NCBI GenBank assembly: GCA_947034895.1
Contig: OX344765.1
Coordinates: 8,189,001 to 8,253,000, forward strand
Length of the DNA: 64,000 bases
Source of the DNA: Rhytidiadelphus loreus
Lineage: Eukaryota; Streptophyta; Bryopsida; Hypnales; Hylocomiaceae
Reading direction: 5' to 3'
In this document: one piece after another, positions 1 through 64,000 of the stretch
How positions within the stretch are numbered: the first letter of the stretch is position 1
How the letters are laid out: the number at the start of each line of letters is the position of its first letter
Made by a program: the position numbers and the translations under genes
The notes under the pieces: model-generated
Database searches by the model: none
Seen by the model: the letters and a program-made list of their open reading frames with translations, nothing else
What the model was told of the DNA's origin: nothing

Positions 1-33
1 GTCCTTATCAAATTATTATTTGAAGTTGCATTC

Positions 34-403
34 TCATTAGAGAAAAAACGAGGCCTCTGGAGGGTTGCTCCGAAGTGACCAAACAAGGCTATTGTTTTTA
101 AAGTAGTCCCTGGCTAGAATCTAACTGCAAAGAAAAGTCAGCTTGGGTGAATATCGCCAGAGCAGTTAGACCCGGTGACTAAATTAATTTTTTTTTTTTT
201 TTTCTGCAACTAAATTTTTTTTTTTTTTGAGAAAAAAGAAATGTAAAACTAGGTTCCTATGCCACTGGCAACATTGAAAACTACAAGTTTGAAGTGGGCA
301 ATTTTAGGGGAAAAAAAACTTTTTTTGCCAAAGAAAAAAGATGGGAGGGTAGTTCAACTGTTGTTGGAGTAACCCTCCGGAGGCTTCATTTTTTTTCTAA
401 TGA
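34..403. mobile_element. 370-bp inverted-repeat (MITE-like) element
   Basis: The two ends are imperfect inverted repeats of about 38 bp. Both begin TCATTAGA followed by an A-rich run and then GAGGCCTC or GAAGCCTC with GGAGGGTTRCTCC. There is no ORF, and the interior holds long T tracts near 187-228. I could not define a target duplication, so the outer limits may be off by a few bases. Size and structure fit a non-autonomous DNA transposon; the superfamily is not determined. Confidence 0.55.
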
Positions 404-1290
404 TAGTACATCTTCACAATTTGGACTACTTGTGGTCCTTCAAGGATTAAGCTAATCAAGGCGCAAATTTTAGGCTCATTTTAATGGATTAGAGAAAGAA
501 CTACATGTTAGTGGCTACAAAATTGAAAGACGAGTTACATTGAAGCAAATTAGCTTTAGAGTATTTCATTGAAGACTTAGAGCATCATCAATGGATCACT
601 CTAACAATACTATCTTTTTCTTGGTATAAAATTAGAACTTGTAATTACTATCATTAGAAGCAAGTTAAAAATTTCTATAATAGACACAATAGAATTTGGA
701 TTTGCACTTTGGACAACCAAAAGAGAGCCCATTAGATGCAAGCTTGAAGACAAAATATACAAAGAGACACTTCAAATCATGCTTAACCCCTAATTGCTTG
801 AGCAACCATATATGGTCGATTTAAAATTTCAAGCTCATTTTCTAGTGGCCAATTGAATTTTTTTGACCGTTTTACAAAAAAATTGGGGCATTTTTAGGGT
901 TAACTATTCAAAACTTTCATTTTTCACTGAAAAGGTGCATATTTGATTGTTGAGAGGTCTCCAAAGCCATATATGTCCATTAGTGGAATAGTAAAGCTTG
1001 CTAATTTTACTTCATTTTCCAACTTTGAGCAATCTCACTTGATTTGAGATCTAAAAACTTGTACTTATCCATTTGCTTTGAAAATAGTCCCAATGGAAAG
1101 AATAAAGTGTTTTCATGATTTTGGAAAAGAAAACAATTTGCTTCAATGGAGATAACTATAAGCCCATGCTCTTTTTTCATAGTCAAAACATACTTGAAAA
1201 GGCTTGGGCATTTAGGGGTTAAGAAAGAAAAATAAAGGGAAATGACTCTTACATTTTCTTTTAACTTGACTATGTCTACTTTAATCATGA
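404..1290. other. AT-rich intergenic DNA, no gene seen
   Basis: No convincing coding region. The only open frame (1007-1288, minus) is a low-complexity AT-rich translation without recognisable motifs. The motif TTAACCCCTAA near 783 and its complement TTTAGGGGTTAA near 1210 also occur at several other places in the window, which suggests old dispersed repeats. Confidence 0.5.
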
Positions 1291-2080
1291 CGTAGCTGAT
1301 GATTGTGGGCGTGCTTCTTCACAATGAATGCATTCAGGGGAGAAGAAAGGGCGAAGAACAACCAATGCAACAGGGACCATATCTGGACCGCTCGGGGTGG
1401 GTCATCTTGAGCTCATTCAATTGCTCGATACTCAGGGCGTCATTCTTGTTCCACTACCACCTGAAGCGTTCAACCCTTGATCCGATCGTGAGGTCTAATT
1501 TTTCTTTTCTATTCTTTTTGGTTAGGTTATTCTCAAGACCTTGAACACTGAGAGATTGCAATTGCCCAAATCTGTAGCCGGGCATGAACAGTTTGCACAC
1601 GCAGATGAATATGGTGTCTGGCTAGGGCTTTCTAAATCAGTTATGAACAATAGTCCGCATTGAGAACCGCTTGAAAGAGTGTAGCAATGTACGTACTTCT
1701 CTGCATTATTGATTGAGTCTCGGAAGAGCTCCTTTTGGCGTGATGCACAATTGTACAGCAGATCTTCGAACTGGGTTGCAGAACTTACAAACTATTAACT
1801 GGTGTCCTAGTCGAAAGCGTACCTCGTCAGATAACCTTGTTAGGGTTTTAGTGGTGAAGTCCCGAACACCATTGAGAGCTTCCGACATCTTCAAGAGTGA
1901 CAATGAGGCTGGTCGTCACCAGGCTTTCGAGTTAGTGGTGAGTCAGATTGAAGATCTGCAGGTTTTTTTGTCAGGAAGTATAACATTGGCACCAGAGGAA
2001 GTAGTTGTGGAACGCAAGAGCAATCAACGAAGAATTTGTTGTATCATTTGCGTGTGAAGCTGAAACAGGAGGATTCTAGC
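1291..2080 (+). pseudogene. Possible degenerate gene fragment (higher GC)
   Basis: This block is richer in GC than its surroundings. It contains short open stretches on the plus strand at 1299-1544 (81 codons) and 1713-2057 (114 codons), with intron-like AT-rich sequence between them near 1500-1530. No domain is recognisable and no continuous reading frame links the parts. It lies just beyond the 3' end of the minus-strand kinase gene. It may be the remains of a neighbouring gene or an expressed non-coding region; coding status is uncertain. Confidence 0.25.
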
Positions 2081-2350
2081 TGACATATGACGAATTAATT
2101 CAGTCGCCGAATGTTGGGAATTTGCCCAATCTCAATCGGAGCTTCCTGTATTACAAGTTTGTTGAAACGGAGTTAAAATAACATATTTGTACGAAAATAT
2201 AAGCTAAATCTGTAAAACTTCAAAGAAGGATTTGGGCATTCAAGAGTTTGGGGGGTAACCTCCCTCTGCAAGTCCACATTATCCCTCATGGTTTGCAGCA
2301 TCTTGTTATGCTCACTAGTGAATTTCAGTTTGCCCAACTAACCTAAGAAC

Positions 2351-4412
2351 TCAGGAAGAGTTGGAAATGACATTCCGCAATGGAAGAAATTTCAGCCGCC
2401 ACAAAGCTTTGCGGATGACTTCAAACGTCGGTCGGTCAGAGGGGTTCTGAGCCCAACACTTCTCAAGCAGCTCCTTCAATTCTTCTGGATACCCAAAAGG
2501 AAACCAAATCTTTCCACGCATGACCTCCTGAATGTTCGCAAACGTCAATGGCATGTCACTCTCCCAAGGAAGCCTCCCGTGGAAGATCTCGTAACATGTC
2601 AGTCCAAAGCTGTACACATCTGCGGACCATGTGTAGCTGCCCTCTGATTCCCAAACCTCGGGAGCCATGTACATGGTCGTTCCTTGCTTCCTAGTATGAA
2701 AATGCGAGCCTTCATCTCCGATTTTGGAAGATCCAAAATCTATCAGTTTGACGGTATAGAAAATCGGCGCCTCACTATGATCTGAATGAGAGAACTTTGG
2801 GCTTGCAAGAACATTTTTGGGTTTGAGATCCCGGTGTAGTACTCGACATTTGTGCACATGAATCATGGCTTCCACGAGTTGTAAAGCAATGTCCACAGCT
2901 ACCAGATCATCAAAAGGGGGTCGAGTCGTGGAAATTGTTCCATTACAGTCTGTCAGTTGATCGGTAATCAAGTCATGTAAGTCCAACTCCATGTGCTCAG
3001 TCACAAGGTAAAAGTCCCGATAAAGATTACGATCTCTGTCCTCCTTGAATGCATACCCCATCCACTCCACGACATTGGGATGTTGCACTCTTGCTAACAA
3101 ACCTGTTTCTGCTTTCGCAAATTTTTTGGATATAGGCGACATCTTTGAAAGTGCCACCGTTTCACCCAACCACTTGCACTTCATGACGCTTTTAGAAGCT
3201 CCAGTTCTGAAACTTCCAACTGAAAAATCCACAAAACTGGTATCTGGATTGTCAATGAAGAAAGCATCCAGAGGTGAGTAGGACCCAGGAGCGCAGGAGC
3301 TTGGTTGCAATCTCCTCCTCCAGATGGCTTCAAGTTCGTCTTGATTGATTGTATTCCCCCTCGGCACCCTCGACGTGATAGGACTCCAGAATTTGAAAGA
3401 AGAGTTGCCGTGAGATCTGCTGAGCTTCAGGTGTGGAGATGCCTGCAGAGCTTCCCGATCAGCCTTTTGTCGACGAACATCAGCTTCCAAACTCTCATCT
3501 TCCAAAGCATCCAAGCGATTCGTACCATTTGATGATACGAGCCTACACCTCTCCTCGCACCACTCCCAACTGTCAAATCTACGGTCACAACAAAGGAAAT
3601 CCACGATCCAGTCCAGCTCGCGAGTTGCTAAAGCAAATTTTGAAAACGTTGGTACAGAAGGTGGTAGTGAAGACAAGGCAAGAGCAGCCCTGTTGTAAGA
3701 AAGTTCACCACAGGAACGTAGCAATGCCTCCCCTTCAGCCATGGAACGCAGCAACGTACAGAGCATAAAATCGTCCAACAGGCTGTTGGGTCGAGGCCTA
3801 ATTAGACTGAACGGATGCCGATGTGCCCTGTGATACGAGTTCTTATAACAGGCTTCCAAGTCTACATCGACCACGTTGTGGAATGCCAGGTCCGCTCGGT
3901 CCACTCGTTCCACTCGTTCCACTCCTTCTCGAAACTTCTTGAATAAATATATGCATTGGTTGTGCCAAATCCTCACTTTTCTTTGGAGGTCCTCCATCCT
4001 CCGTAAGTGAAACTTCACCTGTTCCCAAATGGATTTAAGGCAGATAGACTTGAAGCTGAGCCGGAAGTTCCGCTTGAAAATATTGTGTGCCGTCCTTGGA
4101 GTCTTTCGGCAAGAGTAAGTGTTGGCCACATCTCGGAAAATGGTGATCTGCACGTTCTGAAATAAGTCCAAGACGGAAAAATGGGGGACGCACACCGCTC
4201 CAGTCATAAACCATACAGAGGGAAGGAGGGTTTCCTTAAGAGCAAAAGAATCCAACCGAACGATAACAAGAGATCCCTTGGATCTGAGTGTGGATCTGAG
4301 TGTGTAGGTGGAAAAATCGTTATATTCGATAGTGATGTCAGTATCGGTGTCATTCTCTACCAGAGTATATAGGCAGCCCTCATCCATCTCTACCCACGAG
4401 CCCAGCGACAAT
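2351..4412 (-). CDS. Ser/Thr protein kinase, plant-specific N-terminus (large exon)
   Basis: An open exon of 686 codons ends at a stop at 2351-2353. Residues 1-390 are unlike common receptor modules and are rich in aromatic and basic residues. Residues about 395-673 are a protein kinase domain: HRD at 526-528 in HRDLKPKN, DFG at 558-560, APE at 583-585 and a C-lobe of the CWAQNPSDRPTF type. The domain should phosphorylate Ser/Thr in the cytosol; no signal peptide or membrane segment is evident. Two oddities stand out. The glycine loop is poorly conserved (VGSFRTGASKSV), and the beta-3 VAIK lysine appears as Ser422 in VALSK with Lys next to it. There is no ATG at the start of the frame: the first is at 4385-4387, and a splice acceptor TTTTACAG sits at 4413-4420, so upstream exons are likely. 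A decayed paralogue lies at 26600-28345. Confidence 0.8.
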
Positions 4413-4420
4413 CTGTAAAA
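4413..4420 (-). promoter_or_regulatory. 3' splice acceptor before the kinase exon
   Basis: On the minus strand TTTTACAG directly precedes the first in-frame codons of the kinase exon, and the frame has no ATG for another eight codons. This supports a spliced 5' part upstream, perhaps the conserved block at 4719-5240. Confidence 0.5.
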
Positions 4421-4718
4421 TCACATGCAGCATACTTCACAATTTGTTCAAAAGCCAGCTGGTGAGAAAGCTTCGCTTACATGCAGTGCAGCATTTCAAT
4501 TTTTGCAACAAGACTCTGTAAACCTAGTTTGACAAACTATTACATAATCATTTTATTGCCAATTTCTTCCAACATGAAGAAGACGCTGACCACCATTCGA
4601 TCACAGCCACACAAAAAGCAATAATTAAGCATTGTGGGAAAAAGAACACACGCAATCACGCCAAACCACCTAGTTTAGTACTTAAAAATCTCCTTGAAGA
4701 TGATCCAACAAGGTGGAT

Positions 4719-5240
4719 TCGAAACCAAATCAATCAACGTCAGCGTTCACCAGAGTCCTGTAACTACTCAAAGATAACAGTACCATAGAGCTGCAAAAAG
4801 GACAAACGAAGAAGCGCAAACCCTGAGATATGACTCTTCGGCTAAACAGATGGAAAGCTTACCGACAAGGCAGTCTCAAATCGTCTCTGCTGCACCTGGC
4901 AATTTGGGATTTACTTCGAGGCTGCAGAGGAGGGTGGGAAAAGCCAATTGCTACGCACGTCAAGCAGAGCCTTACAATCGGCCCTCACAAACGGATGAGC
5001 AATGAGTGTCACATGTTGAGTACAGACAGTGGAGATCGCCTAAACCCATGCCAAAGCACGCAACAAATTCCTTGTCATCAACACTGACTGCCCACGCACC
5101 TGGAGCCTCAAATCCATTTTGCCATCGCCAAGCTTCAGCTTCTTTCGGATCTGCTTGAGACGTTACTAAACCATCCTCTTCACCCAGTGAAAACTCTAGC
5201 AAGATGCTCGACGAGTCAGAAGACGCGGCATCAGGCCTTA
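4719..5240 (-). other. Candidate 5' exon / leader block of the kinase gene
   Basis: This block is conserved with 24770-25260, upstream of the decayed paralogues, although the DNA around it has diverged, so it is probably functional or recently so. On the minus strand a frame of about 75 codons (5202-4972) contains an acidic LGEEDGLV stretch and a FEAPGAW motif that the second copy also keeps. Some shared segments are out of frame between the copies, so it may be partly 5' UTR. How it joins to the kinase exon at 4412 cannot be decided without transcript data. Confidence 0.4.
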
Positions 5241-5249
5241 GTCGACCTA

Positions 5250-8200
5250 GAAGGACACCGCGGACACGAGGATAACTTCACCTGAGACTGTAGGATGTAG
5301 GATGGAAAAAAACGTTTTTTCATCCAACATAGAGTATTTTTCGGAAGTTGCTTGAGTACATTTTCAGTGAATAGTTTTGTCATTATGATACCATTATGGT
5401 ACCTTGCTTGACGTGTGTAGCATTATGGTACCATTGGTAAAGAAGATGCATAATTCATGAATCACTTTTATAGTGTATTTTGGCCACTTCTTGCTATTTA
5501 CTCTTGATGTGAATTTGAGCCATAAAAATGATCCGACTAATGAAATAAAGCTCATTAAGTGCAATTTTTATTCTAGTTGGAAATTTTGAAAATTCGTAAA
5601 TAGCAATATTTTATAGCAATATAAACTTTGGGCCTGCTATTATGGTTTGTTGATTTTCTAATTTTAGAGTGATATAGTAACTTTGATTTATACCACAATG
5701 TTATACACTAAAATATACATCTTTGGTGAAAATTTCTAATTGTAAGTATATTTTGTATTTGATATGAACCTTTTTTTTCTCTTAAGAAATTCACAATAAT
5801 TTTGAACTTTCCCTCCAAAATTTAAAAAACTCTATAACTTGCAATAGACATATGACTTAATCACTACAAAATAAATATAAAAAATTTCATTTGTATCTAG
5901 TTGCAAAATAGCAACAAACAAACTCTCAAACAAAGTGATGGGCAGTGAGGCTTGAAATTAGTGGTTATAGGTCTGTCCTTCTAAGGTTAAATTTGACATG
6001 CATTTGGCCCATCATTCAAGGTACCTTGCACATGTCTAGACGTTTCGAGACGTTTGAATTTTTCAAAGATGTCCTCTAGAAAGCATCACCAGTTGTATCC
6101 TCTCTTTGTTAAAATCCCCCACTTCATTTTTACTAGTATCAAATTTTCACCATCCACTTTCTTTCAACTTCAAATTTTCAGAAGCTACAATCTTCTTCTT
6201 TCGAAGACATGCCAATTTGGAAACTAAACTGACTCCAAATTTTATTACATTGGGCAAAGATGGACAACAAAGTAGGGGCTAGTTGTCATGACCAATCCTA
6301 AAGTAATATCTATCGTAGCCCTGTATAAGCACTTCAAATCCCTCAATGGCCAACCCAAAAGCAATACCCACCTTGTCCAAGAACATATGTACCTCAGTCT
6401 AACGACCTAGATATTAGCTTTGGAATCAAAACGGCAAACAACTAAAATTGAACAATTTCATGAAAGCAGCAACTACATGTTCACCTTTTATTTTTGCACA
6501 TATGTTGGTCGCCATTCTTACCAAGTTTTTTTCAGATATGGATCCTCCATTTTTACACTCCAATTAGTTATTTTTCCACAAATATTGGCTAATTAAGAAT
6601 TAACTAACTAGAGGTTCTTTCCTAACATTGCTATGAAGGGTGGAAAAAATTTCAAATTGTCCTTAAGAAGGGGTAAACCAAATAGATCACATTCTAAAGA
6701 ATGATCATACTTCCAACTTTCAAAGTTTCAAATTCAAAGTTTTCTTTGTATTCCTTGCTTTTCACTTCATTGAAACAATAACCTAGCATTGCGCATTAAT
6801 AATTTCCACCTAAACTTTAGGACCTATGCATGTCATGCACTCATGCCATGCTGACCATCTATGCATTTAATCCACCCAACAGCTCAAGAAAAAAAAATCA
6901 ACAAATGTGAACAATCTATATTGGCATCATTTGTGAAATTGTGAGATTTTTATTTGATACTTCCATTATACCTTTTGAATACCTAGGAGGGAGGTCTCCA
7001 TGAATCATTAGAAAAAATCTAAATTTTTTAGAGGGTCATTTGACTTTGGCCATTGTGAGCTCTCAATTCATCACTTGGGACTCATTGTTTGTTTGTTTTT
7101 AGATTATTACAATTTAAAGTCATAATATTATACAAAAATCCTTAAAGAGTGTAGAACCAAAATAGGAATGTGACATGCCAATATAGCCTTTGGTCATAAA
7201 TAAACTTTTACCCCTAGAATACTCCCAAAATCCACTTGTATAATAGGTTAGAACTACGAAGTAGTGGGAATCAACAAGCTGGTAGGGAACTTACCCAAAA
7301 TAGCCTAAAATCTAGTGCATGTGACCATGCTTGGCTAAATTGGTCCCTGGAGAGATAGAAAAATCCTTACGTAAATCTCCAAAGATAAGTTTCAATTTCC
7401 CCATCCCATCGAAGAAATATTAGAAACCCCAATTATTAGCATGTAGGTTTCATTTTTTCAAGATAGGCTAAACAGAGGAATCTATGGCCACCGGATGGTA
7501 CTCTAGGATTGGAATCATGCCTAGGATTCAACAATGAAATTCAATCACCAAGATTCTCTTGCATGTGAAAGATTCTCTGACTATCGATAAATCAAGGAAG
7601 GTCGGTTTTACCTTTCTGCCGACCGTGCGCAGGACTAACACAAGACTTGGCGCACCCCTTGGAAAACTCCATGAGAGGTTCTCCAAGAAGTTTCAAATTT
7701 TTTTGACTTGTAGAAATACCTTTTTTGGATGGTCAATCGTTTAAACCCACGAGCGGAAATTCATGGGAAATTCCCAAATTGCAATAAAATCTCACTAAAA
7801 ATTAAGTTAGCTTCTTATATGTTAATAACGCTCCCCAAAAAGTTTTGAAGTGTTTTGATAGCAGAAGGTGGTTGAATCATCAACATTCCTCCAAATATCA
7901 AATACAACAAGATTTTTGTGAAGTTGACTGGCATCCCGAGAGCACATGAAGTTGGAACAAAGTCATCAAGGAGTCTTTTCTTACTCCCTAGATCCCTCCC
8001 AACAACCCTAGCTAGTCACCTTGTTAGAAAAGGTAACCTCTTGAAGTTAGGTTTTTAACCTTTTACTGATCCTAGTTGGTGCTAGTTGTTGATGAGTTTT
8101 TTGCAAGAGAAATAGGAGGTAGACAATCTCCTAAACTGAAAATGGCCTTCTAAAGTCAATGGCGCAATTTGTTTGTGATTTGGAGTTGAACTCCAAAAGT

Positions 8201-9194
8201 TATAGTGTTGGACTAGCGTGACTCTAGAAGGTAAAACCTTTGAAGATGAGGTTGAAAATCCTAGAGATTAGGATGAAAATCTAAGTTGATAAGGTTACTT
8301 AGGTAAAAAAGGGGGGAAGATGAGGCCTTGAAAGAGTATATAAGGGGGGCCATCTTCCTCCCAAACCACCTCCATTCTTGTTTTGAGGTCCGTGGATCGA
8401 AGTTAGTTTGGGGTGCTTTTGGCATTAGAGCCAAAACCTCCACGGTGTTTCTTTTGGAGTTCCTTTTAGTTCTATTTGTTATTCTATTTCATGCTTGAAG
8501 TTCTTTGGGGTCCTTTATATACCTTATTCTTAGGAGTATTTTGGTGTCAAGTTATAAGTTGAAAGTCTTATTATATCTTTGTAAGGACTAACTTAGACGT
8601 TTTCAAGGGTTGTTATTGGTATCTTGTACTAACCCTAAAGTCACCCCCTACCATACCTTGGCGATGCTGCTTTGGGAGGCCTTTAGTGCAAAACTTGTTT
8701 GGTACTAACCAAAGCAAGTGGTACTAACTCGTGTCCTACCTCAAGAGTTGTTTTCCTTGGAAGAGAGTAAGGGTTGTTTTTACAAGAGCCTTGTCAACTA
8801 ATCCCATTCAAATGTGTGCTTGGCTTTGGTAAGCTCCCTCCCCTACGGCGGAGCTTTGAACTTTGAAGTAACCTTAGATTGTGTGTTAAGAACCGCTACT
8901 AGCAACAAAGCTTTGAGCCCAAGAGTCTAGAGAAGCCCTAGATTTGGTGTTAAAACCAAACGGATAGTGGAGTTATAGAACTCCCCCCTACTTAGGATCA
9001 AAGTTTAGTTTCCAAAACACGTTGGAAACTATTCAAAGTTTAGAGTCCAAAATTGTCACAAGAGCTACCTTAGAATAGGAGTCACAAAAAATCCATCCTA
9101 CTCCCATTGTTTCATTTTTTTTCCCCTCCCCAATGGACAAGAAATTGGTCTCGAAAACAATCAACATCTTGTACATATTGAAGCCATGGGGTTT
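5250..9194. other. AT-rich intergenic DNA, no gene seen
   Basis: No ORF longer than about 60 codons has recognisable features on either strand. The interval 7900-9000 is somewhat less AT-rich and may be the remains of an old element, but I found no reverse transcriptase, integrase or transposase motif and no paired terminal repeats. Confidence 0.5.
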
Positions 9195-9258
9195 GTCTGG
9201 AGGTTCTCGGGGGGTCATTGGGGTTTGGAGCTATCTGGGGGTTCTTGGGGGGTCACTG
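9195..9258 (+). repeat. G-rich tandem repeat, left part
   Basis: Imperfect units of the type GGGGTTTGGAGCTATCTGGG and TTCTTGGGGGGTCACTG. The array resumes at 14855-14905 and again at 15463-15560, and is split by a CACTA element and by a 557-bp inverted-repeat element. Confidence 0.6.
9256..9258 (+). repeat. Target-site duplication CTG (left)
   Basis: Matches CTG at 14855-14857 on the other side of the CACTA element. Confidence 0.8.
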
Positions 9259-11419
9259 CACTAGAAAAAACCTACGTTTTTTGTGACAAGCCCATAACAT
9301 GGTAGTTATGTTTTGGAGGGTGTCAACCATGTCCACTTGGATATTGAAAAAAATGCAAAATCACAAAAAACATAGTTAGATTTGAAGAAGATTTAAGAGG
9401 ATGTCTTAGAAAACATGGCCTTCTAAGGTGTTAAGAAGTTGCCATGTGGCTGACATGTGTACACCATCTTAGCAATAATGGGGCAGGGAATGCCACATAA
9501 ATTACTTTTTCATACATCTTTTGGATGACGTTAACAATGACATCACTACCATGTGTCAACTTTGTAGTAGTTTAGAATTATGACATGTTCATAGTATTTT
9601 GTCCAATCTGAAGTCCAAAAAGACATCTTCCGTGACATGCAAATGATTCCTCTAATGTCCACAATTAAATCATTTACATTGTGCTATTGCATGTCCTTGG
9701 CAACATAGATATGTGGATGTTCAAAAAACATCCACATGTTTTTTGAACATCAACTACTACATCTACATGTTTTGAGACATCAATCGAGATAACCAACTAC
9801 CTTCATACACAATACACCATATTTCTTGCACAATACAAAATACACTAATATAACAAACATTATACAACATACATTACCAATAAAACATACATTATACAAC
9901 ATATACAATATACCATTCAAAATTCACTATATTTGGGAATTTATTGTGAGTATATTTTATTGAAAACACAAGCTTATATAGAAGTGGGGTGGTAGGAAGT
10001 ATGGCAAACCATGTGGGATATGTAGAACATGTAGTTTGTATTAAAAGTAAAATTTCAAAGATGAACATGAGATGAACACGGCAATGTCTCATTTGATGTT
10101 TATGAAAACATTTTGACATCTCAATAGATGTTGCAAAAATGTCTCTAGAAACATCTAATTTGATGACCCCAAAAACATCTCAAAAAGTATATAGACATCT
10201 TAGTTGATGTCTCAAAAAATAGAATAAAAATTCTCAAATGTTGTAGAAGTATATATAAACTTTTTCATATAACAAGGAACTTCATTATATTTCTACAAGT
10301 ATAATTTTTATTTCAAATATTATATTTTTGTATATATGTAAAGCTTTGATTCATTCAATTTGCACTTGTGAGAGAAAGTTATGAAGACCACCTTCATTTG
10401 GGGGCAATCTAAGCATCTTGGTGACAAAAAACTTTTAGGGTTTATTTTTTAGTGCAATTTAAAAAAATAAAAATAAATTGAACAAAGCTAAATTAGCATG
10501 GTAGAATAATCTCATTATTTGGATTATTGTGTTTCAATTCTATCTCACAACTATTAGTGGTTTAGTTTTTTGTTCAATTATAAATCTACATCTCTTTAAC
10601 AATTTTTTGAAGATTGAAAATGAAGTTTGTTTTTTGGAATTTTTTTCATAGACTTTGAACTCAATTCTTCAACACAATTTTCTTTTAATTCAAAGTCCAT
10701 AGTACAAATTTTTTCACAAATGCTAGTGAAAGCCATTTAAAATTATTGACTAGCATTCAAAAAAACATTTCTTTCCAACTTTGAATGCTAATGTCTTCCA
10801 ATTTGTACCACTTCATAAAAATTTAATCACATGATGTAAAACAAGGGTAGTACAAGATTCTATGTTTTGACTACAAAAAGATTATTCATTTTGTTTTCAT
10901 GGATGAATGCAGCAAAAATAGTAGTTTTGAGTGGTTTTTGATAGAAAAATAGCCTTGATATTGTAGGGCTTAAATTACTCAAATTTGAATATGAACAAAG
11001 ATTGGATTTGAATTGCGAATAGTTTAAAATTAAAACTTTTTAGATTCAAAATTTAAAATTCAACTCAAATTAAAACTAGAATCAAAATAGTTCAAAACTA
11101 CTCTTAAAGAAGTGAAATTATAAAAAAAAATAACAAAGAAATCTCCAAAACCCATGATGTATACTTGTTGAGTTATACTTTAAATATAAATTAGAAATTA
11201 TATTAAATTATAAGTTTGAACTTTAATCAAAGTATATTCTATAGAAAATTGAATGAAAATTGCATTAAAATTTGATTTCTAATTGGAGCTGAATTATTGG
11301 AGTTGAATCAAAGTTTGAATTTTGATTAACCCCTAAAGGACTAAACTACAACATAGAATTATTGGACAGGTGCATGTGAGTGGAGATTTGCATATTTTAG
11401 GCTGTAATTTTAATAGAAG

Positions 11420-12260
11420 GTGGAGATGAGAAGTATCATCTATGTGCACTAAATTTCAGAACATTTGGAAATATGAGTAAAAAGTTATGGCCAATTACGT
11501 AAATTGTTTCTCAAGTTGGGCAGTCTGGGCAGATCTGAAAAAATCACTTTTTTCAAAAATGAAATTTTGAAGTTGGTTTTCTAGATTTATATATACATAG
11601 AAAGCTTTGAATCATTCCATTTCAATTAATGAGTTAAAAGTTATGAGGTGTTTTAGTTTGCGAGTAGTTATGGATTCTCCAATTTAAAATAATCTTTGAA
11701 GTCCTTAATTTAACTCAATTTTCAATATTTTTGGAAAAACATAAAAACAACGTATGTAGAATTTTTTTATTACAACATTACAACCATTGGGATTATCATT
11801 TTTCAATTCCATAAATAAATTGTTAACAATTTAGTATTTTGAATCATTCCCTACATCTTTCTACTTACTATTTTTTTCCTATATGTTGCACAATTCCAAA
11901 AAAAATGATTTTTTTATAGCATGTAACCGACTTACCTTGAAGAATGATTCCAAAGAATTGAAATCATTTTGGACATTTTTTCATAATGATCTGACCTTGT
12001 GAAGTGCATCTGCCCGGATTTTTGCAAGGGCAAAAAAAGAATTTTGTCACTTCAAACTCTAATATTTTGCAATCTACAAGGTAGAAGTTTATGAAATTTT
12101 TTTCACATCTTTCCAAACTAGTGTATTACATGATCATATGGTTACATGTGTCAAAAAAAGTTCTTTTTCAAAAATTTGGTACTTGTATAAAAAGTGGCAG
12201 TTTTTGAGCATTTTTGGTGATAACATGGTCATGGAACTTTTATTAGGGGTTAAATTATTT
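11420..12260. repeat. Dispersed AT-rich repeat, copy within the CACTA element
   Basis: Shares several blocks in the same order with 21930-22550, including TTTGGAAATATGAGTAAAAA, a block around CAACCATTGGGATT, and a final block ending AGGGGTTAAA. Related but weaker blocks occur near 18100-18480. No coding capacity. Confidence 0.65.
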
Positions 12261-13833
12261 CATCCTAAATTTAAATTAGAGTTGAATTTTATTAAAATTT
12301 TGATGAAATTCTAAGCTTGCATTATTGAATTTCATTGGAATTTAAATCACATTCAAAATCAAATTATACCCGTTAATAATTTAAATTAATTAAAATTCAA
12401 ACTTTGAATTTATACTCTATGGAAAACTCCAAATGATTTTCCTAGATTTTGGAAGATTTTAGGAGATTCTAATAGAATTTGAATTGTGAAATCTCTAAAA
12501 CATGAACTATTTCCAAATGTCCTATTTTTAGTATTCTTGAAAATTGCTTTTCCTATTTTTTACAAATTAAAATATCAAAGTACCTATCTTCATGAGATTT
12601 TGCACTTTCCTAGTTTTCCCACTTAAAGAATTCTTTTTATGCTATTCCTTCCTAGGGTATCTTCTTTGTAAAGGTGTATACATTGGACATATTTCTTATG
12701 TTTCTTTAAAATTGTTTTTCTAATAAAAAAGTACTCTAGTAGAAATTGATGAGGACTATGCAAACGCTACAAAAGAAGGGGGTGTTTCTTGCAATGACTC
12801 CAAAGTCTGTCTGCACCTTTGTTTGTATCATGTTTCAAACTTCATCTATGTGCTCAAAGCAAATGAGAAAAAAGGTATTTCATTTCAGAGATTTTGTATA
12901 CTTTGAAATTTTTTAGAAGATAGCAAGAGCACATGAAATGGAAGTCATCAATGTCAATTGATAGTGCAAGTATTATAAAAAAAAGTAATTGAACCTAAAA
13001 TGTATTGAAATTGTGACATTTAATGTATGAAAAAACTTCTAATTTGTCTTACAGAATAATGTGAAGCTCTAGAGATGCAACATTTGTATGATATGCAAGA
13101 TTGCAAGGGTCAATGGCATTAGAACGGATTACAAGACAAATTTTATAGAAAAGTATATGAAATAAGAAAGATCAAGAAGGTACATGAGGACCAATTAGAA
13201 AAAAATGAAATGTAGAGAAAATTTGTTTTTATATTAAAGAAAAAAAGGAAAAAAAAACATTTAAAAAAACATTAAATAATAATAATAATAATTATATATA
13301 TATGAAGAATAGAAAGACATATGCAAAGTTTTTAAAATCCAAAGAAAGAGTTCACTCCAATTGAAATTAACATTTGTTTGTAATGTTCTATTTCCTTTTT
13401 AAATTATTGAGAACACCAAATAGTTGGGTAGATTTTGGTATGATACATGCATTAAAAAAATTAATGCAATAAATTTTTTAATAATACGATTGTCTTTGAA
13501 GAATATACCTTTCATGTATATGCATATGATTTGGATTTTTTTGTTGGAAGGGCTACAAGCAATTTTTACATTATAGCAAATTACATGCTTTGAGATTGAC
13601 AAAAAATGCATTATAAGTAATTATAATGAATGGTATATAATAGAGGAGTTGCTTATCCAGGTGTAAAATGGATTGTATAGTCCCCTTGTTGTTCGAAATG
13701 AATATCGATTATACTCAAACGCACTTACTATTTTACTTGATTTGTGAATAGTTTTTTTGAAGAAAAAATGATATAGTAGCTTTCTCAAAACAAAGTTCTT
13801 TTTTCAATCAATGACCAACACTAGAAGTGACGG

Positions 13834-13976
13834 CAATGGAAGCCTTTCTTGTAGATGCAGTGCAATAAAATCCTCCCATTGAATAGAAATAAAAACAAAT
13901 GCTAGGAATTATTTTTTTGTACTTTCTAATTTTTCATAGCCTTATTGCATTGCATCTACAAGAAAGGCTTCCATTG
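13834..13976. ncRNA. Near-perfect 35-bp hairpin, candidate small-RNA precursor
   Basis: Arms 13834-13868 and 13942-13976 are complementary over 35 positions. The only non-Watson-Crick position is a G-T that would be a G-U pair in plus-strand RNA. The loop is 73 nt, within the size range of plant microRNA precursors. A partial third copy of the arm (CCTTTCTTGTAGGTG) follows at about 13999. It lies inside a CACTA element, so it may be a transposon-derived siRNA source. Expression is unknown. Confidence 0.4.
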
Positions 13977-14854
13977 TATTTTCATTGTATTTTCATAGCC
14001 TTTCTTGTAGGTGTAGTGGAATCTTTCATTTTGTAAATTATGGATGTCTTGTGTGGAAGGTGGGGGCTGACTAACCTGACTTTCTATTTGGATGAGCATC
14101 ACATTTTCTTACAAAAATTACTTCTATGATACATTTATGAACTATCAATATTGCAACATTGTATTAGGGACAGAGGAATTGCTCTAAACAATTTGAATAC
14201 AATGAAAATAAGAGTTCATTTTTTCTTATAAGTTGATGTATATGAACATAATTTGAAAAGTCCACACATGCTTTGAAGCTACCAGTACAACATATACACA
14301 AGAATCGCATGATCTGAAGTAAAGTGTAGTACATCGTACTTGGCATATGAAATTCTAAGGATTTAAACATATTTCCAATAATTATGTTTATGTACACAAA
14401 TACTTATAAAAGAGATGCCAACAAATTTTGTGCTTCATGAAAAGTCCTAAAAAATAGTGAATAGTAGCTTCATCATCCATCCATGGAAGATTTTTTTGGA
14501 AGACTCCCAAGTAGCTACCCTTTTCCTATGATTTTTAGATCAGGTTAATATTTTACATGAAAATCCAATAATTCTTGAAAATTTATTTGTAGTGAAATTG
14601 TTTGACTTTGCCAACATGGCACTGTCATATTGTTTTGGATGTCGCAAAAAACATGACTACATTTTCTCTTATGTCTTGCAAAACATACTTGTTTTTTGTA
14701 TCATGCCTATGTTTTTTTACAGACATTACACAGTTTTTGCAACATCCATCAAAATTCTGCCATTCATTGGTTCAAACTCTGTAACGTCGTCCTATTCACA
14801 AAAACATGCTGTGTTTTCTGTTGCCATCACAAAAAACACGGGTTTTTTCTAGTG

Positions 14855-14857
14855 CTG
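14855..14857 (+). repeat. Target-site duplication CTG (right)
   Basis: Right partner of 9256-9258. Confidence 0.8.
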
Positions 14858-14905
14858 GGGTTTGGGGCTGTACGGAGGTCAAAGGGCTATCTGGGGGTCG
14901 GGCTC
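14855..14905 (+). repeat. G-rich tandem repeat, middle part
   Basis: Continues the array of 9195-9258 (GGGGTTTGGGGCTG, CTATCTGGGGGTC) between the CACTA element and the 557-bp inverted-repeat element. Confidence 0.6.
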
Positions 14906-15462
14906 GGGGGGTGCACTTAGTTCTACTATAACAAACCACGTGTGAACAAATGGTTTCTAATAAACTATAATTTCAACCTAAAATTTTGAACATTGTTTAA
15001 TAATGACTATAGCTTTCTATTGCCAAAATTTCCAATTCAAATAAAATATGAAATGATTTCTAGAAGAGGTTGAAAATGAACTAAAATGGCATGTTTTTCA
15101 ACTCAAATAATTATAGAGGACACATTTAGATGACCATTGAGTCAATATTCAACTCAAAATGAGCTTTCAATAATGTGTTATTTTTAGGAATTTTTTGTTC
15201 ATTTTTTAGACAATTTTTTCTTATATAATATAGGGGTGTGAAAGTTATTTTTCAGTTCTGTAGTGTATCTTTTTACTTCAAAAATTTGTAACTAATTATT
15301 ATTAACAAATAAAAATATCAATAATTCAAAACATAAACTTTCAAAGTAGGAAAATCTATTCATATTTTTTTAATTTTGTTTTATTTAAAATTCAAAAAGT
15401 ATATAGGGGGTCCAAAGTTTTGTTTGCACGTGGTTTCTAATGGACACTCTAAATGACCCCCC
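14906..15462 (+). mobile_element. 557-bp terminal-inverted-repeat element, copy 1
   Basis: The left end GGGGGGTGCACTTAG and the complement of the right end GGGGGGTCATTTAGAG are imperfect inverted repeats that converge on a shared AAACCACGTG motif. A second copy of about the same length lies in reverse orientation at 34399-34955 and aligns along its whole length. There is no ORF, so it is non-autonomous. A clear target duplication was not found; terminal G runs are compatible with several DNA transposon superfamilies. Confidence 0.75.
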
Positions 15463-16819
15463 TGAGGGGTTGGGAAATTGCCAAGGTTCAATGGTGGTCT
15501 CGAGGGTTCTCGAGGAGAGATTTGGGGTCTGGAGAGCTGTTGGTAATATGGGGAGTTGCTGGGGTTGACTGGGGGCTCTAAGAGCTAAACTTGAATTAAA
15601 TGGGTTTACTCCCCAGACTACATACAATTATGCGTTCATCCCTCAAGGGCAAAAAACCTAAACATCCTGGAGGAGGCCAATTGCAAGATCCACAACGATA
15701 TCGTCACAAGAAGGGGAAGAAGGGGGAAACTAGCATCTACAAGTGCTCTTAGACATACAACTTCTATAGTTGACGCCTCCCACAATTACCAAGTGAAGTG
15801 GGAAGGAGGAGAAGAGAGAAGCACTAAGTAGGAGAGAAGATTAGGAGGGATTCTTAGGGACCATTAAGGCACGTAGGAGTAGTCAAACGTAAGGATTAGA
15901 AGGCCGTGCACATTAGAGATGTAAGAAGGTTGGTAAACTACTACTAGGCGTAAGAACCTAGTGTAAGAATTAGTGTAAGAATCATTAAGGTAGACTTTAA
16001 TAATAGGGACGTCAATAGAGGATAAAGAAAAGAAAACGGGAGAAGGAAAGAAGAGGAAACCTCCAAATCTAGGGACTTGTTGGCCACTACTTATCAAGAG
16101 GGACTTAGCCAGTTTTTTGCAAGAGGAGGAAATGACTACAAACACAAGGTCCAAAGGGGACCTCAGTCAACTATTGTGTGACCTACAACATGAGGTAAGC
16201 TACTAACCCATCCTAGCCCTTCCATACCACCTAAGTTTGATAGTTATTAGGTAGGGCCAAGAGATAGAGGAAGATAAACCTAGGATCAGGTCAAATTGGA
16301 TAGAAGAAACTTAGAGTAAAGGTCTAGAGGTTTCGAGAAACCCAAAATATGCCAAAATCAGAGTCATATTGAGCACAATACGGGCAGATGAAGTTTAGCA
16401 GTCACAGTGGATGAGAAATAGTTCATCTCATCCACAAGGAAGAAGATGGTAGGAGTAATAAGAACTGGTAGTTAAGGTCAGGGGTCCATCTAGAAGTTAG
16501 CTTTGGAAGTTTAGTCTAGTAGTAATTAACATATGAAGCTTAGGCACTACTAGGAGCAACTTTCATCCATTGATATATTTTGCTACGGAGGTCGGGTGGG
16601 CTAGCAATAGGTATGTTTGGAAATGGCATGAAGCAATCTACCACCTTTAGGGGCTTAGATAGGAAGGTCTCCACTTCTCTCTACAGTCACTACCACCATT
16701 AGAACCTAGTTTAGTACTTAGGTGCCTCGTAGCCAATTAGCATCGTTTTAGCAACCATAATCAATTAAGAATAGGAAAGATCCATTGCTTGGAAGGCACA
16801 ATGGATTGGCGCTAGACAC
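15463..16819. other. Intergenic DNA with G-rich repeat remnant, no gene seen
   Basis: The first 100 bp continue the G-rich array. The rest (15640-16819) is less AT-rich and purine-rich on the plus strand, but has no frame with recognisable motifs on either strand. TTGGCGCTAGACACC near 16806 faintly recalls the region after a gypsy primer-binding site, but no other retroelement signal supports that. Confidence 0.4.
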
Positions 16820-16822
16820 CTG

Positions 16823-16920
16823 CACTAGTAGAAAATCTGAAATTTTCAAACAGATTTCTGTTAGATTTTGTCCAAAACAACGCGTCCAAAATGATAGAAA
16901 TTTCAGATTTTCTACTAGTG
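16823..16920. mobile_element. 98-bp miniature CACTA element
   Basis: It begins CACTAGTAGAAAATCTGAAA and ends with the reverse complement of the same sequence, giving about 23-bp terminal inverted repeats on an element of only 98 bp. CTG flanks it on both sides (16820-16822 and 16921-16923). The first 14 bases match the termini of the CACTA element at 48350-52114, so both belong to one family. Confidence 0.85.
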
Positions 16921-16923
16921 CTG

Positions 16924-19500
16924 TAGGAAGAAATAAGAACAAGAGCCTGGTTGTAATTGATTATTTACCAAGGGTGGATAAATAAGCACCCACAACCATC
17001 TGTGCAAATATAGGCAATAAAAAAAATAGAAAAAATAGCAATATGATGTGGCACCTAAGGCAATCATGTGGTAATGATTTTTTTTGTAAATTTAAATTTA
17101 AAAAATATTCACTTTTGTTGTATCTGCACAACTAGCCATAGTGAAATGTCCCTCTAGAGAATCCAAAATTCTCTAATGTGCAAGGAAGGTACCTAGGAAG
17201 CTCTTGATTGCACAAATCAAAGCATAATTTGGATTGAAAATTTGTTGTTAATTCTTCCTTAACCATCTAGAGTACAAAGTAGTGTCTTGAGAAGCTTGCA
17301 AATGTATTATCAACTTTAAGATTCCAAAATTCAATCTCATTTGGAAGTTTCATGTGAATTTGAATAACTTCTAATTAACAATTTTAGAAAGGCGTTGAAG
17401 TTAATATGGGACATTCACACAAAGTCTTTGAAAAAGTACAAACTATGGCATACAACTTTGGAAGGTTTTAAATAATTGTTAGAATGGATTGATTTTTTTG
17501 TATAAGAGGTTGGAATTGGTACTAGATATTGAAGTGATTTGAACCCTTACATTAGTTTTGAAGCCTTGTTTCCTAAAAGACCAAATGTTGTTCCCTCGCA
17601 AGACAAAATCAATTTTGGACAAGCTCTTATAGTCTCAATTTTTGTCATAATTTTTTGAATTTAAAAAGAATTCAGATCAAGAATCACATTAGCTTTTGGA
17701 GAATATCATTTCATTTAACCGGTGCCCAAGAACAAATGTTATGCCATCCTAAGCAAAATTTTCACCTCATCAAGTAATAAGAGAAATCCACAAAAACTTG
17801 AAATAAAAACTGTTTCTTATAGATCATATTTTTGTCAACATGTAATAATCAAAGATGCTTTTATTCATTCCATTTTGATGAGTGAAGTTATAGAGCAACT
17901 TGTTTTCTATGCATTCATAGCATCTTCTTAAAAGAATAACGTATTGGATTCGTTTTTTAATTCAATTTTCACAATTTGTTAGGAAAAAAAGTTCTACAAG
18001 GTTTAATTTGGTACTAGAACCATTCATGAATGGAATTAGTATGTGATTGAACAATTCCATCTTAGAGATATAAATAATTTATTTTTTCCTTCTATCATGT
18101 ATCTACTTCTATTTAACAATTTTCTTAAGAATGAAAATTAAGTGTTTTTTAATTTAATTATTTTTCTAGATTCTTAACTCAAATCTTCAATATAATTTTT
18201 TTTAAATTTAAACTCTACAATGCAAAAGATTTAAGGTAAGAAGTTCAAAGTCATACACATTGCAAAAAACTTGTTTTTTCCAATTTAAACGCAAATATCT
18301 TGCAATACGTGCAATAAAAGTTTTTGAAATTTCTTTTACATATTTTCATACTAATCTAGTACAAGATACTACAATTTGATATATGAAAAAAAAATTACAA
18401 TTATTTTCTTTTGCAATAGAAATGACAATTTTAAATGTTTTTTTACCATAAAAAAAGGTTATGGTAGTTTAAGGGTTAAACTCTTTTACATAATTAGTTA
18501 ACACTTTATGTGAATGTCCCATTACTCCATTACACTACTCTGAAGTTGACAATGATTCTTTGAAGAGTTGAGTCTATTGATGGTTTAATACAATGACAAA
18601 AGCTTGTATGTAGTAGTTTATTATTATTTTTCTTTGAATATCTGAATTCTTTTGTAGAAAATTTAAATTTAGTAAAAAATGTGAAGGGCAAAAATTATTG
18701 ATGCTTTTCACCTTGAGAATGCAATTTTGGGGGCTAGACTTCATAGGGAAGGGCAAGGGTGCCCTTCAAATTTAAGGCGTGCATGGCATGCTTGCACAAA
18801 CAAGTTAGTCCATTGTAATATTTATAATCTACAATGAACCTAAAATGAATATTTAATTATCTTGCTAGATTGAAGTCTACTACATTGTTTTGTCTTAATA
18901 GTGAGGGGTGGAGGATTAGCATCATCCATAGAATTATTGTCACTACAAATTTATTATTTGTAGAGATTGGTACAATACAAAAATATTTCAATTTGCACTA
19001 TTAAAAAAATAGTGTGACTTTGATAATTAGTTTCACACACTATTAGAAAAAATTAGTGTAAAGATTATTATTATGATTTTATTGAAAAGGGAAGCTCACT
19101 CCTAATTCCTAAAGTCCCATTGGCAAGGCCATTTTTTTGCCAAAATCACTCAAAACTTCCACTTTTTCTACGTTCACCTATGAAATAAAATTTTAAAATA
19201 TTTTTTAGAATCTAACCATAGGATCTTGTTCTACACTTGTCTTAAATCACGTGATGAATTTTTTGTGATGTTTGACCATGTAGTCTATTGAAAGATATTA
19301 GCATTCAAAGAGGAAGAAAAAAATTTCTTTCGAGAAGTTGCTATGATTGCCTACAAAACAAGACATTCATAGCTTTCACATCACTAATCCAAATGGAATG
19401 AATCAAAGATTCCCATTTATAAAAAAATATAATCTAAAAAAAAAAATATTAAAATTTTTATTTCAATTTTTTGTGAACTTTTTTTGCTACCCAGTCTCCT
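16924..19500. other. AT-rich DNA, no gene seen
   Basis: No coding signal on either strand. The part 18100-18480 is weakly related to the dispersed repeat at 11420-12260. Otherwise only homopolymer tracts and short AT-rich open frames occur. Confidence 0.45.
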
Positions 19501-19690
19501 CTATTTTGAGGTTATTGTGGCATAACTTTTGCTCCCGGGCACCGATTGGATTAAAAATTATATTCACGGAAAGATCATAAGTTTATCTATCTTATGAGAA
19601 AGTTTCAAAAAGTTTCAATAAAAATTGAGATCATAAGAGCCTGCCCGAAATCCATTTTGTCCCCCGTAAGGACAATGGGACTTTAGGGGC
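19500..19690 (+). repeat. Dispersed repeat, copy A
   Basis: Closely related to 50270-50455. Shared landmarks are CATAACTTTTGCTCCC, ATCTTATGAG followed by AAGTTTCAAAAAGTTT, GCCCGAAATCCATTTTGTCC, and an ending GACAATGGNNCTTTAGGGG. No coding capacity; probably the end of an old element. Confidence 0.7.
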
Positions 19691-19819
19691 TAATTCATGA
19701 ATATAAGATATGTATGCCTATTATTTATAGATCCTTACATCCCAATTGTGTTTGTATATTTATTTTGTACAATGTTTCAGGCATTGAGATACATAAGCAA
19801 TTGGTTGCGTTTAGGTGTA

Positions 19820-20360
19820 CAAGTGTACCTTGTACCATTGCCACAACCAAAATAAAAGTAAGAATAATTTTCTAATTTTTTAATTCATAATTTTTTTGAA
19901 ATTCAATATCTTTTATGCACAAAAGAGTGCAAGGCTTTGTTTTGTGGCATTTGGACATACATGTGATGTGAAAGTTATGGTTTTTCCAAAATAAAAGACA
20001 ATTTAATTCAATTTTTTAATTCATAAAAACTTTTGAAACTCAATAACTTTCACACCTTAGGTCCAAACAAAGTCTGTGCACCCCTCCAATCCTTGTGGAG
20101 AGCTTTCCAACAATACCAAGACCATTATTGGGGACTTACGATTTCTTCAATCTTAGCATATTAAACAAACAAACAAACAAACAAACAAACAAACAACTTG
20201 ATTTAAGGTATAGACTAGTATGTTCCGTGGTGTTGCCACAACCAAGATAAAAACTTCAGAGAGCTTTCCAACAGTACCAAGAACATGACAAGGGGACATG
20301 CAGTTCACAAAATCTCACTAGAACAATCAAAACAAACAAAACAGCCTAGCTTAAGGTATG
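19820..20360 (+). repeat. Dispersed and tandem repeat with (AAAC)n
   Basis: Contains a microsatellite of about nine AAAC units at 20162-20197. The segment starting GAGAGCTTTCCAACA is present twice (near 20100 and 20258), each copy ending in AAGGTATRGA. The motif GCCACAACCAAAATAAAAGTAAGAA at 19840 and the AAGGTATAGA ending recur at about 61970-62345, so this is a dispersed family. Confidence 0.55.
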
Positions 20361-20369
20361 GATTCTCCA

Positions 20370-21330
20370 CTTGACTCACGTTGGTTTACTCCGTGAAAGC
20401 AAGGATTGTACTCTTTGAAACAGTGAAATTGATGGTCATAATAGCTAGATCGAGCTAGCATCAGTAATTGAGTGATTTTTGTTTGTTTGTTTTCAATCAG
20501 AGTTTGAGGAGTAGGTCTGTGATTCTGGTTTCATTTGGGTTGATTTCTGATGTGCTGTTCAACTAGGACTGCTTACAATATCTCCGTTGTGTTGCTTCAA
20601 TCGTTTCTGAGATCCGCTTGTCCTCGGCAGCATGAATTGAACCGAGTCGGTATCGAAAGTAGCTTGCTCATGTTCTGTTTAATTCTTGAACAATTGTTGC
20701 CTGAAAGAGGTGTACAGCACATATGAACTGAATGTGCGAGATGGATTGACATTATTCGCACCATTCATAATTCGGAGGGTCTCATTGCAATTGTCTCATC
20801 CCCAGGACTGGAACCACAGCTAGAATCACAGAATTTTGCTTGATTGAGGGATCTCAGATTTGCAATTCTCCCGCATCATCATGGGAATGTGTATCGACAG
20901 CAGGAATTGTCTCTACATGAAAAGGTGATGTGATGTTCGATTGTGAGTGACCTGCAGAGGTGTACTTCTGGTCGATTGTCTCCGCGGCGGGTTCTTAATT
21001 ATATATTCATTAGGGATGACAGGCTTGCGCTTTGAGAATGCATGGAGGCAATTTGAGAACTATCTTTTGAATCCTCTGGGATCGGAGGGGACAAGTGTTT
21101 GAGATGCGATCCTGGGGTTGAAAATCATAAATGGTCTGGATTAGGAAACAAATGACGGCATTGCACGCAGCTGAAATATATTGCAAACTTTGGCAACTGT
21201 TAGGGTGGAACTTGGTAATTGTGTCGAGTTTGAATAACAGATTGGACGTATGAAGGAGATCTCTCTCTCAAAATGGCTAATTCTTGGCTGCAATCACCAG
21301 TGGAAACATGGCTTCCGTCGAGTGTGGAAA
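20370..21330. repeat. Flanking block of the kinase array, copy 1
   Basis: Aligns in order with 25440-26310. Shared segments include TTCACGTTGGTTT or its close variant, CTAGCATCAGTAATT, GATGTGCTGTTCAACTA, TTTGCAATTCTCCC, and GATTGGACGTAYGAAGGAG followed by TCTCTCT. No long ORF. It probably marks a further decayed unit of the kinase tandem array. Confidence 0.55.
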
Positions 21331-21339
21331 TGGCCAACA

Positions 21340-21929
21340 AGAAGAGTCAAATGACTAAATCTTTCAATACCAATCGTGGGTCTTCTAGTGGTCAATGCCT
21401 TGGTCTTTGCACCTCAATCATGTAGTATTGCTTTGATATAGAATTTTTTTCATACAACAATACTTTAATAATGATATTAAGCATTGGTAATTCCAGTAAT
21501 TACAAATTCAAAATCTAGAACCTACCCTTGAAAGAGGTGCGTTCCTGCATAGTTTGTGTGCCACTATCTTAGTGGAATCTTATGTGAGAAAAGATTTCAA
21601 TACTTCTCTTTTCGTCCCTAAATTAAATGTGACCAAAAATTTGTTCCCTCCTCTGAAGCATTGCCAAGTGAAGATGGTCAAGAAAGCCAGAAGTTTTGCT
21701 CATTTCCAAGAGGGACTTATTTACAATTTGCTTTTGGAATGCTGGGTTGTTTGCTGCATTTGAAATCTTCAAAGTATGAAAACACAGGATAGACCTGGGA
21801 CTTGAGGGGGTCCCTAAAAGGAGGTTGTAGCCATCATTGGCCTACATTTGGCGTATTCAGCTCAAATGTGTAGGAGAATAGATGTATTTGCAAATACGTG
21901 CAACTTGAATATAATTGTGGGCACAAAAA
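21340..21929. other. Intergenic DNA, no gene seen
   Basis: A 69-codon frame on the plus strand at 21554-21763 has no recognised motif and no support from other copies. Confidence 0.35.
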
Positions 21930-22550
21930 TATTTAAATATTTTTTTCATGTGCACTAAATTTCATGACATTTGGAAATATGAGTAAAAAATTATGGCCTA
22001 ATATATTACTTTTTTTACTCAATTTTCAATATTTTTTGAAAAAAATAAAATCATAGGATACAAATTGTTTATTACAACATTTCAACCATTGGGATTGGCT
22101 ATTTTCAATTCTATAACTAAATTCTTAACAATTTTGTATTTTGAATCATTCTCTATTTCTTTTTATTTACTATTTTTTTCCTATATATTGTACAATTCCA
22201 AATGATCTGAAATTTTTCAAGCATGTATCCAACTTGCCTTGAAGAATGAATCCAAAGAAGCACTACTATTTTGAACATTTTTTCATACAAATGTGAACTT
22301 GTGAAGTGCAATTGCCCATTTTTTTGCAAGGCCAAAAAAAGGATTTATGTGAATTCAAAAACTCATATCTTACAATCCACTTGGTAAAAATTTCTGAATT
22401 CTTTTTCTTGTGTTCTCAAGTCAGCATACTACAAGATCCTACAATTACATTTGTCCAAAAATGTTTTTTTTCCAAAATTTGGTACTTGTACTAAGAATGA
22501 CAGATTCGGAGCGTGTTTTTTTTAAGACATAGTCACGGTCTTTCAGGGGT
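21930..22550. repeat. Dispersed AT-rich repeat, second copy
   Basis: A shorter relative of 11420-12260 with the same order of blocks, ending CTTTCAGGGGTTAAAG at about 22540. That end lies directly against the coiled-coil pseudogene, so the boundary of the repeat is probably there. Confidence 0.65.
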
Positions 22551-22554
22551 TAAA

Positions 22555-23490
22555 GTAATAGTGACCGGTTTAGGAGGTCCGAATTTGCGCTGCTGCAGGA
22601 AATTAGAACCTTGAGAAATGATAATTCCAAGCTTAGAGTGCAATTGAAAGACTGCGAGGGAAGCAAATGTTTCAATTAGCAAATCGTGAGACTGAGAAGG
22701 CGAACGAAGTGACGAGAGAGCGAAAGCAGAAAATTGAAGTCCTTGAGAAAGAGAATGTGGAGATGACAAAAAAATGTTCAAGCTACTGGTGAGAAGGCCA
22801 CGGAGCTGGAGTTGAAATTGAAGGATGTCAAGGATAGGAATAAGAGTGCCATCAAGGAGTTGGATCTCGACGAAGCTGAAGAATGCTAAGCAGAGCAATG
22901 CGGATCCGAAAGCGGATCTCGATCGTCTAAAGCCAACTGTACCCGATCGGGAAGTGAAGCTACGAAGTTTGGATTAGGAAATTAATTGCCACAAAAGAGG
23001 AAACGTTAAGAAGAAGGCTGGTCGAGAAGAACATTGCGGTTGAAAAGCTTTCCTCGAAGGTAATCAATCCGTCGAGCTCTTTTGGACTTGTAGAATACCT
23101 TCTTCTCGTTTGAGCGTTATTTTGGAAAATGCTGAATTTCATTTCATTTTTGGTTGCAGGCTTCAGGAGCATTTTGAGTCATGAGCAATTCCAGCGGAGA
23201 AGAAATTAAGCTTCAGACCTGAATTCAAAGGCCAGAGACTTGTCAGCGAAAGCGAGTGGGGTGGAAGCCGATCTTTCTCACGAACGCGAAGTGAATGAGC
23301 ATAAGGAAGCTTCCATCGCCGAATAGTTACCAGGAAGAGCTTCTGAACGCCGTCATGCGAGCGAACCGCTTGGGGCCGTTGGGGACTGCTTTGAGAACCG
23401 AGGAGGAGAAGGTGGCCAATGTGAAGGCAGAAGCCGAAGAGCAGAGGAGTAAACTTGAAGAGAGAGCGGCTGGAGCGGGAAATCAGTAAA
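22555..23490 (+). pseudogene. Coiled-coil protein pseudogene
   Basis: The plus strand encodes successive stretches with a heptad-like, Glu/Lys/Leu-rich composition typical of long coiled coils: LLQEIRTLRNDNSKL, then KATELELKLKDVKDRNK, then EEKVANVKAEAEEQRSKLEE. They lie in different frames and are broken by stops near 22665 and 22790, so at least two frameshifts are needed. A plausible intron (GTAATC to TTGCAG) lies at 23060-23160. No family is assigned beyond coiled coil; it could derive from a myosin-, kinesin- or filament-like protein. Longer minus-strand frames here (22533-22898 and 23163-23618) are antisense shadows. There is no promoter or neighbour evidence of function. Confidence 0.6.
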
Positions 23491-24769
23491 ATCATATGAC
23501 TGGTCGTGAACATCCAATTTTGTTTCGTTTGCAATTCATCGATCAAGAACATGCATGGCTTGCTAGCAACATGCATGACATGAGAGCATGCAGCTACCTT
23601 CTTAATCCTCAAGAGCATGCATGCAAAGTGTAGTTAGCTAGTATAGCCATCAGCTAGTAAACGGGCATCCATGCATCCTCGAAGTCAATCACTGTGACAA
23701 AAATAAAGGAATGCAGATGGTATGGTATTCGATCGATCCAGTGAGTGCACGATCGACTACTTATGATCGATCGTGACCGCGTCCATGATGAAGAGGGTCG
23801 GCAAGACGACCATCAAGCTCCAATCCACTGCTTAGCTATGCTGTGGACAACAGGCCTGAACGGGCAACAACGTACAGTCAAGGATCGAATGATCGAAAGC
23901 AAGCGCACACCGATCAAGCAAGTGCACTGAAGAGACGACTACTGAAGTGGCCCGCTTGCAGCTTCAAAGTTTGGTAACCTTGAAGCATTAGTTGATGCGA
24001 AAGCAACCAGACCAGGCGTCACATCACCCTGCTTCGGTCTGACACGACGGTCGTGATCACTCGATCATCGCTTATGTGAGGTACAATACTAGTATGCATG
24101 AACCTCGACAGAAGACCCCGCCCAAACCCCGCCCTTGTTTATATTTTTTACAAATGTTTGGCCGTCGAAAGTATGACTAAATATTTACCATGCTATACCA
24201 GCCTCCACATGGAACACAATCAGAAAAATCCGGGCTCAAAAAGAAGCTTTCTAATCCCACCAAATATTGCTCTGTAGACAAACTGCCCTCAGAATACGGT
24301 CCAAATGGCGCTTGAATTCCAAAAGCCCAACCCCCTGTGGGGGTTAACCCTAAAAGGACTAATGGGTGACCTTGGAAATCATCTCTTTTCATTACCATGT
24401 AAATCATGGGCTTTAGAAATAGCACTCATTGGAAGTCAAACTATTGTAGAAGACCTCCCCTTTTCACAACAAAATTTTGAGGATGAATAGTTGTACTTCT
24501 GTTCTAGTACAAGGATTCCCTATCATCCATCGGTAATCCCACTCAGCCAAACGTCGTCCTCGATGTTTAAGGATTAAGCTAGTGTGCTGAGTGGGAATGT
24601 GAGCTGAGTAATAGTTGAAACAACTTCCCGTTGTGAAGGGACGTCCAGCATGTATTGTACTGTACAGAAACCCGTGGTGTCAATGAAGCAATCCCAGTTT
24701 TCTGTCAAAGATAGCTTCGTCCCATACTACTCCCATGCATCTGTTCGCAATGCATCTGTTCACAATGAA
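23491..24769. other. Intergenic DNA with RY-motif cluster, no gene seen
   Basis: From 23540 to 23680 there are many CATGCA/TGCATG motifs (about six), and from 23740 several GATCGATC palindromes. In plants CATGCA is the RY element bound by B3 factors, but clustering may simply reflect a palindromic repeat. No supported coding region. Confidence 0.35.
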
Positions 24770-25260
24770 ACCAAATCAATCAACGTCAGCCTTTCACCAG
24801 AGTCCTGTTGCTACCGAAAAGTAGAACGGCTCGTTAGAACCACAAGACGATGAACAAAGAAGCGCAAACCCTGACAAATGCAGCTTTGGCTAAACAGATG
24901 GAAAGCGTACCGACAAGACTGCTGCACCTGGCAATTTAGGAATTACTTCGAGGCTGCAGAGGAGAGTGGGTGCGCACAAACCGATTGCTGCACACGTCAA
25001 GCAGGGCCTTTCACACGACCCAGGTCTCCGATCTGCCCACACAGACGCATGAGAAATGAGTGTCACATGTTGAGGACCGACAGTGGAGATCGCCTAAGCC
25101 CTAAGAACACAATAAATTCGTTTTCACAAACACGCCACGCACCCGGAGCTTCAAAATCCAGTGCGGCATCGCGAAGCTTCAGCTCGTCTTGGTTCTGCTG
25201 GAGACGTTCCTGACCATCCTCTTCAATTCACCCAGTGAAAACTTTGGCAATGATTCAGAA
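24770..25260 (-). pseudogene. Orphan copy of the kinase upstream block
   Basis: Matches 4719-5240, including AACCAAATCAATCAACGTCAG, the CTAAACAGATGGAAAGC block and the minus-strand FEAPGAW motif. It differs by small insertions and deletions, for example an added segment near 25220. It lies on the wrong side of the decayed kinase at 26600-28345 to be its own leader, so it probably belongs to another array unit whose kinase exon is lost. Confidence 0.55.
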
Positions 25261-25439
25261 GACGCGGAATACTTGCACTAACAATGAACGAGGCAATTGC
25301 CCTCTTTTTACAGAGTGGGTCTACCGTGAAATTAGAATGAATATTTTAATACAGTGCCAGATTGAAGTTCACTGGAGATTATCATGATTTACTCCACTTT
25401 GGAAACTCACTTCTATTTCATGATAATTCCTGAGTGCGT

Positions 25440-25775
25440 CCGTCCTGTCCAGGTGGGTTCTCCAATTGGTTCACGTTGGTTTGCCCCAAGTTGGAAACAG
25501 GAATTGTGTTCTTTGATATTATTAACTCGTCATTATAGGTCTAGCATCAGTAATTACTCCTATCTACTCAACCAAGCGTTGAGGACGAAATTTGTGATCC
25601 TGGTTTCATTTAGGTTTCTGATGTGCTGTTCAACTACGACTATTTATCATGTCTTCACTGCGTTGCTTCAATTGTTCGTGAGATGTGTTTGTACGTAGCA
25701 GCATGAACAGAGTCAGTCGCTATTGTAAGAAGCTTTTAATGCTTTGTTTCTTGAACAAGGATGACCTGAAGTAGG

Positions 25776-25807
<32 letters not shown>

Positions 25808-26310
25808 AATTGAATGTGCAAGATGCATTTTCATCGGCCCCTTCCGAATGTCCCATTCACTCGTCCTCAGGACTGGAACCAGAGCCACAGGATTCTGTTT
25901 GCGATAGCTCAGATTTGCAATTCTCCCCTACCGTCATGGGAATACCGACAGCAAAAAAATTCTCTAAAATGTGATATTATGATCATTGCGCCCTGGAAAA
26001 GTGTATGCCTGATCGACTGTCTCCGAGTTCTTATCCATTAGGGGGGTGGCAGAATTCTAGACAGTGCTTTGAGAATGGAGGCAATTCGAGGAATATCATT
26101 TGGAATTTCTGGGAGGGGGGCTAGTATTTTGAGACGACATTCAGGGGTTGTGAATGTGAGGGCCTGGATTTGGAAACACATGACAGTATTGTGTAGCAGA
26201 AATTGAAAACTTTGGCAACTTTTAAGGTGGAATTTGGTGCTTGGCCAAGTTTGAAGAATAGATTGGACGTACGAAGGAGGTATCTCTCTGAACCCTGGAA
26301 CGCTCAATTC
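25440..26310. repeat. Flanking block of the kinase array, copy 2
   Basis: Aligns with 20370-21330. It contains an (AT)n microsatellite at about 25780-25806 where copy 1 has ordinary sequence. It leads directly into the 3' flank of the decayed kinase, consistent with tandem units. Confidence 0.55.
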
Positions 26311-26479
26311 CTTCTAGCAATTTTTACTGATTTTAGTTTATATCTTGTACAAAATATTTTATGTGGCTCAGTTTCCACAACTTGGTATAAAGGAAGCTCG
26401 GACTGAAATAGGGCGAATTCTAAGTATTCAGCAACTGAATTTCTCAATGGCTAGGAGGAAAATTGCGAGAAGGAATTAA

Positions 26480-28345
26480 GCGTTCCAGGGTTCAGGGGTC
26501 TAACCTCCCTCAATTAAAGTCCCTCATGGTTTGCACCATCTTGTGATGCCAACCAGTGAATTTTCAATTGACCAAGTTACCTGAGAACCCATGCAGAGTT
26601 TGAGATGACGTTCCGCAATGGATGAAATTTCAGCCGCCACAAAGCTTTGCGGATGACTTCAATGCAAAAATCGGTCGGTCAGAGGGGTTCTGAGCCCAAC
26701 ACTAGCTTCTCAATCAGCTCCTTCAATTCTTCTGGATACGCAGAAGGAAACCTAATCTTTCCACGCATGACCTTCTGAATGTTCGCAAACGTCAATGTCA
26801 TGTCACTCTCCCAAGGAAGCCTCCCGTGGAACGGTGGAAGATCTCGTAATTAAAATGTCAATCCAAAGTTGTACACATCTGCGGACCAGGTGTAGCTGTC
26901 CTCTGATTCACAAACCTCCGGAGCCATGTACATCGTCGTTCCTTGCTTCCTGGTGTGAAAATGCGAGCCTTCATCTCCGATATTGGATGATCCAAAATCT
27001 ATCACTTTGATGGTATGGTCGATTGGCACACGGCTACCAGCTGGCTGAGAGTACTTTGGGCTTGCAAGAATATTTTTCAATTCGGTTTGACATCCCGGTG
27101 TAGTACTCGACACTTGTGTACATGAATCATGGCTTCCACAATCTGTAAAGCAATGTCCACTGCTACCAGAAAACGAAAAGGACGTCGATTCGAGGAAATT
27201 GTTCCATCACAGTCTGTCAGTTCCTCGGTAATCAAGTCATGCAAGTCAAACTCCATGTGCTCAGTCACAAGGTAAAAGTCCCGATAACAATTAGGGTTCC
27301 ATGTATCCTCCTTGAAAGCATATCCCGTCCACTCCACGACATTCGGATGTTGCTCTCTTGCTAAGAAACCTGTTTCTGCTTTGACAGAATTTTGGATACA
27401 TTCGACATTGTTGAAAGGGCCACTGTTTCCCCCAACCACTTGCACTTCTGGACGCTCTTAGAAGCTCCGATTCTCGAACTTTCAACTGAGAGATCCACAA
27501 AATTGGTATCTGGATTTTCAATGACGAATGCATCCAGACGTGAGTACTCGCGTGAGTAGGACTCAGGAGCACAGGAGCTTGGCTGCAATCTCTCCCACCA
27601 GATGGCTTCAAGTTCGCCTTGATTGATGTTATTCCCCCTCGGCAAGCACAAAGTTATTGGATTCAAGAATTTGAAAGAAGAGTTGCCATGAGATCTGCTA
27701 AACTTTTGGTGTAGAGTTTCCCGATCAGCCTTTTGTCGACGTTCATCAGCTTTCCGTCACAGCCAAACGATTCCTACCATTTGGTGATACGAGCCTACAC
27801 CTCTCCTCGCACCACTCCCAGATGTCAAATCTGGATTTCTCTTCAGGGTCACAACAAAGGAAATCCACGATCCAGTCCAGCTCGCGAGTTGCTAAAGCAA
27901 ATTTTGAAAAAGTGGGTACAGAAGGTGGTAGTGAAGACAACGCAAGAGCAGCCCCACAACATGTACATTGATAGTCTTACATCAATTTTGTAACCATCCT
28001 ATGGTTGAAAATAGGTTTGCCTATATCTTGAGAATGGGACAAATAGAATCTTGACAAAAAAAATTCATGGTAATTTTTTTTTTGAGGAAAAAAATTTAGA
28101 AAATTAGAAAATTCTACTAAAATGTATTTATCTATATAGGAACAAATTTCCTTGAACTTCCTGCGAGCCGCAAATAGGCTGAATTGCTTCAGTGATCAGA
28201 AATAGGTGATCAACCTTAGACTTCTCCAACAACACTCCGAGCTAAGCCGTAATTAGAGCCGTAATTAGGATGTGAAATATGATATAGTTCACATCCTTAT
28301 AACAGACTTCCAAATCCACATCGACCATGGTCTGGAATATTAAAT
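26480..28345 (-). pseudogene. Decayed paralogue of the kinase gene
   Basis: Colinear with 2230-3880 on the minus strand, including the 3' flank. Recognisable pieces are the catalytic segment HRDVKPN near 27080, DFGSSNIGDEGSH near 26990, MYMAPEV near 26930, and CKWLGETVAL near 27430 followed by Ser as in the intact copy. The reading frame is broken several times: stops and frameshifts separate pieces at 26850-27113, 27077-27445, 27361-27666 and 27746-27940. A stretch homologous to about 3690-3830 is replaced at 27955-28290 by AT-rich sequence. Homology then resumes for about 50 bp and stops at about 28345, where the large palindrome begins. It is not expected to make a kinase. Confidence 0.85.
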
Positions 28346-28680
28346 ATATAAGAAAGGATTAGAAAAGCAATAATGCAATCAACATTCAAGTTTATCTATC
28401 CCTTCCTACATTTTAGGATTGTTAAGTGAATGAAATATGTAAGGAAGGAGTAGAAAAGCAATAATGCAATTGGCATTTAAGCTTATCTATCCTTTCCTAC
28501 ATTTTAGTATTGTTAAGTGAATGAAATATGTAAGGAAGGAGTAGAAAAGCAATAATGCAATTGGCATTTAAGCTTATCTATCCCTTCCTACATTTTAGGA
28601 TTGTTAAGTGAATGAAATATGTAAGGAAGGAGTAGAAAAGCAATAATGCAATTGGCATTTAAGCATATCTATCCTTCTCT
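28345..28680 (+). repeat. 91-bp tandem repeat, left tip of palindrome
   Basis: About four units, each with AGAAAAGCAATAATGCAAT, then a TTTAAGCTTATCTATCC block, then CCTACATTTTAGGATTGTTA. The inner units are nearly identical. Confidence 0.8.
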
Positions 28681-29298
28681 ATTTCTTTTGTATTTAATTA
28701 TAGAAGAAAGATGATTGATAGTAAATACAAATACATGGTCATTTAGAAAATCAAAAAATCAAAATACATATATAAAGTTCTTTTAATAAAATGACTTGGG
28801 CGTACAAGAAAATAAGTGATCCTGCTAGAAACAAGATGAGTCAAAAAGAATATGTTAAACTTGTATGAAGGAGAAAAAAACTATAGATGTTGAAGGTGTC
28901 AAATCAAAAGTAAAAAGTATTTTTTAGACAACATAAATTTGATATGATTCAATTTCAATTGAAGTATTTAACATCTTCTAAAATTAAGCATATATAGTAA
29001 AAGTCTTTTTTTTGCCCTTCTCTTTATATTAACTTTTATTATTCAATTGTATTATTATTTTTCTTTTATATTATATTTATGTATTCATGTTACTTTTTAC
29101 TTGAGAATTTTTTTCAAATTTATTGGGTCTTTAAGAAAAAAATTAAATATGAATTAAATTATTTTATATTTTTGTTTTGTTTTTAATTATGTAGAAGTAA
29201 AATTATTTAAAACTCTTTCTTATGACATTCTCTAATTAAATGTATAAAACATAGGTGAGAACATAGGTGCCTATGTTTATTTTAAGGAACGGAGTTCT

Positions 29299-30552
29299 GA
29301 GTGATTGCAAGAAAGACTGGTCCTATTTCGTGTCACAATTGCAGTGACGAAGCTGCCATTAGTGGTAACTTTCGGAAAATGAAGCCAATGAACTTGAAAT
29401 TTTTATTGAAGATATCTAACTCAGAAAGCATGAGATTCATTATTTTTTATAAATTTTGAAAAATAAATTTAAAATTAAATGTTAATTTAGCTAATTTATC
29501 ACACTTTGTGGTTTAAGGGTTTTTAATACTGTAGAGTATCTAAAAATTATGATGTTCCCTTGAATTTTTTGTGGGCTATTCCCACACAAAATGAGCATGT
29601 ATCTACCAAAGCATTAGAGAAAATCTGAACCCAAGAGAGCCAAATGAGAGTCTGATATAAATTTATTTTGTACTTCGAATCAAAATCCAATACTATTCCC
29701 CTATTTCCAGTCACTCTCCATGTCAGAGATTTGCGAGATGCAATTGGAGAACTTTAACTGTGTCTTACTAATCTGAATTTTATAATGCGTGTTCATTGTT
29801 GAAGCTGTCAGTGTTGGAAAAACGTGCCAATCAAAACTGAATAGTTTACAACATTTTGCATGGCCATAATAATAACGCAACTTATTTAAGTATTTGGGCA
29901 GTTTCATACTTCCGTAACAACTATATTAAAAGAATCTTGTTGAGTAAACTACTCAATTTTAAGTATTTAATGTATTTAGTTTTCAGAAGACAGTTAGACT
30001 GTTACCCGATGGAATTTGCCGAAAGTCAGACACTCTGACTACTCACATTTGACAAATTTGCTAGGTTTCTAGACTTCAAATAATAAAGTGGATTGTCACT
30101 CTATGGCAGCCCAGCCGAGGGCTGCCTTTTTCTCTAATGGAGCATTCAGAAAAACACAATTCTTTGTCCTCAACATGCGTGCAAATAGGAGTCCCTTGCA
30201 CATAGCACTCTAAACATTCATGATGGTTTCAACTTCTAGTTTTTGGTGAAATGTAATCTCTATCAAGTCTATACAAATGGACAACTTTTAGTTTTTTTTT
30301 ATTCATGATTTTCTAATTATTATTAATTTATACTTAATTTTATCTACTTTCTATGATAAACTATTGTTTTTTTCAGATAGTATTGTTTCAGTACTTATAA
30401 GTAGTCAAAAGTACTATTGGTTGTTGATTTTTCAAATCGATGACTAAGATTTTTCTGTTTCGTAGTATTGTAGTATTCATAGTACTGAGCGCAAAAAATC
30501 ACAATTTTGATAGAACGCTACAAAAATGGTTTGGTCTTTCTTGCAATCACTC
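29299..30552. mobile_element. 1254-bp inverted-repeat insertion in left arm
   Basis: The ends are GAGTGATTGCAAGAAAGAC and its reverse complement. The right palindrome arm at about 32205-32215 preserves the uninterrupted sequence, so this is a proven insertion. TTCT occurs on both sides (29295-29298 and 30553-30556), an apparent 4-bp duplication. There is no transposase. The superfamily is unclear because 4 bp is not typical of the common plant families. Confidence 0.8.
30105..30126 (+). other. GC-rich hairpin followed by T run
   Basis: GGCAGCCC and GGGCTGCC form a perfect 8-bp stem with a 6-nt loop, followed by TTTTT. It stands out in AT-rich sequence inside the 1254-bp element. It resembles an intrinsic terminator in form, but in a eukaryotic nucleus it could at most act for RNA polymerase III or as an RNA fold. 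Confidence 0.5.
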
Positions 30553-31469
30553 TTCTGAGAATCTCAACAAACTATACATACAATGTGTTCCAGAAAAGTA
30601 TCTTTATATTCATCATGGATTAGTGGCTGTACAAGACAAGTCTACAAAAGAAATCGTACTTATTGTAAGATGTTTGCCTTTTGATAACATGACTGTTAGT
30701 GAATATAAAGAATATGAGAAAGTTACAACAACACTTGTAAACATGGCAAAAGATGTTAATGTGGTCAAAACTAATGTGACTCAAAGGACAGGATACATGT
30801 ATGTTGTTGGATGGAGAGGAGGTGTGTTGTAAATTCCTAAATTATATTTATGTTTTTGTTATATTATTTAAATTATTTGTAGTTTTGATTCATTAATTAT
30901 TTGTATCCTATAACCATTATTTATATATTATACTTTTGTACAATGCAAGTTCAAATCCAAATCGAATCTTAGGTTGTTATGTTCTAGGTAAGTAGATTCA
31001 GGGTAATGTTTCAAAACTTGAAAATTGGAAGCATCAACAAGAATTATTTCCAGAAAATTCAACCATTTTTGGTAATAAATTCTGCAATTTGGCCCCAACT
31101 TTATTTAATCAAACAAGAATGGAAGTAATAGAGATCTAAGTGCCTACTTTGGATGAAACAGAGTTTGATATTCTACATGCAAAGAAGGCTGCTTTTGGTA
31201 GCAATTTGACCTAAACCATGTAAGATTTTATTAATTGTTTTCATAGAGATAGGGATTCTAATTCCTACTCTTTTCTCCCACATGTTTTTAGACTAGTATA
31301 CTAGCAAGTAAAAAAAATGGTTTTCATAGTGTAGGAGGTCAATTTCTATTAGGTAGTTATAAAGTATGCTTTGATTTTAATGCTTAGTTTAAATTAACGC
31401 ATATTTTATAACTACCTAATAGAAATTGACCTCCTACACTATGAAAACCATTTTTTTTACTTGCTAGTA

Positions 31470-32722
31470 TACTAGTCTAAAAACATGTGGGAGAAAAGAG
31501 TAGGAATTAGAATCCCTATCTCTATGAAAACAATTATTAAAATCTTACATGGTTTAGGTCAAATTGCTACCAAAAGTAGCCTTCTTTGCATGTAGAATAT
31601 CAAACTCTGTTTCATCCAAAGTAGGCACTTGGATCTCTATTACTTCCATTCTTGTTTGATTAAATAAAGTTGGGGCCAAATTGCAGAATTTATTACCAAA
31701 AATGGTTGAATTTTCTGGAAATAATTCTTGTTGATGCTTCCAATTTTCAAGTTTTGAAACATTACCCTGAATCTACTTACCTAGAACATAACAACCTAAG
31801 ATTCGATTTGGATTTGAACTTGCATTGTACAAAAGTATAATATATAAATAATGGTTATAGGATACAAATAATTAATGAATCAAAACTACAAATAATTTAA
31901 ATAATATAACAAAAACATAAATATAATTTAGGAATTTACAACACACCTCCTCTCCATCCAACAACATACATGTATCCTGTCCTTTGAGTCACATTAGTTT
32001 TGACCACATTAACATCTTTTGCCATGTTTACAAGTGTTGTTGTAACTTTCTCATATTCTTTATATTCACTAACAGTCATGTTATCAAAAGGCAAACATCT
32101 TACAATAAGTACGATTTCTTTTGTAGACTTGTCTTGTACAGCCACTAATCCATGATGAATATAAAGATACTTTTCTGGAACACATTGTACAATTTGTTGA
32201 GATTCTCATAACTCCACTCCTTGAAATAAACATAGGCACCTGTGTTTCATACATTTAATTAGAGAATGTCATAAGAAAGAATTTGAAATAATTCTACTTC
32301 TACATAATTAAAAACAAAACAAAAATATAAAATAATTTAATCATATTTAATTCTTTTCTTAAAGACCTGATAAATTAAAAAAAAAATCTCAAGTGAAAAG
32401 TAACATGAAAATAAAAAAATAAAAAAATTTAAAAAAAATAAAAAATAAAAATATATATAATATTAAAAAATAACAATACAATTGAATAATAAAAGTTAAT
32501 ATAAATAGAAGGGCAAAAAAAAGACTTTTACTATATATGCTTAATTTTAGAAGATGTTAAATACTTCAATTGAAATTGAATCATATCAAATTTATGTTGT
32601 TTAAAAAATACCTTTTACTTTTGATTTGACACCATCAACTTCTATAGTTTTTTTCTCCTTCATACAAGCTTTAACATACTCTTTTTGACTCATCTTGTTT
32701 CTAGTAGGATCACTTATTTTCC
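31470..32722 (-). pseudogene. Same broken gene in right palindrome arm
   Basis: Mirror image of the left-arm gene, without the insertion. The exon piece 32722-32600 follows a splice-like TGTGCAG and is better preserved than in the left arm. The 31936-32145 frame is identical in protein to its left-arm counterpart. The HRD triplet is at 31518-31526. The same two stops (around LT*TM*D) occur in both arms, so the gene was dead before, or copied along with, the inversion. Transcription across both arms would give a long double-stranded RNA. Confidence 0.4.
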
Positions 32723-32869
32723 TGCACACCCAAGTCATTTTATTAAAAAAACTTTATATATATGTATTTTGAATTTTGATTTTTTGATTTTCTAAATGAT
32801 CGTGTATTTGTATTTACTATCAATCATCTTCCTTCTATAATTAAATACAAAAGAAACAGAGAAGGATAG

Positions 32870-33190
32870 ATATGCTTAAATGCCAATTGCATTATTGCTT
32901 TTCTACTCCTTCCTTACATATTTCATTCACTTAACAATCCTAAAATGTAGGATAGATAAGCTTAAATGCCAATTGTATTATTGGTTTTCGACTCTTTCCT
33001 TACATATTTCATTCAATTAACAATCCTAAAATGTAGAAAAGGATAGATAAGCTTAAATGTTGATTGCGTTATTGCTTTTATAATCCTTTATTTCATATCT
33101 TGTCCCATTTAACAATCCTAAAATGTAGGAAAGGATAGATAAGCTTAAATACCAATTGCATTATTACTTGTCTAATCTTTTATCACATAT
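32870..33190 (-). repeat. 91-bp tandem repeat, right tip of palindrome
   Basis: About four units, the reverse complement of those at 28345-28680. They are more diverged from one another than the left units. Confidence 0.8.
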
Positions 33191-34351
33191 CTTATTAAAC
33201 TTGACAATCCCCCAAAATACAAAATGTCTATAACAATTCATATCAATAAATGTAATCCATATTATACTACCAAAAAAATTGCCTTCTACTTACTTTAAAC
33301 TTTTATACTCAGCCATTTGTAGAATTAGGGTTACAATGTAATTCGTACACTAATACAACCACATCAAAATAACATTGTAAATATAACAAATATAATTTTG
33401 GATACTAATGAAACCTTTGGTTATATTTCCTAATATATAATATAACTTTATGTGCAAATTAGGAAACAAAGCACAACCTTACAAACAAACAATAACAATT
33501 AGCACTTCTTGAACTATCCAACTTATTTACTTCCACCTATCTATAACATCAAAAAAATTATTTCCATCAAAACCATACTCAACAAACTCTTTATAACTCA
33601 TAAAGCAACCTTACAATTATCAAATCCAAGTACCTAGATATTCTAATCTCAAACCCTAAATATTCAAAAAACAAGAAATGCTTCAACATTGAAATAATCA
33701 CAACTGTCACAACCCAAAAATTCTCTTAACAATTCACCTTTCAAAGCCTACATCCACGACTTGTTATAAGAAAGAAAAAAACATTGCTTCAAGTACAAGA
33801 CATAAACAACAAAGTAATAGCTGTTGAAGAGGAGCATTACTAGATATAAAGACAATACAAAGTTTAAACTTCCTCTTCTAGCAACTTATAAATCACTAGC
33901 ACAATAATTTTAGTATCTTCAATTGGCTAGCTTCAGTTGCACTTCTTTTCAACTTGTTTACTACTACTGGTACTTCCTTTCAAGAACTTCAAGTAGAACT
34001 TCAAGTGGCTTATGTTTATCATATTGAAAAGTGCAATAGCACTCTCACTCATAAAATCACTAATACATTTATGAATCACTAGCACTTAATTTTAGTAACT
34101 TCAATTGGATAGCTACAATTGAACTTATTGTTCAACCCATTCACTAGTACTGCCTTTTAAGAACTTTAAGTAGAACTTCAAGTAGCCCATGTTTATTATA
34201 TTGAAAAGTACAATAGCACTCTTACTTACATTAAAAAAATCTAAGGCCAAAACAAGGTTCTTTAATTTTTGCAAAGATAAGGAAAATAATTTTTTTTTAA
34301 ATATTTTTGAAATCACCAAACTGATGTAGCATTAGTGCCATATCAATTCAA

Positions 34352-34384
<33 letters not shown>

Positions 34385-34398
34385 TTTTTAATAATCTC
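33191..34398. repeat. AT-rich DNA with a 180-bp tandem duplication
   Basis: No gene. The segment 33885-34068 is repeated imperfectly at 34070-34235; shared landmarks are AATCACTAGCAC, TTCAAGTAGAACTTCAAGT and TTGAAAAGT followed by CAATAGCACTCT. A (TA)n(GA)n microsatellite lies at about 34350-34385. Confidence 0.6.
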
Positions 34399-34955
34399 GG
34401 GGGGGGGGCATTTAGAGTGTCCATTAGAAACCACGTGTGAACGAAACTTTGGACCCCTTATATACTTTTTGAATTTTAAATAAAACAAAATTTAAAAAAT
34501 ATAAATAGATTTTCCTACTTTGAAAGTTTATGTTTTGAATTATTGATATTTTTATTTGTTAATCATAATTAGTTACAAATTTTTGAAGTAAAAAGATACA
34601 CTATAGAACTGAAAAATAACTTTCACACCCCTATATTATATAAGAAAAAATAGTCTAAAAAACGAACAAAAAATTCGTAAAAATAACTCATTATTGAAAG
34701 CTCATTTTGAGTTGAATATTGACTCAATGGTCATCTAAATGTGTCCTCTATAATTATTTGAGTTGAAAAACATGCCATTTTAGTTCATTTTCAACCTCTT
34801 CTAGAAATCATTTCATATTTGATTTGAGATGGAAATTTTGGCAATAGAAATTTATAGTCATTATTAAACAATGTTCAAAATTTTAGGTTGAAATTATAGT
34901 TGATTAGAAACCACTTATTCACACGTGGTTTGTTATAGTAGAACTAAGTGCACCC
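34399..34955 (-). mobile_element. 557-bp terminal-inverted-repeat element, copy 2
   Basis: Reverse-oriented copy of 14906-15462, aligning over its full length with scattered differences. The G run at the left end is nine bases here. No ORF. Confidence 0.75.
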
Positions 34956-35582
34956 TCTAAGTTGATAATTTTAAAAGTGTAATTGCATCTTACATGTGTT
35001 GTCTTACAGCCTTATTTGAGCCTTAGATTTTTTGTAACAATGGCCTAAACTCTAATCTATTACCTCATGTTGTAAAAGGCCATACTTGTAAACTTCTTAA
35101 GAATGTCAAATTTTTACAAATTAATATCATTATGTTTATCTACAAAATCCGGTAGTAATATTTAGTATAAATAGTTTGCATACAAACTTTTGTCAAAGAT
35201 TGATAAAAATTGTTATATTCTTTAAGAGTAATATCCTTCAAATGTCTTAGCCAAATAGCTCTGATATTGTTTAGAAATTTCCAATTGCATTAGGTATTGC
35301 AAACCATTTTATTTTCTAATTCTACAATGTTTAATTCCCAAATGCCCAAGGCAACAAATCATGGCATGGATAATACTTTGAAGTTAAATAAAACCTAATA
35401 AATGTGCTATTTTTAATTGTTTTTAGTTATAAAAAATTACTTTTGAAATCTAATTCTAGCACACAAATTAGATTTTCTAATAGCCACTTGCCGAGCCTTT
35501 TAAAAATAAAGAGCCACTTGCCAAGCCTCTCTCATGCGCCAAGCGTGGAGATGCTCTTACGTAGTTTGCTCTACAAGCACCC
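34956..35582. other. AT-rich intergenic DNA, no gene seen
   Basis: No recognisable frame; a 102-codon open stretch beginning at 35404 runs into the transposon end and has no motif. Confidence 0.4.
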
Positions 35583-35585
35583 ATC
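35583..35585 (+). repeat. Target-site duplication ATC (left)
   Basis: Matches 60647-60649 at the other end of the candidate giant CACTA element. Confidence 0.6.
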
Positions 35586-35599
35586 CACTACAACAACGG

Positions 35600-35712
35600 C
35601 AATGTTTTATGACTGCAAAAATATGACTGAGGATGACTGGCGACTACTCGCAGTCATATTCTTGGAGGTCAATACCTTGGGGAGAAATATGACTGCAAAA
35701 TATGACTGCTAG
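35600..35712 (+). repeat. CACTA subterminal repeats, left end
   Basis: About six copies of a TATGACTG-type motif in both orientations directly inside the terminal inverted repeat. Similar motifs reappear near 37320-37365 and in bulk at 60040-60640. Such arrays bind the transposon-encoded protein in characterised CACTA elements. Confidence 0.65.
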
Positions 35713-35914
35713 TCGTTTTAGGGCCTTGTACTTCATGGGCGTATATTATACGTTCGTTGGGAACACTAAAGTATTTCATAAGGAACGGTAGGGAACTCGT
35801 TTGAGAACATTGAGTTATATTATTGGTCATATTTTCATGGTAGTAACATTTTTTTGTTTTTGGACAACCTAAGAAAAACATGGGCAATCAAAAAAAATAG
35901 ACAAGCCATTGTTT

Positions 35915-36066
35915 AAAATTTTGAAACCTAATCACCACTTTTTAAGGGTTTTGAAACCCTAGCCACCACTTTTTAGGGTTTTGAAACCCTAGCCATCATT
36001 TTTTTAGGGTTTTAAAACCCTAGACACCACTTTTTAGGGTTTTGAAATCCTAGCCACTACTTTTTT
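35915..36066 (+). repeat. 30-bp tandem repeat with telo-box palindromes
   Basis: Five units of about 30 bp, each with AGGGTTTTGAAACCCTAG and CCACCACTTTTT. Every good unit contains the plant telomere-like word AAACCCTA and its complement as a short inverted repeat. Confidence 0.75.
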
Positions 36067-36149
36067 TTACTTTTCTTCCTTAAAGGCTTTATTCATTATA
36101 ATTGGACAATCGACAGATTTTGAGACTTTTGCCCTAAAACAATTTTATG

Positions 36150-36310
36150 GAGTTATCCTCGAGTCGAGGATAAGTTGAGACTGCAACCTTTTGGCAATGA
36201 AAGGTTTTTATACATAGTAATATTTTAAAGTCTCAAATTTCCAAATAGTCTCAGAATTGAATAGTTATGACTATTTATCTTCGACTCGAGGATAAAATTG
36301 AGACTACCAT
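36150..36310. repeat. Palindromic TATCCTCGAGTCGAGGATA and partial second copy
   Basis: A 19-bp perfect palindrome lies at about 36154-36172 followed by AGTTGAGACT. A near copy ATCTTCGACTCGAGGATA followed by AAATTGAGACT occurs at about 36277. Function unknown. Confidence 0.5.
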
Positions 36311-36334
36311 TTGTCCAAATATAACGAATAAGGC

Positions 36335-36800
36335 CTTCTTACCTTTTGTTGTCTCTTGTCTCTTGTCTCTTTGAGTTCACTCTTGTTTCTTAGTTGTTGT
36401 GTTTTGTTGCATTTTGAGTTCACTCTTGTTTCTTAGTTGCTGTGTTTGTTGCATCTTGAATTCACTCTTGCTTCTTAGTTGTTGTCATTTGTTGCATCTT
36501 GAGTTACTCTTACTTCTTAGAGTTGTTGTCTTTTGTTGCATCTTCACTCTTGCTTCTTGTTTTTTTCTTCATGCATCTTAATTCTTTCTTCTTCTTATTT
36601 CTTATTTTTTACTTTTTATTCTCTCTTTTTGTTTCTTGTTTCTTTTTGTTGTATCTTAATTCTTTTTTGTTGTTTCTTGTTACCTCTTAGTAGTTGCTCC
36701 TTATTGTTTCTTGAACATCTTAACTTGTATTTGTTGTTATCTTTTAGCACTTGTTGCCTTTTTTCTTCTTGTTCCTTGCATCACCATTGTTTTTCTTCTT
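36335..36800 (+). repeat. T-rich imperfect tandem repeat
   Basis: Units of about 58 bp built from TTCACTCTTG, TTTCTTAGTTGTTG and TTTTGTTGCATCTTGA, decaying towards the right. The long hydrophobic frames it produces (36399-36880) are a composition artefact, not genes. Confidence 0.7.
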
Positions 36801-38840
36801 ATCCTAAATTTGTATTACATATTTTCTATTGTTGTAAACTTTTGAAGATTGAGCTTTGTTGTATGTTCATTAAAAATTAACCTCCTATTTTTTTAATTGT
36901 ATATGCAGGCAATAAAATTGGAACAAAGTTATTGGAGGCTACTTGCAACTCACTTCATATTATTGTAAGAAATATAGTCTCTATTGACTTTTGTAAATAA
37001 TTCATTGTGATATACATATTTTGTATTTGTGACTAATAAATTATAAATGTCATTGAAAGGAATCACATTCCTTTTTATATATTCCCTCTCCAATATAATT
37101 GTTTCTTGTATATCTTTAAAATCATATGTATTTGTTTTTAACTACATGAAATCTTTTATTCAATTGTTAAATCATTTTAATGTATGATTGCAAATATGCT
37201 TAGGTATCCTACAACCGTTGTATGATTTGTTTAATTCATAGTTCAAAATACATATCAATAAAAAAATGACTACTTAGAGTCACAAAATGATTATAATAAT
37301 TTCCAAAAAATGATTAGGTGCTCTCAATATGACTAAAAAATATGACTGAGAAGAGTCGTTTTACAAATCATCAAGAACTTTTTTCAAGAAACTTTGAACT
37401 AAGAAAAGTTGGTAAACTAATCTAACTTTCATCTTCAAAAATCTTTTTGTACTTTGGAGACTCCAATCAAAGTCAGGAACAAAATTCGGACAGGGGTTGG
37501 GAGGGGCATTTTCTTTGACATTTTTAAGCATCCTCTCTGAATTTTGTCCATAACTTTTGATTAGAGAATTGAAATGTCAAACGGATTTTTTAGAGATAAA
37601 ATTTTGTTTTCTTTTCTACCTTTTCTTAGTTCAAATTTTTTTGAAAAAAATTATTCTACAATGCCAAAATGAGGTCTGAAATTGTTCTTTTACCACAATT
37701 CTCATTTGTGCACTTACCTATGAGCGGTTGAATTCCTACTCATCCAAATTAAAATATCCCACATGAATTGTTCTACCTTCTATCACCCCACTTGCATAAA
37801 GAGATTGCCTAAGCAAATCCTTGAACTCATGCAAATGGTGGCTTCCTATTCTTTTTGAGGTAATTTTCCAACTATTGAAATTATTGGGTATTTAGATAAA
37901 AGTTTCTTGAAACTTTGAACCAAATGTCCAATAATTTCTGTGTTTCTTATTTTCTACTTTGGTCTTGCTAATTTATGTGTTCAACCGCCATTGCTATTAC
38001 GTAATGGGCCATCGAGAGCTCCATTACATAGAAGTGGTACTTGGATGTTGAAATCTTCATATTCAGTAGATAGCCCAGTTTTAATTACACAATACTTCTG
38101 CAGATGGGCCAACAATAAAAAATTGATTATTGGTTGTAATAGCATTGTTTAGTCCAGGCCATCGCGGCTGTCATCTAGGTGGGAATGCACCACCATTTTT
38201 AGCTCGTTTTATACCTTACCAGTGTCCCTTAAGGTTAGGTGGGAACATACCTTAACCCATTTAGGAATTTTAGAAATCAAAATGAATTCAGAAAAATTCT
38301 ATTAATTACTCACAAAAAAATTCTAAGACTAAAAAAAATTCAAAAATCAATATTACGAAAAAATAAAAAACATATTTAATCATTAGATTTTTAAAAATAC
38401 CATCAATTTTCAATTTTCAATTTGAACATACATTACAAAGTTTAATTAGAAAGTTTGTGTTAATAGTGTAAGAAAATTGGTGAACATAATATAAAAATAT
38501 TGTATCCATCTAGTCTATTCATAGATCATGATTAGGTTGTGATGACATCATAGGAAATTTGAGCATTTGCATCTACTAAGTCTTGATTGAACCATCTAAA
38601 ACACCACAAGAACACCAAAATTTGATAAAGGAATCAATGTGCTCATGGAACTAACACATGATGTTGTAGGCCAAACTAGGTACTTCACACTATCGAGGTT
38701 GAGAACATCTCATCTCACCTATCAAAGCTATTCATGGCCATTTTATTTTGGGCTTGTAGACCAGTGCTCACAAGCTTATGAATTGTAGATGTGTTACATG
38801 TATGAGCTTTGTTAGTGATTGTAAAGCCTTTGATTTACTC
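36801..38840. other. AT-rich DNA within the CACTA element, no gene seen
   Basis: Contains a divergent hairpin repeat at 37380-37660. Around 37940-38150 a 70-codon frame has slightly better codon quality but no recognisable motif. Confidence 0.4.
37380..37660. repeat. Divergent copy of the hairpin element seen at 48770-49545
   Basis: Carries the same landmarks in the same order: AACTTTCATCTTCAAAAATC, an interior with CTCTCTGAATTTTGTCCATAA, then AAACGGATTTTTTAGAGAT. The arms are imperfectly complementary, so it is an older copy. Confidence 0.55.
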
Positions 38841-39251
38841 CTATAATTTCAAATCATCAAAATTTTGAGTGCAATAGAAAGAGGTTATACTTTTAGTGAC
38901 AATGGCCAACTCATATAGCAAAATCTTTGTAAGGCAAGATTCAATGAGTTGTACAATATGCAAGTGAAGGATGAATACCACTACAATGTTAATTGCTAAA
39001 CCTTTGAAGATCTCAACAAGAGTCTTTGCTCTTTGTTCTTCTTTAAAGAACCAATCTTGAAGTAGGTATTGGTGATCAAACCACCAATTGATGCCCATGC
39101 TTTCCATGAATGTACCTTTGCTAGAAAACACTAAAACTACACAAAAGTGCAATGACCTTGCTTCGCACCTTTGAATTAGAATCACACTTTGAATTCTTTG
39201 AAAGTGGTCCATATATATATCGATGTTAAAACATTCCCGTGCAAAGCACAC
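38841..39251 (-). other. 136-codon open frame of unknown status
   Basis: Lies just beyond the 3' end of the broken TPR gene on the same strand. Residues about 80-115 are hydrophobic (a run around INIVVVFILHL). No recognised domain and no second copy. It may be a chance frame in AT-rich DNA. Confidence 0.2.
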
Positions 39252-39379
39252 TCAAAGGAACAATTAATATAGAGAGAATATCAAATTCATTACCCTAATT
39301 TTGTGCTTTTCAAATGCAACAATGACACAATTATCTAGCTAATTGATGCCTACCATCAATAAAAAAAACTAAAAAAAAT

Positions 39380-40084
39380 TCATCTTGAAAAGTTGCCAAA
39401 TGTCAAGGTGAAAATATCAATATTGCATTTAAGTTTTTTTGTTTGATTCAAATCTATCAACGCTCCCATATTATCATTTAGTTTTGCTTTTACGCTTCTT
39501 CTTATTTGCAAAGTGAAATTGTCATTGGGTGCAAGTTCATTTGCTTTATCCAAATCTACCAAAGCTCCAACGTAATCATTCATCCTTCTTTTGATATCTC
39601 CTCTTATTTTCAAAGTAACATTGTCATTAGGTGCATGATCATTTTCTTTGTCCAAATCTTTCAAAGCTCCAATATAATCCGCCATCACTAATTTTACAAG
39701 TCCTCTTGCTTGCAAAATAAAGTTGTTAGTGGGAGCAAGTTCATGTGCTTTATTCAAATCCACTAAGCCTCCCACAAAATCTCCCATCAATCTTTTAATG
39801 TCTCCTCTTATACCAAAAATTTAATAAAAAGTTTTTTCATGTTCCAAATGATAATCTATTGAATATTTATACGCTTTTTCTACATTTTCTAATGCGCTTT
39901 TCAAGTTGTTTGTTGAAGGCTTAGGACCTAGCCTTTTATGATTTGTTGTTGCTAAACAAGTTAAAAACTTGGTGAGTATCCATATCCTTCTAATTTTTGA
40001 AGGTTTTCTATGATGTAAATAGTCATCACCTCTAAAATTTGACCCCAACAAAGGAGTTTCAAGATCATTCCACATTGTTGTCAT
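39380..40084 (-). pseudogene. TPR-repeat protein gene, broken by one stop
   Basis: It starts with ATG at 40084 (MTTMWNDLETPLLG) and continues in one frame to 39380, interrupted only by TAA at 39821-39823. After an N-terminal region of about 85 residues come three to four tetratricopeptide-type repeats of 34 residues, with the recurring pattern DYVGAL.DLDKA.ELAPND and TL.IRG..KR. TPRs are helical-hairpin protein-interaction modules; the partner is unknown. It stops after about 235 codons, short for such proteins. Removing the single stop would join leader and repeats, so it decayed recently, or the leader and repeats are separate exons. It sits inside the candidate 25-kb CACTA element, which suggests gene capture. 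Confidence 0.65.
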
Positions 40085-40145
40085 CTTTTGTATGTGTTAA
40101 TATAAATAGTATAAAATGTAGCTCTTTGAATATGACCAATATAAA

Positions 40146-40183
<38 letters not shown>

Positions 40184-41736
40184 ATTTCAAGTGTAAGTTA
40201 TATATAGTAGACTTCTAATATTTTACGTTTTGAGATTGAATGAAAAGTAAAATATTACTAAAAAAATAAAAGTCAGATATTCTAATTTACATTATATTTC
40301 AATTGGTTGTTTTTGAGGTGTTTGTGATCACTACATATCGTAGTTCCACAAATAAATACTAAATCTATTCATTTGTAGGTTACATACATCCCCTATGAAG
40401 GGAAACTTTGGTGCCCAAGCCAGAGAACGTTCATTCAAAGTTTTATTAGTTGATTTTCAACAAATTGTTGGACCTTTGTTGTGCACATCCCGATGTTCTG
40501 TCAATTTCGCTTAACTTACCTCTTTTTTAATAGGTTTGGTTGTATTGGAATTGGCTTAAAACCTACAAGTGACAAAGAACAAGACTTTATATATTAGTTT
40601 AAATTCAAAAATTTGTTTTAGTTTATTGTTTTGTATGTTTTAGACTCTAAAAGGACAATTCTTTTTTAAATATAATATATTACTTACCTTTGATTTGTAT
40701 TGCCTCAAAAAGTATTTTTCGAAACTTCCCTGATTAGTTCAGAGTAGATTCTAAATCCCAATCTTAATCAAACTTACGTTTGTGAAGTATGATCTAATTC
40801 TTGATCATGATCATATACATCCATAATCCATATATAGGAATACTACTGTCAGAAATACCTTTAGACAGATTTTTTTAATACTGTAAATGTTTTGAGTTTG
40901 AACTGCTAAAGATATTTGCTATCCAAGCAACTTCAGTACTAACAGCATTAGTATGTCCTAGCATAATTTTCAGTCCATATCAACAACCTTATTAAAGGAG
41001 ATTGTGTAGAAAAACATACAATGGAAATGATTTACATTCCATACAGCAACACTGTCTACAGGCAAGCTTTGCACAAATATTTCAGCTTGTTAGCTGTGGC
41101 CTCAATAGAAGTCAGCTAGAGTTCTAATGAAGAAATACTGAACTAACCATGAACAAACAATGCACAAACAATGAACACATCAAGTTTCGAGAACTCATAG
41201 TCATTTTTTCCAACCATAACCTTAGATTGAACTTCTAGGTATAATAAGTTGGAGATACAATAAAGTATGAGAACATCATATCCATAGCTCGAAATTTTTT
41301 GAAAAAATCCTCAGGAGGTGGTAATCCTCACCTGTACCCATGCCAACCAGCAAAACGTTAGTATGCCAATAGACGTGCACGAGGTGTCTATAGATTACCA
41401 CTACTTGTTATCGTAATTCACATGAGAAAAATTTCAATCGTAATCCAACCTAAAGCCATAAAATATGCAAAGCAAGCATTTTCTGACTTCTCTACAGACT
41501 TAAAAAACCACCACTTGTTGGTCGCTGTTCTGTGAGCTAAGCACCATTGCATATACTTCTCCCAACTGAATCACCACTGTGAGAACCTCTGACCCTGAGC
41601 AAGTGTTTGTATAACACAAAAAATGTGTTCATTGTGGAAACCGAGCTAGTTATAGCATGAGTTTCAATAATTTCTAAGTTCAAACGTTTGAACATCCCTG
41701 GATGTAACATGAAGAGCGGCAAAAACTTCCAGAGCT
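40085..41736. other. AT-rich DNA within the CACTA element, no gene seen
   Basis: An (AT)n microsatellite lies at about 40150-40181, in the region upstream of the TPR gene start. The rest has no coding signal. Confidence 0.4.
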
Positions 41737-42380
41737 TAAGGTAGGAGGCTCAATTGTTGGAGGGTCATTTTCAGTCGACCATATAGGCTAACCATTAATC
41801 GTGCAGTACGTTCTGGAAAAGATTGAATGATTTAGAATCCAGAAAATGGGATTGCAAGTGTTCAGTTTTTGAACTGTACTGACTTTAGAATACATACTAT
41901 TGTGAGTGTACTTGGATGCTATAGTACTTTATGAATTCAGTGAATAAAAAACTAATGTAAGTAATGAAGTACTTGGACTTATTATTTACAATGGGTTCTG
42001 AATTAAATGAAAGTAGCTTCAGTTTCATTTTGTGGCGGCCATGAAATGAAGTCTAGAAGTGAGTATAAATGAGAAGTCTAGCAGTGAGTTATTTAGGAAT
42101 TTCCCAGCATTGTTTTTGGTGCCATGACCGTCACTTTTGAAAATTGAAATGTACAATTTCACAAAGGAAATACAACTACCATTAATTATATGAGAACCAT
42201 GTCCCAAGACATGGCGGTTGGCTATATGTTCCTCAAGAAGCTGCAAAAACATTTGCAATATGTGACAGTCTACATTACTTCAAAACAGAACTCCAAGTGA
42301 TCCACGAATTCAAGAGAGGCTGTGAGGAATCACGTATTACTATTGCTTGTTAAGTTACTAGAGATTTTGCTTGCACAATC

Positions 42381-45170
42381 ATGAGTGACGACAGTGCTTC
42401 TGATGAAGGCAGCCCTGCTGCTGACGGGATGTGGGAACGTGGACTCAGCTCCGGAAGAAGTTCATCAATCTACAATGAAGATGATGACTACAGTGGAGGT
42501 GAGCAAAACGCAGCACTGTTTGATTGGGCCCATGGAGAAGCAGAGAAGGAGGCGCTGCAGCAGATGGAAGCCATGGGAGTCTTTACTGAGGATGACGACA
42601 CTGTGGCGGATCTGGATATTGAGGTCAGACCACCGAAGCAGAAGAGAATTCGGCAGTTGGAAAATGACAATCCCAAGGTATTGGAGGCGGCACATGTGGA
42701 AGAAGTCTTATGGGGAGAGAGTGACGACAACTCACAGCTATAGTGGCATGGGCGAGCTCAACGAACAAGGCAGAAGAAGAGTCCTGTAGTTTGTAGTGGT
42801 GGCAGCGGACAGGCGAAGTGTTGTAGTCCAACAAGGCTGACGCAAGAACGCAGACATGGAGCAATGGAGATACGACGAACACGTATGGAGGGTCCAAGTA
42901 GCAACTCCAAGCACCTCCATAGACCTTCAGAGAGGCCTGCCGCTGCAGGTATGACTTCAGATGACAGTCCGGACTTGCCTCCTCTTACATTTCCAAAAGG
43001 TACTAGATCAAAAACAAGAGTGAAAATGAATGGCAATTGGACTGGTCAGCAACTTCAGCATGCCATAGCTGACATTGATGATGGCCAAACAATTAGAAGT
43101 GCTGCCAAGGATTACGGAATTCCATCTTCTAGTTTGAGAGGCCATGTCTATGGGACTACAATACAGAGAAGAAGGGGCAAAAGAGGTGTTCTAACAAATG
43201 AAGAAGAGCAGGAATTAGTGGACTACCTCCTTCAGATGCAGAACCTTGGATTTCCACTGACAATGGGACAACTGCGGGAAAAGGTGGGAATACTGACCCA
43301 AGCTAGGGTGACCCCATTCACAGACGGAGTTCCAGGACCTGGTTGGGTGAAATGTTTCAGGAGAAGACATCCAGAATTAAGTTTGAGAAAACCACAAGCC
43401 TTAGACCAAAAATGAGCGAGAAGTTTATGTCCAGAAACTGTTCAAACTTTCTATGACAATTTGCAGAAACTATACAATGCTCACAACTACCCAGCCCATC
43501 ACATTTGGAATTGTGATGAGAGTGGTGCACAGGCAGGGAAAGATGGAGGGGGATACGTTCTAGCAAAAAGGGGAAGCAGAAATGTACACATGGTAACACC
43601 AGACCAAAGGGAATGGCTTTCTGTTCTATCCTGTATCAATGCAAGAGGTGACAGATTGCCTAATTTCTACATATTCAAAGGCAAACGTCAAACTAGAAAC
43701 TTCTTGAAAAAAACAGGTGAAACAGATGCAATTCTAGCAATGCAGCCAAAGGCCTGGATGACACACTACCTTTTCGAAGCCTGGATGTTGCATTTTCTAT
43801 CCACTGTGGAAGAGCTGCATGGAATATCACCATCCAACATACACTTGCTGATTTTCGATGGTCACAGCTCTCAAGTGACCTTGGATGTTATAAAACTAGC
43901 GATGTCCAGAGGTTTGGATTTGCTAACATTGCCTTCTCACACATCACATGCCCTGCAGCCACTTGATGTGATGTGCTTCAAGCCTTTCAAGCTGGCATTT
44001 CGTGCCTATAGGGACAAGTGGACTTTAAACCACAAAGGCATGCTGCCACAGAAGGAGGACCTTGCTCAATGGGTTTCTCATGCCTTGAAAAGAGCCTTGA
44101 CCACTAATAACATTACCAAAGGATTTCAAACAACAGGTATCTATCCTATAGATTCCACAGCCATGGATGAGAGAATGGGGCCTAGCTGTGCTTATCAACG
44201 ACCAGATGCTGCAACAGACAGTGCAACTGCAAATGGGCCAGAAGAACAAACATATGCACTTGAAGAATGGGAGATACAAGAGATTAATGAAGAAGTGGAT
44301 CTTGATTTACCAAACTGTCAATAGTACTACGTAGAAGTTGACAATGATAGTGACGACAGTCATTCACAGGACAACGACGCTGAGGATTCAAGTGCAACAG
44401 ACGACGAAATAGGAAATGAAGACTGTCCGGGAGTGAAAGAAGGTTTCAGAGATATGTTGGCTCTTCCAAGTGTACACTTGCCATCCATGTCAAGGAAACG
44501 CGTGCAACCACGTATAGACTACCAGAAGTCCATTCTGTTAACTGAAGAGGAACATGTGCTGCAGCTGGAGGATGTTGCAGCCAGACGAGAGGAAGCTGCC
44601 AAGGAAAAAGAAAGGAAACAATTAGAGAAGGCAGCCATGAAGGAGCACAGAGCAGAGGAAAAAAGACAGAAGTTGGAAGCCAAGAACACAAGAGCTGCAC
44701 TTGCATTATCCAAGAGAAAACATAGAGAGCAGTGGAGCTTGAAAAACGTCCGAGCTTTAGGAGACAAACTGCACGCAACAATCAAAGCAAATGCCCCCAT
44801 TACTGGATACAAGGCTCCTTACTGTGGGGTGATTCCAGAGGTCTGCAGAAGAAACCAGAAGGTGGCAATAGCTAGGAGGCGAGCAAAGAAGCTAGGGCAG
44901 GACATCAGCCACTTACCTCCCCTACAGGAAGTACATCCCCTGCCTGTTTCTTCTCCTTTCATGCAGCAGACGTTGAACAGAACAGCTTTCATTCCTTACA
45001 ACCAGAACATGTATGCCCAGCCTTCTCTCTTGTACCAAGTACCACCGTATTGGAGAACTGCATCAGCACCTGCAAGAGAAACACCAACATCAGATGATTA
45101 TTGCGGCATGCAAAACAAGGACAGCCACCGTACACTTGCACAGGAGCAGCAATGCAGGCGACCAACTTGA
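42381..45170 (+). pseudogene. pogo-like transposase, one frame with three stops
   Basis: A single frame runs 930 codons from ATG 42381 to the stop at 45168-45170, broken only by TAG 42741-42743, TGA 43413-43415 and TAG 44322-44324. Order of domains: acidic N-terminus; a Psq-type helix-turn-helix at about 43024-43150 (NWTGQQLQHAI, RSAAKDYGIPSSSLRGH); a CENP-B-type second DNA-binding domain to about 43400; a DDE_1 catalytic core with Asp at 43515-43517 (NCDESG), 43857-43859 (IFDGHSS) and 43965-43967 (LQPLDV), the last two 36 residues apart (DD35D pattern); then a Lys/Glu-rich coiled coil. The protein would cut and paste the element at TA sites in the nucleus. All three stops can be explained by one C-to-T change each from CAG or CGA. 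The first could instead lie in an intron. Confidence 0.85.
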
Positions 45171-45419
45171 ACAAGGCCAACAAGAATTAGTGACAACAAT
45201 GGCAGAAGGCACGAAATGCAATGAATAGCAAGAAGGTGACAAGTACAAAGAAGTGGATCTTGATTTACCAAAGGAGGGTGTCGTGTGCCGATGGAAATGC
45301 TGGAGTTTGGCGGCAAGCACACGGCAGAGGTGCACAAGTGGGAGGTCCACCGACAGGAAGCGGGCAGACGTCGCAGGTGCAGGGCGGAGGCGCAAGGCGG
45401 AGGGTCTGCCGACCAGTAC

Positions 45420-45625
45420 AGGCGCCTAGCTTTAAGAACGCGCAGATCAGCATTCACAGAGTAGTAGAAAATAATTTACAGACCAATACACTGAGACCAA
45501 CATTCACAGAGTAGCAGAAAATAATTTACAAACCAATCGACTGAAAGCAGCATTCACAGACTAGTAGAAAAGAATTTACAAACCAAGCGAATTTACAAAC
45601 CAAGCATTGACAGCATTCACAAACC
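45420..45625 (+). repeat. About 60-bp tandem repeat in pogo 3' region
   Basis: Roughly three units with AGTAGAAAATAATTTACA, AACCAATCGACTGA and CAGCATTCACAGA, the last degraded. Confidence 0.65.
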
Positions 45626-45639
45626 AAGGCGCACAACTT

Positions 45640-46010
45640 CAGGGCTCACTTCGACAGGGGCACAAAGCAGGGCGCACTTCGGTGATGACCACAGAGCAAG
45701 GCACACTTCGGCAAGGGCATGGACAAGTTGGGAGTGCATCACGGGCGTGGAGAGGTCGCAGCTGCATGAGGGCGTGGACAGGTCGGAGTTGTAGGCAGGT
45801 GCGTCGAGAGGTCGAAGCTACAGGCAGGGGCGTGGAGAGGTCGGCGCTGTAGGTACGGGCGTGGAGAGGTCGCCGCTGCAGGCAGGGGCGGGGACAGGTC
45901 GGAGCTGCAGGCAGGGACGGGGAGAGATGACCGCACTTCGGCAGGTTGGAGGCGCACTTCGGTGATGAGCTGCAGGCAGGGGCGTCGACAGGGTGGACCT
46001 GCATTCACAG
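45640..46010 (+). repeat. GC-rich minisatellite 1 in pogo element
   Basis: About ten imperfect units of 30-36 bp: GGGCGTGGAGAGGTCG followed by CRGCTGCAGGCAG. The complementary strand gives long proline-rich spurious frames, which I do not regard as genes. Confidence 0.75.
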
Positions 46011-46179
46011 CAGGGCACACTTCAGCAATGCAAACAGCAGAGTGGTCTAGAGATCGATGATTATTACAGCAAAGTTTGGTACACACAAGAAGGAGGGTAG
46101 AATTTTTCGAGCACAAGGAAGGCACACAATTCAAAGGGCTCAACGGAGGGAGGATGAGTGCGTACCTCTCTTATCAGTA

Positions 46180-46460
46180 CGAGGAGGACGACGCGCAGAA
46201 GGACGGCAGGCGCAATTCGGTAATCATGGAAGCAGGATAGGCGCAGCTTGAGGAAGGAGGACAGGCGCACTTTGCGGACGGAGGACCGTCGCAGTTCGCG
46301 GAAGGAGGAGTGCTGCAGTTCGGTGATGAGTGCAGGGGGACGACAGGTGCACTTGCGGACGGAGGAGCGTCGCAGGTCGCAGAAGGAGGAGCGGCACACT
46401 TCGGTGATGAGCGGAAGGCCGGCTGCCGCAGGTCGTGGAAGGAAGACACGCACAGTTCGT
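46180..46460 (+). repeat. GC-rich minisatellite 2 in pogo element
   Basis: Imperfect units with GGAGGAC, GCGCACTT, GCGGACGGAGGA and GTCGCAG, related in composition but not in unit to 45640-46010. Confidence 0.7.
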
Positions 46461-47253
46461 GGTTATAGGACAGGCGCAAGTCGTTCCAGAACAGAAGGGA
46501 GAAAGACAGGCCAAGTTTTCTAATCCGAAGAGGGAGCGCACTACCGAAGAGGAAGAAGAACAAGTAGGGTTTGCGACTACTTTTATGCTATCCAGCCATT
46601 GTTGCACGAACTTCATCAGCAACGGCAACCTCAAGAGAAAGGCAGCACGGTGCAAGACGGCGGGATGGAAGAAACAACCCCTGCATTTGTATATTCAGCA
46701 ACGGCTCTATGTCAGGGGACATGCTCCTCGCTTCAACTGTAAAGATTACAGCGCGCGAACCAGCTGCGCGCCATTTTGAACTTGCTCCATAGTTATTTTA
46801 GACCTGCAAGCGCAGTACTATAGCATCAATGCTGACAGATTTTGTGCTTCTGTAGAGTCTACTTTAGTCGCTTTGAAGTGCAGAAATAGGGCTGCAGAGG
46901 CTTAGCAGAGGGCAACATTAACATCACTAGTCCTTGGATGCTTTTCATATTGTCAGTGCTCCATTTTCAGACTTTATGGAACCATTATAAGCACCAGTGT
47001 ACTTACTTTCAGGCCACAGTTCAGCGACTTATAGACATGCTGTGATTGCTTACTGGTATACCTATGAGCAAAACTAGCGCCCTACGGCATGTCAGTTTGA
47101 AATTCCCTCATAATTTCAATTTGCCTCAGAAAATTTCGGAAAAAAGGGAGAATCATGCATTTGTCACTTCTTCACATGCCTCTAAATTCTTGACATGATT
47201 GGCTACTTTGATTTCGCACCACAGCCTTCTTTTCCCTTAGATGCACGATTACA
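46461..47253 (+). other. 3' non-coding part of the pogo element
   Basis: No supported gene. GC content falls gradually to the right-hand terminal repeat. Confidence 0.5.
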
Positions 47254-48346
47254 GAGCCTCCTACCTTACAAAGGGTAGGAATTATTATTTTTTGATCAGC
47301 TCTTAATATGGAGATTAATGGACCAAGCCTCCAAAGCTCCATGAGCTGTCAAGCTTAACATCAAGTATTTAAGCATTCTTTTAGAAACCTGCTAGTTTGG
47401 GTTATTCAGTCAATGGATACCCGAAAGCTCTCATTAACTGTCAAAAACTTTATTGATACCGAAATCAGATTTTGAAATCAGAGTATGTGATGCCTCCATG
47501 TGTTGTAACAGGAGGAGGGAGTTATATTGGTTATTTGGTAAATGTTTCAATTTCTGAAAATGCTATTTATTTTGTATGTAAATTTTTTTCTAAATCATAC
47601 CATAAATAACAGCTCAATAAATAGAAAAAAATATATAAGATTATATACTATGATGTATAATATCTATTTATTTCTATGAATCATACAGCAATAGACTTTT
47701 TAATTATGATAACTAGGAATAGTTCCTGGAAATCAAGTCTAAAAAAGAATGTCTTGTTCTGGCACATCCCCTGTCTAGGGCATCATTCTAAACTTTCTCA
47801 TGCTTGTAGTTTTCTAAATCAAGTATACAAGATAGTCATGGCAAGCTTCTTATCAGCAAACGTCACACATTTTTGTTGTATTGTTTTCTTTTTTTGCTAT
47901 CCATTTTTTTCCTTAAAGCTCAAGGTCTTACCAAGGCTGGTGTCTAGGCTAGAGAGCTTATGATATGAATCATCAATTTTTAAGCAAAACCAAAGCTATA
48001 GATCGTATATCATCATATCCACGTTTTCCACAAGCTTTACTATTTTCCAGAGATGTCTGTGTAAGGATTTTTTATGAGAAATCTGGTCCTACATTGCATC
48101 TCTTCCCAGAAAAATTCAACAGTATTTTGTCAAATAATGCAAGACAGCCATTATAGACTACTAGCAACAAGTTAAAACATCTAAAATCACTCTGTTTGTC
48201 CAAAAACAGGACTTGCTGCAGCAATAGAGTCTGTGATTTGCCATATGAATATCCAAATAGCTCCATGAAGTTGTGGCCCTCACCTGTGCCCGTCCCAAGA
48301 ACAACACAAACCAATGTTATGTTAGAGGGGTACACCAGGAGTCTTA

Positions 48347-48349
48347 AGA
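48347..48349 (+). repeat. Target-site duplication AGA (left)
   Basis: Duplicated at 52115-52117; present once at the empty site in the sister repeat near 57741. Confidence 0.9.
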
Positions 48350-48558
48350 CACTAGTAGAAAATTCAACGTCCAACTTCACAAAAAAGTGTTGATTTGAAC
48401 AAAATAGTTTGTGTTGATTTGGACGTGCTGATTTGGACAAAAATCAACAAGTCTTTGTTGATTAGGACAAAATTATAACTAAAACTTGTTGATTTCGACA
48501 AAAAAATTCCAACTAAAACTTGTTGATTTGAACATAATTTTCAACACAAATTTGTTGA

Positions 48559-48696
48559 TTTTTTTTTAATTTTTTAATTTTTTTTTTAAAAATGCCACGC
48601 GGGCAACGCCTAGGTGGCACCCCACGCGGGCGGGGTGCAATGGGGTTTGAACCTAGCACCCCTTGGCTAGGGGTACAAGGTCTTATCCATTGCACC
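48559..48696 (-). mobile_element. tRNA-derived SINE-like sequence
   Basis: On the minus strand the head GGTGCAATGGATAAGACC pairs with TTGCACC 50 nt later like an acceptor stem (48690-48696 with 48634-48640). CCTTG/CAAGG forms an anticodon-like arm, and GGTTCAAACCC matches the polymerase III B box (GGTTCRANNCC). A GC-rich body of about 40 nt follows, and then an A-rich tail ending near 48559. The tRNA-like part is only 63 nt, so it is not a functional tRNA. No clear target duplication. Confidence 0.55.
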
Positions 48697-48769
48697 ATGT
48701 GAAAAATTACATGACTATAGGTGGAAAAAAAAGTTATTTATTTCGGTTTTCAAATTTTGGTCATTTTTG

Positions 48770-49545
48770 GTTCAAATCAGCAGACTTTGGAGGCTTATTT
48801 CTCATAGTATAGTACCTATTTTCAAAAAACTTCAAACTAGTAAAAGTTGGAAGATCAAGTAAACTTTCATCTCCAAAAATCCGTTTGTGATTTTGAGCTT
48901 TCAATAAAAAGTTATGGGCAAAATTCAGAGAGGGTTTGGAATGAAATTTCTTTTTGATATTTACAAACACTCTCTCTGAATTTTGCCCATAACTTTTTAT
49001 TGAAAGCTCAAAATCACAAACGGATTTTTGGAGATGAAAGTTTACTTGATCTTCCAACTTTTACTAAGGTAGGAGGCTCAAAAATGGTGCACCTAAGGGC
49101 TGGTCTGCCTTTTTTGTGTATTTCTTTGGACGGGAATATTTTTAGCTCATTTTTCAGACAAAGAGAAATTGATGAGGAATCTAACCCAAGTGGTTTCATA
49201 TTTTTCCAGAGATTTTTGAATTACTTATGAATTTTCAAACGAGTTGGGTCATAGGTCCCTATTTGTGACCCTAGATCTTTCATGAATGATTCACTTGCAA
49301 TTCTAAATAAAAATGGAGAAAACACAGAGAATGATTGGCTCTTCCAATTAATAATGTTTTCTTCCTTGGTTCATTCAATGAATGTACTGGTCAATTTCAG
49401 AACTTTAGATGCACCATTTCACAACCATTTATAGGAGCCATTCTTAATGCCCGCACTGTTTCACAGCCTCCTACCTTAGTTTGAAGTTTTAAAAAAAAAA
49501 AGACTGTGCTATGCAAAAACAGCCTCCAAAGTCTGCTGAATTGAA
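48770..49545. repeat. Long hairpin element, right arm split by a pogo miniature
   Basis: The left arm from TTCAAATCAGCAGACTTTGG (48770) is mirrored in the right arm ending near 49545; the hairpin centre is near 48945-48960. Inner arms (48840-48930 and 48975-49063) are almost perfectly complementary. After removal of 49067-49476 the outer arm is also continuous. A related older copy lies at 37380-37660. Confidence 0.8.
49067..49476. mobile_element. 410-bp pogo-family miniature element
   Basis: Termini AGGTAGGAGGCT and its complement are those of the 5.5-kb pogo element at 41739-47266. TA is duplicated at 49065-49066 and 49477-49478. The opposite hairpin arm (48833-48845, AACTAGTAAAAG) shows the uninterrupted TA site. 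The interior lacks transposase sequence. Confidence 0.9.
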
Positions 49546-50269
49546 AAAAGACTGAATTGTGAATTAAGTTGTTAATAGAAAATATTCCTATTGCTTATAC
49601 AATGTCAAACTTGGTGGTTTAAAAATTTTCCACATGAAATTTTAGTGTTAAAAACTTCAATTCAATTAAATATATTTTAAATATTTGACAAACATTTTAC
49701 TAGGAGGTGGTTTGGACACAATTCATATTCAAGTTTTTTGTAATGTAGAACATACAATTTGAATAGCTCTAAATTAGAATTTGGGAATTGCTCATCTAGA
49801 ATTTAAATATTTAAAAAATTTTGTGTTCAAGAATTGTGTCGAAAGTTTAGAATTAAATTTTGTTTTTTTAAAAACACGCTTGATTTTCATTTTTTTTTAA
49901 ATTATTAAGTAGAAGCAAGTTCAAGATTGAAAGAAAAACTAAAGCGTTAATAGCTCTAAAATGGAATTAAAATACAATAATGTCAACGGTGAGATTGTTC
50001 TAAATAGGAAACTTAAAGTTGTTAAACATTATTTTTTGAAAAATTGTGAGAATTGCATCCAAAATTGCATCCAATAAGTTATTTTTTCAAGAAGATGCTC
50101 AAATTGCCCGAAAAACAAAATTGTTTTTAACTTTCACAGTACTAATCAAATGGAATGAATAAAAGCTTCACATGTAGACAAAAATATGATTTTCAAGAAG
50201 GAAAAAATTAAAAAATTAATTTCAAATTTTTGTAGATTTCTTTTTCTGCCTAATGACGTGAAATTTATG
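49546..50269. other. AT-rich interior of the nested CACTA element
   Basis: No gene, no clear repeat relationship found. Confidence 0.4.
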
Positions 50270-50455
50270 GTTAAGATGCCATAACTTTTGCTCCCAAGCA
50301 CCAATTGAAATAAAATTTATATTACCACAAAGCTAATAAGTTTTTCTATCTTATGAGGAAGTTTCAAAAAGTTTAACTAAAAATTTAGATCATACAAACT
50401 TGCCCGAAATCCATTTTGTCCACCGAGGGGACAATGGTCCTTTAGGGGTCAAAAA
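50270..50455 (+). repeat. Dispersed repeat, copy B
   Basis: Homologous to 19500-19690 over about 180 bp, ending GGACAATGGTCCTTTAGGGG. Confidence 0.7.
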
Positions 50456-51600
50456 AATTTAAATTTAAATTTAAACCTCTAAAGAACAAAGTAGAATTTT
50501 TTGACAATATTTCTAGTGTTTTTGTTCATGTATTTAGAAATTGAATTCCCTTTTTTACCCTTTAAAATTTTTACACAACATGTGGTGAAGGGATAGTTTG
50601 AAGGACTCACAATTTTTATAACTTTTGATTACATCATGAGAAAGTTATTGTATGATGTATAGATTTTCTAGATATGTATGCATGTTAGCCAAGTAGATTT
50701 GAATATATTTTTCAAATAAATAGGAATTTCAAATTGGTTTTCTAAAATATTAATCTTGTGAGAATTTTTGGATTGTTCTATATAGATTAGGGAGGTGAAA
50801 CTCATGAAGAATTTCAATTTCCAATTTAAAGTAGAATTTCTACTTTACAGTTAATTTTAAATTTCTTTATTGAATGCAATTTCAAATATATATTTTTTTA
50901 ATTTCAAAAATAGGATGCAAATTGTTGACTACAACATGTACATTAGTACATTACAACCATTAGGTTTGAAAATCTTTAGTTTCATTACTATAATTCTTTT
51001 CATTGAATGTCGTACATCAATCTTTATTTTTATCCACTTATTATTTTCTCCAAGCATGAACATAAAGTATTTTTTGTTGCAATTTTTAATATAGATTCTC
51101 TAACATATTTTTTTAGCATATGATGGAAAATTGTAAATTGTAGAATAGATATATACCTTAATTTTTTGGATAAAATTTTGGAAAAATAAAATTTAATCAT
51201 TTGGGATGAATGAAACACTATTTTTTTAAAATCCAAGCATCATGATGTTGCAATTGGTGAAGTTTTTTATTTTACAATTTCAAGAGGGAAAAATAGGTCA
51301 AAATAAGTTCAAGTTAGATCATCTAGTTAAATCTATTGAAAAAAAACAAACATAAATGAAGATTTCAGCCTTGCTTTGAAGACTAATATTTAGAAGCAAT
51401 TATGGGCCTTTCATATGTTGAAAACCTTGATACAATCAAAGTTGAATTACATTATGAATTTAATTAGAACTTCAATCAACTTCAAAATATAATTGAAAAT
51501 GAAATACAATTTGAACTTTAAATGCATAATTTTTGAAAAATTCTTAAAGATTTCAAAAACATTCCAAAAACAATACAAAAACATTCTAAAAAGAATACAA
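50456..51600. other. AT-rich interior with weak repeat relationship
   Basis: Blocks near 50870-51240 (ACATTACAACCATTAGG and what follows) recall 11760-11910 and 22070-22200, so it is probably a diverged member of the same old repeat family. No gene. Confidence 0.4.
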
Positions 51601-51605
51601 AAACA

Positions 51606-51936
51606 ACCTTAAAAAACCCAAATCCTCCCCCCCTCCAAACCTCTACAAATCAACCTCAAAACAACCCCCAAAAAATCCAAAACCCCCAAAACCCAAACAA
51701 CCTCCAAACAACCCCCCAAACAACCCCCAAAACAACCCCAAAACAACCCTAAAACAACCCCCAAAACAACCCTAAAACAACCCTAAAACAACCCCCAAAC
51801 AACTCCCCAAACAACCCCCCAAACAACCCCCAAACAACCCCCAAAACAACCCCAAAACAACCCTAAAACAACCCTAAAACAACCCCAAAACAACCCCCAA
51901 AACAACCCCAAAACAACCCCAAAACAACCCTAAAAC
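51606..51936 (+). repeat. C-rich array (CAACCCCNAAAA)n
   Basis: About 25 imperfect units of 10-12 bp alternating C3-6 and A3-4. The minus strand reads GGGGTTGTTTT repeatedly and should form G-quadruplexes readily; the plus strand could form i-motifs. It shows strong strand asymmetry, with almost no G on the plus strand. Confidence 0.85.
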
Positions 51937-52114
51937 ATTGAACAAAAACATGTTGATTTAGTTGTTGTACTATTCACATGAACAAAAATTTGTTAAATCA
52001 TTTTGTTAACTTGTGCTCAAATCAACAAAAAAATGTAAAAACGGTCAATGCAGTACTCAAATCAACAAGTTTTTGATGATTTTCTATTAATTTGGACATA
52101 ATTTTCTACTAGTG

Positions 52115-52117
52115 AGA
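52115..52117 (+). repeat. Target-site duplication AGA (right)
   Basis: Right partner of 48347-48349. Confidence 0.9.
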
Positions 52118-53047
52118 CCACAACACATGCTATAGTTGTCACATGGTGCAAAGAATGGAAAATATAAACAACAAATCATAAAAGCAGCATTACTAGCACT
52201 AGTCCAATAAAACCTGGTTGCAGCTTGTTCGTTGTGTAGAAGCCATGTTTGCCTCCTGTTGCCGTAAGTGCTCTCAGAACGAGCTTGGGACCCAATCACC
52301 GAACTCAGCTCTGTTATTATCAAAGCTCCAGCACTCCCGCAGTCATGCCACACTTTAACAGCTACTTAGCTAAGAATACAAGCTTTGGCTTTTTGTCCCG
52401 ATATCTCTCAACAGCCTGAATGCTTTAGTCATGATGGACTCACAGGCCGGTGAAGCTTTTACAGCTGGTCCTTCTTTCAGGCTACAATTACTCCCTGTAA
52501 TTTTTCTGTGATTGTGGTGTATAGGGCCCATAGCTGTCTTTTTTAGAAAAGCCGTCATTTGGGTTTCAATTTAATTTTTGCAGTCACAGAGGCAATGCTC
52601 TTATTCGTTACTGCACTTGTGCTCAGTTCATCCTCCTTTGTTTTGTACAAACGATTATGGAATGATGGGATCATTATTGAATCCTGAGAGAAAATCTTCA
52701 AGTATTCAGACCGAATTAAATGAATAAATAGCCAGCTTGCTCTGCACAGAAGGATCAGCTAGACCTTCAGAACTTCAGAGATTGCATGTACAACTGTCTA
52801 TCCATCTAGTTTGTTAACTAGTTTGTATATCCAGTCAAATTGTGAAGGCAACGGAAATGGCTACATGCTTTTATATAAATAAATATATATGTGTATACAA
52901 ATATATTTGATCGTCAAAAAATCATTAGCCTAATCAAAGACCTGTCACTGTATAATCAGAGAATCATACGTGAATCATCTACAGTCATTGAACTAGTACT
53001 TGGTTATGGATTCTGGAAAAAAAAAAAAAAAAAAGCCCGCCTCCTCC

Positions 53048-53111
53048 CCTGGAAGTGCAAAAGCCTCAATAAGAGTACCTGACGTACCCTCTTATTGAGG
53101 TGCACACCAGG
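53048..53111 (-). other. Structured hairpin at the 3' end of the retroelement unit
   Basis: Nested complementary segments: CCTGG 53048-53052 with CCAGG 53107-53111; GTGCA 53055-53059 with TGCAC 53101-53105; CCTCAATAAGAG 53064-53075 with CTCTTATTGAGG 53089-53100; and an inner TAC/GTA pair. This gives 25 paired positions with small bulges. On the coding (minus) strand it lies about 80 nt after the RT stop and just before the second direct repeat, where a template-recognition structure would be expected. Confidence 0.6.
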
Positions 53112-53190
53112 CCTCTGAAATCCTCTGTAGGTATTTTTTAGTACCTAAATACAGAGTTTCTTTTTCTCCAAAGGTTCTTGAACTTTGCTT

Positions 53191-53484
53191 CTAATTACAA
53201 TGTAATGCTTCGATAAGGTCATCGATGTTAAACTTGAGTCCTAGGAACGGATTTGAGCTCAGGAATTGTCTAATAGTACGTATTAAACGATCCTCATAGA
53301 ACCCATTGTTCTTGAGGGTCTGGATCAGCAAAAAAAATTCTCTGGTCGCTGCTTCCACGGAGCTTGAAATGTATAAGATAGGGACCGTCTGTGATACCGC
53401 AATATTGTATGATTGCTTGATAGGCCTGTTGGACCGGAATTTAATACTGTGTGTAAGCAAAAGGTAGATCTCTCCTCTTGTCAT
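53191..53484 (-). pseudogene. C-terminal part of the reverse transcriptase, shifted frame
   Basis: About 83 residues beginning IKFRSNRPIKQSYNIAVSQ continue the RT ORF after its premature end at 53441 (DLPFAYTQY). The join needs a frame change at about 53443-53446, best explained by a small deletion or insertion. The segment ends at a stop at 53191 just before the structured hairpin. Confidence 0.65.
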
Positions 53485-55363
53485 ATTTTTGTGTCATGTA
53501 TTCCAAGGATTCGTCATCCAAAATTTCAATCTGCATGTTCATGAAGTTTGCAAAAATCCCTCGTGAAGAGTCTGTGCATGAGTATTTAGATACTTCTGAT
53601 TTTATTTGCAAGACATCGAGAGGATAAATCCAGTAGGGATTTTCCTTTGTTCGCAATTGTAGCGGGGATAGAAATTCAAGCGGACTGTATGCGTTTATCC
53701 AACACAGATCGTCAATATACCGAAAGGCGGATTTAAACTTGACCATCAAATCAGTGCGGCCTAGTCGGGCAAGTCTTTGGATAAATGAAATCTCATAGTG
53801 TAGTAAATACAAGTTACACCACAGGGGTGAGCAAGAAAATCCCATGGGGATATCGAGTTGCTGTTTCCATACACGGTTGCCTAATGTAACATAGCAATTT
53901 TTCATAAGCCATATATGGATCGAGACAAGTTGTTTTTCATTCAAGGAGAACCATTGCCCATAAGTGGGAGCACTAGTATCCCATACGGCTCTTGCTGCTT
54001 GTCCGTTACTGTCTACCCTAATCCATATTAAAGGGACAGCACGTTGGTGCATCGATTTGGCTTGTTGAAAACCAATCTTAACAATGTGGGAGATAGCGTC
54101 TGCTAAATTATCTGCACCCTCGAGGGGTATGGTTTCATAGCAGCGTGTAACATCTGCTACAAACACATCATATACTTTGTCAGGCAGATTCAGGGCTACT
54201 TCAATTGAGGAATTGACCATCCAGAAGATGGAGGTTTGACAGCGTAAGAACTTTGCATATCCTTTAACTGTAAGTTGAGCCCATTGCTTAACCCGTTCAA
54301 GGAGCTGCATGGTAGCAATAGTTAGTAACTGTGCAACATTAGAGTACACTATTCGGAATGCGTTAGTCAACCACCGATACTTGTTTTTGTGTAGTTTATA
54401 GGTCGACATAAGGTAAGGCAATGCTACAAACGGAATACTGAGCTCTGGCACTAGGTCTAGGATTTCCTGCGACACCTGCTCAAGAATGTGCGATGGTAAT
54501 GTCCATGCTGCATCATTTTTACATGGTCGAAACTCAGGGCCTGAGAGTCGTTCCAAAGCCAGCAGTCTGATGTGTCGGATGCAAATAAAGCTAGCATTAT
54601 TTGCCGCCTTATCCAGGCTAGTGCAGTACAGATGGGTTGTAACCCATTGAATCTCATTCTTCACGTTGTTCTGCTGTAGCAAATCGGGTCCTGAAAACCT
54701 AAGACCTGAGCGGTTAGTCTTGGAGGCCGCCTTTAATTGTTCCAAACAGGTCCTGCGAACCCATTCAGTAGCTTCTTCGATCGGAAGTCCTGAATTTTCC
54801 AGGTTGAGGATCCCTGACAATTGGATAAACGCATCTAATGCTGTGGCAATCGCAACAGCAATACTAGTAGGTTTTAAAGGTATGTGGTTGAGACCCATAC
54901 CGATTGCTTCCTTGAGTTTTGGGTGTTGAATGACCCCCACATCAATCGTTCGGACATGCAGTTGAGCTTTCGCAAAGCTGGACGTCTCCTCCAAAGTTCG
55001 AACGTCGAGAAATCTGGAAAACCTGCGTACTTGTAAACATGCACACGAAGCTTGCGGGTCCAACAGTTGTTCGACAGAAAATTTCTTAAATACCTCGGCT
55101 GGCTTGTAGAGTACCGAAGCCAGATTATCGTAGTACCTCCATGCAAATCGGATATCCGCCACGAGAGGGATAACATGCTCAAGATTAAATTGATTCAGAC
55201 AAGCACTGAAAATATGACGTAAATTAATCCAATCCAAAGCACGGCAAGGATAGGTCAGTATAATATACCCGCTAGGTTTTTTGTCCACACATTTTTGTAT
55301 GATATTCCGACCCAATTGGTCTGTGTCCATGTATCTACGTGGCTCTGTAAGATCAATCACCAA
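53441..55363 (-). CDS. Divergent reverse transcriptase
   Basis: A frame of 640 codons. Residues 315-350 hold PYLMSTYKLHKNKYRWLTN, which fits an RT motif 1-2 region. Motif A is FVADVTRCYETIPL with Asp404, close in style to telomerase and Penelope-type enzymes (DVTG.YDTIP). Motif B is IPMGFSCSPLWCNLYL (505-520). Motif C is FRYIDD with the catalytic pair Asp551-Asp552. The long N-terminal part (1-300) is not recognised. No RNase H, integrase or GIY-YIG endonuclease is visible. The frame has no ATG until codon 12 (55328-55330). It ends prematurely at 53441: the homologous continuation lies in another frame (53484-53191), so this copy has a frameshift. It could also be a cellular RT-related (rvt) gene, but the flanking direct repeats favour a retroelement. 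Confidence 0.75.
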   Translation of the reverse strand: MVIDLTEPRRYMDTDQLGRNIIQKCVDKKPSGYIILTYPCRALDWINLRHIFSACLNQFNLEHVIPLVADIRFAWRYYDNLASVLYKPAEVFKKFSVEQLLDPQASCACLQVRRFSRFLDVRTLEETSSFAKAQLHVRTIDVGVIQHPKLKEAIGMGLNHIPLKPTSIAVAIATALDAFIQLSGILNLENSGLPIEEATEWVRRTCLEQLKAASKTNRSGLRFSGPDLLQQNNVKNEIQWVTTHLYCTSLDKAANNASFICIRHIRLLALERLSGPEFRPCKNDAAWTLPSHILEQVSQEILDLVPELSIPFVALPYLMSTYKLHKNKYRWLTNAFRIVYSNVAQLLTIATMQLLERVKQWAQLTVKGYAKFLRCQTSIFWMVNSSIEVALNLPDKVYDVFVADVTRCYETIPLEGADNLADAISHIVKIGFQQAKSMHQRAVPLIWIRVDSNGQAARAVWDTSAPTYGQWFSLNEKQLVSIHIWLMKNCYVTLGNRVWKQQLDIPMGFSCSPLWCNLYLLHYEISFIQRLARLGRTDLMVKFKSAFRYIDDLCWINAYSPLEFLSPLQLRTKENPYWIYPLDVLQIKSEVSKYSCTDSSRGIFANFMNMQIEILDDESLEYMTQKYDKRRDLPFAYTQY

Positions 55364-55389
55364 AAAAAGCTATCATTAGCTGCAAAACA

Positions 55390-56037
55390 TTACTCATCCT
55401 CAAAACTCAGCATATGACCACGAACTGGTGATTCTGTCACTTCCTGGATGATCGGCGAAGAGGTACTAGGCTCTGTTCTGGCAGTTGCTGCGGAGCCCAA
55501 GTCGATGCCGTTAGAGTTCCGAAACACTTGGAATTTGTCATTCCACGGTATTGTGTTGAAGTATTGGAAGGCTGAATTATGCACCGGGGGACTGTATCGA
55601 CGTTGCATGTTGTTGTTGCCACGTCCAGTCCCGTAACCTCTTCCTCGAGGTTGTGATCCCCGACCCCTGCTATATCCGCCGCCAGTAGCTTGGCGATTGG
55701 GATTCGGTAGGGTGTTCAAGTTAATTTTCTGCCGTTTGGACGGTGGAGCATTGCTTGGTGTCCTTGGATTTGCGATCGAGAATGCTTCGGGTTTCAACAT
55801 CCGTTCAATCTGTCTTGGCCTTGGCATGTCGGGCAGCTCGGATAGTATTTTGCTAGAAGGATTTGTGGCGAATTGGATGGCACCAGTGCACATCCAGGTC
55901 CGTGCCTGCGTGAAAGCCAACTGACATCTAACTGTAGTTCGTCCGGCCCCTTGCATCCAGATTAGGAATGCGATAAATTTGGCCTTAAGTGTAGGAAAGG
56001 TATCATTTGGAAAGAATTTTTCCAGATGATTGATCAT
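55390..56037 (-). CDS. RGG/RG-rich ORF2, candidate nucleocapsid
   Basis: A frame of 215 codons starting at ATG 56037, two codons after the TAG of ORF1 and in the same frame. Residues about 115-145 form a glycine-arginine tract (GGGYSRGRGSQPRGRGYG), a type that binds RNA. A basic PPSKRQKIN segment just before it could be a nuclear localisation signal. In the absence of a CCHC knuckle this tract may replace the nucleocapsid function. The stop (TAA) lies about 25 bp before the reverse transcriptase frame, next to a run of seven T, so a frameshift could link the two. Confidence 0.6.
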   Translation of the reverse strand: MINHLEKFFPNDTFPTLKAKFIAFLIWMQGAGRTTVRCQLAFTQARTWMCTGAIQFATNPSSKILSELPDMPRPRQIERMLKPEAFSIANPRTPSNAPPSKRQKINLNTLPNPNRQATGGGYSRGRGSQPRGRGYGTGRGNNNMQRRYSPPVHNSAFQYFNTIPWNDKFQVFRNSNGIDLGSAATARTEPSTSSPIIQEVTESPVRGHMLSFEDE

Positions 56038-56040
56038 ATA

Positions 56041-57039
56041 CTAGCAGGAGTGGTCCCACCATATGAAAGACCCACTGCATCCATTACTAGATTTTGGATG
56101 GCAAGAGCAGCGTAGGTATGGTCGATGCACGTTCCACATTTCTTGTGGGTGCTTCTCTCGACGATCATTAGCGGTGGGTACTTCTAATTTGATGTGTAAC
56201 TTCACAGTAGTAATTGGACACTTACTGTGATCATACCCATAGAGTGCGAAAGCATTCACTAGGTTTTGGCCATTAGAAATTAGCTTTCTGCCATGTAAAG
56301 CTGCATCTTTACACTCTTCAAGGTCTGTTTTACTGAGACCTCCCCAAATACGCCAAGTAGACGTCAAGATGGGTGCTAATGAATTGACGTTGCATGTGGC
56401 CCAGACTCTATGGTCTTTGGCCGGCATCTGGTCCTCAATGGTTCTAGACGGCACAAAAGGTACTGCTAAATGACATCCTGATGCAACAAGTGTTTCCTGT
56501 TCTTTCTCAATCTGTGTTGACACGATTGATTCTTGCAAATCCTCTAATACGGCCTTGTGAGCATCATCTATCACAAGGTTTGTTAAAAACGGATGATTGA
56601 ACGTACCCGACTCTGGGATCGCCAGTTGCGATAATGAACCACAATCCTCGGCTTGGTTGTTAGCGTGCCTGATAGCCACTTCTACAACTGTGGTGTTTTT
56701 CTTGGCTTCAGTTAGTTCGAACTCATCGTTCATCAGGATCTGCTGCATTGACGCTTGCAGTTTGTGAAGTCTTGCCAAGGCCTTCTGAACATCGGTGTTT
56801 GCTACCTCGAAGATCCGTGTCCATTGTGACAGGTCGAGTACCGTGAGTAAGAGGATTGGCTCACCCTCTTCTCCTGTCGAGTTGATTGCCGCAAGATCGG
56901 TATCTTGGATGAATTTGTGAACCTCAGACGGGTTTATTGCAGCTAGAGTCGCTTGAACTCTCGGTATTAGGGGCGGTAGAGGTTCTCGGTATCCCAACGC
57001 ATTCAAGTCTTGGTGCCATACTGGTCCCGATTTGGAGGC
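56041..57039 (-). CDS. Gag-like ORF1 of the retroelement
   Basis: Open from a splice-acceptor-like GCTGCTCAG at 57040-57048 to TAG at 56041-56043, about 332 codons. No ATG lies near the start; the first possible residues are ASKSGPVWHQDLNALGY. A 5' exon in the upstream direct repeat is therefore plausible. The protein is largely helical and acidic in the first half, with a conserved-looking LLTVLDLSQWTRIFE stretch. There is no zinc knuckle and no known domain that I can name. It lies directly before the RGG ORF in the same frame, separated by one stop codon, so the two may form one 550-residue protein by readthrough or in an undamaged copy. A structural, RNA-packaging role is inferred from position only. 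Confidence 0.55.
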   Translation of the reverse strand, partial: ASKSGPVWHQDLNALGYREPLPPLIPRVQATLAAINPSEVHKFIQDTDLAAINSTGEEGEPILLLTVLDLSQWTRIFEVANTDVQKALARLHKLQASMQQILMNDEFELTEAKKNTTVVEVAIRHANNQAEDCGSLSQLAIPESGTFNHPFLTNLVIDDAHKAVLEDLQESIVSTQIEKEQETLVASGCHLAVPFVPSRTIEDQMPAKDHRVWATCNVNSLAPILTSTWRIWGGLSKTDLEECKDAALHGRKLISNGQNLVNAFALYGYDHSKCPITTVKLHIKLEVPTANDRREKHPQEMWNVHRPYLRCSCHPKSSNGCSGSFIWWDHSC

Positions 57040-57136
57040 CTGAGCAGCATAGCATCTAGGTTAGAATCAACAACATATACATGAAAATGAAAAGAATCAT
57101 GCTGGAATTTCACCAACTCCAGATGGGTAGAATGTA

Positions 57137-58649
57137 AAAGAATGTCTTGTTCTGGCACATCCCCTGTCTAGGGCATCATTCTAAACTTTCTCATGCTTGT
57201 AGTTTTCTAAATCAAGTATACAAGATAGTCATGGCAAGCTTCTTATCAACAAACGTCACACATTTTTGTTGTATTGTTTTCTTTTTTTGCTATCCATTTT
57301 TTTCCTTAAAGCTCAAGGTCTTACCAAGGCTGGTGTCTAGGCTAGAGAGCTTATGATATGAATCATCAATTTTTAAGCAAAACCAAAGCTATAGATCGTA
57401 TATCATCATATCCACGTTTTCCACAAGCTTTACTATTTTCCAGAGATGTCTGTGTAAGGATTTTTTATGAGAAATCTGGTCCTACATTGCATCTCTTCCC
57501 AGAAAAATTCAACAGTATTTTGTCAAATAATGCAAGACAGCCATTATAGACTACTAGCAACAAGTTAAAACATCTAAAATCACTCTGTTTGTCCAAAAAC
57601 AGGACTTGCTGCAGCAATAGAGTTTGTGATTTGCCATATGAATATCCAAATAGCTCCATAAAGTTGTGGCCCTCACCTGTGCCCGTCCCAAGAACAACAC
57701 AAACCAATGTTATATTAGAGGGGTACACCAGGTGTCTTAAGACCACAACACATGCTATAGTTGTCACATGGTGCAAAGAATGGAAAATATAAACAACAAA
57801 TCATAAAAGCAGCATTACTAGCACTAGTCCAATAAAACCTGGTTGCAGCTTGTTCGTTGTGTAGAAGCCATGTTTGCCTCCTGTTGCCGTAAGTGCTCTC
57901 AGAACGAGCTTGGGACCCAATCACCGAACTCAGCTCTGTTATTATCAAAGCTCCAGCACTCCCGCAGTCATGCCACACTTTAGCAGCTACTTAGCTAAGA
58001 ATACAAGCTTTGGCTTTTTGTCCCGATATCTCTCAACAGCCTGAATGCTTTAGTCATGATGGACTCACAGGCCGGTGAAGCTTTTACAGCTGGTCCTTCT
58101 TTCAGGCTACAATTACTCCCTGTAATTTTTCTGTGATTGTGGTGTATAGGGCCCATAGCTGTCTTTTTTAGAAAAGCCGTCATTTGGGTTTCAATTTAAT
58201 TTTTGCAGTCACAGAGGCAATGCTCTTATTCGTTACTGCACTTGTGCTCAGTTCATCCTCCTTTGTTTTGTACAAACGATTATGGAATGATGGGATCATT
58301 ATTGAATCCTGAGAGAAAATCTTCAAGTATTCAGACCGAATTAAATGAATAAATAGCCAGCTTGCTCTGCACAGAAGGATCAGCTAGACCTTCAGAACTT
58401 CAGAGATTGCATGTACAACTGTCTATCCATCTAGTTTGTTAACTAGTTTGTATATCCAGTCAAATTGTGAAGGCAACGGAAATGGCTACATGCTTTTATA
58501 TAAATAAATATATATGTGTATACAAATATATTTGATCGTCAAAAAATCATTAGCCTAATCAAAGACCTGTCACTGTATAATCAGAGAATCATACGTGAAT
58601 CATCTACAGTCATTGAACTAGTACTTGGTTATGGATTCTGGAAAAAAAA

Positions 58650-58663
<14 letters not shown>
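57137..58663 (-). repeat. LTR-like direct repeat, uninterrupted copy (5' on minus strand)
   Basis: Runs from AAAAGAATGTCTTGTTCTGG to GGATTCTGG plus an A tract, here followed by (TA)n to about 58695. Across the position of the CACTA insertion in the other copy it reads without interruption (CTTAAGACCACAACAC at 57737-57752). Several short minus-strand frames (57465-57776, 57715-57978, 57995-58183) are kept in both copies, but this reflects recent duplication rather than proven coding. Confidence 0.8.
58493..58502 (-). promoter_or_regulatory. Candidate TATA box in the direct repeat
   Basis: TATATAAAAG on the minus strand, about 165 bp inside the repeat from its 5' end; the same box is at 52868-52877 in the other copy. 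It is correctly placed to start a transcript reading into the ORFs. Based on motif only. Confidence 0.3.
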
Positions 58664-58697
<34 letters not shown>

Positions 58698-60039
58698 CTA
58701 GTATAAAAGCAAATACTAAAATGCATACTATGTTAGAGGGACATTGCTATATGATTCAACGTATGAAAAAATGTTATGTCTTACAACCTTTAAAACAAGG
58801 ACAAGCATGCAATCCTTCTGTATAAATCAAATGTAAGATCACCTCCTACTCTTACTTCCATATCTCTAATCTTTGTTAAAAGTTTAAAAGGCCAATCCAA
58901 AAAATATATTTTTAATATATTTTTGAGCTAAATCATGAAAGTAAAGCTTTCTAAATTTAATATATGTTAAACTTGAAAACCTCAAATTTTTATAGTAATG
59001 ATTATTTTATAATCTCATTGCACTCTAAAATTGAAAGAATCTAATGAACTTCAATCCTAGAAATAGATTGACATAGAATTTTGATGCACTATACTATAAT
59101 AAATGCCTATTTTCAAATTTTCAAATTTATTATTGAAATTTATATACAATATAATTTATTGTATCTTCCCTCTTTCTTCAAAAATCAAAGACAATTGAAA
59201 TCTTTTCAAAATATCTAAATTATAGGAGATATGTGATTTTTATCTTTGTAAAATGAAAAAAATATATTTATAATGCCAAAATAGAGAACAGTAAGAGAAA
59301 GGTTTTGAAGTTTGACTATTTCATGGTCATAGATTTTATTCTTACAAGAATACTTCAATAACAAGTTCTTTTTGAGATACAAAATGTCTAAGGAGACATG
59401 AAAATTTCTAGTTGGTTGTAAGAAAATCTATAAAAAACAAACATAATATTAAACACAAATGTTGCACTTTTGTCATTGATACACTAGAACAAATAAGGTG
59501 TTGAAACAACATGTTTTTGTGTTTGAAATTAGTGCCAAAGTCCCACATAAGTACCAAGGTAATGTTTATATCACCATACAAGACTTCATTAGCGTGCTCT
59601 AACATTGTAACTCAGTGCTTCAAAATTTCCTTTCTACTGATCCACTAGTACAATTAGTGCCAACTACTTTCCAGAATATCCATCCAATCATCCCAAACAG
59701 GATGGACCTCTTACTATATATATAAACATCAAAATCTTTTTTTATTCTTTGTGTACCATTTTAGAGCCATACTTGAATAAATTTTTTCTTTTTTCTTTGT
59801 AGAGATGAAATTGCACATTTTCTATAAGTCATTTTTGTGAATTGTAAATTTAGAAAATAAAATTGTGTTTGAAAATTGACAAATTTGGATTTGGATGATA
59901 ATATGATTGTTGTATTCCAAAATTGATGGCTAGGGGTTGGTGAATTTTTTTGTTTTGTTGACGGAGGTGTGATACGCATCCTATAATGCATTAGTAGGTC
60001 CTACTAATTATCCAATTTTAACATCCATCCATCACTCAC
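58664..60039. other. AT-rich DNA of the candidate 25-kb CACTA element
   Basis: Begins with a (TA)n tract to about 58695. A CACTAGAACAAATAAGG motif at about 59481 resembles a CACTA end, but no partner was found. No gene. Confidence 0.4.
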
Positions 60040-60640
60040 TCTCTCACCACAGTCATATTCCACATAATTGCAAAATATGACTCACCGTAGTCATATTCCA
60101 CATGATTGCAAAATATGACTCACCGTAGTCATATTCCTCATGACTGCAAAATATGACTCATTGCAATCATATTCCACGTCATCAAAAAATATAACTCACT
60201 GTAGTCATATTTCACATGATTGAAAAAATATGACTCACCACAGTCATATTCCACGTCATTAAAAAATATGACTCAAAGTAGTCATATTCCACAAAATATG
60301 ACTGACCATAGTCATATTCCACGTCATCAAAAAATATGACTGAACGCAATCATATTCCACGTAGGATTTTTTCATTTATCCGGGTAGCTCAAGAAAAAAT
60401 CAAAGAAAGTCAAAGAAAGTCAAAATATATGCCTTGTTGGCATACTATGGCTAATTATGGGTATTTATACCCCTCAACTTATATGACTGCCAATATGATT
60501 GATGTCTGAAGCGACTGCTTCTAAACGATTGCACTCAGTCATATTCCGAGTCATCTACAGTGATTTCTGCATGAGTCATATTTTTTGATTTTACAACTCA
60601 CTGCAGTCGTTTTTTGCAGTCATAAAACACTGCTTTTGTT
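60040..60640 (+). repeat. CACTA subterminal tandem repeats, right end
   Basis: Eight to nine units of about 39 bp (GTCATATTCCACATGATTGC followed by AAAATATGACTCAC) at 60047-60362, then looser inverted TATGACTG-type motifs up to the terminal repeat at 60611-60646. They share the core word with 35600-35712, linking both ends to one family. Confidence 0.8.
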
Positions 60641-60646
60641 GTAGTG

Positions 60647-60649
60647 ATC
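60647..60649 (+). repeat. Target-site duplication ATC (right)
   Basis: Right partner of 35583-35585. Confidence 0.6.
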
Positions 60650-62573
60650 TCTGAAAGCAATCATGACACAACTAACTTACATTTTGCTTTCTTCAATTAA
60701 TGTATCAAAATAGAATATTCAAGGAGGTGGTAGCTTCTAGTAACCACAACATTTGAAATTCATAAATGCTTCCACCAAGGTCCCAAAAATATGAAACGAC
60801 TGGCATTACATGCCAAATCCATTTTTCTTCTCACAAAAATTTACTGAAAATTGTTTCAAAGAGTTATGCTTCCCCCAAGAGGCAATCAACTCTTACCTTC
60901 TTGCTTTAAAAGTAGACTACCTTACTTATTGCATGTAGGAACCTAGAATTGTCATTCTTGAAAGGTTTGGGAAAAACAATGCTAGAATGTTGTACAAAAT
61001 AGCATCTAAAAGGATAAGCAGTTTACTAAAGCTACAATTTTGGGAGTCTTGACGTTGCAAAGCTATCAAAAAATAATGACATTCAGTTTGTGATCTCACT
61101 ATTTTAATAAAGGCATACTGAACCTTACTTACCTAACAAACAAAAATGGAGGACTTGTATACAACAAAATTCTTGCACAAAATAGAACAACAAATAAATT
61201 TTCCCCAGCCCCTACTTTTTGTAGTCTAGACATCCAATAGGAACACCACAAAAACAGACACATTCAATTGAGTGCAACAGTTGGCTTGGCAAGACAACAA
61301 TCCACATAGAATACTTGTTTTCTGGTTGTTTGCAATGTACATATGAAATGTCAATTTGAAACTTTGACTTCATTAACCATGGTTAAAGGCACTTCAGGCT
61401 AATGATTTCAAAAAAATCTTAATGAATCCATTGTATTTCCATATTGATAGACATCAATATCCACTGGCCTTTGAAAATACCATATTCATTGGAAGTGACA
61501 TTGTTGTGCAAGATGATATAATGTGCTCTTCACAAAACATATTGCTTCTGCACTTGGAAACTCAAGCAATTTCAAGATCTCTAGTAGAAAACCCTACAGA
61601 AACACTCGCATAACTTGACATGAGCACTACACTGAGTTCCCCCATTTTGACTACTAGTGAAATGTTCTCTGTAAATTGTGTTAGACCCTCTTCTCATGAT
61701 GGATTCATAACTAATATGAACATCAATATTGCTTTATATCCACCATTGTATATGCCCTAACATCCAATAAATCAATTGAAGAAGCACCATGAGCATCATA
61801 AAATGCACATATGACCATGACAATGAAGTAATATTCACTAAGAATCAAAATACCTAAAAGCAAGTGTTCCACTTGTGAATTCCTAAGACAAATAATAACA
61901 AATGTGAATCAAATGATGCTCAAGTTCAATATAGTTTGAAAACTTTTCATCATCCTACACATATGTCGCCACAACCAAAATGAAAGTAAGAAAAATTTCA
62001 TAATTTCTAAATCCGTAGCATTACATTTTAAATTCATGATTTTGAATGCACAGTGACTTCAAGTGCTTGCTTGTGGTGTTAGACATAGCGTTTGGACATT
62101 TTATGTGAAATGAAAAGTTATGATTACAAATTAATAGATAAATTTATTGAATTTATTAATTTGAAGAGAATTCATACAACACCTTTCATACTATAAGACC
62201 ACATGCCACAAAACATAGTGCATGCAACCCTTCTCACATACTGGTTTCCAATAGTTATAAGCATGCGGTCTCTACATTCTTGCTTTCTTACAGGTCACTA
62301 TATACTCTAAGCAAAACACAACAAAAGACCTAATTCAAGGTATAGAATGCTTACTATTTGAAATTATCTTCCAATGATGGCACAAATTCACCATCGTCTT
62401 GACAAATCCCTGTTATATTTACAAAACACTATTGTTCAATTTTCTTCACAACAAGACCATGGTTGATTGAAGCGATTGAATGAATATGTAGTCCACAAGC
62501 ACAATGGATAGTAATTCAGACAAGGGACTTTGCACATGTACCTTGTCTTTCTATGTTCATAGTCAGAATCCTC
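60650..62573. other. AT-rich intergenic DNA with dispersed repeat, no gene seen
   Basis: 61965-62345 is related to 19830-20215 (GCCACAACCAAAATGAAAGT at the start, CAAGGTATAGA at the end). A 63-codon frame at 61422-61613 has no recognisable motif. Confidence 0.4.
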
Positions 62574-63188
62574 TTATTCATCCATAGCAATGTCTTGGAG
62601 GCTATGTGCAGTTAAAATAAAATCATCATCAAAGTGGCTACTCTCTCTCTGTACAATATCCAAATCTTCATCAGTTGTTTCCTCCATTGATGCATAAGAC
62701 AATATTGATTCCCTTTTGTACAATGCATCATCTTTGGCCTGAGATGAATCTCTTTCTTTGCCATAGTGCAATCTTGTAACATGCCTTCCATCGTTGAACT
62801 CTCCACCATCCAAATAGTCAAATACATTGAATGTCTTTGGTCTTTGTTGCAAGACAAAATACCAACCATCTTTGTAATTGTTTGCCACAAAAAATACCTT
62901 CTCCACATCTTTTGGAAAGATGAAAGGTTGATCACTAGGAGAATTCATACCCAAATTCATGTTGTATGTTTGTGATGTGTCTATTGCATGAAACAAGCAT
63001 TTGTCAAAACGCACATTATTTTTGTACCATTCAATTAAGAATAAAACCACCTTGTTCTTCTTGCCTTTGCCTAATGTCGTATATTCCACCTCCACAATGT
63101 CAACCAATAATCCTATATAGTCAACTTTTGTATCCTCCTCTTCAAAACGTCCTGCAATTCTTGAGTCACATTGTTTTAACTTCTTATC
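62574..63188 (-). pseudogene. CACTA-associated DUF4216 fragment
   Basis: A frame of about 204 codons ending at 62574, open back to 63188. The core reads VDYIGLLVDIVEVEY, KVVLFLIEWYKN, PFIFPKDVEKVFFVANNYKDG and W.FVLQQRPK. This is the arrangement of DUF4216, the domain found C-terminal to the TNP2-type transposase of plant CACTA elements. An acidic tail follows. The start is not an ATG, and no upstream transposase core was found between 63188 and the window end, so it is a fragment, or the last exon of an element extending beyond 64000. It lies outside the 35586-60646 element. Confidence 0.6.
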
Positions 63189-64000
63189 TTATATTGTTCA
63201 CTTGAAAATAATGTCCATATGCTCACATTGCGTTGTATGATCTTGCCTCATAAAAACATCCACATATACATACAATACTTTAATTTAGTAAAAAGAAATT
63301 TCCAATGCACATATTCGATTCACATTAAAGCACTCACACTTTTTTAATTTTTTTTATTGTGCATTGCTTGCAAAATTAAATGCATATCACTTTCATCTCA
63401 ATTGTCATTCTGGAATGCTTCACACTCCTCCTCTTTGTCATCAAAAATTTTCATCAATTTCAATGTCATTTTCTTTTCAATTGTTCCTTGATAGTTTTTA
63501 CATTATAATGAAAAAAATTACTATAACATTACAAAAATGACTTTAATAATGATATGAAACATCTAGAGCTTTAGATTTTTAGTTCGACAATTTCAAAGTA
63601 TTGCACCACAATTGTGCATTGTTTTAGAAATTTGTTGTTCAAAGAATGTGCCTAGGCCTTTTGAAAGTATCGCTATCTATCATTTCCATTTTAAGACAGG
63701 TACTGGTATTATATGAATGTTGGCAACTACATAGAATATGTAGAAGGTTACATTATTTGGAAAGTTGAAAGGTACATTCTCTTGCCTCTAATAAAAACTA
63801 GTTCAAGTGATACTAATTTACAATGTGAACATTGAAAATTAGTGAAATATATGGTATGGATATTAGTTAAATACTTGGCGTGCTAATAGAAAGATGTCTT
63901 TGTTTTCCATTTCCCTACATTCATATATTTTTGTTATGCCCTCCGTTACTTCCAGCAATTGCACTAAAATTTTGCTCTTCCCAAACTACACCTAATAAAC
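63189..64000. other. AT-rich DNA to the window end, no gene seen
   Basis: No recognisable frame. If the DUF4216 segment is a last exon, this would be intron or upstream sequence on the minus strand. Confidence 0.35.

Follow-up and report, generated by a model that had tools for sequence, protein, structure and literature searches.

A multicopy, autonomous-type retroelement of the Penelope/telomerase kind, in which no endonuclease is recognized, probably enters the chromosomes of the moss Rhytidiadelphus loreus at simple repeats that match its own ends. How endonuclease-less retroelements enter chromosomes is an open question generally; the initial annotation had left it open for this element too, and simple-repeat tracts matching the terminal tract now provide a candidate answer. 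With three clades, three terminal tracts, and many copies bearing near-identical repeats in one genome, the idea can be tested: the insertion site should follow from the element's own end.

Layout of the Window Element

The window (the whole 64,000-nucleotide stretch analyzed) holds an element on the minus strand in which two direct repeats flank a 4.1-kb core. Described initially as almost identical and 1.5 kb long, these repeats measure 1524 bp each with 6 mismatches, and the T tract said to open them on the coding strand is found at both (T26 in the 5′ copy, T18 in the 3′ copy). Missing from that description was a 3.8-kb CACTA-ended insert with a 3-bp AGA duplication, which splits the 3′ (left) repeat. 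The ORFs within the repeats contain no known domains according to Pfam, and the element adjoins the T tract of an L019-type repeat. The features are as follows.

57136 to 58659, minus strand: 5′ long direct repeat (coding orientation), 1524 bp, 6 mismatches against the other copy
58642 to 58667, minus strand: T26 tract opening the 5′ repeat, with (AT)n ahead of it
58493 to 58502, minus strand: candidate TATA box TATATAAAAG inside the repeat, motif only
57102 to 57122, minus strand: hairpin with GGTGA loop at the core start, pairing across copies
55390 to 57039, minus strand: Gag-RGG gene, interrupted here by a stop; ~550-aa protein in relatives
55345 to 56864, minus strand: predicted 1520-nt intron, from Gag codon ~45 to the RT
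53191 to 55344, minus strand: RT gene with a telomerase-like fold; frame open as far as 53441, C-terminal part shifted
53064 to 53111, minus strand: predicted structured RNA in which two helices cross, as a pseudoknot or as alternative hairpins
53036 to 53052, minus strand: G-rich box CCAGGGGAGGAGGCGGG immediately ahead of the 3′ repeat, pattern in 26/27 copies
53017 to 53034, minus strand: T18 tract opening the 3′ repeat
52115 to 53034, minus strand: 3′ long direct repeat, first part (boundary 52115/8)
48350 to 52114, no strand assigned: CACTA-ended insertion in the 3′ repeat with AGA duplication, foreign to the element
47743 to 48349, minus strand: 3′ long direct repeat, second part
47265 to 47749, minus strand: start of the repeat of another family member (L019 type), continuing at 40707 to 41738

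The RT Has a Telomerase-Like Fold

The motifs reported earlier (FVADVTRCYETIPL, MGFSCSPLW, and YIDD) are all present in the window RT, whose reading frame is shifted close to the C terminus. In Pfam, RVT_1 stays below its cut-off (15.2 vs. 29.6 bits) and is joined by one weaker, implausible family. The structural model (pLDDT 90) matches telomerase best, from the RNA-binding domain through the thumb, and telomerase occupies ranks 1 through 16 among the best 50 PDB fold matches listed. The initial annotation had proposed a retroelement with a telomerase/Penelope-style RT, and the fold bears this out; kinship to telomerase is here one of fold, from a comparison with PDB structures, and kinship to Penelope-like elements (PLEs) is putative. 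A sequence-profile search of the RT against the PDB returned no match to TERT, and the best 50 matches listed among viral structure models look like RNA-virus proteins.

Integrase, RNase H, and GIY-YIG nuclease, noted as not visible at the outset, were likewise not recognized by Pfam, and a GIY-YIG regular expression matched 0/132 relatives; a diverged nuclease may nonetheless be present. Separately, PF26215 is a precomputed assignment for P0108 and P0155 that the Pfam scan here did not recover.

Gag-RGG and a Predicted Spliced RT mRNA

The Gag-like (56041 through 57006) and Gly-Arg-rich (55390 through 56037) ORFs that had been placed ahead of the RT are both there, but they are not two genes: in relatives they form a single protein of ~550 aa, which rules out separate Gag and RGG ORFs, and in the window copy a stop codon parts them. 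A start codon for Gag was sought and not identified, and a fold search with the Gag model (pLDDT 61) gave no convincing match.

The RT is probably produced from a spliced message in which the first ~45 Gag codons run directly into the RT, while the sequence supports translation of Gag-RGG from an intron-retaining mRNA. The intron donor is kept in all 26 testable copies, and one relative encodes an already-joined Gag-RT product. The acceptor phase fits in 24/26 copies, a count that is weaker than it looks because a fair share of fits is expected by chance and the copies are related.

Copies, Terminal Tracts, and Insertion Sites

The genome contains 70 RT matches, a total that includes fragmentary ones and those on C447, a small duplicated contig; head-to-tail copies are present, as are solo-type repeats, with no RT match nearby. 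We studied the window copy and 26 others (27 in total). Long near-identical direct repeats (99.47 to 100% identity) are found in 18 copies; repeat length in the family is 1.2 to 1.6 kb, and the ends are not TG...CA. Searches of viral contigs and genome contigs gave no confirmed relatives. A title-level literature search found no such plant family; key PLE papers lay outside its coverage, so we do not claim that the family is undescribed.

In 26 of the 27 copies, the conserved G-rich box is followed immediately by the 3′ repeat, whose first bases form a simple-repeat tract. This tract is T-rich, TTC, or telomeric CCCTAAA, and each type corresponds to one RT clade in trees comprising members of this family only. 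The long direct repeats open with the tract and close with about one unit of it. Many copies sit in host simple repeats matching their own tract, or adjoin another copy's tract. A flank test for tract match covered 23 of the 26 typed copies (L016, L019, and L033 were not located): the 3′ flank alone passes in 10/23 and neither flank in 6/23, four of the latter adjoining another copy (L009, L017, L027, and L030; the remaining two are L021 and L028). For the window copy, L023, and L029, the test misplaced the 3′ ends because of insertions or tandem copies. The host genome is AT-rich and the tracts often lie within dispersed host repeats, so an apparent preference for tracts could also arise from insertion into these repeats.

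Among the copies examined, none gave a reliable target duplication. The check for one suggested by the initial annotation yielded, as the best candidate in the window, a 12/14 match (0.006 to 0.012, uncorrected) whose downstream part is the L019-type repeat. The precedent of elements that use chromosome ends, raised in the same place, holds insofar as one subfamily carries telomeric CCCTAAA, but not in location: 2/39 listed near-full copies lie <1 Mb from a contig end and 7/39 in the outer 5% (either end). Two adjacent TTTAGGG units were not found in the window.

Predicted RNA Structure

A structured RNA is predicted upstream of the G-rich box. Its helices have 84.6% of cells paired, a value reached by 6/500 shuffles, whereas two-sided pair changes and further pair types are not above shuffles (149/500 and 448/500, respectively); structure at this position is thus only partly supported. 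At the core start, 7 or 8 of 8 hairpin pairs form in 20/27 copies, and the 13 unique sequences are 99% paired vs. 59.5% when shuffled, figures that are biased, since pairing itself was used to select the sites. For pair types in this hairpin, 8/2000 shuffles reach the observed number. The other seven copies (L010, L011, L013, L016, L026, L033, and L034) either lack a site or form at most 6 of the 8 pairs. A hammerhead ribozyme in the terminal repeat is present in many PLEs, if not every one; Rfam returned nothing at gathering score in the window and, for the window copy, no hammerhead up to E 10 in 52000 through 58800.

Discussion

We favor entry by priming at matching host tracts. Gag-RGG would coat the element RNA, and the RT, via its domain resembling the telomerase RNA-binding domain, would recognize the structured RNA near the 3′ repeat. 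The terminal unit of the RNA (e.g., ...CCCTAAA, ...TTCTT, or ...TTTTTTT) could anneal to a host tract of matching sequence at a free 3′ end; this end would prime cDNA synthesis, and the far end of the cDNA would be joined to the other side through its own tract. The host tract would thus replace the endonuclease as the address. The two identical repeats may stem from either LTR-type strand transfer or template jumping.

More tentatively, the family might constitute a separate retroelement lineage in which a simple-repeat address replaces the endonuclease, the RNA terminal unit plays the part of a telomerase template wherever a tract matches, and the 5′ tract is taken from the target; the address could therefore drift (T6C, T6A, T6G) or switch among T, TTC, and CCCTAAA. 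With its telomerase-like enzyme, predicted structured RNA, and CCCTAAA tracts, the telomeric clade speaks directly to how telomerase and mobile elements are related. Were the separate-lineage reading true, this subfamily would be a living model for the passage from a mobile telomerase-like RT, equipped with a structured RNA and a telomeric template, to telomerase, or the reverse.

We consider rather unlikely an LTR-retrotransposon-like cycle, in which a double-stranded cDNA carrying both identical repeats is first completed inside a Gag particle, and host end-joining or annealing, or another element's integrase, later attaches it to broken simple repeats. Equal repeats at both ends suit LTR-type cDNA no less than target priming, and the 18 copies with such repeats, the internal TATA motif, the Gag-like protein with an RG-rich tail that accompanies the RT, and the repeats without a nearby RT match are all in keeping with it. 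The telomerase-like RT, the unrecognized RNase H and integrase, and ends other than TG...CA argue against it, as does the G-rich box, which is interrupted by C, has T in many other copies, and is not a clean polypurine tract; a primer-binding site was not recognized by eye.

Less probable again is a Penelope-type partial tandem (pseudo-LTR, pLTR), in which a truncated copy supplies its end as the upstream repeat, perhaps with an antisense, polyadenylated RNA (plus-strand A tract) as template. Head-to-tail copies do occur here, the pLTRs of Penelope have been described as a truncated second copy in tandem (PMC8969392, in part), and an antisense template was proposed earlier (PMC3846280, in part); but across the copies the upstream repeat begins time after time at the tract, which random truncation would not lead one to expect, and TTC and CCCTAAA tracts differ from poly(A). 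A single-copy host RT gene flanked by an unrelated segmental duplication, which the initial annotation had named as one finding that would overturn its reading, is contradicted by the 70 matches and by recurring repeats that belong to the element, has no supporting point, and is vanishingly improbable.

Comparison with Known Systems

The endonuclease-deficient PLEs, EN(-)PLEs, were compared by description (Athena/Terminons and those of Selaginella, Pinus, Picea, fungi, and protists). They are described as having a telomerase-related RT, no EN, two ORFs, and a length of 4 to 6 kb, Terminons bearing reverse-complement telomeric repeats at the 3′ end (PMC6431247, in part), and they occur in some plants (PMC9033089, in part). 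The moss element shares the telomerase-related RT, the lack of a recognized EN, and a second ORF (Gag-RGG), and its CCCTAAA subfamily carries telomeric repeats like Terminons. It differs in its long direct repeats at both ends, a pLTR organization described as absent from fungal and protist EN-deficient PLEs (PMC3846280, in part), in having T and TTC addresses besides the telomeric one, and in copies that are dispersed rather than terminal.

Canonical Penelope elements (RT plus GIY-YIG) likewise have direct terminal repeats and AT-rich simple targets (PMC3846280, in part), and introns in their pLTRs (PMC11722881, in part). Here, in contrast, GIY-YIG is unrecognized, a Gag-RGG gene is present, a tract stands at the repeat start, and the repeats are 1.2 to 1.6 kb vs. 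~0.2 kb for pLTRs (PMC3846280, in part).

Telomerase resembles the element in fold over the RNA-binding, RT, and thumb regions, and the plant telomere unit lies in one subfamily's repeat; unlike telomerase, the element is mobile, multicopy (70 matches), and bounded by terminal repeats, and its RT lacks a PDB profile match to TERT. With LTR retrotransposons it shares long near-identical terminal repeats, a Gag-like protein, and solo repeats, but not RT type or TG...CA ends, and protease, RNase H, and integrase are unrecognized. Spumaviruses are retroviruses with a spliced Pol, and the enzyme mRNA is probably spliced here as well. SART/TRAS and Waldo are LINEs that target telomeres or microsatellites with an encoded endonuclease and have no terminal repeats; the moss element resembles them in its insertion into tandem repeats.

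Architecture and state of the window copy

The window carries a minus-strand retroelement in which a 4.1-kb core lies between direct repeats of 1524 bp each, with six mismatches between them; the near-identical 1.5-kb repeats noted around the reverse transcriptase (RT) in the initial annotation are thus borne out. Repeat comparison places them as follows:

57136-58659, minus strand, repeat upstream in the coding sense
47743-48349 and 52115-53034, minus strand, repeat downstream in the coding sense, in two pieces

The downstream repeat is interrupted by a 3765-bp insert (48350-52114; 5' CACTAG, 3' CTAGTG, 3-bp AGA duplication). Ends of this kind with a 3-bp duplication are a habit of plant CACTA transposons, to which family we presume the insert belongs. 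Within it are also a GGTTGTTTT-type array and, at 48838-49066, an inverted repeat of 98 bp that is 99% complementary.

Gag-like and Gly-Arg-rich coding sequence precedes the RT as annotated, but not as two separate ORFs: both align end to end with relatives of ~550 aa and so represent a single Gag-like protein whose tail is RG-rich (Gag-RGG). Because its frame is broken by a stop and RT relatives extend beyond the window RT stop, the remainder being encoded in another frame, the window copy is probably inactive. Neighboring features are:

2351-4420, protein kinase ORF, 689 aa
30553-32211, near-perfect palindrome, arms of about 830 bp, 98%
42744-44324, Tc5/pogo-like transposase fragments (HTH_Tnp_Tc5, DDE_1), within the stretch splitting a repeat of another family member (L019-type repeat)
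60043-60377, array of 38-bp tandem repeats
62574-63188, ORF with a match slightly below cut-off to DUF4216, a domain occurring in CACTA elements

Protein relatives and RT expression

A first protein search returned 76 RT relatives and a profile search 154, 120 of them listed; among the matches listed, a single one carries a name, a protein of the moss Ceratodon purpureus that matches the relative P0003 with 55% identity at 56% coverage. In four cases a Gag match and an RT match lie on contigs of the same length (5341, 5556, 5241 and 18696, respectively), which suggests that the two genes stay together. In an alignment of 132 relatives plus the window, 129 of the 132 rows with a letter at the column of the motif A aspartate retain this residue, as do 117 of 118 for the first aspartate of motif C. 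Of 43 members scanned with Pfam, 40 matched RVT_1 at E values up to 1, the best being 1.2e-5, and no other family was matched by more than three.

The RT of the window copy has no obvious start codon. A candidate donor (GAGG/GTGAGC) lies behind Gag codon ~45 and a candidate acceptor (CTTACAG/AG) ahead of the RT; the predicted splice would excise 1520 nt and bring the two frames together. The relative P0006 (RNA or DNA origin; Gag match E 7e-15) is fused at exactly the predicted junction, with GEEE there and equal spacing to DQLGR. The donor GGT is kept in 26/26 copies with a Gag match (L033 has none) and an in-phase acceptor is found in 24/26, the copies being related and some acceptors expected to fit by chance. 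An additional intron in the leader, spanning 57677-57039, is conjectural.

Genomic copies and their terminal tracts

The search for further copies proposed in the initial annotation yielded at least 70 RT matches, counting fragments and the duplicated contig C447, with recurring flanking repeats, in the 407-Mb assembly, the bulk of which is made up of five contigs of 50.7-94.4 Mb. We took 26 copies (L009-L034) mainly from the top of the match list, a non-random sample. In the comparison of L009-L031, a simple flanking repeat pair is present in 18 copies (about 1.2-1.6 kb, 99.47-100% identity); the repeats of L016 and L029 were recovered as pieces, and L022 and L023 form a tandem pair.

With the window counted, the core ends in a G-rich box, CCA[ACG]GGG[AT]GG[AT]GG[CAT]GGG, in 26/27 copies, and in 26/27 a simple-repeat tract opens the 3' repeat right behind it. 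In the exception, L018, the 3' end is lost together with the box, and other sequence follows. The 26 tracts are T-rich (12), CCCTAAA (7) or TTC (7), and, in the copies whose ends were displayed, the repeats close with roughly one unit of their own tract kind. Each type occupies one side of a branch of the RT tree (support 86/88 for T-rich, 100/100 for TTC and CCCTAAA); two changes, the fewest possible, account for the three types, compared with an average of 11.8 in shuffles, a clustering to which near-copies contribute in any case. The window copy is T-type, closest to L009 (88%). The RTs of L010 and L011 are nearly identical, yet the units of their 3' tracts are TTTTTTA and TTTTTTC, respectively; tract turnover is thus faster than gene turnover.

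Insertion sites

Flanks of 23 of the 26 typed copies (L016, L019 and L033 missing) were scored against a perfect tract, with 1500 random 40-mers from the window as reference and a threshold of 0.05; the 3' ends of the window copy, L023 and L029 were misplaced owing to insertions or tandem copies. At least one flank fell below 0.05 in 17/23 copies versus about 10% expected (T-rich 8/10, TTC 4/7, telomeric 5/6), and the 3' flank taken alone in 10/23. Six copies have no such flank: L009 adjoins the 3' end of L017, with the junction at a T tract; L027 and L030, judged by eye, run up against the beginning of a TTC-type repeat; this leaves L021 and L028.

The window copy is located at the T tract of the L019-type repeat (92-96% identity), near which the genome search found no RT match belonging to that repeat. 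Two further near-full repeats (97%; C1:63579495 and C4:33207916) have no nearby RT match, and at their ends they too border on tracts rich in T or AT. L011, L013 and L014 have in common a host repeat that contains T/G microsatellites, and the 5' tract of L011 resembles the target rather than the element's own 3' tract. With regard to the telomeric junctions raised initially, a degenerate telomere-like tract encloses L025 and two telomere-like units stand upstream of L024, both copies lying in one kind of host repeat since their outer flanks are alike. The target duplications also sought gave no reliable case in the window copy or the copy flanks compared.

(AT)n separates T tract and flank at window 58668-58700, the solo repeat C1:63579495, L012 and L020; these stretches may be host sequence or added during insertion. 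L009, L017 and the solo repeat C3:7631143 are inserted at the centre of a dispersed repeat that has an A/T core and is seemingly palindromic.

Predicted RNA structure before the 3' repeat

The 153 nt preceding the 3' repeat have a predicted fold of -54 kcal/mol (z -4.4). Two crossing helices can be drawn in 14 copies spanning all three tract types: the first (CCUGGUGU with ACACCAGG) has 99.1% of cells paired and two pairs changed on both sides; the second is a longer stem that aligned less well and has 75.5% of cells paired. Slid versions reached at most 50.6%. Among 500 shuffles, the crossing helices were equalled in paired fraction by 6, in both-side-changed cells by 3, in covariation score by 2, in number of double-change pairs by 149 and in pair types by 448. 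The pattern supports a structured RNA here, a pseudoknot not being proved. A covarying hairpin with a GGTGA loop, its sites chosen by pairing, lies at the opposite end of the core.

Proposed mechanism and comparison with Penelope-like elements

Alongside the observed architecture, tract, link between tract and RT clade, and association with host tracts, we envisage a cycle in which the RNA end would prime at a matching host tract, the insertion would be closed through the tract, and Gag-RGG would coat the RNA. Endonuclease (EN)-deficient Penelope-like elements are described as having two ORFs in 4-6 kb (PMC6431247), and members are known from Selaginella, Pinus and Picea (PMC9033089). Their priming is believed to start at exposed chromosome termini or at breaks, the fungal and protist ones being described without Penelope-type terminal repeat (pLTR) organization (PMC3846280). 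As far as these published descriptions go, the R. loreus family is like them in that no EN is recognised and that one clade has telomeric repeats, and differs in adding long terminal repeats and non-telomeric addresses.
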